In this document: positions 1-64,000 of the stretch, piece by piece | Layout of the letters: each line of letters starts with the position of its first letter | Position numbering within the stretch: position 1 is the first letter of the stretch | Assembly: GCF_003149185.1 (NCBI RefSeq) | Contig: NZ_QGDO01000007.1 | Coordinates: 246,190 to 310,189 of the forward strand | Origin: Sediminitomix flava | Lineage (GTDB): Bacteria > Bacteroidota > Bacteroidia > Cytophagales > Flammeovirgaceae | DNA length: 64,000 bases | Direction: 5' to 3' | Notes under the pieces: generated by a model | The model's input: only the letters and a program-made list of their open reading frames with translations | Told to the model about the DNA's origin: nothing | Database searches by the model: none | Translations under genes and position numbers: made by a program

Positions 1-2
1 AA

Positions 3-338
3 GTTCCATTATATCAAGTTCGAGATGGTAATATCCAAGAAATTAAAGGGAGTGTTTACCCAATAGGTGACGCGCGTCAGTTAGATAAGAAATATGAAAC
101 TATAAATATTGATCTCAGAACTGAGGATACATATTATTTAGCTTCAGATGGCTTCCAAGACCAATTTGGAGGAGATAAAGATCGTAAGTTTATGAAAAAG
201 AAGTTCAGAGAACTACTTCATTCTTATGAAGGTATGTCTATGAATGTTCAAAGACGAAGATTGGAACAAACCTACAATAGCTGGAAGGGAAGTCAATCTC
301 AAACAGATGACATTATCGTGGTTGGTGTTAAAATATAA
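3..338 (+). CDS. SpoIIE/PP2C-type serine phosphatase, C-terminal part (5' end outside window)
   Basis: The reading frame is open from base 3 to a TAA at 336-338, giving 111 residues. It reads ...YYLASDGFQDQFGG... and ends in SQTDDIIVVGVKI. Both are typical of the C-terminal half of SpoIIE-family (PP2C-like) phosphatases: the first Asp of the SDG motif and the DD pair near the end bind the catalytic metals. In Bacteroidota such domains usually end two-component or TPR sensor proteins, but the sensor part lies outside the window, so the input signal cannot be told. A strong hairpin follows the stop, so transcription ends here. Confidence 0.85.
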   Translation, partial: VPLYQVRDGNIQEIKGSVYPIGDARQLDKKYETINIDLRTEDTYYLASDGFQDQFGGDKDRKFMKKKFRELLHSYEGMSMNVQRRRLEQTYNSWKGSQSQTDDIIVVGVKI

Positions 339-349
339 TGTAATAGTAA

Positions 350-378
350 GGCTTGTAATTAAATTACAAGCCTTTTTT
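350..378. terminator. bidirectional intrinsic terminator
   Basis: A perfect 11-bp stem (GGCTTGTAATT, one-base loop, AATTACAAGCC) is followed by TTTTTT. It sits between two convergent genes, the phosphatase on the plus strand and the recombinase on the minus strand, and can serve both. Confidence 0.85.
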
Positions 379-381
379 ATG

Positions 382-1791
382 TTACCATGTTTCTTTCATC
401 TTCTTTATTTCATCTTCTGACATTTCATACACTCTTTGCATGGTGTCAGATAGTTTGTCTGCTAAGTAATATTTTTCAGTTACATCAACAGATTCATGAC
501 ACAGTAATTTACTAGTCATGAGTAATCCATATTTGTCTATTGTATTATATGCAAAAGTATGCCTTAGGCTATGTAATGAAATAGGGTAATGTTTACCATG
601 TTTCCATACTTCTTTCAGCTCTATTCGTTTTAAAAAATTGCTAAAGTGAGCAGACATTGAAGAGCTATTTTCTCCTTTAAATCCTAAAATTCGGTCATTA
701 CTTTTTATCGAATGCTTTTTAATATAGTCTTCTAAAAGGTTAGAAAGGGTAGGCGGCATTGGTAATGTCCGTTTATTATTCTTTCCCTTAAGCCACAAAT
801 CTACCTTATTATATTCGAAGTTGATATCTGAAGGAGTGAGGTGCAACATGCTAGAAGCTCTTAATCCCATTTGAAGCCCCAACTGTATGATAAGTGTCTG
901 TTTTTCATCCGCCTCATTTAGCATTTTATAAATATAATTCTCTGGTATAGCAATCCTTACGATACTTTCTTCATCATCTTGTTTTGGTTTTAGATTTAAA
1001 ATCCGTTTGATTTCTTCAGATGATCTATGAAAGTTTTGACCTCTCTCATTATAAGGTGTTTCTGCCTCTAAGTTTTCTAGATAGAACTGACAAAACACTT
1101 TAATCCATTTTAGATACTTATTTAAAGAGCTGACTTTAAGGTGATTCTTTGACTCAAGATATTCGTTAACTAACAGAACGGTTATTTGAAAATTCTCATT
1201 TTGTTTTATTCTTACCCAATCTAAAAATTTTGAAACGATATCCGTAGCGTCCTTTGGGTACTTCGTTTCTCTTGTAAGTTTGGAATGTGTCTTTAACCAA
1301 GCTTTAAATGCAGATAGGATAGGGGTTTCTTTTATCAATTGCTGGGCAGACTGATCTTGACTAACCCTTTGTATTTGTTGTTGAGTAAGCCAAGGTATAA
1401 AGCCCTTCAATTCAGGGTATTTTCTATATGAAGAATGATAAGCCTTGAAATTGTATAATCTATTCTGTGTAAAGTCTCCTCGTTCAACTTTTACTTCTAA
1501 ATAATTCACATAGCCATTGAAGCTCGTTACAGGATCTTGAATATAACCCCTTTGATATTCAATTAGATATAATAGAAAGTGTTTTAAGTTCGATTTTGCT
1601 TTGGCAAGTAAGTCTTTGTTTACCCTTACAATTTCAGATGTGTATTCCTCTGAACCTTCAGATAGTTGAATTACTAAATAGTCGTGATAAAGTGTTATTA
1701 CATCTTCTATATACCAAGCGACACTATTCTGTAAAGGTGAAAGTTCATTTGTTAATGCATTTGTATTTAAAGTGGTTAGTGAATCGTTCAT
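382..1791 (-). CDS. tyrosine recombinase / site-specific integrase
   Basis: This is a 469-residue protein with a complete tyrosine-recombinase catalytic set in its C-terminal third: Arg in QMGLRASSML, HSLRHTF (HxxR), the later His in LLCHESVDVTEKYYL, and the nucleophile Tyr in EKYYL. The N-terminal 250 residues include a SAM-like core-binding region. Its C terminus resembles that of the recombinase at 46571-48277 (shared pattern SKLL-H---TEK-YL-DKL---VY). It stands alone with no mobile cargo beside it, so it is either a remnant of an element or a domesticated recombinase. Length and motifs do not match XerC/XerD (about 300 aa) or IntI (about 320-340 aa). A near-palindrome lies 125 bp upstream. 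Confidence 0.88.
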   Translation of the reverse strand: MNDSLTTLNTNALTNELSPLQNSVAWYIEDVITLYHDYLVIQLSEGSEEYTSEIVRVNKDLLAKAKSNLKHFLLYLIEYQRGYIQDPVTSFNGYVNYLEVKVERGDFTQNRLYNFKAYHSSYRKYPELKGFIPWLTQQQIQRVSQDQSAQQLIKETPILSAFKAWLKTHSKLTRETKYPKDATDIVSKFLDWVRIKQNENFQITVLLVNEYLESKNHLKVSSLNKYLKWIKVFCQFYLENLEAETPYNERGQNFHRSSEEIKRILNLKPKQDDEESIVRIAIPENYIYKMLNEADEKQTLIIQLGLQMGLRASSMLHLTPSDINFEYNKVDLWLKGKNNKRTLPMPPTLSNLLEDYIKKHSIKSNDRILGFKGENSSSMSAHFSNFLKRIELKEVWKHGKHYPISLHSLRHTFAYNTIDKYGLLMTSKLLCHESVDVTEKYYLADKLSDTMQRVYEMSEDEIKKMKETW

Positions 1792-2181
1792 TTTCTCTCA
1801 ATTGGCTTATTCATATCAAATCTACAAATAAAAATATCATATCTGAACTACAAAAACTCTAAAAAAATAATATTTCACATTATTAAACATATGATTAATA
1901 TTACATTATCAAATATGCGTTATACCGCGTACGCGATAACGCACATATCTAATTATTATATTAATTATTCTTACATTATAAACTTCCTAGAGGAAGGTAT
2001 ATGTAAGGTTGGTTAATTGTATAAATGATTCTAATTATTGGGGACTCTATTTATAAACAGAAATTGACAGGTATTTAGATTTTTTAAGGAATGATCGCTA
2101 CTATTTAGTATTAACATTTTATACAAATGCATTAACATTTAGTGAACGTAAATTAGGTCATGTATTTTTGGGTATAAAAAA
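1792..2181. other. AT-rich non-coding region upstream of recombinase
   Basis: About 390 bp without a credible gene. It contains the palindrome at 1917-1942 described separately and otherwise very AT-rich sequence. The recombinase promoter must lie in its left part. Confidence 0.6.
1917..1942. repeat. imperfect palindrome, possible recombinase or regulator binding site
   Basis: Arms GCGTTAT and ATAACGC enclose the perfect palindrome CGCGTACGCG. The GC-rich core stands out in a very AT-rich intergenic region directly upstream of a tyrosine recombinase gene. It could be a recombinase core site, an operator or a chance structure; the sequence alone does not decide. Confidence 0.45.
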
Positions 2182-2212
2182 AGACCACTGGTCGTCACCA
2201 GTGGTCTTTTTT
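2182..2212. terminator. terminator of accBC
   Basis: AGACCACTGGT and ACCAGTGGTCT form an 11-bp stem with a 4-nt loop, flanked by A-runs and T-runs on either side. It lies 24 bp past the accC stop codon and works on the minus strand, possibly on both. Confidence 0.85.
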
Positions 2213-2235
2213 ATATTAATTTATGTTACTCTCTA

Positions 2236-3579
2236 TTAAAGAGTTTCATAAGAGTTTTCATCTAGGAATTTCGTTGTAAAATCTCCTGATTTGAATTGCT
2301 CATTATCCATTAGTTTCAAATGGAATGGTATCGTTGTTTTAATACCTTCAATCACAAACTCTTTCAAAGCACGTTTCATACGCGTTACAACTTCTTCACG
2401 AGTTGGAGCTTTCACAATAAGCTTTGCAATCATTGAATCATAGTTTGGAGGAATTACGTAGCCTGCGTATACATGGCTATCTACTCTAACTCCCAATCCA
2501 CCAGGGAAATGCAATGATTCAATTTTACCAGGTGACGGACGGAAATCATTAGCTGGATCTTCAGCATTAATACGACATTCCATCACGCACATTTGTGGTT
2601 CTTGGTTTCCAACAGTAAGTTCCACTCCTGCTGCTGCTTTGATTTGTTCTTTAATCAAATCAACATCAGTAGCTTCTTCTGTCACAGGGTGTTCCACTTG
2701 AATACGAGTATTCATCTCCATGAAATAGAAATCTCCGTATTTATCAAGCAAGAATTCAACAGTACCAGCTCCTTCGTAATTGATGGCTTTAGCACCTGCG
2801 ATAGCTGCAGCACCCATCTTTTCTCTAATTTCAGGAGTCAAAGCTGGAGAAGGTGTTTCTTCTACTAACTTTTGGTGTCTACGCTGGATAGAACAATCAC
2901 GTTCCGACAAGTGGAAAGCGTTTCCGTGAGCATCTCCAAGTACTTGAATTTCAACGTGACGAGGTTCAACTACGAATTTCTCAAGGTACATACCGTCATT
3001 ACCAAATGCAGCACCAGCCTCTTGACGAGCACTGTCCCAAGCTTTTTGGAATTCAGATGGTTCGTTTACGATACGCATACCTCTACCACCACCACCAGCA
3101 GTAGCTTTCAAAATTACTGGATAGCCAACTACCTCTGCAACTTCAAGACCTTGTTGAACTGAGTCAAGCAATCCGTCAGAACCAGGAATTGTTGGTACAC
3201 CAGCTGCTTTCATTGTTGCTTTAGCTGTTGCTTTATCACCCATTCCTAGGATCATTTCAGCATCTGCACCAATAAATTTAATGTTATTCTCCTCACAAAT
3301 TTTAGAGAATTTGTCATTCTCAGCTAAGAATCCATATCCAGGGTGGATTGCATCAGAATTTGTAATTTCTGCTGCTGCAATGATTCTTTGAATATCCAAG
3401 TATGACTGTGGACTTGGGGCTGGTCCTATACAAACAGCTTCATCTGCAAATTTCACATGAAGACTGTTTTTATCTGCTGTAGAATAAACCGCTACTGACT
3501 TAATTCCCATTTCGGAACAAGCACGGATTACTCTTAATGCGATCTCTCCCCTATTCGCAACTAATATTTTCTTAAACAC
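2236..3579 (-). CDS. accC: acetyl-CoA carboxylase, biotin carboxylase subunit
   Basis: This protein uses ATP to carboxylate the biotin on AccB with bicarbonate, the first half-reaction of malonyl-CoA synthesis for fatty acids. Its 447 residues match the family length. Visible motifs are the N-terminal [17 protein letters not shown] nucleotide-binding fold, the ATP-grasp glycine loop [25 protein letters not shown], and the active-site [14 protein letters not shown]. It lies 52 bp downstream of accB and is clearly co-transcribed with it; a hairpin follows the stop. Assignment as a free-standing AccC rather than a pyruvate carboxylase fragment follows from the length and from the neighbouring separate accB. 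Confidence 0.97.
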
Positions 3580-3631
3580 AATGATGGTCGTTTGTTCAAA
3601 AAATGGAAAGTTTAAATATCACTTTCCTTAA

Positions 3632-4150
3632 TTATGAAGGGTCAACTAAGAATAGTGGCTGATCATATTCAACTGGAGTTGCGTTATCTACCAAGATTTT
3701 AACAATCTTACCAGAAACTTCTGACTCAATTTCGTTGAATAACTTCATAGCTTCAATGATACAAACTACTTCTCCAGATTTAACTGTATCTCCAACCTCT
3801 TTAAATTGAGGTGAATCTGGATTTGGTGAAGTATAGAAAGTACCAATCATTGGTGACTTAATCGTAATATAATTATCTGAATTGTCAGATTCTGTAGATA
3901 CAACTGGTGCAGGAGCTGGAGCGGCAGTTTCAACAACTGGTGCAGCTACAGGAGCGGATGCAACTGGTGCTGCTGCTACAGGAGCTGGAGCTGGCGCAGC
4001 TCTAAATAAAGAATTATCTGAAGATGCTGCTGCAACTGTATCCGCATCTCTTTTAATATGTAATTTAATTTCTGAAGTCTCAAGGTTAACTTGATTTAAA
4101 CCTGAGTTAGCAATAAAGCTGATTAAATCCTTAATTTCTAAAGCGTTCAT
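3632..4150 (-). CDS. accB: acetyl-CoA carboxylase biotin carboxyl carrier protein
   Basis: A 172-residue carrier that swings biotin between the biotin carboxylase and the carboxyltransferase. The C-terminal lipoyl/biotinyl domain (about residues 95-172) holds the biotinylated Lys in EAMKLFNE. It is preceded by an Ala/Pro/Val-rich flexible linker (about residues 50-85), and the N-terminal [24 protein letters not shown] helix is typical of AccB. The gene is followed directly by accC. A terminator hairpin upstream (4191-4228) separates it from efp, so accBC probably has its own promoter between about 4150 and 4190. The antisense Ala-rich frame here is only a shadow of the linker. Confidence 0.97.
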
Positions 4151-4190
4151 CTGACATCAAATAGTTGGTCTAACAAAAAAAATATAAATG

Positions 4191-4228
4191 AAAAGTCGTA
4201 AATGAATAATCCTTCATTTACGACTTTT
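4191..4228 (-). terminator. terminator after efp
   Basis: A 16-bp perfect stem, AAAAGTCGTAAATGAA and its complement, with a 6-nt loop lies 4 bp past the efp stop codon and ends in a T-run on the minus strand. Confidence 0.85.
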
Positions 4229-4231
4229 GGT

Positions 4232-4798
4232 CTATTGTTTAACTCTTTCGGAGTATGATCTATCTTCTGTATTTACCTTAATCACGTCACCTTCGTTGAT
4301 AAACAAAGGAACTTGAATAATAGCACCAGTTTCCATCGTAGCAGGTTTTGTAGCATTTGTAGCTGTATCACCTTTAACACCTGGCTCAGAATAAGTAACT
4401 GAAAGAATAACATATTGAGGCAAGTCTACACCCAATACTTTTTCTTGTTCAGCATGTACAAGAATTTCAACATCTTGTCCATCTTTCATTAAATCTGCAT
4501 TTTCAACAAGATCCTCTTCAACTGCGATCTGATCGAAAGTTTCCATATTCATGAAGTTGTATCCAAAATCATCCTTGTATACAAATTGATGAGGACGTCT
4601 CTCAATACGTGCTGTTGTAATCTTATGTCCAGAAGAGAATGTGTTATCTACTACTTTACCAGTAGAAACATTCTTAAGCTTCGTACGAACAAAAGCAGGT
4701 CCTTTACCTGGTTTTACATGTTGAAAATCAATCACCATGTAAAGACCATTGTTAAATTCTAAGCAAACACCCTTTTTAATATCTGCTGTTGTTGCCAT
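4232..4798 (-). CDS. efp: translation elongation factor P
   Basis: EF-P binds ribosomes stalled at polyproline stretches, between the P and E sites, and restores peptide-bond formation. The 188-residue length and three-domain organisation fit. The loop HVKPGKGPAFVRTKLKNV carries the Lys (in PGKG) that is modified or acts directly at the peptidyl-transferase centre. The C-terminal domain ends with the expected TEDRSYSERVKQ-type stretch. Here it lies between fabH and accB, a usual Bacteroidota arrangement. A TATATTTG -7-like box lies about 60 bp upstream (4854-4861, minus strand). Confidence 0.97.
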   Translation of the reverse strand: MATTADIKKGVCLEFNNGLYMVIDFQHVKPGKGPAFVRTKLKNVSTGKVVDNTFSSGHKITTARIERRPHQFVYKDDFGYNFMNMETFDQIAVEEDLVENADLMKDGQDVEILVHAEQEKVLGVDLPQYVILSVTYSEPGVKGDTATNATKPATMETGAIIQVPLFINEGDVIKVNTEDRSYSERVKQ

Positions 4799-4871
4799 TG
4801 TAATTCTTATTTATTTCTTAAAATTACCTTTCAATATTAATCTATCGAAGATACAAATATATCAAAGAAAA

Positions 4872-5861
4872 TTAATATGCCCACTTTACATAGACAGAAC
4901 CCCATGTAAATCCGCCTCCAAAGGCAGCTAAAACGATATTATCGCCTTTATTTAACTTATTTTCGTAATCATTTAAGCACAATGGAATCGTAGCTGCAGT
5001 AGTGTTTCCATATCTTTCGATATTCATCATTACTTTCTCTTCCCCTACTCCCATTCTTCTAGCTGTAGCATCAATGATACGTTTGTTAGCTTGATGAGGA
5101 ACTAGGTAAGCAACGTCATCACTACTCAATTTGTTGCGATCCATAATTTCTGCAGCGACATCAGCCATAGCAGTCACAGCATATTTAAATACTGTTCGAC
5201 CATCTTGTTTTGCAAAATGTTCTTTTGCCATTACAGTTTCCACAGAAGCAGGCTTAAGACTACCTCCTGCAGGCATTTTTAATGCATCAGGACCATTAAC
5301 TCCGTCTGTTTTCAAGACAAAGTCCATAATTCCTTCCTCTTCAGTTGTAGCCTCCAACAATACAGCTCCTGCTCCATCACCAAACAGAACACAAGTTGTA
5401 CGATCTGTATAATCGACAATACTAGACATCTTGTCTGCTCCAACTACAACTACTTTTTTATACTTTCCAGTTTCAATAAACTGAGAAGCTGTAGATAATG
5501 CATATACAAATCCAGAACAAGCGGCTAAAACATCATAAGAAAATGCATTTACAGCTCCTACTTGTCCTGCAATGATATTTGCTGTTGCAGGGAAAAGCAT
5601 GTCTGGAGTAACAGTTGCACAGATGATCAAATCAATTTCCTCTGGAGAAGTATTGGTTTTTTCAAGAACATCTTTAACAGCTCGAACTCCCATATAAGAG
5701 GTACCCTTCTCACCTTTAAGTATTCGACGCTCTTTGATACCTGTTCTTTCCATGATCCAAGCATCATTTGTGTCTACTAATTCTTCCAGCTCTTTATTGT
5801 CTAGAATATAATCTGGTAGAAATTTTCCTACACCTGTTATGGCTGCTCTTAGTTTAGTCAT
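4872..5861 (-). CDS. fabH: beta-ketoacyl-ACP synthase III
   Basis: FabH starts fatty-acid synthesis by condensing an acyl-CoA with malonyl-ACP. The 329-residue protein shows the thiolase-fold catalytic triad: Cys in [10 protein letters not shown], His in PHQANKRI and Asn in [10 protein letters not shown], plus the substrate-binding Arg region [10 protein letters not shown]. Its neighbours efp, accBC and rpmF-yceD form the usual lipid/translation cluster. The phosphate acyltransferase gene plsX, which often sits between rpmF and fabH in other phyla, is absent; a 330-bp gap with a terminator lies there instead. Confidence 0.97.
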
Positions 5862-5939
5862 CTATAAAAATTGTTTACTCCACACAAAAAACTTTAAAGC
5901 ATTTACTCCAAATCGATGTTCTGACTTGAAATATTTTGA

Positions 5940-5947
5940 CAAATGTA
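5940..5947 (-). promoter_or_regulatory. possible -7 box for fabH
   Basis: TACATTTG on the minus strand matches the Bacteroidota -7 consensus TAnnTTTG about 80 bp upstream of fabH. No convincing TTTG -33 box is seen at the expected 19-bp spacing, so this is tentative. Confidence 0.4.
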
Positions 5948-6138
5948 ACAGAATTTGACTAAAGTCAGTATCCTTAATTAAGAAATAATAATCTATGATT
6001 GATTAATATTTCAGAATACTTAGACTCGAATAGCCTACTGCCACAAATAAAATGCATCAAAATATAAATATATCAGTAACAAATACATTTTTAGCACAAC
6101 ATTGTGAAAAAATTGTAATTTAATCTTTTTGGTAAAAA

Positions 6139-6168
6139 AAAGAGGTTCTCAGTACAGAGAACCTCTTT
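6139..6168 (-). terminator. terminator after rpmF
   Basis: AAAGAGGTTCTC and GAGAACCTCTTT form a 12-bp stem with a T-run on the minus strand, 25 bp past the rpmF stop. It separates the yceD-rpmF transcript from fabH. Confidence 0.85.
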
Positions 6169-6192
6169 CATTATATAAGATATCTTGCAGAA

Positions 6193-6393
6193 TTACTCAG
6201 CAATTTCTTCTTCACTGTTATCGATAACAACGTTACCTCTGTAGTATAATTTACCTTCAGACCAGTAAGCTCTGTGCATCAAGTGCGGCTCACCAGTTGT
6301 AGGACATACTGCTACAGCTGGAAGAGTTAACTTTTGGTGAGTTCTTCTCTTATTTCTTCTTTGTTTCGATATTTTCCTTTTAGGATGTGCCAT
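6193..6393 (-). CDS. rpmF: 50S ribosomal protein L32
   Basis: A 66-residue basic protein starting [22 protein letters not shown], the diagnostic L32 N terminus. It has only one Cys ([11 protein letters not shown]), so it is the zinc-independent form. An acidic tail ending SEEEIAE is typical of Bacteroidota L32. The gene follows the yceD-like gene by 21 bp and is expected to be in the same transcript; this pairing is conserved in most bacteria. Confidence 0.97.
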
Positions 6394-6414
6394 TATTTAA
6401 TCTTTTTTATATCG

Positions 6415-6948
6415 TTATTTAAGTTTTTTCAATTTTTCCCAACGTGGATCAATAGGTTTATCCTCTTCTTCCTCGTCTTCTTCTATTACATTTCCTGTAG
6501 AGAAATAAGCTGAAGTATCATCTTCATCCTCTACTCCATCCATGTAATCTGGATGAATTCTTCTAGTAGGCAAAGCCAACAGAATAAAATCATATAACAG
6601 TTGTTGAAGGTCAATTTCTGATTCGTTGAAAGGAATCAGGCATATTTCTTCAGAAATCTCTTCATGACGATCGCCGTATTTGAAAAAGTATTTCTCATTT
6701 ACTTTCACATCATAATCAAATGGCTCAAGACTTCGATCACAGATCAAAATCACTTTACCAGAGATTTCAATATCAACTCGTATCATCGTAGATGATTTGT
6801 CGAGCTTAACTTTAGCAATACAGTTAGCATCTTGTAAATAGTCAACTTCATATTGCTCAAAAAGCTTTAGGTCTACAGGAAATTGGTAATCATGCTTACC
6901 TTCTTTTAGACCAAAAACTTCAATCGTAAAATCACTTTTACGCTTCAC
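6415..6948 (-). CDS. yceD: YceD/DUF177 family protein
   Basis: A 177-residue protein directly upstream of rpmF, the usual place of the DUF177 (YceD) family. Members in bacteria and chloroplasts have been linked to 23S rRNA maturation or stability, but the biochemistry is not settled. Visible features are the central ICDRSLEPFDYDV segment, where the family often has a CxR/CxxC motif (here one Cys), the conserved EEEDKPIDPRWEKLKKLK C terminus, and an acidic stretch just before it. A good promoter match lies immediately upstream. Confidence 0.85.
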   Translation of the reverse strand: MKRKSDFTIEVFGLKEGKHDYQFPVDLKLFEQYEVDYLQDANCIAKVKLDKSSTMIRVDIEISGKVILICDRSLEPFDYDVKVNEKYFFKYGDRHEEISEEICLIPFNESEIDLQQLLYDFILLALPTRRIHPDYMDGVEDEDDTSAYFSTGNVIEEDEEEEDKPIDPRWEKLKKLK

Positions 6949-6967
6949 GACTGTATAATTTAGGGTG

Positions 6968-6998
6968 CAAATTTACTAATTCTATCTTCTAATGAAAA
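6968..6998 (-). promoter_or_regulatory. promoter of yceD-rpmF
   Basis: Minus strand: TTTT, 19 bp, TAAATTTG. The -7 box matches the Bacteroidota consensus TAnnTTTG exactly and the -33 box matches 3 of 4 (TTTG). It lies 20 bp upstream of the yceD start codon. Confidence 0.6.
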
Positions 6999-7102
6999 AA
7001 ATATCTATAAAAATATTTCGTTCATTCTTCAAAGATAATTATTCTTTCTTAAAAATGTATGAGATCTAGCCTACCTTTTACCTAAAAACATCACTTATCA
7101 AA

Positions 7103-7110
7103 TATCTTTG
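7103..7110 (+). promoter_or_regulatory. possible -7 box for rsmE
   Basis: TATCTTTG matches TAnnTTTG, 40 bp upstream of the rsmE ATG. The -33 element is not clear. Confidence 0.4.
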
Positions 7111-7150
7111 GCTAATTTTGGGCTATTAATTGAAAGAACAAAAATTGTCT

Positions 7151-7858
7151 ATGAGAATATTTTATGAACCATCATTATCTCCAGAGCAAACAACAATCCA
7201 TCTAAACCAAGATGATTCAAAGCATGCAATCAAGGTTTTGAGATTAAAAAATGGAGATGAAGTATTACTTACCGATGGTAAAGGATATTTTTATGAATCT
7301 GTCATTTCGGATTCTAACCCTAAAAAATGCTTATTAGAGATTGTAAAGGTTGAAAAACAAGAGAAAAACCAAAGTTATTCTGTACATATAGCTATCGCGC
7401 CTACTAAAAATATGGACAGAATTGAGTATTTTGTTGAAAAGGCTGCTGAATTTGGTATTGACCAAATCACATTCTTTACATCTAAGAATTCAGAACGAAA
7501 AGTACTAAAAGTAGATAGAATTGAAAGAATACTAGTTTCTGCAATTAAACAATCAAAAAAGGCTTATTTACCAATTATTTCAGAACTGCAGCCATTTGAA
7601 GCATGTTTGAAAAATATACAAGAAAGTGAGCGTTTTATTGCTTATGTTCCTGAAAACCCTGAACATCATTTCTTCAAAGAGTTACCAAAAAGTACGGAGA
7701 GTATCATTTTTGTAGGCCCTGAAGGAGGATTTACACCTGAAGAAATTGAATTAGCTAAATCTTACAATGTCAAACCCGTTAGTTTAGGTAATTCAAGACT
7801 TAGAACAGAAACTGCAGGAATAGCTTCTTGTCAAATTATTCACTTGAAAAACTTATAA
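7151..7858 (+). CDS. rsmE: 16S rRNA (uracil-1498-N3)-methyltransferase
   Basis: RsmE uses SAM to methylate N3 of U1498 in helix 44 of 16S rRNA. The protein shows an N-terminal PUA-like domain (MRIFYEPSLS...) and the C-terminal SPOUT knot with FVGPEGGFTPEE and LGNSRLRTETAG, both diagnostic. I chose the ATG at 7151 (235 residues, MRIFYEP), because the upstream in-frame TTG at 7130 would add a heptapeptide not expected in the family. It is divergent from yceD and lies just before the DUF4159 gene. Confidence 0.93.
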   Translation: MRIFYEPSLSPEQTTIHLNQDDSKHAIKVLRLKNGDEVLLTDGKGYFYESVISDSNPKKCLLEIVKVEKQEKNQSYSVHIAIAPTKNMDRIEYFVEKAAEFGIDQITFFTSKNSERKVLKVDRIERILVSAIKQSKKAYLPIISELQPFEACLKNIQESERFIAYVPENPEHHFFKELPKSTESIIFVGPEGGFTPEEIELAKSYNVKPVSLGNSRLRTETAGIASCQIIHLKNL

Positions 7859-7869
7859 CCAATAGATTT

Positions 7870-8541
7870 ATGAAATACATCCGCACACTAATTTTATTGT
7901 CTTTATTTATATTCTCTGCTGTAGGAATTTCTTTTGCTCAAAACTCAGCATATAAAATTGCTAAGCTAAAATACAATGGAGGCGGTGATTGGTATGCGAA
8001 TAAAACGGCTCTTCCAAATCTTATAGATTATTGTAATACATATTTGGGAACAAACATCGCTGTAGAAGAAGAGGTCGTAGAAGTCGGAAGTAATGAGCTT
8101 TTCTCCTATCCTTATGTGTATATGACTGGTCACGGTAATGTCGTTCTTTCGGAAATAGAAGCTCAAAACCTTAGAAACTATCTGATATCTGGTGGTTTTT
8201 TGCACATAGATGACAATTATGGCTTGGACAAATTCATTCGCATAGAGATGAAAAAGGTCTTTCCTGAATTAGAATTTGTTGAATTACCATTCGATCATCC
8301 GATATATCACATGAAATATGACTTCCCAAATGGATTACCTAAAATTCATGAACATGACGGAAAGTCTCCTCAAGGCTTCGGGTTAATATATGAGGGAAGA
8401 CTTATCTGTTTTTATACTTATGAGTCTGATCTAGGGAATGGATGGGAAGATCAAGTTGTCCATGGAGATCCTGAAGAAATAAGACAACAAGCACTTAAAA
8501 TGGGTGCTAATATCATCTCATTTGCTTGTATGAACTACTAA
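7870..8541 (+). CDS. exported DUF4159 protein
   Basis: A 223-residue protein starting at the ATG at 7870 (MKYIRTLILLSLFIFSAVGISFAQ), a clear signal peptide with cleavage expected after FAQ. The body matches the DUF4159 pattern: YNGGGDWYANKTALPNLIDY, YVYMTGHGN, LRNYLISGGFLHIDDNYG and the final ANIISFACMNY. The fold is thought to resemble class-I glutamine amidotransferase-like or VWA-associated periplasmic domains, but no reaction is known. The gene starts 11 bp after rsmE and is probably co-transcribed; a terminator follows. Confidence 0.85.
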   Translation: MKYIRTLILLSLFIFSAVGISFAQNSAYKIAKLKYNGGGDWYANKTALPNLIDYCNTYLGTNIAVEEEVVEVGSNELFSYPYVYMTGHGNVVLSEIEAQNLRNYLISGGFLHIDDNYGLDKFIRIEMKKVFPELEFVELPFDHPIYHMKYDFPNGLPKIHEHDGKSPQGFGLIYEGRLICFYTYESDLGNGWEDQVVHGDPEEIRQQALKMGANIISFACMNY

Positions 8542-8578
8542 TTAATCGATCAAAATTAGTCTATTAAAGACCGTAATG

Positions 8579-8616
8579 ATCCCTGCATCTATAAAAAAAG
8601 ATGTAGGGATTTTTTA
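8579..8616 (+). terminator. terminator after DUF4159 gene
   Basis: ATCCCTGCATCT pairs with AGATGTAGGGAT (one G-T pair) across an A-rich loop and is followed by six T residues. Confidence 0.85.
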
Positions 8617-8684
8617 TATTTTTTATTTGATTTTTAATAGTACATAAAATGTATGTAGTTTGTCTTTAATAATAAAGGCTGAGT

Positions 8685-9329
8685 ATGATTAAGAAGACTA
8701 ATTACTTTTTTAGAAAAATATTATACCCACAGCTTACTTGGAAAGTAGAAACTGACTCAAAAGAAATTTATTTAACCTTTGATGACGGGCCTATTCCAAG
8801 AGTAACTGAATGGGTTTTGAAAACATTGAAAGAATATAATGCAAAAGCTACTTTCTTTTGTGTAGGAGATAATATTAGAAAACATCCAGATGTTTTTAAG
8901 AAAGTTCTAAATGATGGACATGCAATAGGGAATCACACATTTAATCACTTAAAGGGTTGGACGACTCTTAATGATCATTACTTTGAAAATATAAGTCTAT
9001 GTCAATCTGAAATGACTAAATACGTTCAACCTAAAGGAAAACCTCTGTTTAGGCCTCCTCATGGTCAGATTACCTATCCACAAATAACACAGCTTACCGA
9101 TGAATATGAAATAATTATGTGGCATGTGTTAACCATGGACTACGAAAGTAAGTTAGATGAAGAAAAGTGCTTAGATTCAGCGATTAAAAACACTGAAAAG
9201 GGTTCAATTGTTGTTTTTCATGACAGCCTGAAGGCAGAAAAGAACCTTTATTATGTTCTTCCTCGTTTTTTACAATACTTTAAGAATAAAGGATATAAGT
9301 TTAATAAAATGCCAACTAATACTATCTAA
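8685..9329 (+). CDS. polysaccharide deacetylase (NodB domain)
   Basis: A 214-residue carbohydrate esterase family 4 protein that removes N- or O-acetyl groups from peptidoglycan or other polysaccharides. All NodB motifs are visible: motif 1 TFDDGP (metal and catalytic Asp), motif 2 GNHTFNH (metal His pair), motif 3 RPPHG, motif 4 around MWHVLTMDYES and motif 5 VVFHDS (catalytic His). No signal peptide or membrane segment is evident (MIKKTNYFFRKILYPQLTWKVE). It is a single-gene unit between terminators and intergenic gaps. Confidence 0.92.
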   Translation: MIKKTNYFFRKILYPQLTWKVETDSKEIYLTFDDGPIPRVTEWVLKTLKEYNAKATFFCVGDNIRKHPDVFKKVLNDGHAIGNHTFNHLKGWTTLNDHYFENISLCQSEMTKYVQPKGKPLFRPPHGQITYPQITQLTDEYEIIMWHVLTMDYESKLDEEKCLDSAIKNTEKGSIVVFHDSLKAEKNLYYVLPRFLQYFKNKGYKFNKMPTNTI

Positions 9330-9501
9330 ACTAGTGTTATGCTGTTATGTGTAGTAAGTTGGTTATCAATTGTTAATAACTTCTATTAACGAAAACTAAT
9401 TGAAAGCGGTAAGTGTATGATTATTTGCAGTTTTTGATGTAAAAAAAGCGTTTAATCACTGTTTTACCCTATGTTTTCACTCTTTAGATGGGTTAGAATC
9501 T

Positions 9502-9532
9502 TTTGATTAAAAAAGGTTTCATCGTAAATTTG
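9502..9532 (+). promoter_or_regulatory. promoter of alpha-oxoamine synthase gene
   Basis: TTTG (9502-9505), exactly 19 bp, then TAAATTTG (9525-9532): a full match to the Bacteroidota sigma consensus TTTG-N19-TAnnTTTG. It predicts a transcript start near 9538 and a 5' leader of about 44 nt. Confidence 0.72.
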
Positions 9533-9581
9533 AGTGTTTCTTAGATTTAATAAGACATTATTAATATAAAAATAGAACAAG

Positions 9582-10829
9582 GTGGACTTATTTGAAAAGC
9601 TTTTACAAGACAGAGGACCTCTAGGTAGTCACTCGAAATATGCACATGGATATTTTACCTTCCCTAAGTTAGAAGGTGAGATTGCACCAAGAATGCAATT
9701 TAGAGGTAAAGAAGTACTTACTTGGAGTTTGAATAACTACTTAGGTTTAGCGAATCACCCTGAAGTAAGAAAAGCTGACGCTCAAGCTGCAGCAGATTGG
9801 GGATTGGCTTATCCAATGGGTGCTCGTATGATGTCTGGTAATTCAAATGTGATAGAAGAATTTGAATCTCAGCTTAGTGCTTTCGTAGGTAAAGAAGATA
9901 CTATGATCCTTAACTTCGGTTACCAAGGTATCATGTCAGTGATTGATGCTCTTCTTGACCGTAGAGATGTAGTAGTTTATGACTCTGAATGCCACGCTTG
10001 TATTATTGATGGTTTGAGAATGTTCCCAGGAAAGCGTTTTGTTTTCCCTCACAATAACATCGATAACTGTGAAAAGCAGCTTCAGAGAGCTGAAAAAATT
10101 GCAGCACAAACAGGTGGTGCTATCTTGGTAATTACTGAAGGTGTATTCGGTATGCTAGGTGACCAAGGTAATTTGAAAGATATCGTTGCGCTTAAAGATA
10201 AATATAACTTCCGTCTTCTTATTGATGATGCTCACGGTTTCGGTACACTTGGTGAAACAGGTGCTGGTGCAGCAGAAGAGCAAGGAGTAACAGAAGGTGT
10301 AGATATTTACTTCTCTACATTCGCTAAATCAATGGCAAGTGTTGGTGCATTTGTTTCATCAGATGAGCAAGTAATTGAATACTTGAGATACAATACTCGT
10401 TCTCAAATCTTCGCGAAAACTCTTCCAATGCCTCTAGTTGTTGGTAACATGAAGCGTTTGGAAATGTTGAAATCAATGCCAGAATTGAAGAATAAGCTTT
10501 GGGAAGTAGCAACTGCTCTTCAAGATGGCTTAAGAGCGAAAGGTTTTGATTTAGGTGAGACTCAATCTCCAGTTACTCCAGTAATGTTGAAAGGTGGAGT
10601 GAATGAAGCTACTAACCTAACAATGGACCTTCGTGAAAACTTCAATATTTTCTGTTCAGTGGTTGCATACCCAGTAGTTCCTAAAGATGTGATCATGTTA
10701 CGTCTTATCCCTACAGCAATGCACAGCTTGAAAGATGTTGAAGAAACAATTGTTGCTTTCGAAGCAGTAAAAGGTAAGCTAGAGAGTGGCGAATACGCTA
10801 GATCAGCAGAACCTCAAGTGGCAAAATAA
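9582..10829 (+). CDS. alpha-oxoamine synthase (serine palmitoyltransferase / cysteate acyltransferase-like)
   Basis: A 415-residue PLP enzyme of the alpha-oxoamine synthase family, which condenses an amino acid with an acyl-CoA and loses CO2. Visible are the glycine-rich NFGYQGIMSVIDALLD region, the His that stacks on PLP (SECHACIIDG), IDDAHGFGTLGETG, and the Schiff-base Lys near residue 248 (STFAKSMASVGAF). In Bacteroidota this subtype usually acts as serine palmitoyltransferase for sphingolipids or as the cysteate acyltransferase for sulfonolipids (capnine); the sequence alone does not separate these from KBL (glycine acetyltransferase). Translation starts at GTG (9582). The gene has a strong promoter and terminator of its own. 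Confidence 0.82.
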   Translation: MDLFEKLLQDRGPLGSHSKYAHGYFTFPKLEGEIAPRMQFRGKEVLTWSLNNYLGLANHPEVRKADAQAAADWGLAYPMGARMMSGNSNVIEEFESQLSAFVGKEDTMILNFGYQGIMSVIDALLDRRDVVVYDSECHACIIDGLRMFPGKRFVFPHNNIDNCEKQLQRAEKIAAQTGGAILVITEGVFGMLGDQGNLKDIVALKDKYNFRLLIDDAHGFGTLGETGAGAAEEQGVTEGVDIYFSTFAKSMASVGAFVSSDEQVIEYLRYNTRSQIFAKTLPMPLVVGNMKRLEMLKSMPELKNKLWEVATALQDGLRAKGFDLGETQSPVTPVMLKGGVNEATNLTMDLRENFNIFCSVVAYPVVPKDVIMLRLIPTAMHSLKDVEETIVAFEAVKGKLESGEYARSAEPQVAK

Positions 10830-10846
10830 TTTTATAATTATACTTA

Positions 10847-10873
10847 GGAGGCATTGTAAATGTCTCCTTTTTT
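10847..10873 (+). terminator. terminator after oxoamine synthase gene
   Basis: GGAGGCATT pairs with AATGTCTCC (one G-T pair) around a 3-nt loop and is followed by TTTTTT. Confidence 0.8.
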
Positions 10874-11058
10874 GTACAAATTCAATTTTTTTACATAGAA
10901 ACCTTTCTAATACTTCTATAATTGCATAGATTGAAGCATTAAATCGCTGTTTTTTACAAAAAAAAAGGCATTTTTTTAAAATCGCGGTTTAGAATTTAAC
11001 CAAGAATTTCTATCTTGCTTATTAGAAGTTTCACATAAAACGCTTAAATAATACAGTA

Positions 11059-11238
11059 ATGGAAAAATTTGATCAACTTGTTAAACTAATCGAAGAGACA
11101 AAATCTGACGCAGACAAATTCTACAACAGCGACGTTCAAGCTGCAGGTACACGCGTTAGAGGTAAAATGCAAGAAATTAAAAAACTAGCTCAAGATATCA
11201 GAGTTGAGGTACAAGACATTAAAAACTCTAAGAAGTAG
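11059..11238 (+). CDS. histone H1-like small DNA-binding protein
   Basis: A 59-residue gene with ATG at 11059 and TAG at 11236-11238. The protein begins MEKFDQLVKLIEETKSDA and ends VQDIKNSKK, with the middle GTRVRGKMQEIKKLAQDIR. This matches the short histone H1/Hc1-like proteins widespread in Bacteroidota, which are Lys-rich helical proteins thought to bind or compact DNA. It lies alone between the oxoamine synthase terminator and its own terminator, so it should give a short and probably abundant monocistronic mRNA. Confidence 0.8.
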   Translation: MEKFDQLVKLIEETKSDADKFYNSDVQAAGTRVRGKMQEIKKLAQDIRVEVQDIKNSKK

Positions 11239-11260
11239 TCTTATTTCTTATTGAAAAGAA

Positions 11261-11288
11261 AAGGAGTCCAAATGGACTCCTTTTTTTA
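11261..11288 (+). terminator. terminator after histone-like gene
   Basis: AAGGAGTCC, AAAT loop, GGACTCCTT, then a run of T residues. It may also end dnaB transcription from the other strand. Confidence 0.85.
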
Positions 11289-11311
11289 TATGCTTTGATC
11301 TAATCTTTTAT

Positions 11312-12952
11312 TTAAAATGGCGGAGGGCCAGGATCTTCATCCGTGTTATTCATTTTACTGCCTAGCGTAATCGTTTCACCACCACTTGGAGGTGCATCAT
11401 TTCCAAAATCAGCTTCAGGAGGCATACCCATAGCATCCATTGTATTCATAGATGAAGGGAATGGCTCATTAGCCGCAGGAATTTGTGGAGCTACAGAATC
11501 AAATGGTGAGAATCCGGCATCTTGACCACTACCAAAGGCATCTCCATCCCAATCCTCAAATCGGGTATACTTACCAATAAATCGGAGTTTAACATTTTCC
11601 AATCCACCATTACGGTGTTTTGCAATAATAACTTCTCCGAGTCCTAAGACTGAGTTACCTTCTTCGTCTTCTGTGATATCATAATATTCAGGACGATAAA
11701 GGAAACATACCATATCAGCATCCTGCTCAATAGACCCAGATTCACGAAGATCGGATAGTTGAGGTCTTTTGTCTCCTCCCCTAGTTTCTACGGCACGAGA
11801 AAGCTGAGAAAGCGCAATTACAGGTACATTCAATTCTTTTGCTAATTGCTTTAAGGAACGTGATATAAAGGCAATTTCCTGTTCACGGTTACCTTTTGCT
11901 GTTCCTGAACCACCACTCATAAGCTGGAGGTAGTCAATTACAATAATCTGAATATCATGCTGAGCTTTAAGTCTTCGACATTTTGCTCTAAGTTCTAAGA
12001 CAGACAAGGCTGGTGTATCATCAATAAATATTGGAGCCTCTGTAAGCTTAGGTGTTTTATCAATGAATTTCTTCCACTCTTCGTCCGAAAGCTTTCCTGT
12101 CTTTAACTTCTCACTCTCAAGCTCTGCTTCAGCTGAAATCATCCTTTTTACAAGCTGAGCAGCAGACATCTCTAGAGAGAAAATAGCTACAGGAACATTA
12201 AACTTAACTGCTGCATTTCTAAGGTTAGAAAGTACGAATGCTGTTTTACCCATTGCAGGACGTGCTGCAATAATAATTAAATCGGAACGCTGCCAACCTG
12301 ATGTTACTCTATCTAGCCAAGTAAAACCTGAAGGAACACCCGTTAAACCATCCGTGTGATCTTTCATAGCCTCAAGTTCTTGAATAACTTCATTCATTAC
12401 CTCGGGCATTCCTGAGTAGTTCTTACGGATATTCATTTCTGAAACCTCAAATAATCGGGCTTCAGCTTTATCTAGAATTTCAAATACATCTTCAGAGTCA
12501 CTGTATGAGTCTCTTGAGATTTCATTTGAAATATTTATAAGTGCACGTTTAATCGCATATTCTACTAAGATCCTTGAGTGATGAATAATATTGGCAGAAG
12601 AACTGACCTTATTCATCAACTGCGAAATATATGCAGGACCTCCTACTTTCTCTATATCTCCGCCTTTTCTTAATTCATGAACTACTGTCAATAAATCCAC
12701 AGGTTCAGAACGTCCAAAAAGGGCTTGTATACTCTTATATATTAATTGATGGGCTTCTTTATCAAATGTTTCTACTTTTAATACCTCGATCACTTCGGTC
12801 AAAGCATCTTTATCAAGCATCAGTGCTCCAATAACAGCTTGTTCCATTTCATGATCATATGGTCTTTTTAATCCGCCAACAAACTCATTGGCGACAGACT
12901 TATTAGCTCTTGAAGGAAATGTTTGATTACTATCTGGTAGTTTTTCGTTCAT
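11312..12952 (-). CDS. dnaB: replicative DNA helicase DnaB
   Basis: DnaB is the hexameric 5'-3' helicase of the replication fork. The 546 residues comprise an N-terminal primase-binding domain (LKRPYDHEMEQAVIGALMLD, about residues 28-130), a linker helix, and the RecA-like ATPase with Walker A ARPAMGKTAF, Walker B IIVIDYLQLM and the DnaB signature LAKELNVPVIALSQLSRAVE. The C-terminal 70 residues form a Pro/Gly/Asp-rich low-complexity tail (ending NTDEDPGPPPF), common in Bacteroidota DnaB. No intein is present. Confidence 0.96.
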   Translation of the reverse strand: MNEKLPDSNQTFPSRANKSVANEFVGGLKRPYDHEMEQAVIGALMLDKDALTEVIEVLKVETFDKEAHQLIYKSIQALFGRSEPVDLLTVVHELRKGGDIEKVGGPAYISQLMNKVSSSANIIHHSRILVEYAIKRALINISNEISRDSYSDSEDVFEILDKAEARLFEVSEMNIRKNYSGMPEVMNEVIQELEAMKDHTDGLTGVPSGFTWLDRVTSGWQRSDLIIIAARPAMGKTAFVLSNLRNAAVKFNVPVAIFSLEMSAAQLVKRMISAEAELESEKLKTGKLSDEEWKKFIDKTPKLTEAPIFIDDTPALSVLELRAKCRRLKAQHDIQIIVIDYLQLMSGGSGTAKGNREQEIAFISRSLKQLAKELNVPVIALSQLSRAVETRGGDKRPQLSDLRESGSIEQDADMVCFLYRPEYYDITEDEEGNSVLGLGEVIIAKHRNGGLENVKLRFIGKYTRFEDWDGDAFGSGQDAGFSPFDSVAPQIPAANEPFPSSMNTMDAMGMPPEADFGNDAPPSGGETITLGSKMNNTDEDPGPPPF

Positions 12953-13177
12953 GGTACAAAAATATGAACTTTAAGACATTTTTTATGATATCCCTTAGGA
13001 CTCTTTTTTAGAAATTTGTTTTATTTTACACTCTGGGTGCTTAAAATCATTATATCACGATTTTTTGAAATGATAATGATGTTATTTTCAAGTTCATCTT
13101 TATGAAGTGAATTTACTATATGTTTGATTCGCTGTTGTAATTTTTAATTTCCATTCTCACTTTAATAAGTAACATTT

Positions 13178-14539
13178 ATGAGAGTTCATTTGATTGCGAT
13201 TGGTGGTAGTGTAATGCATAATATGGCAATTGCACTAAAAGAAAAGGGATATGAAGTGAGTGGATCAGATGATCTGATATTCGAGCCTTCAAAAAGTCGA
13301 TTGAAAGAAAATGGGCTATTACCCGAAAAAGAAGGTTGGAACCCTGAAATCATCACAGAAGACATTGATGCGATTATTTTAGGAATGCACGCAAAAGCTG
13401 ACAATCCTGAACTCAAAAAAGCACAAGAGTTAGGTCTTAATATATATTCTTACCCTGAATATATTTACGAGAATTCGAAATTTAAGCACAGAGTAGTCAT
13501 TGCTGGAAGTCATGGAAAAACTACAGTTTCTTCAATGATTGTTCATGTACTGAATTATTGGAATATAGATGCTGATTATTTGATAGGTGCAAAAGTAAAA
13601 GGACTTAAAAGTTCATTTAAACTAACCAAAGAGGCTCCTATTCTTATCGTTGAAGGCGATGAATATTTGTCGTCTGCCCTAGACCCTAATCCTAAGTTCA
13701 TTCATTATCATCAACATATTGGTGTAGTTACAGGAATTGCTTGGGATCATATTAATGTATATCCAGAATATGATGGTTATGTACATCAGTTCAAAAGATT
13801 TATTGAGAGTACACCTAAAGGCGGTGTGATTCTTTATGATGAAACAGATAAGGAACTATGTGACCAGATCGAGAAATCAGAAGTTTATTTCGATGTTGAG
13901 AAAATCCCTTACAATCAAGCTAAACACAAGATCAAAAATGGGACAACTGAACTTACTTTTGGAAAAGGAAAAACAGCCATTAAAGTATTTGGAGAACACA
14001 ACCTCAAAAATATTGAAGTAGCTCGTCATGTGTGCGAACGATTGGGTGTAAAAGAAGACCGTTTCAAAGAAGCTATAGCAAGTTTTGAAGGTGCACATAT
14101 GCGTATGCAGCATTTACATTCTTCTGACAGTACTCGAGTTTATAGAGATTTTGCACATGCTCCATCAAAAGTAAAAGCAACTGTTGAAGCTTTCGATAAT
14201 CAGTTTCCAGAAGATACTTTCGCTCTTCTAGAATTACATACATACAGCAGTTTGAATAAGGATTTCTTATCTGAATATAAAGGGGCTTTAGGCAATGTTA
14301 AAGAAGCTGTTGTTTTCTTCAATCCTGATATCATCGCTAATAAAGGTTTAAAAGAAATCACAAAGGAAGATGTTGCGAATGCATTTGACCATTCGAACTT
14401 AAAAGTGATTACAAATTCAGATGAATTAAAAGAACATTTGAATCAAGTAAATTGGAATGCCAAAAACCTTCTGATTATGACTTCAGGAAACTTAGGAAAC
14501 ATTGACCTAGAAGAATTGGCAAAAGATATTGCCAAATAA
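13178..14539 (+). CDS. mpl: UDP-N-acetylmuramate:L-alanyl-gamma-D-glutamyl-meso-diaminopimelate ligase
   Basis: Mpl ligates recycled murein tripeptide to UDP-MurNAc in the cytoplasm, sparing de novo synthesis. The 453-residue Mur-ligase shows the Rossmann N-terminal domain (VHLIAIGGSVMHNMAIAL), the P-loop AGSHGKTTVSSM, IVEGDEY, GIAWDHINVYP and the C-terminal HAPSKVKATVEA segment. Mpl is separated from MurC by the early GSVMHNMA pattern and SGSDD loop. It is followed by murB after a terminator, a cell-wall pair in which recycling and precursor synthesis sit side by side. Confidence 0.88.
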   Translation: MRVHLIAIGGSVMHNMAIALKEKGYEVSGSDDLIFEPSKSRLKENGLLPEKEGWNPEIITEDIDAIILGMHAKADNPELKKAQELGLNIYSYPEYIYENSKFKHRVVIAGSHGKTTVSSMIVHVLNYWNIDADYLIGAKVKGLKSSFKLTKEAPILIVEGDEYLSSALDPNPKFIHYHQHIGVVTGIAWDHINVYPEYDGYVHQFKRFIESTPKGGVILYDETDKELCDQIEKSEVYFDVEKIPYNQAKHKIKNGTTELTFGKGKTAIKVFGEHNLKNIEVARHVCERLGVKEDRFKEAIASFEGAHMRMQHLHSSDSTRVYRDFAHAPSKVKATVEAFDNQFPEDTFALLELHTYSSLNKDFLSEYKGALGNVKEAVVFFNPDIIANKGLKEITKEDVANAFDHSNLKVITNSDELKEHLNQVNWNAKNLLIMTSGNLGNIDLEELAKDIAK

Positions 14540-14580
14540 TTATATAGAATAGTGAAGTAACAACTAAGCTAGTTATAGTT

Positions 14581-14614
14581 AAACCTAATAGAAGTCAATT
14601 CTATTAGGTTTTAT
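14581..14614 (+). terminator. terminator after mpl
   Basis: AAACCTAATAGAA pairs with TTCTATTAGGTTT across a short loop and is followed by TTAT; a modest T-run. Confidence 0.7.
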
Positions 14615-14616
14615 AT

Positions 14617-14624
14617 TAACTTTG
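14617..14624 (+). promoter_or_regulatory. possible -7 box for murB
   Basis: TAACTTTG fits TAnnTTTG, 20 bp upstream of the murB start codon. The -33 position falls within the preceding terminator stem and is not a clear match. Confidence 0.4.
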
Positions 14625-14644
14625 AACAAACGAAATATAAAATC

Positions 14645-15670
14645 ATGATTCAGATTGAGAAAGATATATCTATTCACCCATTTAATACGTTCGGAGCAAG
14701 ACAAAATACTTCTTATTTTTTGAGAATCTCAGATATAGGAGGCCTTCAGAATTTTATTGATAATAAGGGCTTTGAACTAGATCAGATAATGATTTTGGGT
14801 GGAGGAAGTAATGTTCTTTTCACCAAAGATTATAATGGAATCATCCTTAAAAATGAGATAAAGGGAATAGACGTTGAAAAGGAAAATGATGAATTCGTTT
14901 GGCTGAAAATAGGTGGTGGGGAAAATTGGCATGAACTAGTTCTTTATACTGTAGAAAATAATTGGCAAGGAATTGAGAATCTTAGTCTTATTCCTGGAAC
15001 AGTGGGAGCCTCTCCTATCCAAAACATTGGTGCTTATGGAGTAGAGGTGAAAGATACATTTGAATCCCTTGAAGCTTTTGAATTAGAAACAGGAACAATT
15101 AAATCTTTCACCAAAGACGATTGTGGTTTCGGATATCGTGATAGTGTATTCAAAAGACATCTAAAAGGGAAATATTTTATTACTAGTGTTACTTTAAAAC
15201 TTCGTAAAACGAATCATGCTTATAATACAAGTTATGGTGCAATTGAGAATATGCTTCAAGAAAAAGGAATTTCAGAATTAAGCCCAAAGACTATTAGTGA
15301 AACTGTAATTGCTATTAGAAACTCTAAACTGCCTAATCCAGAAGATATTGGAAACTGTGGTTCATTCTTTAAAAATCCCGTAATCTCAACTGAAGATTAT
15401 AAATCATTGAAAGAAGAATATCCTAGCATACCTGGTTATGTATTATCTGAAAGCGAAGTAAAAGTACCTGCGGGTTGGTTAATCGATCAATCTGGATGGA
15501 AAGGTAAAGTGATTGGGAATGTAGGAACTTATGAAAAACAAGCATTAGTTCTAATAAATGCCACAGGTATGGCTACAGGAGAAGAGGCTTGGAGTTATGC
15601 ACAGGAAGTAAAACAATCAGTATTCAAAAAATTTAATATTGAAATCAATCCAGAAGTAAATATAATTTAG
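14645..15670 (+). CDS. murB: UDP-N-acetylenolpyruvoylglucosamine reductase
   Basis: MurB reduces UDP-GlcNAc-enolpyruvate to UDP-MurNAc with NADPH and FAD, the second committed step of peptidoglycan synthesis. The 341 residues fit the type I (E. coli-like) enzyme. Visible are the N-terminal HPFNTFG, the FAD-binding ILGGGSNVLFT and IPGTVGASPIQNIGAYGVE, the substrate-protonating Ser region in DIGNCGSFFKNP, and the C-terminal catalytic Glu in EINPEVNII. It is followed after 15 bp by the potassium-channel gene, so the two may share a transcript. Confidence 0.96.
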   Translation: MIQIEKDISIHPFNTFGARQNTSYFLRISDIGGLQNFIDNKGFELDQIMILGGGSNVLFTKDYNGIILKNEIKGIDVEKENDEFVWLKIGGGENWHELVLYTVENNWQGIENLSLIPGTVGASPIQNIGAYGVEVKDTFESLEAFELETGTIKSFTKDDCGFGYRDSVFKRHLKGKYFITSVTLKLRKTNHAYNTSYGAIENMLQEKGISELSPKTISETVIAIRNSKLPNPEDIGNCGSFFKNPVISTEDYKSLKEEYPSIPGYVLSESEVKVPAGWLIDQSGWKGKVIGNVGTYEKQALVLINATGMATGEEAWSYAQEVKQSVFKKFNIEINPEVNII

Positions 15671-15685
15671 GAGAGAGAGATAAAT

Positions 15686-16714
15686 ATGATGACCATAAAA
15701 GAGCGAATTTTTAAGGCTTTTGGGATTGCTTTTACTATTGTTATCATCGGAACAGTGGGATATATGCTACTTGGGCCAGATGATACAACTTGGGATGATG
15801 CGCTCTATATGACTGTAGTTACAATTACTACAATTGGTTTTGAAGAGGTCATAGACCAAGAAAAAGTACTATATGGACGATTGTTTACAATGCTCCTTGC
15901 CTTTGCAGGTATTGGAAGTTTTACGTACATGGTATCTACTTTTTCAAGCTTGATAATTGAAGGTCATCTCCAAAAGCATTATTCCCAACAAAAAATCATG
16001 AAGCGAATGGAACATTTAAGAGATCATTACATCATCTGTGGTATGGGGCGTGTTGGTCAACAAATTGCAGATGAATTATATATTGTAAAAGAAAACTTTT
16101 GCTTCTCAGATATTTCAGAGGAAGTTATCGATAAAATGCATGGTTTATACGGTGCAAACGATGGAATTGAGGGCGATGCAACAGATGATCACTTTCTCAA
16201 AAAACTTGGTGTAGAAAATGCTAAAGGCATCTTCATTTGTACAAATGATGATAATGTCAATCTGGTGATTAGCCTTTCAGCAAAACAGCTTAACCCCATC
16301 ATTCGAGTGATCACTATGTGTAAAACTAGTGGTTTTAAGTCAAAGCTGAAATCAGTTGGTGCAGATAAAGTAATCTTACCTCACAAATTAGGTGGAAGTA
16401 GAATGACTTCAGAAATGGTAAACCCTAGTGTTTCTTTCTTTCTGGAAAACTTAAAGAATAGAGCTTTAGGAGAAATCAATTTGGATGAATTTTATATTCC
16501 AACTGGAGCAGGGAATTTCACTATTGAGTATTTGAAGAAATCGGGTTTAGAAAGAGCTGTTTTTCTAGCGCTTAGAGCTGAAGACAGATGGATGAACTTA
16601 CCCTCTGATGAGGAAATTATCCATGACCATGATACTATTGTAATGATCTCATCAAATGAAGAAATTAAGCTACTACATGAATTGATGAATAAGAGAAAGT
16701 TAGGTAAAGCTTAA
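15686..16714 (+). CDS. two-TM potassium channel with RCK (TrkA-N/C) domains
   Basis: A 342-residue membrane protein. Residues about 8-30 and 70-95 are transmembrane helices enclosing a pore loop TVVTITTIGFEEV (about residues 42-54). The cytoplasmic part is a Rossmann RCK domain (HYIICGMGRVGQQIADEL, GDATDDHFL) and a TrkA-C domain ending DHDTIVMISSNEEI. It should form a tetramer gated by a cytosolic ligand. The selectivity filter reads T-I-G-F rather than the standard T-V-G-Y, followed by acidic EE; such variants occur in prokaryotic channels. Start may be Met1 or Met2. It lies 15 bp after murB. Confidence 0.88.
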   Translation: MMTIKERIFKAFGIAFTIVIIGTVGYMLLGPDDTTWDDALYMTVVTITTIGFEEVIDQEKVLYGRLFTMLLAFAGIGSFTYMVSTFSSLIIEGHLQKHYSQQKIMKRMEHLRDHYIICGMGRVGQQIADELYIVKENFCFSDISEEVIDKMHGLYGANDGIEGDATDDHFLKKLGVENAKGIFICTNDDNVNLVISLSAKQLNPIIRVITMCKTSGFKSKLKSVGADKVILPHKLGGSRMTSEMVNPSVSFFLENLKNRALGEINLDEFYIPTGAGNFTIEYLKKSGLERAVFLALRAEDRWMNLPSDEEIIHDHDTIVMISSNEEIKLLHELMNKRKLGKA

Positions 16715-16783
16715 CTTATCATTATTCAATAGTGTGATATTCTATACCATTTATAGTCAGTAAAAAACCTATTTTTTTAGTAA

Positions 16784-19483
16784 ATGCAACATATAATCAA
16801 ATATCTAAGAGCTTGTTATCAAACTGATAATCGAGCTCTTAGTTTATATAACTTCTTTTCTAGTAAGGCTGAACAGTCTTTAATTTTATCAGACTCTGAG
16901 CTACTAAATTCAGCACTTCCATTTTATCCTATTTCTGAGAATTGGTTAGACAAATCTCTACCCATTTTAAGTACATATTCAAAGGAAAAGGAATTATATA
17001 CCTGTGCTTTATTTGTAACTGCTGACATTCTTATCGTCAATAAGAAACAAAAAATTGCTGCCCCTCTCCTACTATACCCTTCTGAAATAAACTATGAAGA
17101 GCGAGGTGTTAGTCTTACAGGAAAACAAGTCATCATAAATAGTCCATTATTACAATTACTAAAAACTACTGAGGTTGATCTAGCTGATGTACTTCAAAAG
17201 TTATCAGATGTATGCCAAGGTAGTCAACTAGAAGTTGAACAAGTACACCAAATTCGAAGTATTCTTTCTGAATATTTCCCAGAGTTAGATACCAAGGAAT
17301 TACTTCTTTATCCTAAAACCTTAAACAAGAAAGAATTTAAACAAAAACAAGAAGAAGCCGATAATCCTAAAATATGGCCATCTGTAGGGGTTTGTATCTT
17401 AAAAAAGTCATCTTCAACTCTTGGCGTTTTAAACGAATTAGAAGAATTAGCTTCCTCCAATGAGTATTCTGAACCTTTAATTGAATTTTTAGAAGGTTGT
17501 AAACCTTATCCTGAGAATGATAATAAAGTAGATTCGCTTGTCCCTGTGATACTGAGTAAAGCTCAAGAACAGATTTTTAAGGCTGTTGATCGATTTACCT
17601 CAACACTTATTCAAGGCCCTCCTGGCACTGGCAAATCTTTTACAATTTCTGCTTTAGCATCTAATTATGCACTTCATGATAAGTCAGTACTAGTTGTTGC
17701 TTCCAATCATCAAGCTTTAGATGTAATTGAAAGTAAGATATCAAATGACTTTGAACTTGAAAATGTCATTGTTCGTGGAGGTGCTGATCGTGATTCCAAA
17801 AAAAGTCTGAAAAGTCATCTTAGAGACTTATTGAGAGGAGTAGGAATAGATGAAGTAGAAAAACACGAACTTGATTCGGTTTATATCCAACTTGAAGATT
17901 TGAGCAAAAAGTTAGATCAGACCGAGACACTTTTTAAAAAGAATTCCCTACGTGAGGAACAAAGAGGTGAATTAGATGCCACAGAAGAGAAAAATCTACT
18001 CGATAAACTCAAACTGATTTATTTAAATTTTCTTCTCCGAAACAAGCACCTTTGGACTCAGGCTTCTCGTTTAGAAAAACTATCAGAAGAGAAGAATGAT
18101 ACCATCCGAAAATTTATTCGAATGAAATCTATGATGTGGCAATATGCTACATTAAAAAATCAACGAAAGATTATTAAAAACTTTCATTCTGGAATAATAG
18201 CAAGGACTTTTACTCGCAAAGAAGAATTTTTCGATCAAATCAACTTTTCAAAACTACAGAAACCTTTTCCAATCTGGATTTCTAGTATTAATGAAGTAAG
18301 TACAATGCTTCCATTAAGTAAAGACTTATTTGATCTTGTAATTATAGATGAAGCAAGCCAAACCGATATTGCTAGTATTCTGCCCGTACTCCAAAGAGCT
18401 AAAAAGGTAGTTATTTGTGGAGACTCAAACCAGTTACAGCATATTTCTTTTCTCTCGGGGAGCAAGCAATCTTATTTAGCGAACAATTATGAGTTAAAAG
18501 ATCATGAAGTGTCTACTTTTGATTTTCGAAATCTCAGTAGTTTAGAGCTTTTGAATAACCAATTAACCTCTCAAGATCAAACTATTTTTCTTAATGAGCA
18601 TTACCGTTCTCAACCTTCTATAATTGAGTTTAGTAACCAAAATTTCTACTCAAATGGTTTAGCGATTATGACTAATTCACCTCTGAATGAAGGTCAACAA
18701 TCGGTACAAATACATCCACTAGATGGTAAAAGAGTAAAATCAGGATACAATAAAGTTGAGGTAGATTTCATATTTGAGAAAATAGAAAAAATCATTGAAA
18801 ATGAAGCTGATCTTCCTTTTGAGATTTGTCAATCAATAGGAGTACTTTCTCCTTTTAGGGAACAGATTAATTATATACAAAAAAGAATTCTTAAAGAGTT
18901 TCAGTCTAAAGATATTCAACGCCATAAAATAGTTGTTGGAACACCTCACTCCTTTCAAGGGGAAGAAAAAGATATAATGTTCCTTTCATTTTGTTTAGAT
19001 CAAAAAACACATCCTTCAGCTTTTATTCATTTAAACAAAGAAGATGTATTCAATGTATCGATTACAAGAGCTAGAGCTGAACAACATATTGTGCATTCTT
19101 TAGATCTAAATTCATTAAATGAAAAACACCTAATGACAAAATACCTTAGGTCTATCTCAGAAGTAAATACTCATTCCATTGAGAACAATGAAACCGATCA
19201 GTTTTGGGAGGAAACAAAAGAAATGCTGACAAATCTAGGGATTAAGACTATTCACTCATCTTACATCATCGCAGGTATAGAATTAGACTTGGTATTTGTT
19301 CATAAAGAAAAATGTATTTGTATTGATTTGATAGGTTATCCGGGTGCATTTTCAGAAAGTTTCCCGAGTAGTTATTATAAAATATTGAAAAGAGCAGGAA
19401 TAGATGTCTTCCCCCTGCCTTATTACACTTGGAAAAACAATAAACAAGTAATAGAAAATCAAATTAAAGATTTATTGAAGTAA
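16784..19483 (+). CDS. superfamily 1 (UPF1/DNA2-like) helicase with C-terminal nuclease-like domain
   Basis: An 899-residue ATPase. Walker A is QGPPGTGKSFTISALA (about residue 276), Walker B LVIIDEASQ, motif III VICGDSNQLQHI, motif IV LNEHYRSQPSIIEFSNQ, and motifs V/VI GTPHSFQGEEKDIMFLSF and NVSITRARAEQ. These are the SF1B signatures of the DNA2/NAM7 group. About residues 810-899 look like a restriction-endonuclease-like fold (GIELDLVFVHKEKCICIDLIG), but the Lys of a PD-(D/E)xK site is replaced by Leu, so nuclease activity is doubtful. A role in DNA or RNA processing, repair or defence is possible. It is a single-gene unit. Confidence 0.85.
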   Translation: MQHIIKYLRACYQTDNRALSLYNFFSSKAEQSLILSDSELLNSALPFYPISENWLDKSLPILSTYSKEKELYTCALFVTADILIVNKKQKIAAPLLLYPSEINYEERGVSLTGKQVIINSPLLQLLKTTEVDLADVLQKLSDVCQGSQLEVEQVHQIRSILSEYFPELDTKELLLYPKTLNKKEFKQKQEEADNPKIWPSVGVCILKKSSSTLGVLNELEELASSNEYSEPLIEFLEGCKPYPENDNKVDSLVPVILSKAQEQIFKAVDRFTSTLIQGPPGTGKSFTISALASNYALHDKSVLVVASNHQALDVIESKISNDFELENVIVRGGADRDSKKSLKSHLRDLLRGVGIDEVEKHELDSVYIQLEDLSKKLDQTETLFKKNSLREEQRGELDATEEKNLLDKLKLIYLNFLLRNKHLWTQASRLEKLSEEKNDTIRKFIRMKSMMWQYATLKNQRKIIKNFHSGIIARTFTRKEEFFDQINFSKLQKPFPIWISSINEVSTMLPLSKDLFDLVIIDEASQTDIASILPVLQRAKKVVICGDSNQLQHISFLSGSKQSYLANNYELKDHEVSTFDFRNLSSLELLNNQLTSQDQTIFLNEHYRSQPSIIEFSNQNFYSNGLAIMTNSPLNEGQQSVQIHPLDGKRVKSGYNKVEVDFIFEKIEKIIENEADLPFEICQSIGVLSPFREQINYIQKRILKEFQSKDIQRHKIVVGTPHSFQGEEKDIMFLSFCLDQKTHPSAFIHLNKEDVFNVSITRARAEQHIVHSLDLNSLNEKHLMTKYLRSISEVNTHSIENNETDQFWEETKEMLTNLGIKTIHSSYIIAGIELDLVFVHKEKCICIDLIGYPGAFSESFPSSYYKILKRAGIDVFPLPYYTWKNNKQVIENQIKDLLK

Positions 19484-19578
19484 TAAGTTAATACATAGTA
19501 GTTTAGTCGTAATTGAATCTATTTATTGGTTATGATTCTAGAAATACTAAATTGAAATAGTATTAACCATCATTGCTT

Positions 19579-20001
19579 ATGAAAATTCTCGATCTTCTTT
19601 TACGAATAGCGATTGCTATAATTCTACTTCAAACTTTATTCTTCAAATTTACTGGACACGCAGAATCTGTATATATTTTCTCTACCCTTGGAGCAGAACC
19701 ATTTGGACGAATAATGGTGGGGACTCTCGAACTTGTGGCATCAGTCTTAATCTTTATACCCAAGACTAAGCTTCACGGTATAATAATGGTTATAGGTTTA
19801 ATGTTTGGAGCGTTAGCTTCTCACCTATTTACACCATTAGGAATTGTAGTAGAATGGGATGGTCAATCTGATGGAGGAACATTATTTAGTCTAGCACTTT
19901 CAACATTTATTATGGCTATCTGTTACTTGGTATTTTTTATGCCGAGAAAGATAAATGAATTATGGCGACTTTTTTTAATGAAACCCTCATCAAGTATTTA
20001 A
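19579..20001 (+). CDS. DoxX-like four-helix membrane protein
   Basis: A protein of about 140 residues with four hydrophobic helices (starting LLLRIAIAIILLQTLFFKFTGHAES). The pattern K-F-x-G-x-x-E near the first helix and the membrane topology fit the DoxX/DoxD-like superfamily, whose members include quinone-linked oxidoreductase subunits and many proteins of unknown role. I chose ATG at 19579 instead of the upstream TTG at 19573. A terminator follows immediately. The function cannot be told from sequence. Confidence 0.7.
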   Translation: MKILDLLLRIAIAIILLQTLFFKFTGHAESVYIFSTLGAEPFGRIMVGTLELVASVLIFIPKTKLHGIIMVIGLMFGALASHLFTPLGIVVEWDGQSDGGTLFSLALSTFIMAICYLVFFMPRKINELWRLFLMKPSSSI

Positions 20002-20010
20002 AAAATAAAA

Positions 20011-20037
20011 AAAGCCTGTATTTAATATACAGGCTTT
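20011..20037. terminator. bidirectional terminator
   Basis: AAAGCCTGTAT and ATACAGGCTTT with a short loop lie between the convergent DoxX-like gene and the DUF6263 gene; A and T runs flank both sides. Confidence 0.85.
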
Positions 20038-20063
20038 TTACTTAACTGAGTAGTAGACTAGCT

Positions 20064-20939
20064 CTAATCAAGTAATGTGATTGTTGTTTCAGACTCAATA
20101 GTCATTGGAATAGTAACACCTTGTGCACTGATTTCCATAGATAAATCTTGCTTGTTAATAAACTTTTTAGCCCAGTTATTTTTATTAAGAATAGCTTCAT
20201 AAGTAGCTGTTCCTTCAAGTTTACTTACCTGAGCACCATTTAATGACTTCGGTTCAGCAGCGGGTGAATACACAACCTTCGCATTCAACTGTTCAGCAGA
20301 TGTATAAGTCCAAGTAACATCAACAATACCTGGTATATTTGTAATATCATCCATTTGTTCAGACCAAGTATCACCTACACTTACAGCATTCTCGGGGAAT
20401 GAAACCAAAGCAGATTTAAAACTATCTTTTATCGTTTTTTCTCCAAATGATTGCTTTAACATTCCTTCAATTTGCATTTTCATTGATGCATCAACCTCAG
20501 AAAGTAAAGCATCATGGATTTGCTCAAGCCCTTCAACTTTTGTGATTTCACCTCTATCTGATAATTCAATCGTAAAAGGCTTTTTCATCATAAGTTTAAA
20601 AACACTATTCATTGGGTTAGAATTTTCTTCCCCTGCCTCACTATCAACAACTACAGATCCCATTTGAGAAACTGTAGACATTTTCATACGATCATAAGTC
20701 ATAGAAACTTTACCTCCAGTTGGTAATACCTCTAGCACTTCCATAGTATAGTCAGCTTCAATAACTTGAGTGATAGACATGATCTGTCCCATTACTTGCT
20801 GATCAATAGCTTGGTTAGACTTCTGAGTAAATGAATATTTCTCTCCTTTGACAAACTTATAACGTAAATTTGATTGAGCTAAAGTCACAAATTGAGAGAA
20901 CAATCCTAAGGTTAAGACTAAGAGTATAAATTTTTTCAT
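20064..20939 (-). CDS. exported DUF6263-like protein
   Basis: A 291-residue protein with a signal peptide (MKKFILLVLTLGLFSQFVTLAQ). The body is rich in beta strands (LRYKFVKGEKYSFTQKSNQ, MEVLEVLPTGGKVSMTYDRMKM, FPENAVSVGDTWSEQ). The 'VGDTW' turn and the overall layout resemble the DUF6263 family of Bacteroidota periplasmic proteins of unknown role. A poly-T-rich leader precedes it. It shares its strand with the following barrel protein gene but is separated from it by 74 bp. Confidence 0.65.
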   Translation of the reverse strand: MKKFILLVLTLGLFSQFVTLAQSNLRYKFVKGEKYSFTQKSNQAIDQQVMGQIMSITQVIEADYTMEVLEVLPTGGKVSMTYDRMKMSTVSQMGSVVVDSEAGEENSNPMNSVFKLMMKKPFTIELSDRGEITKVEGLEQIHDALLSEVDASMKMQIEGMLKQSFGEKTIKDSFKSALVSFPENAVSVGDTWSEQMDDITNIPGIVDVTWTYTSAEQLNAKVVYSPAAEPKSLNGAQVSKLEGTATYEAILNKNNWAKKFINKQDLSMEISAQGVTIPMTIESETTITLLD

Positions 20940-21013
20940 TGTTTAATATTGTTTTGTTTAAAAAAATATGTCTATTCTGAATTTTTATATTAAAATTGGT
21001 CGTGTTTCATCGT

Positions 21014-21604
21014 TTAATCAAAGTTCTTTCCAATAGACAGTTGCAATACTTTACTACCTAAATCTCCATCAATACTTTCATAATACTGGGAAGTGCCAAC
21101 ATTATATCTTAGGGTTAAATTATATTCTTTGATATCTACTCCTAGACCTAATGAAAGCCCTACAGTCGGGGTTAAATTTTCTGCTTCATTTAAATTTGAA
21201 GAAATGCCAATTTCTTGATTTGGAAGAGGTAATTCTATAGCAGGTCCTAACTGCATATTTACAGTTTCTAAAAAATATATTTTTAGTAAAAGTGGTAAGG
21301 CTATCTTTTTATGAAAAATAGTATTTCCTTGATAACTCCCTCCTTCAAGGGAATACATTAACTCTAAAAGAAAGGCCATATCTTTATTAAATCTTGCATT
21401 TAGATAACCTCCGAGATGAAAACCTGTAATATCTTCAAATTGGTATGTATCACTCTTTATTGAAGAATGATTTAAACCAAGTTTAAAACCCAGAACATTA
21501 TCAGAGTAAAATGACAAACGGCCAGTACCTAATTGAGCATCTTGTGCGAAAGAATATAAATTTTGAAAAAATAGAAATACAAAAAATAGAATATAAATTC
21601 TCAT
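21014..21604 (-). CDS. outer-membrane beta-barrel protein (PorT-like)
   Basis: A 196-residue protein with a signal peptide (MRIYILFFVFLFFQNLYSFAQ). Alternating hydrophobic strands follow, for example GFHLGGYLNARFN, MAFLLELMYSLEGGSY and LTPTVGLSLGLGVDIKEY, and a final strand ends in KVLQLSIGKNFD with the terminal aromatic residue expected of a barrel. This matches the outer_membrane_beta-barrel/PorT-like families common in Bacteroidota. No ligand can be inferred. Confidence 0.78.
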   Translation of the reverse strand: MRIYILFFVFLFFQNLYSFAQDAQLGTGRLSFYSDNVLGFKLGLNHSSIKSDTYQFEDITGFHLGGYLNARFNKDMAFLLELMYSLEGGSYQGNTIFHKKIALPLLLKIYFLETVNMQLGPAIELPLPNQEIGISSNLNEAENLTPTVGLSLGLGVDIKEYNLTLRYNVGTSQYYESIDGDLGSKVLQLSIGKNFD

Positions 21605-21671
21605 AGTTTATGGTATTGGAATCATAGGTTCTTAAAACAATTTAAATAGAAACTATGAATCTGAGGGCAAG

Positions 21672-22532
21672 TTATTCTTTTTTAACGATTTCGAGTCTTT
21701 GTTGAAGGTTTTCTTTTTGAATGATAGCTTTTTCAATCCATTCATTTATTTGTTCAATGTTATTTGTCATAGGCTCCCAGCTGATTTCATGACCTCCATT
21801 AGCTACAGAATATATAGTGAACGGTTTATCTAAAGCTTCTAATTTATCTGTAATAGCTTTAGAACCATATAATATGAGGAAGCCTCTTTTATCTTCTGTA
21901 CAAAAATGGTGAGGGGCAGAACCATAAGGAACTAGTTTGTCTGAAGTTCCATGAAAAAATAGACTTGGAATGGCATTATTTTCAGTTATATCTTGAATGT
22001 GTGTGATAGCCCCTGCCAATGAAATTAATCCAGCAAATTGAGGCATTACAGTAGGTGCATCAACTCCATAAGCTGCGTGTAAAACTGCTTCAGCCCCTGC
22101 ACTACTACCTAACATTACAATCTTATTTCTTTTAATCCCTACTTCTGTGTCTAGATAGTCAAGGCAAGAGTTTATATCTTGAACAGCAAATCTAAAAGTT
22201 TGAATTTTATCCGCCTTGGGTGTATCACAATCAAATCCTTTATCTTTTCTGGTAAGTCTATAACTCATACTTGCAGTTTGAAAGCCTTCTTTAGCCAAAG
22301 TCTCACAAAATTCAACAATTCTAGGATTTCGGAAACTACCTCCCATAAATCCGCCTCCATGCATTACTAAAACAGTTATATCTTTTCTTTCTTGCCTTGA
22401 AGGCTCATAAATATCTACAAAAAGTGAATCTCCTTTTGAAATAGCGTAAAGATATTTCTCAGGATGGATTTCTTGTCCAAATAAAACAAGTGATGAAAAG
22501 ATTAAGGCGGTAATCAGAAATACCTTTTTCAT
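21672..22532 (-). CDS. exported alpha/beta hydrolase (esterase/lipase-like)
   Basis: A 286-residue secreted hydrolase with a signal peptide (MKKVFLITALIFSSLVLFGQ). It has the oxyanion-hole motif MHGGGFMGGSF, the nucleophile elbow GSSAGAEA, an acid region FHGTSDKLVPYGSA, and a catalytic His in GGHEISW. It resembles bacterial BD-FAE/carboxylesterase-like enzymes, which remove ester groups from sugars or lipids; the substrate is unknown. The protein ends with a charged helix (EKAIIQKENLQQRLEIVKKE). Confidence 0.85.
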   Translation of the reverse strand: MKKVFLITALIFSSLVLFGQEIHPEKYLYAISKGDSLFVDIYEPSRQERKDITVLVMHGGGFMGGSFRNPRIVEFCETLAKEGFQTASMSYRLTRKDKGFDCDTPKADKIQTFRFAVQDINSCLDYLDTEVGIKRNKIVMLGSSAGAEAVLHAAYGVDAPTVMPQFAGLISLAGAITHIQDITENNAIPSLFFHGTSDKLVPYGSAPHHFCTEDKRGFLILYGSKAITDKLEALDKPFTIYSVANGGHEISWEPMTNNIEQINEWIEKAIIQKENLQQRLEIVKKE

Positions 22533-22562
22533 AAAGTTGAAATGTTAGTCAGTATAAAAACA

Positions 22563-22587
22563 AAAAAAGGCACCCTAAGGTACCTTT
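22563..22587 (-). terminator. terminator after metH
   Basis: AAAGGcACC / GGTaCCTTT hairpin with one mismatch, 15 bp past the metH stop, followed on the minus strand by a T-run. Confidence 0.7.
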
Positions 22588-22601
22588 CTTTTATAATTAA
22601 A

Positions 22602-25600
22602 TTAGTAAGCTAAGTTTGGACTAAGCCATTTTTCAATCACTTTTAAATCCATATCTTTTCGCTTAGCGTATTCTTCAACTTGATCTTTCTGAATTTTACC
22701 TAATCCAAAATACTTTGATTCAGGATGTGAGAAGTACCAACCACTTACAGACGAAGCTGGGTACATCGCAAAACTCTCAGTCAGTTTAATTCCAATATTG
22801 GCTTCTGCATTCAGTAAATCAAACAGTTTTCTCTTTTCTAGATGATCTGGACATGCAGGATAACCTGGAGCAGGACGAATACCACTATACTTTTCTTCGA
22901 TCAAAGATTCGTTATCTAAAAGTTCATCTTTGTCATAACCCCAATATTCTTTTCTTACACGCTCATGAAGAAGTTCTGTAAATGCTTCTGCAAAACGATC
23001 AGCAATTGCTTTCACCAAGATAGAATTGTAATCATCTAGTTCTGCTTCATATTTCTTAGAAATTTCATCAGCTCCAGTGATTGTAACAGCAAAACCACCA
23101 ATATAATCACGTTTTTCGGTTTCCTTAGGCGCTATATAATCTGCCAAAGAGAAGTTAGGTGAAGTTTTAGCCTTTTTGTTTTGCTGTCTCAGATGAGAAA
23201 GTGTTTGTATGGTCGCTTCTCTGTTTTCTTTAAAGAAAATCTCAGTATGAGAAGGGTTATCAGGCATCGGGATTTCCTCAATATTATAATCGTAAACCTC
23301 AATATCATCATGGTTTACTGTATTGGCTGGGAAGAATCCAATGACAGCCTTAGCCGTTAACAATTTCTCAGAAATAATCTTTTCAACCATTTCTTGAGCA
23401 TCTTTATACAATCTGCTAGCCTCCTCTCCTACAATTTCATCTTTAAGGATAGCAGGGAATTTACCAGCTAATTCCCAAGATTGGAAGAACGGTGTCCAAT
23501 CGATATAACGTTGGATTTCCTCTAGTGAATAATCATCGAAAGTTTTAGATCCGAAGAATGAAGGCTTATTGATATTTGTATTTTCCCAATCAATTTTCAC
23601 CTTGTTCTTTCGAGCATCTTCAATAGAGATATATTTCTTATTTGATTTACGCTTTGAATGATCTTCTCTCAATCGAGCATATTCATTTTTGAAATTCTCA
23701 TAAGCTTCTTCATATACACCTTCAGTTTCAGATGTAAATGCACTCGCTACAGGAACAGATTTAGAGGCGTCCAAAACATGAATCACAGGACCACTATATA
23801 CAGGGTCAATTTTAACTGCTGTGTGAATTCTTGACGTAGTAGCACCACCAATCATTAAAGGAATTTTAAGTCCTTTACGCTCCAATTCTTCAGCTACATA
23901 AACCATTTCATCAAGCGATGGAGTAATTAGACCACTCAATCCGATCATATCTACATTCTCCTCTACAGCTTTAGCAATAATCTGCTCAAGAGGAACCATC
24001 ACACCCATATCAATTATTTCGAAGTTGTTACAAGCTAGTACAACTCCTACAATATTTTTACCGATATCGTGTACGTCTCCTTTTACTGTAGCCATCAAGA
24101 TTTTTCCCGCGCTACTTTTTCCTGAAAGTCCAGGGTTATTTCTCTTTTCCTCTTCAATAAATGGAATCAAGTAGGCTACAGCTTTCTTCATTACACGAGC
24201 CGATTTAACAACTTGTGGCAAGAACATCTTTCCTTCTCCGAAAAGATCACCTACGATATTCATTCCATCCATCAGAGGGCCTTCAATTACTTGAAGTGGG
24301 CGATCAAACTTCTGCCTTGCTTCTTCAGTATCCTCATCTATAAAGTCTACAATACCTTTTACTAGCGCATGAGAAAGACGCTTTTCTACAGGAGCTTCAC
24401 GCCAAGAAAGATCAACTTCTTTTTTCTTACCATCCCCTTTTACAGTTTCAGCAAGTTCAACAAGTCTTTCTGTCGCATCATCTCTTCTATTGAGTAATAC
24501 GTCCTCTACGCGTTCTAGTAGTTCTTTAGGAATCTCTTCATAGACCTCAATCATACCAGCGTTTACAATACCCATATCCAAACCTGCTTTAATTGCATGA
24601 TAAAGGAATGCTGAGTGCATTGCTTCACGAACTACATTGTTACCTCTAAAAGAGAAAGAGACATTACTGATACCTCCACTCACTTTCGCATGAGGAAGAT
24701 TCTGTTTGATCCAACGTGTAGCCTCAATAAAATCAACACCGTAATTATTGTGCTCATCAATACCTGTAGCAACAGTAAGTACGTTAGGGTCAAAAATGAT
24801 GTCTTGTGGAGGGAAATTAACTTTCTCTACTAATATATCATATGATCTCTTACAGATTTCAATTCTTCTTTGATAACTATCCGCTTGCCCTGTTTCATCA
24901 AATGCCATGACTACTACAGCTGCTCCATATTTCTTTACCAGTTCTGCCTTTTTAATAAACTCTTCTTCTCCCTCTTTCAAAGAAATTGAGTTTACAACCC
25001 CTTTACCTTGTACACACTTCAGACCAGCTTCAATTACTGACCATTTTGAAGAGTCAATCATAATTGGTAAACGAGCAATATCTGGTTCAGATGCAATGAG
25101 GTTTAGGAATCGGGTCATGGCTTCCTCAGAATCCAACATCCCTTCATCCATATTTACATCAATCATTTGTGCACCACCTTCTACTTGGCTACGAGCAACC
25201 TCCAAAGCTTCATCGTACTTATCTTCTTTGATAAGTCTTTTAAACTTCAACGAACCAGTAACATTTGTACGCTCACCAATGTTAGCAAACATACTATCTT
25301 CTTTGATAGAAATAGGTTCTAGTCCAGATAGGTGAAGTACTGCATCTTCTTCAGGAATTTGTCTTGTTTCATGAGGACTAACTACTTCAGCAATTTTCTG
25401 AATGTGATCTGGTGTAGTACCACAACATCCACCAATAATATTTACTAGACCATTACTAGCAAAGCCTTCAATAATTTCTGCCATCTCCTCTCCTGTTTGA
25501 TCGTATTGACCAAATTCGTTTGGAAGACCTGCATTTGGGTGTGCTGAGATTAGACAATTAGAGACTCTTGAAAGTTCTTGAACATAAGGCCTGAGAAGAT

Positions 25601-26396
25601 CTGCACCTAAAGCACAGTTCAAACCTACACTAAACAAGTTTGCGTGTGAAATGGAATGCCAAAATGCTTCTGCAACCTGTCCAGAAAGCGTACGACCACT
25701 CGCGTCAGTAATAGTACCAGAAACCATTACAGGAAGTCTTTTACCATAGCTTAGATTTGGAAATTCATCAGTGATTTCAACATTACCTTTTTCTTGATCA
25801 TCAAAATACTTTTCGATCGCAAATAAAGCCGCCTTACAGTTTAGCGTATCAAAAACCGTTTCGACTAGAAGTAGATCACAACCACCTTCTACTAATCCTT
25901 TGGTCTGTAAATAGTATGCATCTACAAGTTGATCGAAAGTAACGGCACGATAACCCGGATCATTCACATCTGGGGAAATGGAAGCTGTTCTGTTTGTAGG
26001 TCCCATAGAACCTGCCACATATTTAGGCTTAGAAGGATCTTCCGCTGTTAATTCATCAGCTACTTCTTTGGCTATTCTTGCAGATTCATAGTTAAGTTCA
26101 TAAACTATATGTTCAAGCTTATAATCTTCCATGGCTATTGTTGTACCACTAAAGGTATTGGTTTCAACAATATCTGCCCCTGCCAAGAAATACTGTCTAT
26201 GGATATCCTTAATAATATCTGGACGAGTAATAGACAATAAATCGTTGTTGCCTTTAAGGTCAGATGGATGATCAGTAAATCTATCTCCTCTAAAATCTTT
26301 TTCTTCTAATTTATGGCGTTGGATCATAGTACCCATTGCACCATCCAAAATTAGAATACGTTCTTTCGCTAAGTCTTTGATGTCTTTTTTCTCCAT
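22602..26396 (-). CDS. metH: cobalamin-dependent methionine synthase
   Basis: MetH transfers a methyl group from methyltetrahydrofolate to homocysteine through cobalamin. The start at 26396 ([26 protein letters not shown], 1264 residues) is preferred over an upstream in-frame Met that would add 20 unlikely residues. Domains in order: homocysteine/zinc domain ([21 protein letters not shown]), pterin domain ([13 protein letters not shown]), cap and B12 domain ([15 protein letters not shown], with the cobalt-ligating His), and the SAM-dependent reactivation domain ([12 protein letters not shown]). The gene is controlled by a SAM-I riboswitch and terminator in its leader. Confidence 0.97.
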
Positions 26397-26524
26397 GCTT
26401 GCAGTCAATTCATATTTTGACACACTAATTATACAGACGCATGTGAAAACAAACAATAGAAAATTCTTGATTGATTACTAGCAACTTACATATACTTTGT
26501 AAGTAGTTTTTGGTCATAAAAAAA

Positions 26525-26545
26525 AGGGCAAGAAAGCCCTATTTA
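26525..26545 (-). terminator. riboswitch-controlled terminator of metH
   Basis: On the minus strand AGGGC, loop TTTCTT, GCCCT is followed by eight T residues. It lies between the SAM aptamer and the metH start, the expected expression platform. High SAM should favour this hairpin and stop transcription. Confidence 0.8.
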
Positions 26546-26570
26546 ATCAAAATAAATCTATGATTGCTTT

Positions 26571-26682
26571 CACCTATCTTCCTCAGACACCTCTGAGCCG
26601 GGAATTGGCACCAAGCATGTAAAGCTTCTTGGTTGCCAAGGCATCATTGAGCCCGGTCTCTCCACCTTTCAGGATAAGTGGT
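26571..26682 (-). promoter_or_regulatory. SAM-I (S-box) riboswitch
   Basis: Minus strand, in order: the P1 arm CTTATCCTG, AAAGGTGGAGAGACCGGGC, then GATGCCTTGGCAACC, then GGTGCCAATTCC, and the closing P1 arm GAGGAAGATAGG. These are the conserved S-box elements, including the kink-turn and the internal loop that binds SAM. It sits in the 349-bp leader of metH with a terminator downstream, so it is expected to repress methionine synthase when SAM is plentiful. Confidence 0.95.
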
Positions 26683-26683
26683 A

Positions 26684-26714
26684 CAAAGATATGTAATCAA
26701 TCTTATTATTAAAA
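26684..26714 (-). promoter_or_regulatory. promoter of the metH riboswitch transcript
   Basis: Minus strand TTTT, 19 bp, TATCTTTG (-7 box at 26684-26691). It matches TTTG-N19-TAnnTTTG except for one base in the -33 box. The transcript would start immediately before the riboswitch P1 arm. Confidence 0.62.
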
Positions 26715-26745
26715 TTTTATTATTGAGAAATGTAATTTCACTTAA

Positions 26746-27327
26746 TTAATTTCTCCAATTTTGTCCTTCTCCCACAGGTTCTTTCTGTATATTCATCCAA
26801 ATTCGATATTGTTCTTGTGGATCTTGGTAATTAGAACGATATGACATTACAATTTGTGGGTTACTAAATGGCTTAAAGTTATTTTTTAATTCCATTGCCC
26901 ATCTTTGATTTTCGGTTTGCATATTTTTCAATGCTAAGAAAGTTGCTTTAAACTCTTCTTTGGTTTCTGGAAATGGAAAAATATCAACTTCATCCAAGTA
27001 AACTGTCATTTCGGATAAAGGTACTTTAATGAATAAATGATCCTTACCTTCAAACTCAGGTAAAGCCACCTTTACTGTTTTATATCCTTGAAAACTCACT
27101 TGAATACTATCTACAGGTTTGATCAGCATTTCTGCTCTACCATCTCCTTTCGTAATAGCTCCTGTTCTTCCTGCCAACACATGCGCTCTGTTCAACGGAC
27201 GCCCTGTTTCTTTTTCGTAAACAATTACTGTTAATTTATCAGTCTTAGCTTGGTCTTGAGCAAAAGATGGGAAATAAAAGAATAGTCCTACTATGACTAA
27301 GGTTATATAATTGATGTTTCTTCTCAT
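26746..27327 (-). CDS. exported carboxypeptidase-regulatory-like domain protein
   Basis: A 193-residue secreted protein with signal peptide MRRNINYITLVIVGLFFYFPSFAQ. Residues about 30-110 (KLTVIVYEKETGRPLNRAHVLAG ... DSIQVSFQGYKTVKVALPEF) match the CarboxypepD_reg/peptidase-associated Ig-like fold that begins many SusC/TonB-dependent receptors in Bacteroidota. Here it is a stand-alone protein with an extra 80-residue C-terminal part rich in Asn and Gln. It may bind another cell-envelope partner; none is adjacent. Confidence 0.7.
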   Translation of the reverse strand: MRRNINYITLVIVGLFFYFPSFAQDQAKTDKLTVIVYEKETGRPLNRAHVLAGRTGAITKGDGRAEMLIKPVDSIQVSFQGYKTVKVALPEFEGKDHLFIKVPLSEMTVYLDEVDIFPFPETKEEFKATFLALKNMQTENQRWAMELKNNFKPFSNPQIVMSYRSNYQDPQEQYRIWMNIQKEPVGEGQNWRN

Positions 27328-27501
27328 AAAAATCTGATTCTATATTGAAGTAATTTGCTAGTAAAATATCATTATCGGAATAAATTTAACAGTATTACTG
27401 TTTGTTGACTTTAAAAGTCATAAATTCTCTTAATGGGTTAAAACATAAGTGAATAACCTAATCAAGTAAGGTTTTGTTTTTACAGCTATAAAAAAAACAA
27501 A

Positions 27502-27533
27502 AAAAGGCCATAAGATTTAACTTATAGCCTTTT
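27502..27533 (-). terminator. terminator after formyltransferase-like gene
   Basis: AAAAGGCcATAAG / CTTATaGCCTTTT stem with one mismatch, 18 bp past the stop codon, with a T-run on the minus strand. Confidence 0.78.
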
Positions 27534-27550
27534 ATACTTTAATAGAAAAT

Positions 27551-28429
27551 CTAAGCGTATGACTCTTCTATTGTATGTACCTTTTGATTGGGTGTGAATC
27601 TAGTATATTGTCTTACTTCAGTCCAATTTGTGTATTCTAAACCTTTTTCTTTCAATCTATCAAGAGTTTGAATAGATGGCCATGACATATATGGATATTT
27701 AGGCTCTTTGAATTGTGGTATTGGAATAATTGCTTCTTTATTATCAAGCTTGTGGAAATACTCATTAAACTGTTTCATCGCAACATGCATAAAGTTATAC
27801 ATGATAGTTAAATGAGAATCTTTCTTTCCTCTTTTTATTGGAGTCTGAATTAAAATGTCACCACAATCAATGTCAGCTGTAAGCTCATGTAGTGTTGATC
27901 CATAAACTTCTTCATCAGATTCCATTAGGTGTACAAATGGTTCTACTCCTCTAAAGTCAGGAAGAAGTGATGGATGAATATTGACAATTGATACTTTAGG
28001 CATATTGATAAAATCTTTTTTCAAGATTTGATCTAAGCCACAAGAAAGGAAAACATCTGTTTCAAGATTTTTCAACTCATCAATAGTTTCTTTCTTATTA
28101 AAGTTGTCTGATTCAATGATTTTGAATCCATACATTTTAGAAAGCTCTTGAACGGAGTATAGTTTATCTTCTTCTTTTCTGAATATATTTAAGATTGATG
28201 CAGCCAAAGGAATAAAAGCCGCTAAACCTAAATAATAAAAAATGAAGGAAGAATTAAATCGTTTAAACATGAATCTCAATCCCTTCAAATCGTTGATAGT
28301 AACTCCATCAATTTTCATGTCTTTTTTTGAAAAAACAACTGCTTTTATAGGCAATTTATATTTTCTCAACATTAAGTTCAAAGCTAACACCGCCACATAA
28401 GATGGTGAGCACCCGTATACAATGTTCAT
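27551..28429 (-). CDS. formyltransferase-family protein
   Basis: A 292-residue protein with the Formyl_trans_N fold: the active-site segment VNIHPSLLPDFRGVEPF (Asn and His) and GSTLHELTADIDCGDILIQ (Asp), which in methionyl-tRNA formyltransferase and GART bind 10-formyl-tetrahydrofolate and catalyse transfer. The MTF C-terminal domain is missing, so it is probably not Fmt. Such stand-alone enzymes often formylate sugar amines or peptide intermediates. An additional hydrophobic stretch at about residues 58-80 (FIFYYLGLAAFIPLAASIL) may associate it with the membrane. A possible ACP lies divergently upstream. Confidence 0.75.
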   Translation of the reverse strand: MNIVYGCSPSYVAVLALNLMLRKYKLPIKAVVFSKKDMKIDGVTINDLKGLRFMFKRFNSSFIFYYLGLAAFIPLAASILNIFRKEEDKLYSVQELSKMYGFKIIESDNFNKKETIDELKNLETDVFLSCGLDQILKKDFINMPKVSIVNIHPSLLPDFRGVEPFVHLMESDEEVYGSTLHELTADIDCGDILIQTPIKRGKKDSHLTIMYNFMHVAMKQFNEYFHKLDNKEAIIPIPQFKEPKYPYMSWPSIQTLDRLKEKGLEYTNWTEVRQYTRFTPNQKVHTIEESYA

Positions 28430-28692
28430 AAAAAAATTAGAATAGTGATATGTAAATGATGCCCGAATATAGCAATGTTGGTATTTAAATAATAAAATAA
28501 TACAATTATTTAATGTTAAGTGAATGATTTTTCATTAATGAAATAAATTGTATTAAATCTACAATTCTTACAAAATCAAAATATTTTAAAGTATGTAAAC
28601 CTGTATATGAGTAAGATACGCCGCTGTTTGTTTACAAATAGGTTAAAAGAAAGTAGTATCTAGCATAATTATGAAATAACCTATTCTGAGAT

Positions 28693-28953
28693 ATGTATAG
28701 AAACCTAATTACTGCTGCACTTATTGCTAATATCCTATCGATTGAAAAAGAGTTAATTCTTAATTCGCCTCAGCAAATCATAAAATCAGAAGAAGCTATT
28801 CAGTATTCATTTTCAAGAATAGAACTTGAAACCATAATTTTAGAAATTGAGGATGAATATCATCTCAACCTAATTGACCTTAATAGGGACCGAGTGTCTA
28901 ATTTGAATGACCTATTTTATATCTTAAACCAATCTGAAGAAGTTACCCCATAA
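28693..28953 (+). CDS. acyl-carrier-protein-like protein
   Basis: An 86-residue acidic helical protein. The segment IQYSFSRIELETIILEIEDEYHLNLIDLN aligns with the ACP pattern DSLDxVELVMxLEEEFxxxI. The Ser that would carry phosphopantetheine is kept, but the preceding Asp of the usual DSL motif is Tyr and the Leu is Phe. It is not the fatty-acid ACP (AcpP), which would be highly acidic and linked to fabF. It is divergent from the formyltransferase-like gene, so a specialised biosynthetic role is possible but not shown. Confidence 0.6.
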   Translation: MYRNLITAALIANILSIEKELILNSPQQIIKSEEAIQYSFSRIELETIILEIEDEYHLNLIDLNRDRVSNLNDLFYILNQSEEVTP

Positions 28954-28954
28954 A

Positions 28955-28990
28955 AAAAGCCTTTCAAATATCTAAATCTGAAAGGCTTTT
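28955..28990. terminator. bidirectional terminator
   Basis: AAAAGCCTTTCA and TGAAAGGCTTTT form a 12-bp perfect stem between the ACP-like gene (plus) and the M48 protease gene (minus). Confidence 0.85.
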
Positions 28991-29010
28991 CGTATTGCAT
29001 ATGTCTTACC

Positions 29011-29817
29011 TTAAGGAAGCATATTCTTAAACTGTTGATATGTTGTTATTCCTCCTTCAGTTCTTTCACACCCTTGTGCATCAGCTTGACTTCTGATATC
29101 TGAAATCCTACTGTCATTCGACGGGTGAGTACTTAAAAATGCAGGAGTTGAAGATTCAAAATTTGGATCACTTTCCATTTTTTCAAAGAATCCAGCAGCA
29201 CCGCCACAATCATATGAAGTAGATTTAAGGTACTTTACAGAAAACTCATCTGATTGAGCTTCTTGGTCTCTACCAAACTTCAAGGTAACAAGAGAAGTGG
29301 CAATCTGAGCAAGTTGTTGTTGATAGTCTGCTGAATTACCTAAGAGGATCTCAAGTAATATAGAGATACCGTATTGTCTTTGCATTGCCTTAGAAGAATG
29401 TCTTTTTTCAGCATGGGCAATTTCATGTCCAATAACCCCTGCCAAATGATCTTCATGGTCTAAGTATTGAATCAAACCTTTATGTACATAAATATAACCA
29501 CCTGGGGTTGCAAATGCATTCAATACATCGTTGTCTATGATTTTAATCTGATCATAAGCAAAAGTATCCTTGTACTTAATTTCGGGTGAAGCTAAAATAT
29601 CATCAAGTATTCCTCGAAGGTAATTATAAGCATCTGGGTAATCATCTTCAGATAAAACAGGGTAAGTTTGTGGATCTGAAAGGATTTGATCATTGACCTG
29701 TGCTCCTAGAGCTACATCATCTTCAATACTAAATAAAAAAACACCATCTTCTCCGCAAGATGCTGTAAAACTCATAATGAGTATAAATGATAAGATTTTT
29801 GAAAAGTGTTTTAACAT
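29011..29817 (-). CDS. M48-family metalloprotease, lipoprotein
   Basis: A zinc protease anchored to the cell envelope. The start at 29817 gives MLKHFSKILSFILIMSFTASCGEDG, a lipoprotein signal with lipobox TASC; the longer frame adds 21 residues without such a signal. The catalytic motif is HEIAHAEKRH and the third zinc ligand is Glu in AQSDEFSVKYL. It resembles BepA/LoiP-type periplasmic proteases that check outer-membrane protein assembly. 268 residues. It ends at a shared bidirectional terminator. Confidence 0.88.
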   Translation of the reverse strand: MLKHFSKILSFILIMSFTASCGEDGVFLFSIEDDVALGAQVNDQILSDPQTYPVLSEDDYPDAYNYLRGILDDILASPEIKYKDTFAYDQIKIIDNDVLNAFATPGGYIYVHKGLIQYLDHEDHLAGVIGHEIAHAEKRHSSKAMQRQYGISILLEILLGNSADYQQQLAQIATSLVTLKFGRDQEAQSDEFSVKYLKSTSYDCGGAAGFFEKMESDPNFESSTPAFLSTHPSNDSRISDIRSQADAQGCERTEGGITTYQQFKNMLP

Positions 29818-29904
29818 AATAGGTCTGATATATTTAATATACTTCTCAAGAATAAGTGTTATCAACTTATAATGAACCACTTAAACTAAGCCTAAAATTA
29901 CATT

Positions 29905-30111
29905 TTATTTTTCAGAATCATTGAAAAGCTCATCTATTTTACTTTCAATTCCTCTAAGTTTTTGTTGACAGTATTTAATCAACTCGTTTGCTCTTTTTAC
30001 TTTTCCTTCTAATTGGTCTATAGGAATCTCATTATCTTGAATTAATGACTGAATGGAAAGTAGCTCTTCCAATGCTTTCTCGTAGCTTAATTCATTATTA
30101 TCCTCTTTCAT
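29905..30111 (-). CDS. xseB: exodeoxyribonuclease VII small subunit
   Basis: A 68-residue, charged, helical protein (ELSYEKALEELLSIQSLIQDNEIPIDQLEGKVKRANELIKYCQQKL), the standard XseB pattern. Several copies wrap the long helix of XseA to make the active single-strand-specific nuclease. Its start overlaps the end of xseA by 14 bp, so the pair is translationally coupled. Confidence 0.93.
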   Translation of the reverse strand: MKEDNNELSYEKALEELLSIQSLIQDNEIPIDQLEGKVKRANELIKYCQQKLRGIESKIDELFNDSEK

Positions 30112-31339
30112 ATTTATCTACTGTTGAATAGAGTCTCTTTCCCGAAATATGTGTTTCTAATTTATCACCTTTATTAATCTTTGTTTCTTCTACAATCTTC
30201 TTACCATTAATCAAGGAAAGAGAAAATCCTTTTTTGAATAAGGCTCTCGGATCCATTTCTTTAATCCTCCAAGCAATATTCTTTAACCTTTCATTTTCTA
30301 GGTAAAGAATATGTTCAGACTTCATTTTAAGACCATCTTCAACTCCTTTCAATTCATATAATTGATTTTGGATCAATTGATTCGATTGGTTTTGAATCAT
30401 TGACATTAATTTATCTAACTGCCAATTTTCTTCCAGCAACCTATTCTGTATTGTTCTTTCTATTGAAATTAAAGACTGCAATAGTTTTTCTTCATATGAA
30501 AGCATATCTTCTATAAGATAAGAAGCAACCGCAGTAGGTGTTTTTAATGATTTATGAGATATAATATCGACAATTGTTTCATCTATTTGATGTCCAATAC
30601 CACAATAAATGGGTAGTTTCGTAAGTGCTATCGTTTTTGATAAATCATAATGATTAAAAATCTCTAAATCTGATTTAGCTCCTCCTCCCCTAATTAGAAC
30701 AATAGCATCAAATTCATCTACACTAATTTTCTGAAGTTGATCTTGGATTGCTTGAATTGCATTTTTTCCCTGAACTGTGGCTTCAAATAATTCTGTATAA
30801 AACTTGTAACCATAGGAATTATTAGTCAGTTGATCCAAAAAGTCTTTCAGACCAGCAGCATTTGAAGAAGAAATTATAGCAATCTTTTGGATTACTTTAG
30901 GGGGAATTAATTGCTTCTGCAAAAATAAAAAGCCTTCTTCCTGTAGCTTTTTAAGGTTCATTTGCTTTCTTAAAGCCATTTCCCCTATTGTGTAAGCTAA
31001 ATCAAGGTCATTTACTCGAAGTGACATTCCATAAACTTCATGGAATGTAACCCATACTTCAATTAATACTTCTTTTCCCTCCTCAATAATCCATGAAAAC
31101 TCCTCTTCCCCAATTTTTTGAAGAAGAATTTTATAGGTATCCTTCCATATATTTGCCTTTATCTGAGCAACAAGAAAATCTTCCTTTTTCTGTACTAATT
31201 CCAGATATAAATGTCCATTCTTTTCTTGAACTCTAGCAATTTCTGCGGTAACCCAAATACTTGTCCCTATTTTCTCAATATGCTTTTTAATACTTTTATT
31301 GAGTTGTAATAAGGTAAATGTTTGTTTGTTACCACTCAT
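30098..31339 (-). CDS. xseA: exodeoxyribonuclease VII large subunit
   Basis: XseA carries the catalytic site of exonuclease VII, which degrades single-stranded DNA from both ends. The start at 31339 (MSGNKQTFTLLQLNKSIKKHIEK) leaves 413 residues and overlaps the upstream TPR gene by 11 bp; the longer frame would add ten residues. Domains: N-terminal OB-fold (SIWVTAEIARVQEKNGHLYLELVQK), catalytic core (IAIISSSNAAGLKDFLDQL, VLIRGGGAKSDLEIFNHYDL, IGHQIDETIVDIISHKSLKTPTA) and a long C-terminal coiled coil that binds XseB. Confidence 0.95.
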   Translation of the reverse strand: MSGNKQTFTLLQLNKSIKKHIEKIGTSIWVTAEIARVQEKNGHLYLELVQKKEDFLVAQIKANIWKDTYKILLQKIGEEEFSWIIEEGKEVLIEVWVTFHEVYGMSLRVNDLDLAYTIGEMALRKQMNLKKLQEEGFLFLQKQLIPPKVIQKIAIISSSNAAGLKDFLDQLTNNSYGYKFYTELFEATVQGKNAIQAIQDQLQKISVDEFDAIVLIRGGGAKSDLEIFNHYDLSKTIALTKLPIYCGIGHQIDETIVDIISHKSLKTPTAVASYLIEDMLSYEEKLLQSLISIERTIQNRLLEENWQLDKLMSMIQNQSNQLIQNQLYELKGVEDGLKMKSEHILYLENERLKNIAWRIKEMDPRALFKKGFSLSLINGKKIVEETKINKGDKLETHISGKRLYSTVDKYERG

Positions 31340-31667
31340 CTTCCTCTTCGTCTTCGTATAAAAATTCATTATACGCTCGTTGAAGCTCTGCTAAAGCATG
31401 TCTATCATTTTCTTTCTGACAAATTAACAAGCCCTTCTTATAGATACTCTCTGCTTTTTCTTTATCACCCAAATCTAAATACAACTGAGCTGCATGATAA
31501 TATGTACCAGTATAATTTTCATGCTCAAACAATAATCTATCGTAATATTTCTTAGCCTCAGTAGGCTTAGACTCTAAATATTCATTTGCTATTGCGTAAA
31601 TAAGGAACGGATCATTAGGCTCTTCCTCTAGAAACGCAAAAAGTTTATTCAACCTTTCCTGATTCAT
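31329..31667 (-). CDS. tetratricopeptide-repeat protein
   Basis: A 112-residue cytoplasmic protein built of about two and a half TPR units (PNDPFLIYAIANEYLES, TYYHAAQLYLDLGDKEKAESIYKKGL) with a very acidic tail (EDEEEDEW). It overlaps the start of xseA, so it heads the xseA-xseB transcript. It is a protein-binding scaffold; the partner is not evident. Confidence 0.75.
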   Translation of the reverse strand: MNQERLNKLFAFLEEEPNDPFLIYAIANEYLESKPTEAKKYYDRLLFEHENYTGTYYHAAQLYLDLGDKEKAESIYKKGLLICQKENDRHALAELQRAYNEFLYEDEEEDEW

Positions 31668-31821
31668 TTCGTTAAATGTTAACTATAAATATTTGACAAA
31701 AATGATAATATTTAGACATCAGTTGCAAATTGTCATAGAACTTATGTTCTTCAATAGTGAACTCGCATTCTAATATTATTGCTTTTTAGATAGCTATATC
31801 TTTCAATTACGGATTAAAAAA

Positions 31822-32163
31822 ATGAAGAAATTACTCTATAGTGTCCCTTTATTATTGTTTGTAGCCTTAATGGGCTGTACACAAGAAACACAGAACCGTT
31901 TCAGTAGAGGCGTACAAAATTGGACAGGTACTGATGGCGTTTTAGAAGTATACGCTGGTGATAAATTGGTAAAAAAGTTTATTAAAATTGATAAACTTAC
32001 AACCTCGAAAAGTACTGAGGGTAAATCAGATCGACCTTATCGTTATGGATATGGTATATATGATGAGAATATGAATGGAGTAAAAGATCCAGGTGAGAAA
32101 AAAGTCTATTTTGAATTCTCAGATTATTCTACTTCATATATATTCTATGAAAACCCTAAGTAA
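31822..32163 (+). CDS. small lipoprotein
   Basis: A 113-residue protein with a lipoprotein signal (MKKLLYSVPLLLFVALMGC, lipobox LMGC at residue 19). The mature part is short and basic, with GVLEVYAGDKLVKKFIKIDKLTT and YRYGYGIYDENMNGVKDPGEKKVYFEFSDYSTSYIFYENP, all beta-prone. No family was recognised. It stands between a TPR-xse operon and the tRNA gene and has its own terminator. Confidence 0.7.
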   Translation: MKKLLYSVPLLLFVALMGCTQETQNRFSRGVQNWTGTDGVLEVYAGDKLVKKFIKIDKLTTSKSTEGKSDRPYRYGYGIYDENMNGVKDPGEKKVYFEFSDYSTSYIFYENPK

Positions 32164-32186
32164 TAGAATCTATATTCGTATAATTA

Positions 32187-32222
32187 AAAATCCCCTATTC
32201 TTTTCAGAATAAGGGATTTTTT
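32187..32222 (+). terminator. terminator after lipoprotein gene
   Basis: AAAATCCCcTATTC / GAATAAGGGATTTT stem with one bulged C, followed by TTTTTTG. Confidence 0.8.
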
Positions 32223-32374
32223 GTTTTAATGTTCCGATATTTTATAACTAATAGATAGTCAGTATCATCAATCTTGCTTTTATAAAAACTAACTTTTTCA
32301 ATTGAAAATCAATTCGTAAAATTATATACCATCTAATTCTTAATAGATAGATAGTATAATGCCCTTTAAATAAT

Positions 32375-32382
32375 TATATTTG
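32375..32382 (+). promoter_or_regulatory. possible -7 box of tRNA-Arg
   Basis: TATATTTG fits TAnnTTTG and lies 10 bp upstream of the tRNA 5' end, as expected for a start at or near the mature end. No -33 TTTG is seen. Confidence 0.45.
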
Positions 32383-32392
32383 TCATGATTTT

Positions 32393-32465
32393 GGCCCCAT
32401 GGTGCAACTGGATAGCATGCCGGTTTCCGGAGCCGTTGATGTGGGTTCGAGTCCCGCTGGGGCTA
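32393..32465 (+). tRNA. tRNA-Arg (anticodon CCG)
   Basis: 73 nt. The acceptor arms GGCCCCA/TGGGGCT pair with one G-T. The D-stem is GTGC/GCAT with D-loop AACTGGATA, and the T-arm GTGGG-TTCGAGT-CCCGC is canonical. The anticodon loop is TTCCGGA, giving CCG. The anticodon stem is CCGGT/GCCGT, with a G-T pair next to the loop and a C-T mismatch at its other end. CCA is not encoded (CAA follows). The 3' part is the attachment site of the genomic island. Confidence 0.93.
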
Positions 32466-32468
32466 CAA
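32450..32468 (+). repeat. attL: direct repeat of island, within tRNA-Arg
   Basis: 19 bp identical to 52766-52784, covering the T-arm 3' strand and acceptor 3' strand of the tRNA plus CAA. Site-specific integration at a tRNA 3' end is the usual choice for tyrosine recombinases. Confidence 0.88.
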
Positions 32469-32520
32469 CTAAACGCTGTAACACATTGATATGTAAATTG
32501 TTATAGCGTTTTATTTTTAT

Positions 32521-32544
32521 TTAGGGGACAATATAGGGGGACAT
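32521..32544 (+). repeat. possible integrase arm-type repeat, left end
   Basis: TTAGGGGACA-atat-AGGGGGA-cat. A near copy (20 of 24 bases equal) lies at 52676-52699 near the other end in the same orientation. Such G-rich direct repeats just inside both ends of the island are suitable arm sites for its integrase. Confidence 0.5.
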
Positions 32545-32913
32545 TTCCTAATATGTATAAAAACCACCTATTAGACAGATAATCAACACAGTATAAGTCT
32601 CAGTATTCTTTAAATAAAGGTATAGAAGTTAAGGTAAATACCAAAATAAATCACTTTCCCCAATATTCAATTTCATAATCAATCTTTTTTAGCTCAAAAC
32701 ATACAATTAAAAGTAAGAAGGTTAAATCACAAGCTTTCAATTAATAGTCTGTACTAAAACATCATTTATAACCTTCTATTAAATACCTAATATTTAATCT
32801 AAGGTACTAATTTAGTACTATAATCAAACCAAGAGGAATCACTCCCTAAAGTATTTAAAAACATAAACCTTTAGGTAAAGCTACTCTTTAACAAAACCCC
32901 GATAATAAAATAA
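32545..32913. other. non-coding region inside left end of island
   Basis: About 370 bp of AT-rich sequence before the GIY-YIG gene. I see no credible gene; it probably holds the promoter of that gene. Confidence 0.5.
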
Positions 32914-33771
32914 ATGAAAAGAGGAAAAAGTATAAACACCCACATCCCTAATCCTGATCAAGACTCCGTAAGAATAAAAACTGTTAGTAATAGTGTCATT
33001 AGAGCTTATTGTTTCCCTAGGCACCTCATTGAAAATGTAAAAAACTACTTACAAAGGGAATCTGCCAATCTCTATTACTTATTTGGCTATGATGAAAAGT
33101 CACTGGAGCCATGTATTTACATTGGAGAATCTGCCGATACATATAGGCGTTTAAAAGAGCATATACAAGAAGAGAGAATTGATTGGAACTTTGCTTTTGT
33201 TTTCGAATCATTAACGGAGAAAGACTTAGATACTACAGCTACTCGTTTTCTAGAATCACATTCATATAAATTAGCATTAAGTATAGGGAGATACAAGCTA
33301 GTCAATAGAACAAAACCACATCAACCTCATATAACAAGGGGACAAAAAGACTGTTACCTTGATTGCTTTGATATAATTAAACTTTTAATGAATGATGCTG
33401 GGTATTTAGTCTTCAAATCAATTACTGACACTGAAGATGATATGACATTTTACCTTAAGCATAAAACAACATCTGGAGCTAAAGGACAACCATCAAGTCA
33501 AGGTTTTGTCGTTTTCAAGGGCTCAGCTTTTACAAAAACATTTACGAAAAGTCTATACTCTTCCCATAAATTACTACATAGACAACTAGTGAAAGATGGA
33601 TTACTTTTAGATAAAGGTGAACATTATATATTACAAAAAGATTATATATTCCCAACTCCTTCTACCGCTGGGCAAGTTATTACCGGTACAGTTGGAAATG
33701 GATGGCAATTATGGAAAAATGCTACAGGACAGACGTTGAGAGAAGCAATGGAGGGTACTGATTATAAATAA
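32914..33771 (+). CDS. GIY-YIG nuclease-family protein with DUF4357
   Basis: A 285-residue protein. The N-terminal half holds a GIY-YIG-like nuclease domain: the signature reads LYYLFG (about residue 48) and CIYIGES, followed by TYRRLKEHIQE with the catalytic-type Arg, and the Glu in ATRFLESHSYKLA. The C-terminal half (SSQGFVVFKGSAFT ... GNGWQLWKNATGQTLREAME) is a DUF4357 domain, a common partner of GIY-YIG domains in mobile and defence loci. Role could be DNA damage processing or defence; this is not shown. It is the first gene inside the island and ends at its own terminator. Confidence 0.82.
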   Translation: MKRGKSINTHIPNPDQDSVRIKTVSNSVIRAYCFPRHLIENVKNYLQRESANLYYLFGYDEKSLEPCIYIGESADTYRRLKEHIQEERIDWNFAFVFESLTEKDLDTTATRFLESHSYKLALSIGRYKLVNRTKPHQPHITRGQKDCYLDCFDIIKLLMNDAGYLVFKSITDTEDDMTFYLKHKTTSGAKGQPSSQGFVVFKGSAFTKTFTKSLYSSHKLLHRQLVKDGLLLDKGEHYILQKDYIFPTPSTAGQVITGTVGNGWQLWKNATGQTLREAMEGTDYK

Positions 33772-33819
33772 TTTTTATTACTACAAACTTATTAAGTATA
33801 AGGTACTTGGTTATTTAGA

Positions 33820-33860
33820 ACCCAGCAATGGTTTTTATTAAATCTGCTGGGTGTTTTTTT
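33820..33860 (+). terminator. terminator after GIY-YIG gene
   Basis: ACCCAGCA and TGCTGGGT stem with an AT-rich loop, followed by GTTTTTTT. Confidence 0.8.
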
Positions 33861-33929
33861 AGTAAAATGATTATTTCTATTAGTCTTATTTATACTCGTG
33901 AACTATTTCACAACAGTATAAGTAGGCAA

Positions 33930-33957
33930 CTCCCTGCCATGGATTTATGGCAGGGAA
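33930..33957. repeat. perfect inverted repeat of unknown role
   Basis: TCCCTGCCAT, six-base loop, ATGGCAGGGA. GC-rich for its surroundings and without a T-run on either side, so not a standard terminator. It lies in a 370-bp region without a credible gene between the GIY-YIG terminator and the next gene. Confidence 0.5.
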
Positions 33958-34228
33958 ATAGCTCTTTGGTGATACATGTTAATGATAACCTTGTTCTTAT
34001 CAATTATGAATTTCGTTACCACATAGTCATAATCTAAGAGGCAGTTGATTTTTTTACTGTAATTATTTTTTTCTTTAGATCAATATCTGTTGAAGCGATT
34101 ATTCTTGATGAATTTTATGGCAAGAACACTTACTTTAAAAGTAACTAAAGTGAATTTTTGAAATAATATAGGCTTTATTTAAAGACATATTTAACAAATG
34201 GTTTAGATTATTACCCATAATACTAACT

Positions 34229-34765
34229 ATGATTTTGACACGATTTATAGGCATTTTATTCATTATTTTTTTCATAGGTAGCCCTCAAATAATTATGGCT
34301 CAGCACACCTCTGAAAATCAATCTAAAGAGGAAGGGAAGGAAGAAAAACATCATCACACATTTTTTGAAAAGGGATCTATTACGTTAGGAGTAGGAGCTG
34401 CATTATCTTCGGAATTAGGAACTGTGGGTATCAATGGAAGGTTGTATTACAATATTGGCGAACATATCTGTTTCGGCCCTGAATTCACTTATTTCAAAAA
34501 GAATGAGATAGAATTGTATGATATGGACTTTGTCTTTCATTATATTTTTGAAACTCCTATTGTAGGCATCTACCCAGTAGTGGGCTTAAATTATACAATC
34601 GAAAAAGAGTTGGACCATCATCATGAAGAAGATGCATTTGGTGTGTTATGGGGAGTAGGTGTACACAGAAATATAAAAAACATTACCATACTTGGAGAAT
34701 TTACCAGAGTGGAAAGCAGTTTGAGTGATTCTTTTGTTAGTCTAGCAATCTTGTATACATTTTAA
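34229..34765 (+). CDS. small outer-membrane barrel-like protein with His-rich segment
   Basis: A 178-residue protein with a signal peptide (FIGILFIIFFIGSPQIIMAQ). It continues with a His/Glu-rich segment (HTSENQSKEEGKEEKHHHTFFEKGS) and then short amphipathic strands ending in the aromatic FVSLAILYTF, which suits an outer-membrane beta-barrel of about eight strands. A second His cluster (ELDHHHEEDAFG) lies in an apparent loop. The His clusters could bind a metal. No family was recognised. It is followed closely by two small membrane-protein genes. Confidence 0.6.
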   Translation: MILTRFIGILFIIFFIGSPQIIMAQHTSENQSKEEGKEEKHHHTFFEKGSITLGVGAALSSELGTVGINGRLYYNIGEHICFGPEFTYFKKNEIELYDMDFVFHYIFETPIVGIYPVVGLNYTIEKELDHHHEEDAFGVLWGVGVHRNIKNITILGEFTRVESSLSDSFVSLAILYTF

Positions 34766-34772
34766 AGTAAAT

Positions 34773-35123
34773 ATGGAAGAAATTAAAAATATATTTTGGA
34801 TAATTGCCGAAATAATTGAGGTTGTAGCAATGACAATATTAATTTATGGATTTCTTAAGGTATTTATAAAATTTATATGTATTGAAGGAAAAGATATCAC
34901 AAAAGTTGATATATACTATATTCAACGAATAAGATGTCAGATTGGGATTTATATATTACTTGCGCTTGACTTCTTAATCACATCTGATATTATTTTCACT
35001 CTCAGTGAGCTTTCAGAGGAACAAATGATTTCCTTAAGTTTATTTATTGTAACTCGAATAGCAATCGGTTATTTCTTAGGGAAAGAAATCAAAGAATTAA
35101 GTGAAGAAAAACAAGATGAATAA
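34773..35123 (+). CDS. small membrane protein of unknown function
   Basis: A 116-residue protein with three hydrophobic segments (IFWIIAEIIEVVAMTILIYGFLKVFI, IGIYILLALDFLITSDIIFTL, LSLFIVTRIAIGYFLG), separated by charged loops. The layout resembles DUF1622-type membrane proteins (IAEIIEVVAMTILIYG... and LLALDFLITSDI), a family of unknown role; I regard this match as likely but unproven. It starts 7 bp after the barrel gene and 3 bp before the next gene, a tight operon. Confidence 0.6.
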   Translation: MEEIKNIFWIIAEIIEVVAMTILIYGFLKVFIKFICIEGKDITKVDIYYIQRIRCQIGIYILLALDFLITSDIIFTLSELSEEQMISLSLFIVTRIAIGYFLGKEIKELSEEKQDE

Positions 35124-35126
35124 TTA

Positions 35127-35489
35127 ATGGAATGGTATGCCCCTTTAACAATTTTACCAGCAATAGGTTTAATCATTATGTCTACGAGTGGGTTTATTGT
35201 AGCACTCAACAATGAACTTACGCAACTTGAACAATTAAAAGAGAAGAATATTCCAATTATTAGAGAAAAGTTAAAACAATTGAAACGTTTAGGGGTCGCT
35301 AATGCTTGTCTTTATGGAAGTGCCCTTATTTTTTTATTATCTGGTTTATCAAAAGCAATCTTTCAACATGAATATATATTTAAAATGATGATGATAATTG
35401 CTGTCATATTTACTACAATAGCATTATTTTTTTTATGTATCCATTCAATCAAAGCAATCCAAGTAAGACAAAAAAATTTAGATGTTTAA
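35127..35489 (+). CDS. small membrane protein of unknown function
   Basis: A 120-residue protein with an N-terminal membrane helix (ILPAIGLIIMSTSGFIVAL), a charged helical loop (LTQLEQLKEKNIPIIREKLKQLKRLG), and two more helices (ACLYGSALIFLLSGLS, MMMIIAVIFTTIALFFLCIHSI). It starts 3 bp after the previous gene and is surely co-transcribed with it. No family was recognised. Confidence 0.6.
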   Translation: MEWYAPLTILPAIGLIIMSTSGFIVALNNELTQLEQLKEKNIPIIREKLKQLKRLGVANACLYGSALIFLLSGLSKAIFQHEYIFKMMMIIAVIFTTIALFFLCIHSIKAIQVRQKNLDV

Positions 35490-35592
35490 TAAAATACCCT
35501 TCCTTGAGCTAAATCTTGAGCATTTCCTATACTAATACTTTGAGTATTCTTACAACTTACAATACTGAATTTATCATACTAATATCATCGAT

Positions 35593-35634
35593 ATTATATT
35601 GCTCTAGCATAATTATATGCTAGAGCAATATAAT
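35593..35634. terminator. long bidirectional terminator hairpin
   Basis: A perfect 19-bp stem (ATTATATTGCTCTAGCATA and its complement) around a 4-nt loop lies between convergent genes ending at 35489 (plus) and 35639 (minus). Confidence 0.8.
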
Positions 35635-35638
35635 TGCC

Positions 35639-37591
35639 TTATATGAGCTTTACATCTGTAGTTATTTCAAGTAATGCAGGTCCTTCATGTAAGACTAATG
35701 TCCTTATTGTTGATTCAAGCTTTTCTTCTGAATCTACCTTTAACCCCAACCCGCCACAGCTTTGTGCATATTTAGCAAAACTTGGGTTAACAAGGTCTGT
35801 GGCCCATTTATCCCATCCTCCTGCCCGCTGCTCTTTGGTTATTTTACCTAGCTCATTGTTATTTAATACAATAACCTTGATGTTCATATTGTATTTCACC
35901 AAAGTTGTAAATTCTGCAAGATATTGGCATATTCCACCATCACCAGCTACAGCAATAATTGGCCTTTTATCTCCAACCGCAGCCCAAGCACCAATAGCTG
36001 CAGGTAAAGCAAATCCAATCGATCCAAGGTATCCAGACATCAGAAAATTATGATTCTTGGACTCAAAATAGCGTCCAAAAGAATATGCATTATTCCCTAC
36101 ATCAACACACATTATTGCATTCTCTGGAGCAAGTCTAGTTAATGTATCAAAAACTGCAATTGAACTAATTCCATGACCTGTTGCTTCAGTTAATCTTTTT
36201 TTCTTTTCGGCTCTCCAGATCTTCCACCTTTTAGCTATTGACTCTATTTGATTAACTTTATTTGCTTTTATTTCAACATCCGTTTTATGTATTAGACCAA
36301 TGGTTCTTGAGATTTCACCAAACACAGCAACATCAACTTTGTGAAATTTAGATAAAGCCAATGGATCAAAATCAACTTGTATAATTGGTTTCTTTTGAGT
36401 GATTCCAGTATGATTCGAAAATGAAGCGCCAATAACGATTAGTAGGTCTGCTTCATTCATAAAATATGATGCAATCGGAGTTCCACTTCTTCCTAACACA
36501 CCACATGCAAGTTTATGTGAATCTGAGATTTGACCTTTACCTTTAAATGTTGTCATGACAGGACAATTGAGTTTTTCTGCTAACTCAATAATCTCTTTCA
36601 TGTTAAATCTAGCTCCATGTCCAACGATAATTATAGGTTTTTCAGCTTGGGCAATTTTATTAATAGCAGTATCTAATTGATCTTCAGGAGGTGCTATACT
36701 TAGTTTTGCAATTCTACCTTCTGGTGTTTGAGCTTTTTCATTTTGTGCAGGTAATACTTGAACTTGATCAGGAAAGGTCAAATGTGATACATCACGCTTC
36801 AAAATAGCATGTTTAATTGCCAAAGCCATAAGCTCAGTATGTTTACTTTGATGCTCAACTCTTTGGTTAAATTCGGCTACAGTTTGAAAAGCTCTAACTA
36901 AATCAACTTCTTGAAAATTACCAGTTCCTACAACTTGTGTAGCAACTTGTCCTGTTAAGGCTAGTATGGGGGATCTATCTACTTTTGCATCCCATAATCC
37001 TGTAAATAAATTGGTACTTCCAGGTCCTGCTATTGCAAAACAAGCCGCTGGTTTACCCGTCAATTTTCCATAAGCTGAAGCAGCGAAAGATGCTGCCCCC
37101 TCATGCCTAATACCTATAAACTTTAAGTGTCCCTTCTCTTCCTGTATTCTTATAGCATCTGCTAAGCCTAAATTAGAGTGTCCGACCATACCAAATACAC
37201 TAGTTACTCCCCAATTAACCATAGTTTCCACCATAATATCTGTTACGGTAGTTTCATGAGGAGCTTCTTCCTCCAATCCAATATAGATAGCGTCATTCTC
37301 AATTTTAACATCATAAGTCTTCAAACCATCATTATAATCTCCAGAACTTCCTCCATGAGGACAAAAATCCCATCCATGCCAAGGACATCTCAATAATCCA
37401 TTTTCTATAGAACCTTCACCAAGAGGTCCTCCTTGATGAGGACATTTGTTATCTAAGGCTGTAAACTTTCCTTTAAAGTGAGATAAACAGATATCCTTAT
37501 GTCCTGCGACCACAGTCATAACTCTTCCCTCTTTTAGTGTATCCTTATTGTCGAGAACCTTATGCCAGTACAGTTTTTTTTTCATTTTCAT
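35639..37591 (-). CDS. Rieske [2Fe-2S] domain fused to TPP-dependent enzyme (acetolactate synthase/pyruvate oxidase-like)
   Basis: A 650-residue fusion. Residues 1-105 are a Rieske domain with all cluster ligands: Cys50-Pro-His52 and Cys69-x-x-His72, 16 residues apart (CPHQGG, CPWHGWD). Residues about 110-650 form a three-domain TPP enzyme: the Pyr domain with its activating Glu in IRHEGAASFAASAYG, a central NAD/FAD-like domain, and the PP domain with GDGGICQYLAEF...NNNEL binding Mg-TPP. The family decarboxylates 2-keto acids; the Rieske domain suggests electrons leave through an iron-sulfur centre. It is in the same strand block as a second Rieske fusion (38715-40316). Substrate unknown. Confidence 0.85.
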   Translation of the reverse strand: MKMKKKLYWHKVLDNKDTLKEGRVMTVVAGHKDICLSHFKGKFTALDNKCPHQGGPLGEGSIENGLLRCPWHGWDFCPHGGSSGDYNDGLKTYDVKIENDAIYIGLEEEAPHETTVTDIMVETMVNWGVTSVFGMVGHSNLGLADAIRIQEEKGHLKFIGIRHEGAASFAASAYGKLTGKPAACFAIAGPGSTNLFTGLWDAKVDRSPILALTGQVATQVVGTGNFQEVDLVRAFQTVAEFNQRVEHQSKHTELMALAIKHAILKRDVSHLTFPDQVQVLPAQNEKAQTPEGRIAKLSIAPPEDQLDTAINKIAQAEKPIIIVGHGARFNMKEIIELAEKLNCPVMTTFKGKGQISDSHKLACGVLGRSGTPIASYFMNEADLLIVIGASFSNHTGITQKKPIIQVDFDPLALSKFHKVDVAVFGEISRTIGLIHKTDVEIKANKVNQIESIAKRWKIWRAEKKKRLTEATGHGISSIAVFDTLTRLAPENAIMCVDVGNNAYSFGRYFESKNHNFLMSGYLGSIGFALPAAIGAWAAVGDKRPIIAVAGDGGICQYLAEFTTLVKYNMNIKVIVLNNNELGKITKEQRAGGWDKWATDLVNPSFAKYAQSCGGLGLKVDSEEKLESTIRTLVLHEGPALLEITTDVKLI

Positions 37592-37900
37592 ATGATTTCC
37601 TGGTTTTCAATGGATTATAGAGAACGAATTAATTATTGAAATACTCGTTTAGTCTTCACACAAATTATTTCGAAGGCTATAAAAATGGGATAACGAATAC
37701 TAGATCATAGAATCTCTGATTTGTATTGATAATGCATATAACTCTTAAATAAAATTAAGCATTAGCCATATCCAATTTTTAAGCCGTCTAAGCTTTTGTT
37801 CAAGTACTCAATCAAATCACTTTCCTTTGTACTTAACATCAAATTACTTAGTTAAGGTACAGGTATAGAAAACAATCAAACTAATGTAAATCAAATTCTT
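37592..37900. other. non-coding region between the two Rieske-fusion transcription units
   Basis: 309 bp, AT-rich, no credible gene. It must contain the promoter of the Rieske-TPP gene unless read-through from 37901 occurs; I see no strong hairpin. Confidence 0.5.
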
Positions 37901-38701
37901 TTATTGATTTATAAGCCAGTGATAGACATGTTCAATGTAGTATCCAATCTGATTTAGCTGTTTTTGAATGGCTTTATTCCCTATTTCTTCAAGACTTAAA
38001 ACACATCCTTTCCAATCATCTAAGATGATCCATTTTCCAATTTGTGGATCATCAATCTTAGTGTAGTCAATTTCAGTTTTTATTGGATAAGCTGATATAT
38101 AAAAATAGGGGTTTCCTACTTTATTATCTTCCATAGCTAAACCAAAACCAATACCCAATTTAGGGGTTGGTTCAAAATAAATTCCTGTATCAAAATGATG
38201 AGGCCAAATTCGTATTTCAGATGAAATTTGGGTCAAACCTATGAAATCTAAACAAGCATAATTAGCTAATGATCTGTAGCCTAGCCATTGTGAAATACTT
38301 TCTTCTGAAAGAAATTGGATAGGATTATTTGCAAAATCATATTCGGTTATAATAAAGTGTAATGGTTTACTAATAGATTCTGCTTTAAAACCTTTTTTTG
38401 TCAATTTTATAATTAACTCTTGTTCTACTTCAAAAATAGTTTTATCAACTATATCCTGTTTTATTTCAATTCTTTTTCTTTCATCCAACAATTCAAATTG
38501 AAACGCAATTAGATTCAATGAAAAAATATAGCGTTTATGCCCCTTTTGAAACCACCTCCCATAAATAGCTTTACTTACTGAATCAAAATATAAATTCGTA
38601 TGACTGTCGTCTTCTTTTGAAGGCACAAACACTTTATTAACCTTGGCAATAACCTGAGAAAGTAAGTGTAATAACTGGTCCGCTTCTGAATATAATTGCA
38701 T
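37901..38701 (-). CDS. unknown protein between two Rieske fusions
   Basis: A 266-residue soluble protein without signal peptide. The segment SEIRIWPHHFDTGIYFEPTPKLGIGFGLAMEDNKVGNPYFYISAYP resembles the IWPHHFD core of DUF5996-type proteins, whose role is unknown; this similarity is weak. The gene starts 13 bp downstream of the Rieske-glutamate-synthase gene, so the two are very likely co-transcribed and may work together. Confidence 0.6.
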   Translation of the reverse strand: MQLYSEADQLLHLLSQVIAKVNKVFVPSKEDDSHTNLYFDSVSKAIYGRWFQKGHKRYIFSLNLIAFQFELLDERKRIEIKQDIVDKTIFEVEQELIIKLTKKGFKAESISKPLHFIITEYDFANNPIQFLSEESISQWLGYRSLANYACLDFIGLTQISSEIRIWPHHFDTGIYFEPTPKLGIGFGLAMEDNKVGNPYFYISAYPIKTEIDYTKIDDPQIGKWIILDDWKGCVLSLEEIGNKAIQKQLNQIGYYIEHVYHWLINQ

Positions 38702-38714
38702 GATTATTAATTTA

Positions 38715-40316
38715 TTACTTTACACCAGCATAAGATATACCAGTGAGTTGGTGTATTTCATAATTGAAAGTACTCAAATCATGAAAATTAAATTTAGATA
38801 GATGATCATGCCCACATGACCTTGCGACAACCTTCATTAATTCTGTACTTGCATTGAAGAAGTTATAAAGTTGTTTTGCCGATTGATCAATGATAATTCT
38901 CTGTCTTAAACTTTCTTTTTGAGTAGCAATCCCTACAGGACAATTATTGGTATTACAAGCTCTCATCCCTAAACATCCAATAGCTTGCAAAGCAGAATTA
39001 GAGACAGCAATGGCATCTGCTCCTAGCATCATTGCTTTACAGAAATCTTCTGGTACCCTTAGCCCTCCTGTAATGATCAAAGTCACACCTTCAACTCCAA
39101 CATTATTTAAATGCCTTCTTGCTCTAGCCAATGCAGGAATGGTGGGTATGTTTATATTATTTCTCAAAATAGTTGGAGCAGAACCTGTACCTCCTCCTCT
39201 ACCATCTAGAATGATGTAATCAGCTCCAACTTTTAGTGCAAAATCAATATCAGCTTCTAAATGGCTCGCAGCAATTTTGAAACCAATAGGGATACCTCCC
39301 GTTCTTGATCTAACCTCTTCAGCAATGTTTTTGAAATCTTCAACAGATTTTAAATCTGGGAATGTTGCTGGTGAAATTGCTGTTTGGCCTTCTTTTAACC
39401 CTCGAACATTTGCTATTTCATGAGTAACTTTATGACCAGGTAAATGTCCCCCAGTTCCTGTTTTTGCCCCCTGCCCACATTTAAAATGAAAAGCTTGAGC
39501 CTTTTCTACCTTTTCCCAAGAAAACCCAAACTTACCTGAAGCAAGTTCATAAAAATACTTTGAGTTACTAGATTGTTCTTCTTCTAGCATGCCTCCTTCA
39601 CCACTACAAATTCCTGTCCCTGCCAATTCGGCTCCCTTAGACAAAGCGATTTTAGCTTCTTTAGAAAGTGCACCAAAACTCATATCGGATACAAAAATAG
39701 GAATGTCCAATTGTAGTGGTTTTTTCGCATTTGGACCAATAATGGTAGATGTCACAACTTCTACTTCATCAAGTAAAGGTCTTTTAGATAATTGGGCAGG
39801 TAAAAATTGAATATCTTCCCATTTCGGTAGTGTGTTTCTATCAACACCCATAGCCTCTGAAGGTCCATGATGACCATAATTTTTGAGTCCATTTTGCGAT
39901 AATTCCTTTATATACCTTGTATAAGGTTCAGTATTTTCAGGATGTGTATCTGCATACTGTCCTAAATACTCATTTCGATTAAAAGGTTGAGGATGCTTCT
40001 TTAAAAATTCATTTATTTCATCTTCATCAATCCAGACGAAATCATCTCGAATTTCAGATTTGAATTTGTAGAGAGCTTCATTGTTATTGTATTCTGAGAT
40101 TCCAGTATCATAGCAATAATCCCAACCATGAACACCACATATTATATTATTGCCTTCAATTCGTCCATCAGACATTAGAGCTCCACGATGAAGACACCTT
40201 CCATATAATACTGATATATTTTCATCATACCTTATCATTACTAAATCAAGACCGTTCACCTGATAATGATAAGGTGTTTTGCTGTGGAGCTTACTAAATA
40301 GAAGTGTTTTTATCAT
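38715..40316 (-). CDS. Rieske [2Fe-2S] domain fused to FMN-binding glutamate synthase-type domain
   Basis: A 533-residue fusion. Residues 1-105 hold a Rieske domain with Cys41-x-His43 and Cys60-x-x-His63 (CLHRGA, CGVHGWD). Residues about 130-520 are a glutamate-synthase-like (beta/alpha)8 FMN domain: PIFVSDMSFGALSKEAKIALSKGAELAGTG, ILDGRGGGTGSAP, and the [3Fe-4S] motif C-x5-C-x4-C (CLGMRACNTNNC). There is no amidotransferase domain, so it is not a classical GltB; its electron donor or product is unclear. Two large redox enzymes with N-terminal Rieske domains in one block is unusual. Upstream lie the porin, lipase and hydrolase genes on the same strand. Confidence 0.85.
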   Translation of the reverse strand: MIKTLLFSKLHSKTPYHYQVNGLDLVMIRYDENISVLYGRCLHRGALMSDGRIEGNNIICGVHGWDYCYDTGISEYNNNEALYKFKSEIRDDFVWIDEDEINEFLKKHPQPFNRNEYLGQYADTHPENTEPYTRYIKELSQNGLKNYGHHGPSEAMGVDRNTLPKWEDIQFLPAQLSKRPLLDEVEVVTSTIIGPNAKKPLQLDIPIFVSDMSFGALSKEAKIALSKGAELAGTGICSGEGGMLEEEQSSNSKYFYELASGKFGFSWEKVEKAQAFHFKCGQGAKTGTGGHLPGHKVTHEIANVRGLKEGQTAISPATFPDLKSVEDFKNIAEEVRSRTGGIPIGFKIAASHLEADIDFALKVGADYIILDGRGGGTGSAPTILRNNINIPTIPALARARRHLNNVGVEGVTLIITGGLRVPEDFCKAMMLGADAIAVSNSALQAIGCLGMRACNTNNCPVGIATQKESLRQRIIIDQSAKQLYNFFNASTELMKVVARSCGHDHLSKFNFHDLSTFNYEIHQLTGISYAGVK

Positions 40317-40637
40317 GATTGAGATAGTAAATAATTCAGATAAATTAAAAGAGTTATAGGTAGCTATTCCTTAGTGAATAAGCGTAAGATAAACACTCGT
40401 TAATTTCTAACACTTACCATTATTATACTATTTAGGTTCCATATTTAAGGAGTTACTTGGTAAAATAATCCCACTATCCAGAATGTAGTTATGAATAATG
40501 GGATTGGAAGGATTGTGATTAATGTTCTGAGTGGGCTATTTGATTATGATAGAAATAGGATAAATGTACCAACAAAAATATATTCTCGTTTAAGGTATAA
40601 AGACTAAAAAAGTAAACTCAGTTTTAAATACATTTTA
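40317..40637. other. non-coding region
   Basis: About 320 bp of AT-rich sequence between the porin gene (stop at 40638) and the Rieske-glutamate-synthase start. It probably carries the promoter of the redox operon; no gene seen. Confidence 0.5.
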
Positions 40638-41954
40638 CTAATTTTCATTCTTAATAAAGAAAATAGTTGGATTAATACTTACACGAAACCATCCCCATTT
40701 GTTGATTTTATTTTTGTCCCTAGCAATTCCAGTACTTAATTGTCTTAAATCAATTATTCCTTCTTGTGCAAATAAAAATGAAAAACCACCATCGAACTTA
40801 ATCTGATTATTTAGTTCATAAGTCGCTATGAAGTCAAATTCTTGACCTAGGGATATATCGGTTAAATCCCCTGAAGAATTTAATAATTGACGCCCTATTG
40901 ATTTAAAAAGGTGATAATTTGCATTTAGCTTCCAATTATCACGAATATTAAACTTCAACTTAGCATAGTAATCTTGTAAGCCTACATTATCTACATGCCT
41001 TCCTCCAACATAATAATAGTCCATTAATCCATTGAATTTGTGATTCATTCCATACAATGGATTAAATGCTTTATTACTACCATCGTCAATAACATCGTTA
41101 CCAGATAGGAGTTCTCCCCCAACGATTATCTCTACTAATTCATACAATTTCCCCCTTAGCTCTAAAAGCAAGTTATATGCATTGATATTTCTATTTACCC
41201 CATCTTTCCCAGTTTGGTAATAACCATTAAGAGTCACATCTAAAAACTCTAAATTAAATAGTAAACGTCCACCCATTGTCTGACTGAAACGGATTTTAAG
41301 ATCACTTGCAGTAAAGTTAGGATCAATAGACTCAACTTGTTCAATTCCATTATTGAGAAAAAGAAAGCTTAATTGGAGTTTCTTAAAACTCTTATTTAGC
41401 CATACAAACTGTAGTGTTTTGTAGTTGTTACTTGAGTAGGCCTGCCTATATAGATTTTCTTCATCCGTTTGATACCCTCCGCCTACATGTATTTTGAATA
41501 AACCTTCATATGTGAAAACTATAGCTTCATGAACTAAGCCTTGTTGCGCCCAATCCACATTACCTAATATTCGGTAATCATCATATTTTAGTTCTTGTCG
41601 CCCCACTTTTATTGAAGTGGATTTACTAATATTAAATTTTGCCCAACCTTCATAAAGGCTAAAGTTTCCATAATCAATATTATTTAATATTGGAGTTGCA
41701 CCCCATGTCCTTACGTCTTGAAAACTGAATTTTAATTCAATGAAACTTCTTTTATCCTTAAAAAAAGTATTCATTCTAGTCCGTTGAGAAATGAAGTTAG
41801 CTGCTACATCTAAATCTTCATCGGTAGGACGAGGCTCACCAAAACCTTTCCGATATTCAAAGCGTGAGCGAATGTCTAGATCTACTTTATATTCTTGTGC
41901 ATAAACTGAAGATCTAAATAATAGAATTAGTAAAAGTAGAATTGTTTCTATCAT
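40638..41954 (-). CDS. alginate-export-like outer-membrane porin
   Basis: A 438-residue protein with a short N-terminal signal (IETILLLLILLFRSSVYAQ) and a barrel made of repeated amphipathic strands ending in Phe near the C terminus (VSINPTIFFIKNEN). Motifs such as RSRFEYRKGFGEPRP, SFQDVRTWGATP, LYEGWAKFNISKSTSIKVGRQELKYDDYRILGNVDWAQQG and HVDNVGLQDYYAKLKFNI match the alginate_exp family. It probably lets a solute cross the outer membrane; in the island it may serve the neighbouring enzymes. Confidence 0.82.
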   Translation of the reverse strand: MIETILLLLILLFRSSVYAQEYKVDLDIRSRFEYRKGFGEPRPTDEDLDVAANFISQRTRMNTFFKDKRSFIELKFSFQDVRTWGATPILNNIDYGNFSLYEGWAKFNISKSTSIKVGRQELKYDDYRILGNVDWAQQGLVHEAIVFTYEGLFKIHVGGGYQTDEENLYRQAYSSNNYKTLQFVWLNKSFKKLQLSFLFLNNGIEQVESIDPNFTASDLKIRFSQTMGGRLLFNLEFLDVTLNGYYQTGKDGVNRNINAYNLLLELRGKLYELVEIIVGGELLSGNDVIDDGSNKAFNPLYGMNHKFNGLMDYYYVGGRHVDNVGLQDYYAKLKFNIRDNWKLNANYHLFKSIGRQLLNSSGDLTDISLGQEFDFIATYELNNQIKFDGGFSFLFAQEGIIDLRQLSTGIARDKNKINKWGWFRVSINPTIFFIKNEN

Positions 41955-42181
41955 AAAACATAAGAGACTTAAAGAAATCGGTACTTTTACTTAAGTTAAA
42001 TACTCATATTCATATTCATATCCTAGATTTAAGCATAAGAAATAGCCTTAAAAAATCGTATCCTAATTATCAAAAAAGGTTATTACTCTAGAATTAATAT
42101 ATCTTATAAAAGCTCATGTTTTATAAATCTTCTACCTACCTTAATTGATGATTTTTATGATTAGAGTAAAAAACATAATTC

Positions 42182-43231
42182 CTATTCTAACAACTTATCT
42201 AAAAATCCGTCAAGGTTCTGATTCTCTCTAGCATAATCAACCCCTTTCTTTGCTGAGTCTAATAAAGCTTGAATATTTTTTGATGATGCATCAGCAATAT
42301 CTGGAGAAAACTTTCGAAATTCTATTGGTAGATTTAAGCGTAAATACCCTGTTGACTGTTCTTCTTTAAGTGTTTTATATAGTTGTTGCATTTGAAAATC
42401 TACTGTTTCACAGCTTCCCTCCATCATAATTTCAGGAATTGATTCTGCCCATTTGAGTAAATTCCATTGGTTACTTTTTTCTTTCCCTATTAAGTCAAAA
42501 CCTGCACCTGTACCTAATGATAAAATACTAATTTGAGAAGCTGTAGGTTGATTAATTCCTCTATCTTGGAAGTTTGTTTTACGTGCTTCTGCATAAGCAC
42601 ACATAGAAGGATTAGTTGCAAAAACACTTCCATCAAGATTCATTAAATACTCCATAGAAGCTTTAGGAGCTAAGTTCTTTATCTTAGGAGGATTGAAATA
42701 TGTAGGGGCAGAAGAGGTTGATCTTGCCGCATCTCTAACATAGAAATCTCTATATTCTGTATCGCAATGACTGGTAAAAAAAAATGCTGTTTTGGTATCC
42801 ATATTATATGTTGTAATCAAACTCGGTTTGATCAGATCACTAACATGAGTATCACCAAAAACTCTTAAAAAAATATTTTCAATGTTATCTGATCTATACT
42901 TAGCTGCACTTTTTAACCCCCAAAACCGCTTAATATTTTTTTCTTTTGCAGCATTAAATATGTTATACCCTTCTTTTATATAAAAGTCTAATGCATCAGT
43001 AGCGTTGTATTTTGCTTTTTTACTTTTACGTTCTTCAGGAGTGAGATATATACATGTTAATATACCTCCTGTGCTTGTTCCAGCAATTAAGTCGAAATAA
43101 TCTGCAATTGTAGTATTAGGCACTCTACTTTTTAGGTAATCTTCAATATATTTTACCGTAAATGCAGGAATTACTCCTCTAATTCCTCCACCATCTATTG
43201 ATAAAATTCTGATTTTTTTACTAGGGGACAT
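42182..43231 (-). CDS. patatin-like phospholipase
   Basis: A 349-residue lipid acyl hydrolase of the patatin family. It begins with the oxyanion loop ILSIDGGGIRGVIPAF, carries the nucleophile elbow GTSTGG (Ser in LIAGTSTGGILTCIYL) and the catalytic Asp in MNLDGSVFATNPS, where the usual DG-G/A reads DGS. Such enzymes cleave membrane phospholipids. Some act as CBASS effectors, but no cyclase (CD-NTase) or other CBASS gene is near. It is not tightly linked to its neighbours (gaps of over 180 bp). Confidence 0.88.
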   Translation of the reverse strand: MSPSKKIRILSIDGGGIRGVIPAFTVKYIEDYLKSRVPNTTIADYFDLIAGTSTGGILTCIYLTPEERKSKKAKYNATDALDFYIKEGYNIFNAAKEKNIKRFWGLKSAAKYRSDNIENIFLRVFGDTHVSDLIKPSLITTYNMDTKTAFFFTSHCDTEYRDFYVRDAARSTSSAPTYFNPPKIKNLAPKASMEYLMNLDGSVFATNPSMCAYAEARKTNFQDRGINQPTASQISILSLGTGAGFDLIGKEKSNQWNLLKWAESIPEIMMEGSCETVDFQMQQLYKTLKEEQSTGYLRLNLPIEFRKFSPDIADASSKNIQALLDSAKKGVDYARENQNLDGFLDKLLE

Positions 43232-43356
43232 ATCATACTGATATTTACAATTATGATAAATAATTCTTCAAGAATAACGGAAACCTCTTATATCATTTTC
43301 TTTATCCATGAAGGACACTAAAATTCAATCTTCATTAAAATCACAAACATATATAG

Positions 43357-43398
43357 AATAAGCCACCTCCTGATATAAATACAGAAAAGTGGCTTATT
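43357..43398 (-). terminator. terminator after isochorismatase-like gene
   Basis: AATAAGCCAC and GTGGCTTATT stem with a 22-nt loop, 17 bp past the stop codon. Confidence 0.7.
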
Positions 43399-43414
43399 GG
43401 ATTAAAATGAATTG

Positions 43415-44086
43415 TTATCTACTCTTAATCGCTTCTACAGCTTCAGCAGTGGTATAAACATGACTAGCAAGCATTCTAAAGTTCGTTAAAGCTGCTTTGT
43501 AACCATCATACTCCCCTACGATAGCTGCCGCAGTCGCATCTTTAGCAATAGCTACCTTAAAACCTGTTTCTAGTAATTCTCTTGTATGAGACTCTACACA
43601 AAGATTAGCAGACATACCACACATCAGTACTTGGTTTATATGACGTTTGCGTAACTGTAGTACTAAATCATTTGTTTCAGGACCAAAAACTTTATGAGCG
43701 TGACATTGTATGACATTGTCTTGATAGATATATTTTTTGAATTGATCTAAAAAATCAGCACCTGATCCCTCAAAGCCTTCTAGATTTAAAATACCAGTTC
43801 TTTCATACATATGGATGTCATGCATTAGTTTTTCTAGTGCCCCTTCTATTTGCCAACCTTTGTCAGAAGGATAGTAATAGTGAGGGGATATAAAAACAAG
43901 CATGTTGGTTTCAGCGGCTACTTTAAAAAGTGCCTCCATATTTTCAACAGTGTTGTTTTCTGTGACACTTTTACCAACTACTGGCCATGCAGCTCCATTT
44001 GGGTTTAAAAAATCGTTTTGTGGATCTGTCATAACGATTGCTGTATGCTCATCAAACGTAAAACCTGGATCTGGAATTCCACTCAT
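43415..44086 (-). CDS. isochorismatase-like cysteine hydrolase
   Basis: A 223-residue hydrolase of the isochorismatase fold. The catalytic triad is visible: Asp in VMTDPQNDF, Lys in AHKVFGPETND, and Cys in CGMSANLCVESHTRELLETGF. Relatives hydrolyse amides such as N-carbamoyl compounds, nicotinamide or urea derivatives; the exact substrate cannot be told. It opens the block of minus-strand cargo genes of the island and has a strong terminator. Confidence 0.85.
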   Translation of the reverse strand: MSGIPDPGFTFDEHTAIVMTDPQNDFLNPNGAAWPVVGKSVTENNTVENMEALFKVAAETNMLVFISPHYYYPSDKGWQIEGALEKLMHDIHMYERTGILNLEGFEGSGADFLDQFKKYIYQDNVIQCHAHKVFGPETNDLVLQLRKRHINQVLMCGMSANLCVESHTRELLETGFKVAIAKDATAAAIVGEYDGYKAALTNFRMLASHVYTTAEAVEAIKSR

Positions 44087-44793
44087 AATACTTTAATTTA
44101 GGGTTATAAAATAAACATGACTTTCTCACCGATTTTAGATCAATAAATTTAATAAAATCGGAAACTTGAACTAATAAGTAACTCATACACTGAGAGCCTT
44201 AAATGTTCTCAATACCTTAATTAAGATATCATCTAATGGATTTAAACCCTATGTCATGTACTATTTTTCATTAATTAATACCGTAATAAAAGGGGCTTTT
44301 TAGTCAAACTGCATCATTATTTTTAATCTATATATTTCAAGAAAAAATACATGAAGGTTATTCCATTTTTATATGTTCTTTCTTCACAGAAAATTTACCT
44401 TCTCTTAAGATTTAAGTTACTACTTACTACAAGAGTTTTTTATTTAGTCATACAAGAAGTTAACTCCTCAATCTTGAATGCTGATTAGGGCCTTGGTTCC
44501 AATCTATTATTGATACTCATTCATAGATATTTCGCTTGAATAAATGCTGCTAAAATCATCTTATTTAAAAACTATTTACTAACCTAATGAATAATAACCA
44601 GCGGCATACCCAACGGTACACCCAGCGAAAATGCCTAGCATCATTTAATCAACTCAGACATAACCTACTGATACATTGTCAAATACAACAACAACCAACC
44701 CAGTAAGTTAAACAATGTTAATTGTGAATTATTGCTTTCTTTTTCATTTCCACCTTTCTACTCCCATAGCAGAAAATCATTAAATAAAATTAT
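44087..44793. other. 700-bp non-coding region between cargo and mobility genes
   Basis: Divergent promoters for the isochorismatase-like gene (minus) and the VapE-like gene (plus) should lie here. The sequence is AT-rich; I see no RNA gene, repeats or further reading frame with clear support. Confidence 0.5.
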
Positions 44794-46158
44794 ATGAAAA
44801 AAAAGCAACCAATAAATCAAGGCATACAACTCACTATCCCATTTGGAGAAGAATTAGTTACTTACAAGAAAAGTGAGCGTTCTCAAAAAAATAAAAGTAG
44901 TAAACCTGTAACAAATAAGGTTAAGACTTCGGCAAAGAAAGAGCCTTCCATAGTACCTTCCTCTGAAGATAATGTTGAAAATTACCTAAATAAAAATTAC
45001 CGATTTAGGTACAATACAGTCCTAGAGCGTACGGAGTTTAAAACTTCCAGACAACGTAAATATCGATCCCTTCACAAGTTTGATTACAATAGTATCAAAA
45101 GAGAGTTGAACAATGCTGGTTATAAGATATCTACTTCAGCCCTTAGAGATTTACTGGAAAGTAATTTTGTTCATCAAATTGATCCATTCGAATGCTACTT
45201 AGAGAAAGTTTGTAAGCGACACAAGGCTGATGGAATTGACTACATTGGCCAGCTTGTCAAGACTATTACTTTTAGTAAAGACCCTATCCAAAATAAAGCC
45301 ATGCAAGAAGTGTTTTATCCCTATTTCAGAAAATGGATGATCGCTTTTGTAGCTACTATGTACAAAGAGGGTGTCTACAATGAGAATGCTCTTATTTTCA
45401 TAGGAGATCAAGGTATTGGAAAGACAAAGTGGCTTTTAAAACTAATGCCTCAAGAGCTAAAAACTTATATACATCAAGGATTACTCAGAAAAAACAATAA
45501 TGATACCTTGACTAAAATCTCCCAGAATGGTCTTATCATAATGGATGAGCTAGATACCCTGAGAGATAGTGAGGCGACATCTTTAAAAGCCATACTTTCT
45601 CAAAAACAAATACAATTTAGAAAGTCTTTTGCTCGTCATGATGAAACTTATGATCGAAAAGCTTCCTTTGTAGGTACTAGTAACAAAGATAACCTCCTCA
45701 TTGATGAAACTGGAAATAGACGCTTTCTTATCTATAAAGTTGATCGTCTTGATCATAATCATAAAATAAATATGAATAAGGTATTTGCTCAAGCACTCAG
45801 ACTCTTTAAACGTGGTGAGAGGTATTGGTTTAATGAGCAAGAGACAGCTTCAATCAATAAGCGAAATCAGCAATTCACTGTGACAAGTAATGAAGAAGAA
45901 ATACTTCATAAATACATCTCAACCCCCGAAGAAGGACTTTCTGAGGAGAACATTGTGAAGATGAATACTTCACAACTTATCGAACACATTAACGAGTCAG
46001 AAAAGAAAACTGGAGGAAAGCCTATTTTCAATTTGAAAGATCGAGAGAAAATTGGGAAAACGCTAAGGAAACTAGGCTATCATCAAATCACTTTTAGAAC
46101 AGATACGCATACACATCCGATAAAAGGATATCAACTATATCTAAAGGAGGTCAGTTGA
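44794..46158 (+). CDS. VapE/VirE-family P-loop ATPase
   Basis: A 454-residue protein. The core (about residues 170-340) is the virulence-associated-E (VapE) ATPase: AFVATMYKEGVYNENALIFIGDQGIGKTKWLLKLMP with Walker A GDQGIGKTK, Walker B LIIMDELD, SFARHDETYDRKASFVGTSNKDNLLIDETGNRRFLIYKV. The family is related to plasmid and phage primase-helicases and marks mobile elements of Bacteroidota. The N-terminal 60 residues are Lys/Ser-rich. It is oriented opposite to the recombinases, in the mobility half of the island. Confidence 0.85.
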   Translation: MKKKQPINQGIQLTIPFGEELVTYKKSERSQKNKSSKPVTNKVKTSAKKEPSIVPSSEDNVENYLNKNYRFRYNTVLERTEFKTSRQRKYRSLHKFDYNSIKRELNNAGYKISTSALRDLLESNFVHQIDPFECYLEKVCKRHKADGIDYIGQLVKTITFSKDPIQNKAMQEVFYPYFRKWMIAFVATMYKEGVYNENALIFIGDQGIGKTKWLLKLMPQELKTYIHQGLLRKNNNDTLTKISQNGLIIMDELDTLRDSEATSLKAILSQKQIQFRKSFARHDETYDRKASFVGTSNKDNLLIDETGNRRFLIYKVDRLDHNHKINMNKVFAQALRLFKRGERYWFNEQETASINKRNQQFTVTSNEEEILHKYISTPEEGLSEENIVKMNTSQLIEHINESEKKTGGKPIFNLKDREKIGKTLRKLGYHQITFRTDTHTHPIKGYQLYLKEVS

Positions 46159-46165
46159 AAAACAA

Positions 46166-46212
46166 AAGAACTCTAGACATTATCCGATAAAGGATTCTGT
46201 TCTAGAGTTCTT
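46166..46212 (+). terminator. possible terminator after VapE-like gene
   Basis: AAGAACTCTAGA and TCTAGAGTTCTT 12-bp stem with a 23-nt loop directly past the stop codon; the T-run is weak. Confidence 0.5.
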
Positions 46213-46570
46213 GAAAATTAAAAAGTATCATCGAGTTCTAAGGTTTCACAGGATATTGACTGCACCAAGAAGGTAATAGTGTCATTACATTAAAGATTTG
46301 TCGAGGACATTTGAGAGTTTAAAATGGTAAACTATACCTTTTTTATCTATGTACTTCCCAAAAACCTACCGTTATAAAAGTAGGGATCAAACTTAGGATA
46401 TATCAATGGATAAGACTAAAAATTGTAGTATGTAGTAAGCATTATTAGTATTTAGATCGTCACACACTACACCTATTTACAGAACTAATACAGCTTTTCT
46501 ATTTAGACATATATATATTAATATGATTCACCATAATAAATCTGATATAGAGAAAGAACTTTATCCTTTA
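46213..46570. other. non-coding region between convergent genes
   Basis: About 360 bp without a gene that I can support; no further hairpin of note. Confidence 0.5.
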
Positions 46571-48277
46571 TTAAGTGTTATCATCAGTCTTGGTATATAC
46601 GCTCATTAACTCCTCATTGAGCTTGTCTCTCAAATAGATTTTCTCTGTTATGGCTGTATCTCGATGTGACAATAACTTTGATACAAGCGAGAGGTTTTTT
46701 GTCTTATCAAGCATATTTGCACCAAACGTATACCTAAAGTAGTGCATGGATATCTGATGCAACTTGCCTTTGCTATCTGTGTATTTTCCTTGTGTAGGAT
46801 GCCATTCTCTAAAGAATCGTAGAAAGGAGCTTTTCATATTTTTTTTGAAGATAGGGCCTGAACCTATTTCTTGAGCTTCCCGTGCTGACTCTAAAGCGTC
46901 TACCGCTTCTTTACTTAGAGGCAAAGATGGTGCTTCAAAGGGTTCGTAACCTTTACAGAAACGTAATTGAAGGACTCCAGTACCATCCTTGTTGATTGTA
47001 TAGTCTTCTACATGAATATGACCAATTGTTGATACCCTAAGCCCTGCCTCAATGGCAAGGATAATAGAATACTTTAGGCGTATAAGCCCAGCGAACCGCT
47101 GGGTTTTCTTATGATTAGCCCCAGCACGATCTTCATTTGCTTTCAATGCCTTATTAAAGCATTCTATTATTTCATCACAGATATACTTGGGTAAATAGCA
47201 TCTGGCAGGGACTTTATCCACAGGATGTAAGGCATACTGTGATAGTTTAGTCAACTTAGAGATATGTTCCTGATATGTTGCATCTGCATCCATGTAAATC
47301 TCTAAGTCACTCCTTGTTTGTTTAATGTCGTGTCCATCAGTAATTGATAGAGTGCCATTGCTGTATACTTGACATTCTTTCTCCCTAAGTAATTGTATGG
47401 CTTTATTGATGAACTCTCTCTTTCTGGTTGGGTTTAGTTCTTTTTCTAAAAGGAATGCAAAGAAGTTCTTTAGAGCAAGGATGTAGTTGTTTACTCCAAC
47501 TGAACGAATAGGGTTCCCTTCAGTTTGAATCTTACCTCGTTTATCAAGGCGTCCTTGTGAAACATAATAAATGAAGCTGTCTACATTCTCTTTTGTGTAC
47601 ACTGAAGCATTCCAGTCACAGTCATCAATGTCTTGAGCGGCTATTTTGTTTAAAAAGACATAACGAAGGAACTTACGTAGGAATATCATTTTGGTTGAGG
47701 GGGTACCTGTTGCTTTCTTTAAACGTCCCTGCCTAAGTACATAATTTAGGTATTCTTTTATCAAAGGTACTTCTTCTAAGCCTTTCAGAAGTTTATCTAT
47801 CTGCTCATCAGTTGACGTATGATGTTCTGAAATGTTTGTTACTTCTTCTTCGGATAAAAACTGACTTAAGGTTCGACATTCTTGCTTTTGGAATTGGGTG
47901 AACTGCTTGTCATTATTGATGCGGCAGAGTAAATGAGCTTTTTGATGGAAGGTTAATTTACCGTCTTTGTACTGAGTGTTTATATGCTCCCTAAAGCTCT
48001 TCATCTGGGCAGGGATATCATATAGCATACCTCCGTAACTCTCTTGGATAAAGGTAAAAAATCCATGCAAGGACTTCTTTGCCAAAAAGGTAGTTCTACC
48101 TCTAGCTCTTGCATGGTGAGTGTCACCAAACCGCTCAATGGCTTCTTCAACAGTGTATAGAGAACGGTCAAGCTCATTAATGTACATCTCTATGAGGTGG
48201 TTGATTGGGATGCTCTTTGGAAGTACTCGCTGGGTTATTCCTTGATGACCTCGAATGCTTATTGGTGTAAGATTCAT
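46571..48277 (-). CDS. tyrosine recombinase
   Basis: A 568-residue site-specific recombinase, much longer than XerC/D. The catalytic residues are Arg in AIEAGLRVSTIGHI, HYFR (HxxR) in SMHYFRYTFGANML, His in KLLSHRDTAITEKIYL and the Tyr in that last segment. The N-terminal 300 residues carry a core-binding domain interrupted by long inserts. Its C terminus is related to that of the lone recombinase at 382-1791. It lies inside the tRNA-Arg island but is not the gene nearest the ends, so it may serve a different reaction such as internal inversion or a nested element. Confidence 0.87.
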   Translation of the reverse strand: MNLTPISIRGHQGITQRVLPKSIPINHLIEMYINELDRSLYTVEEAIERFGDTHHARARGRTTFLAKKSLHGFFTFIQESYGGMLYDIPAQMKSFREHINTQYKDGKLTFHQKAHLLCRINNDKQFTQFQKQECRTLSQFLSEEEVTNISEHHTSTDEQIDKLLKGLEEVPLIKEYLNYVLRQGRLKKATGTPSTKMIFLRKFLRYVFLNKIAAQDIDDCDWNASVYTKENVDSFIYYVSQGRLDKRGKIQTEGNPIRSVGVNNYILALKNFFAFLLEKELNPTRKREFINKAIQLLREKECQVYSNGTLSITDGHDIKQTRSDLEIYMDADATYQEHISKLTKLSQYALHPVDKVPARCYLPKYICDEIIECFNKALKANEDRAGANHKKTQRFAGLIRLKYSIILAIEAGLRVSTIGHIHVEDYTINKDGTGVLQLRFCKGYEPFEAPSLPLSKEAVDALESAREAQEIGSGPIFKKNMKSSFLRFFREWHPTQGKYTDSKGKLHQISMHYFRYTFGANMLDKTKNLSLVSKLLSHRDTAITEKIYLRDKLNEELMSVYTKTDDNT

Positions 48278-48653
48278 AGTTGATAAATAATTTTTTTTGT
48301 AGACAGCCTAGTTAGGTATTAGAGGAGTGACAGGAACAGTGAAAATGAGTCAAATGCCCTTATCTGTCGTCATAAAACCTTTTATCCCCTTCTTGAACTA
48401 TCATTATATTATTTATCTGAATCTCTCAGGTTAAACCACAAATGCCTAGCAAAAGAGAATACAATGGAGTTACAAAGTCTCCTAATTCAGTAGACGACTT
48501 TAAGTTTGAAGGCAAAAAAAGAGGCAAGTACTTGAGTAATTCTCTAATACTTGTCTCTATAATGTAGTAAATGGTGTAGCTTTCTTAGAACCTCATCTTT
48601 TGACGATTTCACCATTTATACTAAGTGTGCATCAGTTTGAGTTGATTCACTTC
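48278..48653. other. non-coding region
   Basis: 376 bp. The only frame is a 41-codon plus-strand one (48442-48567) with a Lys-rich product, not convincing. Confidence 0.45.
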
Positions 48654-49556
48654 CTACGTACCTAATTTTGCAACCCAGTTCCTTTCATACATTTCACAAA
48701 CCTCAGAAAGAATACTATCAAACTTGCTGTCACCTCCCGTTCGCTGGATGAAAATGCGGAAGCGTCTTCTTTCTTCTTTCAAGGTTTTAAGTGCAGATGG
48801 TTTATGTCTCAAGCGTTCCCAATGTTCGGGTGATTCCCATCGATATAGATGTAGTTGATCTTGTTCATTAAGCATTTCAATTTGCTCAAATGAATAATAT
48901 GAGAAGGTTATCTTCTTGAAAATATCTAACCACTTTGAGAAGGCAATTTGACTCTTCACAGGATCTAATAAGTCACTCAAAAAAACAATCTCTGCCTCTT
49001 TGAAGAAGCGCATCTTACGCGCCTTTATTTCTAGGCGTATAACCTCTAGGTCTTTGATTTGAAAGACCTTTGCTTTATCGTAAACTTTTAACTCATAGTC
49101 ATTCCGTTTACAAATAGTGCCTTGAAAGTTATCGTTCTTCTCAAAACTAAACTCGGCTTCTTCGGTATACTTGAAGCTCTTTAGTACCCTGGCTGTTGTA
49201 TAATCAAGATAAACATTGAACCCCAATTCGATATTGGTTATCCTAGATCTGTTGATAGGTATTCCAAGAGCTTCAAGCTGTAGTAACACCTCCCTCATTT
49301 CATGATAGTTTAGATCATCATAACCAACAGCTCCTTTGTTATAGAACTTTGGTAAACTGCCCCTTACCTTTAAGAGCAAACCTTTGTCGTTGGTCTCTTT
49401 CAATTCAAACCTTAGACCTTGATAGGTAACGGCACAAGAGCCTCCCTTGACCGCTCCAGTATTGAGCGAATAGGCTCCATGGAAATCTAGGGTTTCATGA
49501 TTTAACCAGAACTCCCAGTCTTGATGGGGTAGCTCAAATCTTATTCCGTCAAACAT
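48654..49556 (-). CDS. possible replication-initiator-like protein
   Basis: A 300-residue protein without signal peptide. The layout, with RITNIELGFNVYLDY, then NDYELKVYDKAKVFQIKDLEVIRLEIKARKMRFF, resembles phage/plasmid replication initiators (gene II/X or RstA type), where the Tyr-x-Lys and the later R-x-E-x-K motif recur. This is a moderate, motif-level similarity only. Its place between two recombinase genes in the mobility part of the island fits an element protein. Confidence 0.5.
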   Translation of the reverse strand: MFDGIRFELPHQDWEFWLNHETLDFHGAYSLNTGAVKGGSCAVTYQGLRFELKETNDKGLLLKVRGSLPKFYNKGAVGYDDLNYHEMREVLLQLEALGIPINRSRITNIELGFNVYLDYTTARVLKSFKYTEEAEFSFEKNDNFQGTICKRNDYELKVYDKAKVFQIKDLEVIRLEIKARKMRFFKEAEIVFLSDLLDPVKSQIAFSKWLDIFKKITFSYYSFEQIEMLNEQDQLHLYRWESPEHWERLRHKPSALKTLKEERRRFRIFIQRTGGDSKFDSILSEVCEMYERNWVAKLGT

Positions 49557-49743
49557 GCGATAGCTTCTTTTTTTGAAGCCTCACTGGCAAATAAAAATCT
49601 CTCTCTCATTCTCTTGAATGTATTTTTTTCCACACGAACTGAATCATGCTTTCATAATATTATCGGACAACTTATAGAAAGTACTCTGATGAGAAGAAAA
49701 AAATTTAAGTGAATTGTTATTTCGGGACAGGATAAAATAAGAA

Positions 49744-49783
49744 AACCGTATGTCCTAACCATCAATTAGTAGGACATACGGTT
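49744..49783 (-). terminator. terminator after recombinase gene
   Basis: A perfect 14-bp stem (AACCGTATGTCCTA and its complement) with a 12-nt loop, 25 bp past the stop codon of the recombinase. Confidence 0.75.
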
Positions 49784-49807
49784 TATTTGAAGAACCAACA
49801 CGAGGTA

Positions 49808-51262
49808 TTAAGAAGCAAATCTATTTTCAACCCTTTGATGGATTAGTGCAAAGGAATTAACAAATTGCTCTACTGGCTTCATTTCCTCTGACATCTGCTT
49901 TAAAAGTTCAAGATTAGCTTTTGTTCTCACTGAACTTTCTTTGCCCCCCAAACCTTTGCTACTTGAAACCTTTCTTTCATGTACTGTTGTATTAATTTTC
50001 ATAAAGGTTTCAAGTTCTGAAACTACCGTAGACATCTTATTCTTGATCTCTTCAATAACCTCTTCTACTCCGCGACCATCATATACATCTTTCCTTCTGT
50101 TCTTATCTTCATGCCCCACTATCCATGTTAGAACATCTGCATCTACTGATTGGACTTTGTGATGAGTAATAAAAGTCTTTCGCCCCCATTTCGAAGAGAC
50201 TACAGAATACAGAGGCATTGTCATTAAATCATCGACTCCTCTCCTCTTTACTTTAATTTCTCGATACAAGCCTGCCATTTTACAAATCTTTTTAATTGCA
50301 ATATTAAGCTTTACAAGAAGAGACTTTTCAGAGATGAAATTCGCAGAACCTTTCTTAGAATGAACTTTTGGAATACTGTAATCAAACTCATTAAATATTT
50401 GAGCTGCTAATTTACCAAAACCGTCCTTCAAAGGCACTATCATTCTATTTCCTGTCTTTTGCGAAATGAAATCCCATGTATCAAAATGAAGATCAGCTTT
50501 AGAGACATGGAGTATATCGGAGATTCGTTGTCCCGTGAAGATAGTAAGCAACAACAAATTGCGATAGAAGACCAAATCAGAATCCGTTAACTCCAATTCC
50601 ATGATTTTGATAATTTCATCTAACTTAAGGTAATGCCCTACAGATTCATTTACGGATCGAACCTTAAACTCTTCTCCCATTTTGAAAAGGTCATTACTAT
50701 GATAGTTACGATCATAAGACCACTTAAGGAAAGACTTGAGATTCTTCAAATACTTCTTTTTCGTCTCTGGAGACTGATTCAACGAGTCGAATGAAGCTTT
50801 GAACGTATCCAAAAAAGTAAGGTCAATAGCTTCAAACCCCAAATGGGTACCTAAGCCCACTGCCACCTTTTCTAGTCTTTCTAGAAGACGACGATATTCT
50901 TTTCTGCGGTTTTCTGTATGCTTTGTTTTGAGAAAATCTGTTAGTGCATGTTGTAAAAATGATTTCTCAATATTCTTGACACGAGAGTCAATCAAGTCCT
51001 TGAGTTGTTTCTGATTGAGTGAACTTGTATGCTCAAATAATTCACCAACTTTTTCAGCAATAAGATCTAACTTGGGATTTATCATTTTTCCTACTTCTCC
51101 CTTTACCCTCTGTTGCTCCATATCCCAATCGGCTTTTCGTACCTTTATTCCTTTTGGATAAGATTTGAATCTTGTACGATACTGAGGATGATTTATAGAG
51201 GCATATACCCTATCAAACCCAGCCTTATCAAGAGTCCCTTTTAAATAATATTTCACTTCCAT
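49808..51262 (-). CDS. tyrosine recombinase, Bacteroides-type
   Basis: A 484-residue recombinase with the N-terminal arm-binding domain typical of Bacteroidota integrases (MEVKYYLKGTLDKAGFDRVYASINHPQYRTRFKSYPKGIKVRKADWD). It then has a SAM-like core-binding domain and a catalytic domain with Arg in FTGQRISDIL, GHEDKNRRKDVYDG (His and Tyr), but the HxxR box reads KWGR, so the first His is replaced. Activity may be altered. It precedes the island integrase by 109 bp on the same strand. Confidence 0.8.
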   Translation of the reverse strand: MEVKYYLKGTLDKAGFDRVYASINHPQYRTRFKSYPKGIKVRKADWDMEQQRVKGEVGKMINPKLDLIAEKVGELFEHTSSLNQKQLKDLIDSRVKNIEKSFLQHALTDFLKTKHTENRRKEYRRLLERLEKVAVGLGTHLGFEAIDLTFLDTFKASFDSLNQSPETKKKYLKNLKSFLKWSYDRNYHSNDLFKMGEEFKVRSVNESVGHYLKLDEIIKIMELELTDSDLVFYRNLLLLTIFTGQRISDILHVSKADLHFDTWDFISQKTGNRMIVPLKDGFGKLAAQIFNEFDYSIPKVHSKKGSANFISEKSLLVKLNIAIKKICKMAGLYREIKVKRRGVDDLMTMPLYSVVSSKWGRKTFITHHKVQSVDADVLTWIVGHEDKNRRKDVYDGRGVEEVIEEIKNKMSTVVSELETFMKINTTVHERKVSSSKGLGGKESSVRTKANLELLKQMSEEMKPVEQFVNSFALIHQRVENRFAS

Positions 51263-51370
51263 GTTTTAATAAGTTTTATTTACATGGGGGTAGAAATCCA
51301 AAGTCAATCAAAAAAGTGGTGATGAAAAAAAAATCACCACCACTGCATAAACACAACATTATCTGCAAGT

Positions 51371-52591
51371 TTATTTTTGATTGGAAGGTATTATTTTAAT
51401 CTCTTTTAGTGCATTTTTTAAATCTTCTTCGCTGGTTGCCACATATTTCATCAAAGTCTTTAAATCTTGATGACCAGTAAGCTTCATTACGGTTGTTACA
51501 GGAACTCCGTTTTGAAGTAGTAACGTTATCCCTGTTCGCCTTGCCATATGTGATGTTACACACTTCCATTTTGGAATCTTTGTTACCTTTATGTTACTAC
51601 CAGAGTAATTATATTTCTCAACTTCTCTTGTTATCCCTGCCTTACGGCTAGCCTCTTTAATGAACTCATTTAATTTAGCATTATGTATTCTGGGCAATTT
51701 TCCATTATACTTTTTCAGAATCTTTATCGCTGGGGAAGCATAGCCCACCAAAGGTACCGTTATACCTTTTTTAGTTTTCTTAGACATGAATCGCCAAAGG
51801 TTCTCTGATAATTGGGCTTCATCAAATTTAATTAAATCACTATAACGCTGACAAGTAAAGCATGCAAAACAGAAAAGGTCACGGGCTACATCAAGATTCT
51901 TATCTTCAGTTGCAAATTCATGAGTGAACAACTTTATCAATTCCTGCTCAGTTAGTACAATTGGTTCTTTTTTAGGAGGAGATTTATATTTGAGAACTAG
52001 ATAAGAATCATTATCGTGGTATTTACGATCATAAGCCCAGCGCATGAAAGCTTTAATGCTTTTAATATTTCCATGGATTGTACTATCCTGTCTTCCTTTC
52101 TCAAATGAATAATCAAGGAAGTGATCAAGGAATGAAAGATTGATTGTCTGAAATGTTATTTTATAACCTGTAGATTTTTGAAATCTTTTCAACAAACTTA
52201 CAACTACAAGGTACTTTTTCTTAGTTCTTATACTATCATACTTCCCTCTAAATGCCGCAAATTCTTCAAAAACAGAAAAAAAATCATTCGCTTCAGGTGG
52301 TTGAAATAAAGCCCTAATCAAAGCAATCACCTCGTTTTCCTCTTTACCCTCAGCTAGTGCATTGTAAAAAATAGTCAATACTTTCTCCTGCTGGGTCATA
52401 AGATATTTATTTATAGCAAGAGCATTTGCTGTTTTTCGTTTAACACACATCCTTATGGAATCCCATTGCTCAGGTTTTACCTTCAGTCTTGTATATAGTT
52501 TATAACGCTTGCCATTAAGCCTAAAATATAGGAATATTTTATCCTCTCCTTTCCTGTTCAGAGTTCCCGATAAATGATATCTAACATTCAT
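51371..52591 (-). CDS. island integrase (tyrosine recombinase)
   Basis: A 406-residue integrase of Bacteroidota type: arm-binding domain (MNVRYHLSGTLNRKGEDKIFLYFRLNGKRYKLYTRLKVKPEQWD), core-binding domain, and catalytic Arg in TCQRYSDLIKF, SHMARRTG (HxxR), GHQDLKTLMKYV (His and Tyr). All catalytic residues are present. It lies 175 bp from attR, the standard position of the gene that inserted the island into tRNA-Arg. The two other recombinases are on the same strand. Confidence 0.9.
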   Translation of the reverse strand: MNVRYHLSGTLNRKGEDKIFLYFRLNGKRYKLYTRLKVKPEQWDSIRMCVKRKTANALAINKYLMTQQEKVLTIFYNALAEGKEENEVIALIRALFQPPEANDFFSVFEEFAAFRGKYDSIRTKKKYLVVVSLLKRFQKSTGYKITFQTINLSFLDHFLDYSFEKGRQDSTIHGNIKSIKAFMRWAYDRKYHDNDSYLVLKYKSPPKKEPIVLTEQELIKLFTHEFATEDKNLDVARDLFCFACFTCQRYSDLIKFDEAQLSENLWRFMSKKTKKGITVPLVGYASPAIKILKKYNGKLPRIHNAKLNEFIKEASRKAGITREVEKYNYSGSNIKVTKIPKWKCVTSHMARRTGITLLLQNGVPVTTVMKLTGHQDLKTLMKYVATSEEDLKNALKEIKIIPSNQK

Positions 52592-52675
52592 AATAACGAC
52601 ATTATAGTTGTGTGACGATCTAAATGCCGAGGCTTATTCTTTGCTGTAATCAGGTTTGTCTAATAGGGGAAGAAA

Positions 52676-52699
52676 TTAGGGGACACATTAGGGGGATGT
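52676..52699 (+). repeat. possible integrase arm-type repeat, right end
   Basis: TTAGGGGACA-catt-AGGGGGA-tgt, 20 of 24 bases equal to the left-end copy at 32521-32544 and in the same orientation. It lies between the integrase start and attR; a partial copy (AATAGGGGA) is just upstream. Confidence 0.5.
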
Positions 52700-52765
52700 A
52701 TTTGTCAAAAACATACTTAAAGTGGCAAAAACAGCTGCTTTTAAGTATGTTAAAACTTAAATTAA

Positions 52766-52784
52766 AGTCCCGCTGGGGCTACAA
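52766..52784 (+). repeat. attR: direct repeat of island
   Basis: The second copy of AGTCCCGCTGGGGCTACAA. It is not part of a complete tRNA gene: the sequence to its left does not continue the tRNA. Confidence 0.88.
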
Positions 52785-52969
52785 GATATGTTACAGAATA
52801 CGCAGAATTTGAACATTATGCTCTTACGACTACGTGAGGGCATTTTTGTTTTACACAAAATTTGATCTACAAGCAGTAGATACCCTCATTTGTTTAGCAA
52901 TTTGGTCTCAGAGTGTTTAGCAATCTTGTTTGACCAAATTTTTGCTAAACATTTTAACCTATAAAACTT

Positions 52970-53272
52970 ATGAGTTGTACTGTAAAATTAAATTTAAGAA
53001 CTAGTCATCCAAAAAAAAGTGGCGAGTGTACGATTTACCTCCGTCTGACTATTAACCGAAAAATACATTGGATTAACCTCAAAGAACATGTACACCCTGA
53101 ATACTGGGATGATCATTCAGAATTAGAGAAAATAAAGTCAAACCATCCTAGAGCAAAACGACTCAATATCAAATTAAGGAAAGAATACAACAGGCTCAGA
53201 GAGATTATTGATCAGCTTGAGATCCTCGGACAAACAGATTCATTACCAAACCAAACTGCTAATCTTTTTTGA
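52970..53272 (+). pseudogene. truncated tyrosine recombinase, N-terminal arm domain only
   Basis: The reading frame begins MSCTVKLNLRTSHPKKSGECTIYLRLTINRKIHWINLKEHVHPEYWDDH, the arm-binding domain of Bacteroidota integrases (compare KVKPEQWD in the island integrase). It stays recruitable to about residue 85 (EIIDQLE, base 53221), after which it continues only by chance through the antisense of a SpoU methyltransferase gene. The core-binding and catalytic domains are gone. It is thus a remnant of another integrase next to attR, cut at about 53222-53235. Confidence 0.8.
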
Positions 53273-53664
53273 GTATAATTACCATCTTGAAGATATAGAT
53301 TCTTTTTCCCTTTCACATGTGGTGATGTAACAATTGAAATATATCTATTTTTCTCTAGATGTTCCAGACACTTATCTGTACTTTCAAAAGTCTTGACAAA
53401 AGTCCATTTAATAGCAGAAACAGATGTATTTAAAAGTGACTTTCTTGACCTCATTCCTTCCCATTCTTCGGGTAGTCTTTTTTTACTATCAACCACATAG
53501 AGCTTCTCAACTCCTAATGCATTTATAGTACGTACCACTTTACCAATATTCTTGAAATCTGTTGGTTCTTCCAGAACAGCTATCAAATTTTTACATCTTA
53601 GGTCTTTTACTTTGTCTGCCTTTATTCTTAAAGAGCTTTTATTGTCTTTTGAATTTTCACCCAT
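53212..53664 (-). pseudogene. cassette gene: SpoU-family RNA methyltransferase, 3' truncated
   Basis: 150 residues, beginning MGENSKDNKSSLRIKADKVKDLRCKNLIAVLEEPTDFKNIGKVVRTINALGV. The N-x-G-x-x-x-R-x-x-x-A-x-G signature marks SpoU (TrmH-like) 2'-O-methyltransferases. The frame still contains RLAVWFGNE, the start of motif 2, but then runs into SVCPRISS and stops. About 50 residues with the SAM-binding knot are missing, so the product is probably inactive. The break is where the truncated recombinase begins (about 53222-53235). It is the last cassette of the array on the left; its own attC is lost. Confidence 0.8.
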
Positions 53665-53734
53665 TTCAAATTAAGTCTAGTTTAATCGACTCATCTTTCA
53701 TTCAAAAAAATGAGAATACACTAACTCTTGTGCC

Positions 53735-53803
53735 TAACGACCCGGGCATGATATCGCAGGCAGATTGCGTCGCATAGCTGCCTGTGGAATATGCCCCTTG
53801 TTA
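53735..53803 (-). repeat. attC-like site 1
   Basis: 69 bp from TAACGA to CTTGTTA. Type A: stem CAGGCAG/CTGCCTG around TTGCGTCGCA. Belongs to the cassette at 53811-54256: the TTATAGCT end of that cassette matches the complement of its right end (AGCTATAA). The right-hand arm GGGCAT pairs with ATGCCC. Confidence 0.92.
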
Positions 53804-53810
53804 TAGCTTT

Positions 53811-53948
53811 TTAATCGCCTACAATAAGCAGACTGTGATTATTATTTATAGCTGTCTGAAAGACTTCCTTCCAATTACACTTTGAGTCAATTAATTGTTC
53901 TAGAAGCTTCAAATCGTCAATATACAATCTAGTATTTCCATTTTTCAA
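53811..53948 (-). CDS. cassette gene: small downstream frame (45 aa)
   Basis: A 45-residue frame (TTG start at 53948; KNGNTRLYIDDLKLLEQLIDSKCNWKEVFQTAINNNHSLLIVGD, stop TAA at 53811-53813) that overlaps the stop codon of the preceding 103-residue gene. Translation by re-initiation or a -1 frameshift would join the two into one protein of about 150 residues. Alternatively the cassette carries two proteins. No ATG is available in this frame, which makes an independent gene less certain. No family was recognised. Confidence 0.45.
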   Translation of the reverse strand: MKNGNTRLYIDDLKLLEQLIDSKCNWKEVFQTAINNNHSLLIVGD

Positions 53949-54256
53949 ATTATCCGTCCTTTTCGATAAACACCTATCGACTTATGATCTATACTTGAAA
54001 TAAAGTGTTCATTCCATAAAACGTAATTATCATCAAGAGTCTGTAAAAGTAATTCCAATTCAGTTAAAGATATCGTTCTTGAATTTTGTCTGTCTAAAAT
54101 CAGATGAACTTTTGTTGTCTGAAAATAATCAGAAATTAGACGTACTAAAGTCTTAACATCTTTATTAGGTGATTGACCTATGTGGTAATACTCATATTCC
54201 CAGTTCACCTTATGTATTAATCTTTTTGAAGTATTAAAAAGATCTCTTGAATCCAT
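53945..54256 (-). CDS. cassette gene: unknown 103-residue protein
   Basis: Start at ATG 54256 (MDSRDLFNTSKRLIHKVNWEYEYYHIGQSP); a TTG three codons upstream is the alternative. No signal peptide or membrane segment. The C-terminal half reads TVSLTELELLLQ-like (actual RTISLTELELLLQTLDDNYVL), helical. No family recognised. Its stop overlaps a second frame in the same cassette. In the array it lies between attC sites 1 and 2. Confidence 0.55.
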   Translation of the reverse strand: MDSRDLFNTSKRLIHKVNWEYEYYHIGQSPNKDVKTLVRLISDYFQTTKVHLILDRQNSRTISLTELELLLQTLDDNYVLWNEHFISSIDHKSIGVYRKGRII

Positions 54257-54269
54257 TATCAATTAGCTA

Positions 54270-54341
54270 TAACGAATCGGGCATGGTAATGCACTTAGGT
54301 CGTGTTGCTGGTAAGTGCGGTGTGAACTATGCCCCTTGTTA
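54270..54341 (-). repeat. attC-like site 2 (type B core)
   Basis: 72 bp. The outer arms AACGA-TCGGGCATGGTA and TATGCCCCTTGTT are as in the other sites, but the central stem is GCACTTA/TAAGTGC instead of CAGGCAG/CTGCCTG. Belongs to the cassette of 54347-54964. Confidence 0.9.
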
Positions 54342-54346
54342 TAGGG

Positions 54347-54964
54347 TTATTTTATCCTTTTTAAAAATCTTAATCGATTAGTTCGCTTGGCATATTTAAT
54401 ATACTTTGAGTAATGAATATCCCACAATCTTAGTATTAATTCATCTTCATTAAGTAATTCTATTTCCTCAATTTGCTGACTTATCATACTTGTCCATAAA
54501 ATGCAATACCTATTCTTATATTTAACAATACTTGGTATTGATTTACATGTTGAAATAATTCTTGGATACTTTATAGGATACTCGTTATAACTGTCAACAA
54601 ACATCTTCCTTGACGTTGAGTCCATAGAAAACTCAAGATAATACTGATTTTTTTGTTTTTGAATTCCGCTAATTACACTCTTTTCGAATTGCCATACGCC
54701 TTTTAATTTAAATGCTACTTTATGGAGGGTATCAATTTCTGATAACGGGGTTCCATCTGCTAAATTCAATTCAATTAGCGAATCTAAAGATGAATACTCT
54801 CTAGTTAGTTCATCTAAATCAATAGAGCTATCATCTAATAATTCCTCTACTTTTTCGATTTCATAATATAGGGTATCATATATTACATTTTGCGAATAGA
54901 TAACTCTCACTAAAAGCCAAAAAAATATAGTAAATAATACTCTCAAGTTAATTTTATTAATCAT
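54347..54964 (-). CDS. cassette gene: exported protein of unknown function
   Basis: 205 residues with a signal peptide (INLRVLFTIFFWLLVRVIYSQ). The mature part contains LKGVWQFEKSVISG and several beta-prone segments (IQKQKNQYYLEFSMDSTSRKMFV), weakly lipocalin-like. Ends basic (KYAKRTNRLRFLKRIK). Cassette ends GTTATAGGG and CCCTATAAC match over 9 bp. No family recognised. Confidence 0.6.
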   Translation of the reverse strand: MINKINLRVLFTIFFWLLVRVIYSQNVIYDTLYYEIEKVEELLDDSSIDLDELTREYSSLDSLIELNLADGTPLSEIDTLHKVAFKLKGVWQFEKSVISGIQKQKNQYYLEFSMDSTSRKMFVDSYNEYPIKYPRIISTCKSIPSIVKYKNRYCILWTSMISQQIEEIELLNEDELILRLWDIHYSKYIKYAKRTNRLRFLKRIK

Positions 54965-54970
54965 TCCCTA

Positions 54971-55039
54971 TAACGACTCGGGCATGGTGTCGCAGGCAGG
55001 TTGCGTCGCAAGACGGCCTGTGCAATATGCCCCTTGTTA
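54971..55039 (-). repeat. attC-like site 3
   Basis: 69 bp, type A with CAGGC/GCCTG. Belongs to the transglutaminase-like cassette: ends GTTAGCCTC and GAGGCTAAC match over 9 bp. Confidence 0.92.
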
Positions 55040-55050
55040 GCCTCTGTTAT

Positions 55051-56025
55051 TTATACTTTCAATAATGGCTTTAATTTGTATACAGCTATTGCTTTATTAT
55101 TGCAATAAATAGTCAAATATCCTCTTTTCCTTCCGCCTTTAGGAATCTCAAAATACGGTTTCCCTTTATCTTTTTTTATCTCGATTCGAGTTGAATACTT
55201 ATCATTATTAAATGCATATGTTAACTTTCGGCTTGTTTCTGAATTAAGATAAAAAATAACTTTATCCCCTTCAGAACTATCAATTACTCCGATTTGGGGA
55301 GATTCAATTTTAAAATCTGAATTTAAATATTCTGAATAATATAAAGGAAGGTTTGCAAAATCTTCTTTTGTCTTAGAAATTAACAGCCACTTAGCATCGG
55401 AGGGATAATGCTTATAAAAAAAAAATTCAGGATCAGTAAAAAAGTATGATTCATCATATTCTTTGATAAACAGCTCTGAATTTACATATCCCGCTCCCCA
55501 AGTTGAATCTATTAACTTCCACTCATTATTAATCTTAACTGCATTCCACGCATGATCTTCAACTTTCGGATATATCCCAATATCTCCCTTTACTGTTTTG
55601 GATGAACCACTAATAATTACACATTCAATATCAGTTAAATCACATAAACTTTTAAAAATCCTAGAGTATCCATCACATATTGCCACTTTTTTCTTAAGAA
55701 CTGACCTTACTAACTTTTCATTATATTTTTGTTCTTTTCGCTTTAATTCTTCCTTAGTACGATAAGTAAAATACACACCTTTCTTATTCTTTTTTGAATA
55801 AAGTGTTTCAACATCATAGGCTATATTGTTAGCGATCCAAAAATATATTGCTCCAACTTTATCAACCTCTTCTTTAAAATCTTTATTAATTTTAGATGCT
55901 ATTTTTTCAGGTTTCGTAAATCTAGAAGGGTAATTCTTTACTATAACTTTGACTTTATCACTTATTTGGGCATTTACTGATAAGTCTAAATTCAGAATTA
56001 ATACAAATAATAATAACTTTTTCAT
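55051..56025 (-). CDS. cassette gene: exported transglutaminase-like protein
   Basis: 324 residues with a signal peptide (MKKLLLFVLILNLDLSVNAQ). The transglutaminase-like core (about residues 60-190) has all three catalytic residues: Cys in VAICDGYSRIFKSL, His in VEDHAWNAVKI and Asp in LIDSTWGAGY. The family (CYK3/protease-like) acts on or resembles cysteine proteases that cleave or crosslink peptides; substrates are unknown. It is the longest cassette in the array (1068 bp). Confidence 0.82.
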   Translation of the reverse strand: MKKLLLFVLILNLDLSVNAQISDKVKVIVKNYPSRFTKPEKIASKINKDFKEEVDKVGAIYFWIANNIAYDVETLYSKKNKKGVYFTYRTKEELKRKEQKYNEKLVRSVLKKKVAICDGYSRIFKSLCDLTDIECVIISGSSKTVKGDIGIYPKVEDHAWNAVKINNEWKLIDSTWGAGYVNSELFIKEYDESYFFTDPEFFFYKHYPSDAKWLLISKTKEDFANLPLYYSEYLNSDFKIESPQIGVIDSSEGDKVIFYLNSETSRKLTYAFNNDKYSTRIEIKKDKGKPYFEIPKGGRKRGYLTIYCNNKAIAVYKLKPLLKV

Positions 56026-56038
56026 CTCTTATGGAGGC

Positions 56039-56107
56039 TAACGACTCGGGCAGGGTATCGCAGGCAGATTGCGTCGCATAGCTGCCTGTGGAATATGCCC
56101 CTTGTTG
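56039..56107 (-). repeat. attC-like site 4
   Basis: 69 bp, type A. One base of the outer arm differs (GGGCAG for GGGCAT). Belongs to the cassette of 56118-56498: ends GTTGTGCTTA and TAAGCACAAC match over 10 bp. Confidence 0.9.
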
Positions 56108-56117
56108 TGCTTAGTTT

Positions 56118-56498
56118 TTAAGGTTTCCAAATAATGTAGTTTTCAACTCCTTCATCAGTTTCTTCATCTACTAATGTCCATTTTAGAAATGAAGAAATTT
56201 TGATCAACACTTTTTCGATTACTTTATAGTCGTCATGATTTTTCTTAGTACAGACAATTGTTATCAAGTTTGTATCATCGAAACTTGAATCTAATTCATT
56301 CCAATTATCTATACTTTTTGCATCTAGAAGCGACAATTCTATAAAAGGAAAATGTTCTTTATTTTGAAATCGAAAATCTCCAATATTTTCAAGGTCAGAA
56401 ATCTCATTTAAAAACTCTAATATTTTTTGAGTCGAAACTTTCTCACTTAAAAATTCATCTTTATAGATGTTCAAATAATAGTAATTATCAGACCACAT
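56118..56498 (-). CDS. cassette gene: unknown 126-residue protein
   Basis: A cytoplasmic acidic protein (MWSDNYYYLNIYKDEFLSEKVSTQKILEFLNEI ... NLITIVCTKKNHDDYKVIEKVLIKISSFLKWTLVDEETDEGVENYIIWKP). No signal peptide, no cysteine cluster. The short, acidic, alternating helix-strand form resembles small immunity-type proteins, but I cannot name a family. Confidence 0.5.
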   Translation of the reverse strand: MWSDNYYYLNIYKDEFLSEKVSTQKILEFLNEISDLENIGDFRFQNKEHFPFIELSLLDAKSIDNWNELDSSFDDTNLITIVCTKKNHDDYKVIEKVLIKISSFLKWTLVDEETDEGVENYIIWKP

Positions 56499-56611
56499 TT
56501 TGTATATCTGTAAATTCTGCCCAAGTATTATCTTTAGTTGAATCGAACAATTAGAACTATCATATTAGAAATTTCATTTCTATGATTCTTAAGAGTTATA
56601 CTTATTAAGCA

Positions 56612-56680
56612 CAACGACTTGGGCATGGTGTCGCAGGCAGATTGCGTCGCAAGACTGCCTGTGCAATATGCCCCTTGTTG
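56612..56680 (-). repeat. attC-like site 5
   Basis: 69 bp, type A. Belongs to the cassette of 56690-57157: ends GTTGGGCTCA and TGAGCCCAAC match over 10 bp and fit the classical GTTRRRY/RYYYAAC exactly. Confidence 0.92.
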
Positions 56681-56689
56681 GGCTCAGTT

Positions 56690-57157
56690 TTATTTAATTG
56701 GGCTTTTAAGCATTTGAATTAAAACATCTTCAACTTTATCTCGAGTAATTTCATCAAACTGAAAAACATGTATTTTACTATTAACAATTGATTTTTCCAT
56801 TGAAAACATAACATTCTGATTTACCCCTTTTCCAAAAATCATGATCCGAATCGGACTACTATCACCATTCAAAAACAGTTCAAAACGTATCTCTGGTTGG
56901 ACATTTTCTATATTCAAATTTTCATACTTTAACTTTAATTCATGTCCATAGTCTTTAAAAGAAACACCTAAATCGTCAAAGACAGGTTTTATGATATCAT
57001 TATATACCTTCTGAAATTTTGAGAAATATTTTTCTTTACCTTCTTTTTTTCTCTTAAGCACTTCATGTAGCAATTGCTCTTGTTCTGACTTAAATTTCTC
57101 TTGAGCACTTAAAATTTCATTAAGTTTTTCAGAACCTCTTTTTTGGGGATATTTCAT
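56690..57157 (-). CDS. cassette gene: unknown coiled-coil protein
   Basis: 155 residues from the ATG at 57157 (MKYPQKRGSEKLNEILSAQEKF); the longer frame would begin inside the neighbouring attC site. Residues 8-60 form a charged coiled coil (EKFKSEQEQLLHEVLKRKKEGKEKYFSKF), followed by a mixed domain (LKLKYENLNIENVQPEIRFELFLNGDSSPIRIMIFGKGVNQNVMF). No family recognised. Confidence 0.5.
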   Translation of the reverse strand: MKYPQKRGSEKLNEILSAQEKFKSEQEQLLHEVLKRKKEGKEKYFSKFQKVYNDIIKPVFDDLGVSFKDYGHELKLKYENLNIENVQPEIRFELFLNGDSSPIRIMIFGKGVNQNVMFSMEKSIVNSKIHVFQFDEITRDKVEDVLIQMLKSPIK

Positions 57158-57187
57158 AATAGATTTTTTAATTAGCAATATTGAGCC

Positions 57188-57273
57188 CAACGCCTAGGCT
57201 ATAGTGCGTGTGTATCGGCTAAGGTCGAGTCGACCGCAACACTGCGTGGACAATGCACCTATAGCCGATGTTA
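57188..57273 (-). repeat. attC-like site 6 (divergent, 86 bp)
   Basis: CAACGCCTAGGCTATAGTGCG ... ATGCACCTATAGCCGATGTTAG. The arms GGCTATAG-TGC pair with GCA-CTATAGCC. The sequence differs from every other site in the array outside the core, but the core and the fold are of the same kind. Belongs to the cassette of 57282-58100: ends GTTAGCATTA and TAATGCTAAC match over 10 bp. Confidence 0.85.
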
Positions 57274-57281
57274 GCATTATT

Positions 57282-58100
57282 TTATAATTTGACTATTTGC
57301 CACTTCAACTCCCTCTCAATTACCAACTTTTCTTCATCCGTTAAAAACAAAAGTAGTATTTCTTGACCACCTGTAAATTCGGATGTTAGTGTATAAAGTC
57401 CTGCCTTATTTATTTCAAGGCTTTGGTTTATTTTTTTAGTTATTTCACTTAGGTCATACCAATCATCCCAATAATTAGGATTTACAGCATATCTATTTCC
57501 ATTACTTACAAAGGATATTTCGATTGGTCCCTCATCAGAATCCCATGTTTCTTTTATTTCTGTTGGTTTGAAGGTTTGCTTTGAAAGCTCCTCCATATCC
57601 TTAAGATATTCTGTGTAAGATGAGTTTTCCTTACATACATCAGCCTCTAAATCTAGCAGAATAGCTTTAGTATTATCTTGCAATGCAATCAACATAGACT
57701 CTTCAGTAAATTGTCTCTGCTTGACCTTTTTATCTTTAAGAACGTTATCTGAGCAATTGGTTTCCTTAAAAAAGCCTGCATTCTTTAAATGAAATAATAC
57801 ATTTTTAGTATCAAATGTAACAAGGGTATGTCTCTTCTTTTGAAGTTCTTCAATATCAAGTATCTCTTCATTTTCAAATTTGTACTCTATAAAAAACAAC
57901 CAATCTTCAGTATCTAAATACCCTCCATTTTCAATGTATATTTTCAATTTCTCATAGAGAGTACTACTTATGTTATTATGTCCCCTATGAATATTTAGAG
58001 TTTCAAGAAGATCTTCTTTAGAGTATTCCATATTGGCATCTTTATTTGAACATGAAATAGAAAAAATGAACACTATGTAAATTATTGGAATATACTTCAT
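57282..58100 (-). CDS. cassette gene: lipoprotein of unknown function
   Basis: 272 residues with a lipoprotein signal (MKYIPIIYIVFIFSISC, lipobox SISC). The mature protein is acidic and Lys-rich with an RHTLVTFDTKNVLFHLKNAGFF segment; ends GGQEILLLFLTDEEKLVIERELKWQIVKL. No known family. It carries its own divergent attC. Confidence 0.65.
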   Translation of the reverse strand: MKYIPIIYIVFIFSISCSNKDANMEYSKEDLLETLNIHRGHNNISSTLYEKLKIYIENGGYLDTEDWLFFIEYKFENEEILDIEELQKKRHTLVTFDTKNVLFHLKNAGFFKETNCSDNVLKDKKVKQRQFTEESMLIALQDNTKAILLDLEADVCKENSSYTEYLKDMEELSKQTFKPTEIKETWDSDEGPIEISFVSNGNRYAVNPNYWDDWYDLSEITKKINQSLEINKAGLYTLTSEFTGGQEILLLFLTDEEKLVIERELKWQIVKL

Positions 58101-58110
58101 TATTTAATGC

Positions 58111-58178
58111 TAACGACTCGGGCATGGTATCGCAGGCAGATAGCGTCGCATACTGCCTGTGGTCTATGCCCCTTGTTA
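58111..58178 (-). repeat. attC-like site 7
   Basis: 68 bp, type A. The stop codon TAA of the gene on its right (58176-58178) is the first triplet of the site, so the gene ends inside attC. Cassette ends GTTATAGGC and GCCTATAAC match over 9 bp. Confidence 0.92.
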
Positions 58179-58847
58179 TAGGCTTTTTTTATTTTCAATT
58201 AGTTTAATATAGTAAGATGATGAATTTTGATATCTATCATAATTCAATTCTATAAATTCTCTTGCTACTAGTAATACTTGATCATAAATCATTTCCAAGT
58301 CAACCGTTTTATCTTGGACTGAATTCCACTCACTTTTATGTTCGTTCGCGATGGGAGTATTAGACATAATTTCACACATCGAAGAAAACTTAATATCAAT
58401 ATTTTTGGATTTTAATCCATCAAGTAATACGTGAATTCTATCTTTGCTACGATGACTAAAATTACCTCTACCAATCGCATAAGTGATCTTTATTTTTGTT
58501 TCATTATCTCCTTTATAATACTCGTCTAACAACATATCTAGTGCTCTGTCACCTATAATACTGAGAGCCCAAAACGTTTTATCAACTACTGGTGTAAATT
58601 GATCAAATAATAGATTGTAAATTTCACCGATTAAAGAGTCATCAATATTTGTAAGTGATTCTGAAAACTTATCTATTAGATGATAAAGAGCAAAAAAACG
58701 AATGTGTGATTCAGGGGATTTCAATAATTCAATTAAAAGAAAAAAAATCTCAGAGTTTAGTAATTCTGAATTGGCATTAGAAATAGCTTCATGTTTCTCT
58801 TTTTCTGCCCCATTCTTCAATATGTTTTTAAACTCTTCTAAAGTCAT
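58176..58847 (-). CDS. cassette gene: HEAT-repeat-like protein
   Basis: 223 residues, all-helical. Repeats such as LLNSEIFFLLIELLKSPESHIRFFALYHLIDKF and VDKTFWALSIIGDRALDMLLDEYY fit HEAT/ARM-type units, a scaffold that binds proteins. No signal peptide. Its stop overlaps the attC site to its left by three bases. Cytoplasmic binding partner unknown. Confidence 0.65.
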   Translation of the reverse strand: MTLEEFKNILKNGAEKEKHEAISNANSELLNSEIFFLLIELLKSPESHIRFFALYHLIDKFSESLTNIDDSLIGEIYNLLFDQFTPVVDKTFWALSIIGDRALDMLLDEYYKGDNETKIKITYAIGRGNFSHRSKDRIHVLLDGLKSKNIDIKFSSMCEIMSNTPIANEHKSEWNSVQDKTVDLEMIYDQVLLVAREFIELNYDRYQNSSSYYIKLIENKKSL

Positions 58848-58859
58848 AATAATTGCCTA

Positions 58860-58928
58860 TAACGTATCGGGCATGGTATCGCAGGCAGGTTGCGTCGCAT
58901 AGCTGCCTGTGGAATATGCCCCTTGTTA
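58860..58928 (-). repeat. attC-like site 8
   Basis: 69 bp, type A (CAGGCAG/CTGCCTG). Cassette ends GTTATGTAC and GTACATAAC match over 9 bp; belongs to 58939-59502. Confidence 0.92.
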
Positions 58929-58938
58929 TGTACTTTTC

Positions 58939-59502
58939 TTAATTTGATTTAAAATCTGATATACATTCATTGCCAAAAGCTCCACTATTAAAAGCTAAAA
59001 CAATATTGTCTTTATAATATTGAAACGAGCAATTATCCGAGTACTTTTTTTGTTGACTAGAATTCAAATCATACTCAAATAATAAATAACTGTATACTCC
59101 TAATCCTCGGTAACCATATTCTATTTCTGCTGGGTTTCCATTAGAAATTCCAATACAGTTTACCTCTTCTAATTTTAAAAACAATTCAATAAAACTTTCA
59201 TCCGTTAAATTAAGATGCTCTTTGACATTTAAAAAGTCTGGTTTAGAAGTAAAAGATTCAAGATCAAAGTCCCATACTTTTATTAACTGTTGTCTAGTAT
59301 CAGTATCAAAGACTGATAAATCAAAATTATTCTTAGAATTGAATCGAATCTGAACTGAATAATTCTTTGGTATCTTATTACGAAAGTAGAAATGAAGCTC
59401 TTGAATTTCTTTGGAGTTCTTTTCGTAATTAGTGATTAAATCATCCTTATTGACACCACAAGAAGCTAAAATGAATAAAAATATAATCTGGTAAAACCTC
59501 AT
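58939..59502 (-). CDS. cassette gene: lipoprotein of unknown function
   Basis: 187 residues with a lipoprotein signal (MRFYQIIFLFILASCGVN, lipobox LASC). The mature part has alternating charged and hydrophobic stretches (NYSVQIRFNSKNNFDLSVFDTDTRQQLIKVW) and ends NIVLAFNSGAFGNECISDFKSN. No family recognised. Confidence 0.6.
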   Translation of the reverse strand: MRFYQIIFLFILASCGVNKDDLITNYEKNSKEIQELHFYFRNKIPKNYSVQIRFNSKNNFDLSVFDTDTRQQLIKVWDFDLESFTSKPDFLNVKEHLNLTDESFIELFLKLEEVNCIGISNGNPAEIEYGYRGLGVYSYLLFEYDLNSSQQKKYSDNCSFQYYKDNIVLAFNSGAFGNECISDFKSN

Positions 59503-59528
59503 CTACATAGATAATAGAAACTTGTACA

Positions 59529-59600
59529 TAACGACTCGGGCATGGTATCGCACTTAGGTCGTGTTGACGGTGAGTGTGGTGTGAGCTATGCCCCTTGTTG
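59529..59600 (-). repeat. attC-like site 9 (type B core)
   Basis: 72 bp with GCACTTA/TGAGTGT (two wobble pairs). Belongs to the two-gene cassette 59610-60220; ends GTTGTAGCCA and TGGCTACAAC match over 10 bp. Confidence 0.9.
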
Positions 59601-59609
59601 TAGCCAGTT

Positions 59610-59930
59610 TTATTTTTTATTGTTAATTACTGTCGGGTTTAAAATATTTTCCAAATCTCCTTTTTCCAATAATTCAGAAATTGTTCTTTCAATGCAATCC
59701 CTTGTCAATTCTTTTACAAACAAATCTGGTGGAATTTGATAAAGACCTTTCAAATTTTCTCCACTTTCCATATCATGCTTTAATGACGTCTCTAAGAATT
59801 TATATGTCCATACGTTAATACCGTAGTCTCTTCCATCTGATAGCGTGACATGAATATTCGCAAATTCATTTTCAACATCCCAATTATTCGGATCAACTTC
59901 TTCGAACTCTAACCACAGTTTAAACTCCAT
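59610..59930 (-). CDS. cassette gene: unknown 106-residue protein
   Basis: A short acidic protein (MEFKLWLEFEEVDPNNWDVENEFANIHVTLSDGRDYGINVWTYKFLETSLKHDMESGENLKGLYQIPPDLFVKELTRDCIERTISELLEKGD...). No signal peptide. It follows the zinc-ribbon gene in the same cassette by 2 bp. The size and composition would suit an immunity-type or regulatory protein, but this is inference. Confidence 0.5.
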   Translation of the reverse strand: MEFKLWLEFEEVDPNNWDVENEFANIHVTLSDGRDYGINVWTYKFLETSLKHDMESGENLKGLYQIPPDLFVKELTRDCIERTISELLEKGDLENILNPTVINNKK

Positions 59931-59932
59931 TC

Positions 59933-60220
59933 TTAAGATCTTTTCCAGTTAAAATTTAAAGCACTACACTTAGGACATTTCCCATATTCTTCGTCAAGTT
60001 GTTTGAAACTACATCGGTTACACTGACCATATTCAATGTTGATATGTGTCACAATGTATTTTGCATCTCTGTGACTCAATTTCTTTTCATCTATCAGTTT
60101 TTTTACTGCTCGAATAGTTGAGCCTTCTTTCACTTTCCTATAGTGCTCTTTTTCAGCTGAGGAAAACTCTGGAATTTCAATTCCTTCTTTCGGTAAACAG
60201 TTTTTACACCGAACTTTCAT
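59933..60220 (-). CDS. cassette gene: zinc-ribbon protein
   Basis: 95 residues. Two metal-binding-type Cys pairs are visible: MKVRCKNC near the start and, later, QCNRC ... KCPKCSA, the latter a CxxC-x(n)-CxxC zinc ribbon. Between them is a helical KEGSTIRAVKKLIDEKKLSHRDAKYIVTHINIEYG segment. It is the first of two genes in this cassette, which is unusual for integron cassettes. Function unknown. Confidence 0.65.
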   Translation of the reverse strand: MKVRCKNCLPKEGIEIPEFSSAEKEHYRKVKEGSTIRAVKKLIDEKKLSHRDAKYIVTHINIEYGQCNRCSFKQLDEEYGKCPKCSALNFNWKRS

Positions 60221-60240
60221 TTTTTATTTTCAATTGGCTA

Positions 60241-60307
60241 CAACGAATCGGGCATGGTATCGCAGCCAGATTGCATCGCATATGGCTGTGGAATATGCCC
60301 CTTGTTG
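60241..60307 (-). repeat. attC-like site 10 (covarying stem)
   Basis: 67 bp. Stem CAGCCA/TGGCTG, where both strands changed relative to CAGGCA/TGCCTG, keeping the pairing. Belongs to 60318-61088; ends GTTGGCATC and GATGCCAAC match over 9 bp. Confidence 0.9.
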
Positions 60308-60317
60308 GCATCTGTTT

Positions 60318-61088
60318 TTAATTTTTAAAGTAAATAAAGTCTAGATAATCAAGGCTATCAAACTTTCTTGTAATTCGTGAATTTTGATAATCTTTGGGTA
60401 AAGTAAATTGATTAATATCTATGGAGCCTTGAAAAGAGTTTGAATAATATACACTATCATAATTTTTCAACTTATATCTAAGCTCTGTTTCAAAACTACC
60501 ACCAAAGTTCAATACTTTAATAACAGCACATTCATTCCTTTTAAGTTCTGAATCATAGTAACTATTACCACACCAACTATATTGCCAATACTCTATTGGT
60601 TTCCATTTACCTTTATCATCCTTAGCTTCACAAATCATCAATACTCTTCCATCTTGAGTTTCAAGATAAATCTGCTTAGTAGTATCCAAATTAAATATGT
60701 AAACAGGTAATGCTTGAACCAAACTTGAATCACTATCGGCTTTGTTAAATATCGTATATTTTAGTTTTGGCATTTGATAACCCCAATATTTTTCGATATC
60801 GATAGAAAGAGTATCTTTTGTATCCACAACTACCCTTAAATCAAATTTCTTTTGTCTATCATTTTTCGAAATTGGATTCCATTCGGAGTCTTTGTTTCTA
60901 GACTCTTCTAATTCCATTACCTCTATTTTATTCTGTGGTGAAATTGAATATTCTACTGAAATTAAATTCGATGTTTTGGGTAAAGAATCTTGATAAATTA
61001 AATACTTATCATGGTTAAAATCTTGTTTCGATTGACAAGAAGTGATGGGTGTAGTCAAAACCAATATGTAAAAAAGTAGATTCCTCAT
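60318..61088 (-). CDS. cassette gene: lipoprotein of unknown function
   Basis: 256 residues with a lipoprotein signal (MRNLLFYILVLTTPITSC, lipobox ITSC). The mature part reads ISPQNKIEVMELEESRNKDSEWNPISK ... LQTEDGRVLMICEAKDDKGKWKPIEYWQYSWCGNSYYDSELKRNECAVIKV, a beta-rich fold with conserved-looking Trp and Cys. No family recognised. Confidence 0.62.
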   Translation of the reverse strand: MRNLLFYILVLTTPITSCQSKQDFNHDKYLIYQDSLPKTSNLISVEYSISPQNKIEVMELEESRNKDSEWNPISKNDRQKKFDLRVVVDTKDTLSIDIEKYWGYQMPKLKYTIFNKADSDSSLVQALPVYIFNLDTTKQIYLETQDGRVLMICEAKDDKGKWKPIEYWQYSWCGNSYYDSELKRNECAVIKVLNFGGSFETELRYKLKNYDSVYYSNSFQGSIDINQFTLPKDYQNSRITRKFDSLDYLDFIYFKN

Positions 61089-61099
61089 ATTATGGATGC

Positions 61100-61168
61100 C
61101 AACGACCCGGGCATGGTATCGCAGGCAGATTGCGTCGCATAGCTGCCTGTGGAATATGCCCTTTGTTG
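61100..61168 (-). repeat. attC-like site 11
   Basis: 69 bp, type A; the right arm reads CTTTGTTG for CCTTGTTR. Ends GTTGTGCAA and TTGCACAAC match over 9 bp; belongs to 61182-61700. Confidence 0.9.
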
Positions 61169-61181
61169 TGCAATGTTTATT

Positions 61182-61700
61182 TTACTCGTTAAGACCTAAA
61201 ATATTAGGCAAACTCCATTTATTTTTAGTATTCTTCGATTCAACTTGAACAGGAAGGCTATCTAAACAATTGCATAATTGCTGTTTCTCTAATTTAGAGA
61301 CTAAGAATACTTGTAATTTAATTGATGAACCATCTTTTAAATATAAAATCAATTGATTCATATCACCATTTGAGATATTTTTTAAAGACGTATGAAATCC
61401 CTCATATCCTAAGTAAATAAACTTTAGCTTTAGAATTTTATCATATCGAATCTGATGTGAGTTAAGAACAATACAATAATTAAGAAAATTAATTACTCCA
61501 TTTTCTTTCTTTGAAAATATAAAGTTTAAAATCAGTGCTACACTCCAAACTCCTAGTACTATATAAATTGAAATAATTTTTTCAATTAAAGGTATAGATA
61601 TAATAAATACAGCTATTCCGATATAAAAAAGTGTTTTTACAACAAAATCAGCAATACTATTTATATTGTTGATAGTTATGTCAAAGCTGATTTTCTTCAT
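61182..61700 (-). CDS. cassette gene: small membrane protein
   Basis: 172 residues with two membrane helices (about residues 20-40, VVKTLFYIGIAVFIISIPLI, and 45-62, ISIYIVLGVWSVALILNFIF) and a soluble C-terminal part (SLKNISNGDMNQLILYLKDGSSIKLQVFLVSKLEKQQLCNCLDSLPVQ). The layout resembles bacterial PH-like or YcxB-type membrane proteins; unknown role. Confidence 0.55.
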   Translation of the reverse strand: MKKISFDITINNINSIADFVVKTLFYIGIAVFIISIPLIEKIISIYIVLGVWSVALILNFIFSKKENGVINFLNYCIVLNSHQIRYDKILKLKFIYLGYEGFHTSLKNISNGDMNQLILYLKDGSSIKLQVFLVSKLEKQQLCNCLDSLPVQVESKNTKNKWSLPNILGLNE

Positions 61701-61721
61701 TTATTAGTTGCTAATGTTGCA

Positions 61722-61788
61722 CAACGATACGGGCATGGTATCGCAGGCAGATTGCGTCGCAAATGCCTGTGGAATATGCCCCTTGTTA
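61722..61788 (-). repeat. attC-like site 12
   Basis: 67 bp, type A with CAGGCA/TGCCTG. Ends GTTAGCGGT and ACCGCTAAC match over 9 bp; belongs to 61803-62399. Confidence 0.92.
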
Positions 61789-61802
61789 GCGGTTCGGCTT
61801 CT

Positions 61803-62399
61803 TTAATTCATTATTTCATTTTTCTTGATCCAAAGTTCGTGTCCAATTGAATCGCTTCCACTTCGATATCTGAAGAATGCTTTCTCGTCTCGGTATTTTG
61901 ATTTTTTGAGGATTCCGAATTTGTAATATTCTTCACTTCCTCTTGTTACACTTACATTAGAAAAGAAAATTGTATCATTTTTGATTTCGTAATTTCCTCT
62001 CACCTCACTTATGCCAAAACATACACTCCTTTCTTTAAACTTATTATTTGGTTTCAATTTGAAAGTTGTCATGCAATTTAATGCTCCTTCTCTTTGGGCT
62101 ATGAATAAGTCTTCACCTTCAAATCTGTCAAAATTTATTATTCCCCTTGGTTTCAAGAAAATTAATCCTAAACTAATCGCAATTATTACGATCATCACGT
62201 TTCGATTTCGATTCGAAAATTTTTCTTTGAACCCTTTCACAATTTGAATTAGACATATCATCAATAAGACTAAAAAGATAATTATCAAATAAATGAAAAT
62301 TGGAAAAGCCCAAATACCTATTTTCCCTTCCCAAAAATGACTTAAATTCACAATTAGGAAAAAGACAATTGTTGTTATTACAAGTCCTTTATTTTTCAA
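61803..62399 (-). CDS. cassette gene: membrane protein of unknown function
   Basis: 198 residues. Three hydrophobic helices in the first 95 residues (LVITTIVFFLIVNLSHF, AFPIFIYLIIIFLVLLMICLI, RNVMIVIIAISLGLIFLK). The C-terminal part is beta-rich (GNYEIKNDTIFFSNVSVTRGSEEYYKFG). The apparent start is a TTG (62399), since no in-frame ATG lies nearer. No family recognised. Confidence 0.5.
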   Translation of the reverse strand: MKNKGLVITTIVFFLIVNLSHFWEGKIGIWAFPIFIYLIIIFLVLLMICLIQIVKGFKEKFSNRNRNVMIVIIAISLGLIFLKPRGIINFDRFEGEDLFIAQREGALNCMTTFKLKPNNKFKERSVCFGISEVRGNYEIKNDTIFFSNVSVTRGSEEYYKFGILKKSKYRDEKAFFRYRSGSDSIGHELWIKKNEIMN

Positions 62400-62426
62400 T
62401 CGTTTTGTTTTTTACTTACTGACCGC

Positions 62427-62498
62427 TAACGTATCGGGCATGGTTTTGCACTTAGGTCGTGTTGACGGTTAGCGCGGTGTGAACTATGCCCCTTGTTA
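62427..62498 (-). repeat. attC-like site 13 (type B core)
   Basis: 72 bp with GCACTTA/TTAGCGC (two mismatches). Belongs to 62500-63159; ends GTTAGCTATC and GATAGCTAAC match over 10 bp. The gene stop is 2 bp from the site. Confidence 0.9.
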
Positions 62499-62499
62499 G

Positions 62500-63159
62500 C
62501 TATCTTTTTTTCTTTCCTATTACTTTAAAAGAAGTTGTATCAGTTAACTCTAGAAGTTCCTTCATCATTTGTTCAAAATCATCGCCTTCATACAGATACA
62601 AATCTAAACTTACTACATTATCTAACTGATAGAATTTACCTTCTCCATCTACAAATAAATTTATGTGATCATTATGAGCTGACGCAAAACAAACAAAGTT
62701 TTTGTTAATGCCGTAATCACTCATATTGTAAGTCCGATTTGGATGGTCTAAAAATTCAACTAGAGTAAGTGTCCAATTATCTGTTTTGCATGGAGAAACT
62801 AACTTCAATCCTCCAAATTCTTCAAGAATTTTTTCTGCATTTTGAACCTCAGGTTGAGTGTTTATTTTGCTTTTATGCAAACTGATTTTTCTATTTGGGT
62901 ACCACCCCGAATCTCTCAGAATCTTATAGTATCTACTACGTTCAAAATCAGCTTGTGATATATATTTATCTAATATCTTCTTTTGAAGAATATTTAATAT
63001 GTCTTTGTCATCATAATTAACTTCAATGAGTTCAAAATACAAATCTTCTCCAACTCTAGATTCTAAATCAGACTCATTATAAAGCCAATATTCGAAATCC
63101 ATACTAGCTTCATCTCCAACTAGAAAATTTAGAATTTTATTCTTTTCAAATTCTTCCAT
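62500..63159 (-). CDS. cassette gene: SUKH-3-like immunity protein
   Basis: 219 residues. The segment LRDSGWYPNRKISLHKSKINTQPEVQNAEKILEEFGGLKL followed by FVCFASAHNDHINLF and VDGEGKFYQLDNV resembles the SUKH-3 immunity fold, found beside polymorphic toxins. An N-terminal 70-residue domain (FEYWLYNESDLESRVGEDLYFELIEVNYDD) is shared with other Bacteroidota small proteins. An immunity role is an inference from fold similarity; no toxin gene adjoins it. Arrays of immunity genes in cassettes would protect against neighbours' toxins. Confidence 0.6.
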   Translation of the reverse strand: MEEFEKNKILNFLVGDEASMDFEYWLYNESDLESRVGEDLYFELIEVNYDDKDILNILQKKILDKYISQADFERSRYYKILRDSGWYPNRKISLHKSKINTQPEVQNAEKILEEFGGLKLVSPCKTDNWTLTLVEFLDHPNRTYNMSDYGINKNFVCFASAHNDHINLFVDGEGKFYQLDNVVSLDLYLYEGDDFEQMMKELLELTDTTSFKVIGKKKR

Positions 63160-63178
63160 CTCAAAAATAGATGATAGC

Positions 63179-63245
63179 TAACGGCTCGGGCATGGTGTCG
63201 CAGGCAGATTGCGTCGCAGATGCTTGTGCAATATGCCCCTTGTTG
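63179..63245 (-). repeat. attC-like site 14
   Basis: 67 bp, type A with CAGGCA/TGCTTG (one G-T pair). Ends GTTGTGCATA and TATGCACAAC match over 10 bp; belongs to 63257-63901. Confidence 0.9.
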
Positions 63246-63256
63246 TGCATAGTATT

Positions 63257-63901
63257 TCATTCTAATGGGGCTATTTTTAAAGGTTCTTCTAGTTCATTTA
63301 AAAGAGGGTTTCTCTTGATCTGATCATTTATCGACAAGAAATGAATAGCTAAGATTAATTGAATATTAGGGTCATCCAAATCAAAATAACTGTTTTCTTT
63401 AAAAATTTCATTAAGCCCAATATCAAATACATTAAAACCACCCGAAGCCTGAATTTTATCAGCATATTTAGCAATTCTTATATTTTTTTTTCCTAGATCT
63501 ATTAAATATTTTTGATACTTACCATCATAGACTGAACAAATATCCTGAAACTTTCTCTTACTAGGATAACGTGTTGCTTCGCAAAACATCCAAATTTCAT
63601 CAAAAGTTGTTGATGAAATCTGTTTATAAAGTTTCTGTTGTTCATCAAAATCTATTCTTGATAACAATTCAAATGCATTTACTAGTAATGAACCGTAGTT
63701 TTTTTCATTAAAACAAACTTTAAAATCTAAACCTGTATCGTCACAAATCGAGTTCTTAAAGAATTCGGTTATCTTTCTTAGATCAGCAATCTGTTCAATT
63801 GTAAAGTTTGACTCTAGTTCCTTTTCAGTGTGTTTCATTTCACACGCGTTCAAAATACATAAGAAGAGAACCTGTATTAATATTAAAATTAGCTTTTTCA
63901 T
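63257..63901 (-). CDS. cassette gene: lipoprotein of unknown function
   Basis: 214 residues from the ATG at 63901 (MKKLILILIQVLFLCILNACEMKH, lipobox LNAC); a Met four codons upstream overlaps the attC boundary and is less likely. The mature part is helical, Asp-rich and Cys-containing (FFKNSICDDTGLDFKVCFNEKNYGSLLVN, MFCEATRYP). No family recognised. Confidence 0.62.
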   Translation of the reverse strand: MKKLILILIQVLFLCILNACEMKHTEKELESNFTIEQIADLRKITEFFKNSICDDTGLDFKVCFNEKNYGSLLVNAFELLSRIDFDEQQKLYKQISSTTFDEIWMFCEATRYPSKRKFQDICSVYDGKYQKYLIDLGKKNIRIAKYADKIQASGGFNVFDIGLNEIFKENSYFDLDDPNIQLILAIHFLSINDQIKRNPLLNELEEPLKIAPLE

Positions 63902-63912
63902 AATTTTATGCA

Positions 63913-63980
63913 CAACGACTTGGGCATGGTGTCGCAGGCGGGTTGCGTCGCAAACGACCTGTGCAATATGCCCCTTGTTG
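63913..63980 (-). repeat. attC-like site 15
   Basis: 68 bp, type A with CAGG/CCTG and an altered middle (GGGTTGCGTCGCAAACGA). It belongs to the cassette whose gene lies beyond 64000. Twenty bases of that cassette are visible; they begin GTTGTGCTTA. Confidence 0.9.
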
Positions 63981-64000
63981 TGCTTAGTTTTTAATTTAAA

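Follow-up and report, generated by a model that had tools for sequence, protein, structure and literature searches.

The systems closest to the locus described here are the canonical sedentary chromosomal integrons (superintegrons; in our comparison those of genomes G121, G301, and G313), which have in common with it imperfect stem sites running from AAC to GTT, exact 6-nt end keys within each cassette, mostly one-ORF cassettes read in a single direction, and an attI-like point by the integrase. In the excerpts cited here, an early survey took the additional domain of the integrase as a criterion for recognizing intI (PMC2426708), the title of a study cited by that survey calls the domain necessary for activity, and PMC4792948 states that the domain has not been identified elsewhere and that it accommodates extrahelical bases. 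Archaeal integrons, according to excerpts of PMC9668308, have arrays split across contigs, as here, with up to 107 attC sites over more than 18 contigs in an archaeal MAG; unlike the integrases of this study, their IntIs possess the IntI-specific additional domain. XerA and XerC/XerD have the catalytic fold in common with our integrases, which differ from XerC/XerD in that they group with IntI, carry an N-terminal domain, and neighbor cassette arrays.

Compared with canonical integrons, the system in Sediminitomix flava has an integrase that lacks the additional domain and carries an N-terminal domain of its own, an array lying 3′ of the integrase, attC sites mostly without extrahelical bases in the R″-L″ arm near the stem base, and a stronger bottom-strand stability bias. 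Literature searches over titles, abstract openings, and cited passages, with most subscription papers outside their reach, returned no earlier account of such integrases. The best reading of the sequence comparisons is that this is a new integron-like variant, and we consider it likely that the array was built by integron-type tyrosine recombinases that lack the IntI additional domain and are encoded on two other contigs.

Cassette array at the contig end

The window, by which we mean the whole 64,000-nt stretch of DNA that was analyzed, contains a cassette array at 53,212 to 64,000, with 15 attC-like sites on the minus strand. Contig C7 stops at the last base of the window, so that the array runs off the contig end. 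Fourteen of the sites form one sequence family (window positions 53736 to 63979; 65 to 70 nt from AAC to GTT), and the remaining one, found by direct reading of the sequence at 57189 to 57272, is of a different type. The features, from the contig end inward, are as follows.

63914..63979, minus strand: attC-like site 1, 66 nt from AAC to GTT
63257..63901, minus strand: cassette ORF, 214 aa, no Pfam match
63180..63244, minus strand: attC-like site 2, 65 nt
62500..63159, minus strand: cassette ORF, 219 aa, SUKH-3 immunity family (PF14433, 1.1e-11)
62428..62497, minus strand: attC-like site 3, 70 nt, second subtype
61803..62399, minus strand: cassette ORF, 198 aa
61723..61787, minus strand: attC-like site 4, 65 nt
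61182..61700, minus strand: cassette ORF, 172 aa
61101..61167, minus strand: attC-like site 5, 67 nt
60318..61088, minus strand: cassette ORF, 256 aa
60242..60306, minus strand: attC-like site 6, 65 nt
59933..60220, minus strand: first ORF of a two-ORF cassette, 95 aa, no Pfam match
59610..59930, minus strand: second ORF of the same cassette, 106 aa
59530..59599, minus strand: attC-like site 7, 70 nt, second subtype
58939..59502, minus strand: cassette ORF, 187 aa
58861..58927, minus strand: attC-like site 8, 67 nt
58176..58847, minus strand: cassette ORF, 223 aa, no Pfam match
58112..58177, minus strand: attC-like site 9, 66 nt
57282..58100, minus strand: cassette ORF, 272 aa
57189..57272, minus strand: attC-like site 10, 84 nt, divergent type
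56690..57157, minus strand: cassette ORF, from its first ATG (a longer reading would begin within site 10)
56613..56679, minus strand: attC-like site 11, 67 nt
56118..56498, minus strand: cassette ORF, 126 aa, no Pfam match
56040..56106, minus strand: attC-like site 12, 67 nt
55051..56025, minus strand: cassette ORF, 324 aa, transglutaminase-like (PF01841, 1.3e-08)
54972..55038, minus strand: attC-like site 13, 67 nt
54347..54964, minus strand: cassette ORF, 205 aa
54271..54340, minus strand: attC-like site 14, 70 nt, second subtype
53945..54262, minus strand: cassette ORF, 105 aa
53736..53802, minus strand: attC-like site 15, 67 nt, final site of the array
53212..53664, minus strand: last reading frame of the array, 150 aa, SpoU methylase-like (PF00588, 1.1e-12)

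An earlier note on this DNA had proposed an integron-type cassette array, and the 15 sites, the end-key rule, and the recurrence of both across the genome confirm it. Its description of minus-strand reading frames ending at or near the sites is borne out in the window, and we obtained the same spacing, 535 to 1068 nt measured from site start to site start. The tRNA island that it placed nearby is instead a single tRNA-Arg 21 kb away. The cassettes on either side of divergent site 10 keep the end-key rule (AGCATT and GGGCTC), and the position of this site explains an imperfect key pair in the genome-wide end-key comparison. At the inner end of the array, the SpoU methylase-like frame looks cut off, because no site was found beyond it and an opposing integrase fragment runs into its end. 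The array tail adjoins other recombinase genes as well as this fragment, and under the preferred reading the window array is the end that is oldest and farthest from the integrase in one such platform, of which there are probably two.

Sites and end keys across the genome

At least 94 attC-like sites are spread over 12 contigs of the genome. The core word AACAAGGGGCATA, with at most one mismatch, has 98 genome matches compared to 3 for a reversed-word control, and the recurrence of the sites is far beyond chance. The two ends of each cassette carry a private 6-nt inverted key; after one false site start was removed and another corrected, the keys agree exactly in 70 of 82 cassettes, with a per-position match of 90 to 96% versus 26 to 50% for mismatched cassettes. 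Of the 82 cassettes flanked by neighboring sites, 73 have their longest ORF in sense and 1 has it in antisense, and the other 8 lack any ORF reaching 60 aa; the distance from stop codon to AAC has a median of 12 nt in the 73 sense-ORF cassettes. The cassette pool includes several toxin-immunity and phage-defense families, and most of its proteins are unknown. We rejected the 6-nt private key as a peculiarity of this class, since canonical arrays of the same phylum chain too (12, 5, and 6 sites).

Many near-identical copies in one genome could also represent a family of dispersed repeats, a transposon for instance, with no site-specific cassette system. This explanation, already largely refuted, is extremely improbable: the copies punctuate mostly one-ORF, codirectional units with unit-specific end keys, occur on 12 contigs, and come after the integrase in relatives, and a stretch common to two genera (2356 nt, 93.7%) has its left edge exactly at CGTT. 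The transposon ends that the earlier note had weighed against its own proposal were not found at the sites.

The R boxes (AAC/GTT), the L stem, and the bottom-strand fold are all present in the attC-like sites of the genome. With the named structure, 97.7% of cells are paired, compared to 93.1% in shuffles and 26 to 59% with slid partners. An Rfam search found no family matching the sites. A covariance model built on 75 of the 94 genome sites matched all 90 candidates scored in its own genome, training sites included; elsewhere it matched in 8 of 57 other genomes, with one or two matches each, no more than 90 candidates being scored in any genome. Because the model rarely matches in other genomes, attC sequences seem to be host-specific, and we therefore used the sequence-independent end-key chain for relatives.

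Extrahelical bases in the R″ arm no farther than 20 nt from the site ends were predicted from folds at 2 of 94 sites here, compared with 24 of 27 canonical sites; under the same limit, predicted folds have them at 1 of 58 sites of other relatives and 21 of 27 sites in Flammeovirga loci, both sets limited to sites retained by the chain or walk filter, and a 34-nt limit gives 42 of 94 sites in this genome.

It is conceivable, if doubtful, that the sites recombine double stranded, in the manner of Xer, and that the hairpins serve another purpose, for example as transcript ends. Both structure searches for the integrase described below had XerA 5hxy, archaeal Xer 4a8e, and IntI4 2a3v at the top, with XerA first, although IntI4 superposes at a lower rmsd (4.0 versus 13.6); an integrase lacking I2, the domain with which canonical integrases handle folded sites, would also fit this explanation. 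Against it, stem pairs are maintained through double changes, and the bottom strand is consistently the more stable fold, at 94 of 94 genome sites and at 72 of 85 sites of relatives (chain- or walk-filtered sites only), versus 11 of 27 canonical sites. A G also follows AAC on the bottom strand at 75 of 75 aligned genome sites, 80 of the 85 filtered sites of relatives, and 27 of 27 canonical sites.

Integrases and attI-like points

On contig C10, a 379-aa tyrosine recombinase is followed by an attI-like point, after which comes the first attC: a GTT lies 59 nt past the integrase stop, and its key fits the first R″ at five of six bases. On contig C3, a second recombinase of 384 aa has an attI-like GTT with 92 nt to the contig end. 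No IntI in the genome passes the model cutoff (TIGR02249, 265 bits); the best stretch scores 130 bits and the whole integrases 199 and 209 bits, with model positions of approximately 182 to 240 unmatched, and the alignment to IntI4 contains a gap. Between the anchors that bracket the additional domain, 29 of 29 canonical rows have 39 residues, whereas 68 of 68 rows of the plain type have 8 to 10, and both the C10 and C3 integrases are devoid of the additional (patch, I2) domain specific to IntI. A 41-row alignment that includes both shows no variation in the catalytic residues. The C3 integrase scores above the cutoff of NF040815, a name that covers XerA and integron integrase alike, and the C10 integrase falls just below it. 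The integron-type array proposed in the earlier note stands, with the correction that its probable integrase belongs to a lineage that adjoins IntI and is devoid of the additional domain.

Ahead of the tyrosine recombinase part, the integrases carry a predicted N-terminal domain of their own, for which Pfam gave nothing even at an E value of 10 and a Foldseek search of the domain model gave no significant match. Its top profile matches were designed repeat proteins, which we took as chance. To the SMARCAL1 HARP and XPB damage-recognition domains it has no significant sequence match (4o66, eighth among the 14 matches listed, E value of 0.3), and it differs from them in preceding a tyrosine recombinase.

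In trees computed without archaeal XerA, plain integrases form one side adjoining IntI (93/91; 86/89 with extra recombinases), and XerC/XerD of three relatives split from IntI plus the plain type (100/100; 92/100 with extra rows). The plain side of the larger tree also holds short multicopy recombinases, and one of the added rows sits on a very long branch; not all members of that side need therefore be integron integrases. A protein scan of a set of genome contigs with the C10 integrase as single query found one distant locus only, and the relatives were therefore taken from a different genome search.

The predicted attI insertion point adjoins the integrase gene. The attI-like stretches of two loci in G003 (C8 and C9) are identical through GTT save one base and then diverge, and those of G002 and G012 have six differences up to GTT before diverging. 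A de novo walk from attI with exact 6-nt keys chained one or more sites in 22 of 42 loci, versus 1 of 840 shuffled controls. Chains of three or more sites lie 3′ of the integrase in 9 of 13 loci and 5′ in 0 of 13; these loci were chosen for sites already found downstream, and the ratio should not be read as a frequency. Together with the site anatomy, the end keys, and the C10 integrase and attI-like point, this layout in relatives supports the suggestion of the earlier note that a little-studied integron class is present in Bacteroidota.

The adjacent recombinases could be passengers, with the array served by a canonical IntI missing from an assembly that is broken inside arrays, or by the host XerC/XerD. 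We regard this as very unlikely. Within the class Bacteroidia, canonical IntI was found in 1 of 295 sampled genomes, versus plain-type integrases in 116 of 295 (this genome included), and of 61 minus-strand hits, 15 have a contig end no more than 500 nt from the 3′ side of the integrase, versus 0 of 68 plus-strand hits on the 5′ side, an excess expected if repeat arrays begin 3′ of the integrase.

A relic array, which collected cassettes in the past and is now an attC cluster lacking an active integrase, would fit a genome with no IntI above cutoff, an array tail abutting other recombinase genes and an integrase fragment, and cassettes devoid of an ORF. Such decay is nevertheless improbable given two open integrase genes with invariant catalytic residues, one of them directly ahead of attI and the first attC, the exact end keys retained in most cassettes, and duplicate cassettes that are still near-identical (96.6% and 93%).

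Proposed cassette capture and implications

Under the favored reading, that of recombination by integrases of the plain type, a cassette would be excised as a circle, in which the private key would close the stem of the folded attC bottom strand. The integrase, its predicted N-terminal domain helping to grip the hairpin, would then insert the cassette at G^TT of the attI beside its own 3′ end and displace older cassettes away from attI. Because most hairpins are without R″-arm extrahelical bases and the integrase lacks the domain accommodating such bases, the greater stability of the bottom-strand fold may be what selects the correct strand.

A broader proposition, which we hold to be evenly balanced between true and false, is that there are two sister integron machineries: IntI with the additional domain, and a HARP-like recombinase of Bacteroidia that sits upstream of its array, acts on hairpins without R″-arm extrahelical bases, relies on fold stability to select the strand, and occurs in more than one-third of the sampled genomes of the class, outside the reach of domain-based surveys. 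If this is true, the additional domain would be an addition to integrons and not their origin. A platform without the domain and mostly without the bases would make the requirements of integrons, and the order in which their parts arose, directly testable. A large uncounted cassette reservoir would open in Bacteroidia, given the 116 genomes with plain integrases against the one with canonical IntI, and the class would run its own version of the gene-capture system.

The cassette array and its cut end

The minus strand of the window carries, between 53,736 and 63,979, 14 repeats of one sequence family that measure 65 to 70 nt from AAC to GTT, and the reading frames of the cassettes between these attC-like sites lie on the same strand. 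Site starts are spaced by 535 to 1068 nt, the figure at which an earlier note on this DNA had arrived. A site of another type was read directly from the sequence, and beyond the last reading frame of the array no additional site was found.

window 57,189-57,272, the 15th site, of another type
window 53,212-53,664, the last reading frame of the array, SpoU methylase-like

An opposing integrase gene fragment (window 52,970-53,272) overlaps the end of this last frame. The array end adjoins two genes for tyrosine recombinases together with a fragment of 100 aa that has an arm DNA-binding domain (window 49808-53272). Given the overlap and the two neighboring recombinase genes, another mobile (integrative) element seems to have cut the array end. 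Elsewhere in the window, a SAM riboswitch lies on the minus strand (26571-26680).

The contig of the window, C7, ends at the last base of the window. Across the 6.6-Mb genome, the core site word had 98 matches compared with 3 for the reversed word, nearly all of them in the terminal parts of C7 and C10, in the first part of C8, and on the small contigs C13 to C15 and C17 to C22; C16 and C23 to C39 had no matches. We retained 94 sites on 12 contigs, a set from which one false start was dropped, in which one was corrected, and outside which the 15th window site lies. Cassettes duplicated within the genome share 96.6% and 93% identity. Two heads (C10 and C3) and two tails (C7 and C8), the pairing of which is not given by the contigs, suggest two integrons. 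We conclude that the array is both genuine and large and that the layout of the system is integron-like.

Cassette keys and folded sites

At neighboring sites, the hexamer that follows GTT in the first is the reverse complement of the hexamer that precedes AAC in the next, with all six bases agreeing in 70 of 82 cassettes. Agreement of this private match, here termed the key, is 90 to 96% per position in own cassettes, compared with 26 to 50% in mismatched cassettes used as a control; the two flanks of one single site agree at 19 to 53%. Since cassette ends match while the flanks of a site match only near the control level, the key is a property of the cassette, as required if cassettes are circles opened within the site. 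Of the 12 exceptions, seven are cassettes with bodies of >1.1 kb that may conceal divergent sites, and the sole exception in the window is explained by the divergent site at 57,189-57,272.

The longest open reading frame (ORF) is in sense in 73/82 cassettes (median start 18 nt after GTT, median end 12 nt before AAC); an antisense ORF is longer in one, and eight have no ORF of at least 60 aa. The 72 cassette ORFs of the genome, one example of which is window 62500-63159, contain 22 Pfam families in all. Immunity-type families are Imm-NTF2-2 and SMI1_KNR4 (two each) and SUKH-3, SUKH_6, DMP19, and SUFU (one each), counts that may overlap; AbiGi also occurs.

Folded with DNA parameters, the bottom strand was more stable than the top at all 94 own sites. 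In an alignment of 75 distinct sites, a structure made up of R, L, and terminal stems paired in 97.7% of cells, and double changes in stems numbered 38 compared with 7.7 in shuffles, although the structure had been named from predicted folds of the same sites, which biases these figures in its favor. The folds were compared with those of canonical sites; in these counts sites from one array are not independent of each other, and the canonical set comes from three genomes.

Predicted folds, all computed and counted alike, for canonical, Flammeovirga, own, and other relatives' sites
Bulge on the R''-L'' arm ≤20 nt from site ends: 24/27, 21/27, 2/94, 1/58
Same bulge ≤24 nt from site ends: 24/27, 21/27, 2/94, 6/58
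Bottom strand more stable: 11/27, 27/27, 94/94, 45/58

Own sites thus appear, in these models, to lack extrahelical bases at the places where canonical sites carry them. Their hairpins are not smooth, as 42/94 have an R''-L'' arm bulge when the limit is widened to 34 nt, far enough to take in the terminal structure, and the opposite arm carries a small bulge in 38/94. The A-rich spacer that Bouvier and colleagues describe on the R''-L'' arm of canonical sites is present here as well (127 A in 255 positions), and the same authors report that extrahelical bases set strand choice in canonical sites (PMC2727003). According to Escudero and colleagues, the additional (I2) domain of IntI accommodates these bases and had not been identified elsewhere, and its acquisition is suggested to have permitted recognition of single-stranded sites (PMC4792948). 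Here the domain is absent and the bases are mostly absent; strand selection would rest on the stability of the folded attC. We infer this mechanism of strand choice, as we do the recombination steps.

Integrases and the arrays beside them

The canonical IntI model TIGR02249 matched nothing above its cutoff of 265 bits anywhere in the genome. The best two stretches for this model, on C3 and C10, lack a match to model positions of about 182 to 240; scored as whole proteins, they reach 209 and 199 bits.

L010:14305-15444, the C10 integrase gene (379 aa), pointing toward the array

The C3 integrase (384 aa) is 46% identical to that of C10 over 371 residues and scores above the cutoff of NF040815, a model whose name covers both XerA and integron integrase. 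One pair of anchors, used throughout, encloses 39 residues in 29/29 canonical rows compared with 8 to 10 in 68/68 rows of integrases of the present type (here, plain integrases) and 9 to 16 in XerC/XerD of three relatives, some loci being counted twice; a PDB alignment to IntI4 places the gap at the same point. With the additional domain tested for and absent, the integrase is not an IntI by strict definition. R236, K261, H325, R328, H351, and Y360 are invariant across 41 aligned proteins, and we take them to be the catalytic set. The RKHRH pentad is named by Escudero and colleagues (PMC4792948).

On C10, an attI-like point, GTT followed by GTGCCCAAT, lies 59 nt past the integrase stop; the bases after GTT match 5/6 bases of the R'' key of the first attC, which lies 561 nt past the stop. 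Downstream of the C3 integrase come an attI-like GTT, in GTT-GGGGCT-CAT, and, 92 nt later, the contig end. Directly upstream of the integrases is a divergent ORF of 133 to 142 aa with cysteine pairs (L010:13783-14184 and L009:16189-16617, both minus strand) and no Pfam or NCBIfam match; relatives occur in 28/70 loci, some counted twice and with one match not upstream. Three similar adjacent genes upstream of the C10 integron (L010:8051-12431) presumably encode leucine-rich repeats.

Integrase loci were then walked from a GTT ≤220 nt past the integrase stop by exact 6-nt key steps to sites that run from AAC to GTT and contain an L box in inverted form. At least one site was reached in 22 and at least two in 13 of 42 loci, a nonrandom sample (20 hand-chosen from a 58-genome search, 20 taken from a class sample for seemingly long contigs, and two own) in which four loci left room for at most 265 nt; one site was reached in 1/840 block-shuffled controls. 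The own C10 locus falls outside the 22 because its key is off by one base. When 20 kb upstream was added for 13 loci selected for downstream sites already found, chains of at least three sites lay on the 3' side of the plain integrase in nine and on the 5' side in none. In contrast, among ten canonical integron loci from this phylum, examined on both sides, four had such chains, all on the 5' side and one with its sites in opposite orientation. In the class sample, a contig end lay ≤500 nt away on the 3' side in 15/61 minus-strand matches and on the 5' side in 0/68 plus-strand matches, as repeat arrays break assemblies.

Two plus-strand frames within the cassette array of one relative (L093:11780-13745, genome G002) run opposite to the cassettes; one encodes a 277-aa recombinase, and similar proteins are multicopy in another genome (G021). 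In both loci of a further genome (L099 and L100 of G052), the frame right after the integrase presumably starts like a single-strand DNA-binding protein.

attI-like points, possible cassette exchange, and standing of the lineage

The attI-like stretches of two G003 loci, one with an interrupted integrase, differ at a single base from the integrase through ...ACAATTGTT, past which the cassettes are not the same; those of G002 and G012 agree with six differences as far as ...ATGTT, beyond which they diverge. C8 shares a stretch of 2356 nt, at 93.7% identity, with G014, a genome of another genus. Its left edge is exactly CGTT, an attC end in C8, and the sequence before it is unrelated between the genomes; it ends ...CTACA, near the R'' predicted by the key, with the exact key lost, and C8 has no good attC after it. 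The first cassette of the G003 C9 array has an attC of our genome's type. A part of an own array (L045:5480-5604) shares 94% identity with an attC-like site in the L091 locus of G003 and 90% with one in L185.

Plain integrases matched at E 1e-30 or better in 33 of 58 genomes searched and at 1e-60 in 116/295 genomes of the class Bacteroidia, own included in both, many of the latter covering the catalytic part only. Canonical IntI exceeded the cutoff in 1/295 of the class genomes, with the best six or seven candidates per genome scored, and occurred in 105/395 genomes of a phylum sample, all but one of the matches listed being from other classes. Protein databases hold several thousand relatives (7998/7999 scored candidates at E 1e-20), under names such as Aquimarina, Zunongwangia, Ancylomarina, Flammeovirga, and Persicobacter.

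A tree built from 61 catalytic domains places 40 plain integrases on one side (93/91) and 14 canonical IntI on another (100/100), with XerC/XerD separate from both at 100/100. The split between IntI and plain integrases holds at 86/89 in a 48-row tree with seven other recombinases, in which the short multicopy recombinases fall on the plain side and one branch is very long. A sister position to IntI is therefore provisional, since the trees were built without archaeal XerA and the C3 integrase exceeds the NF040815 cutoff.

We file the system as an integron-like platform with an integrase lineage beside IntI that is common in its class. An early survey picked intI by the additional domain (PMC2426708), and we found no report, in the open-licence literature as accessible, of integrons with integrases lacking it. 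Integrons in Bacteroidota are already known, the phylum being among those named in a review (PMC8618304); judged against these sources, an integron-like platform whose integrase lacks the additional domain appears to be new.
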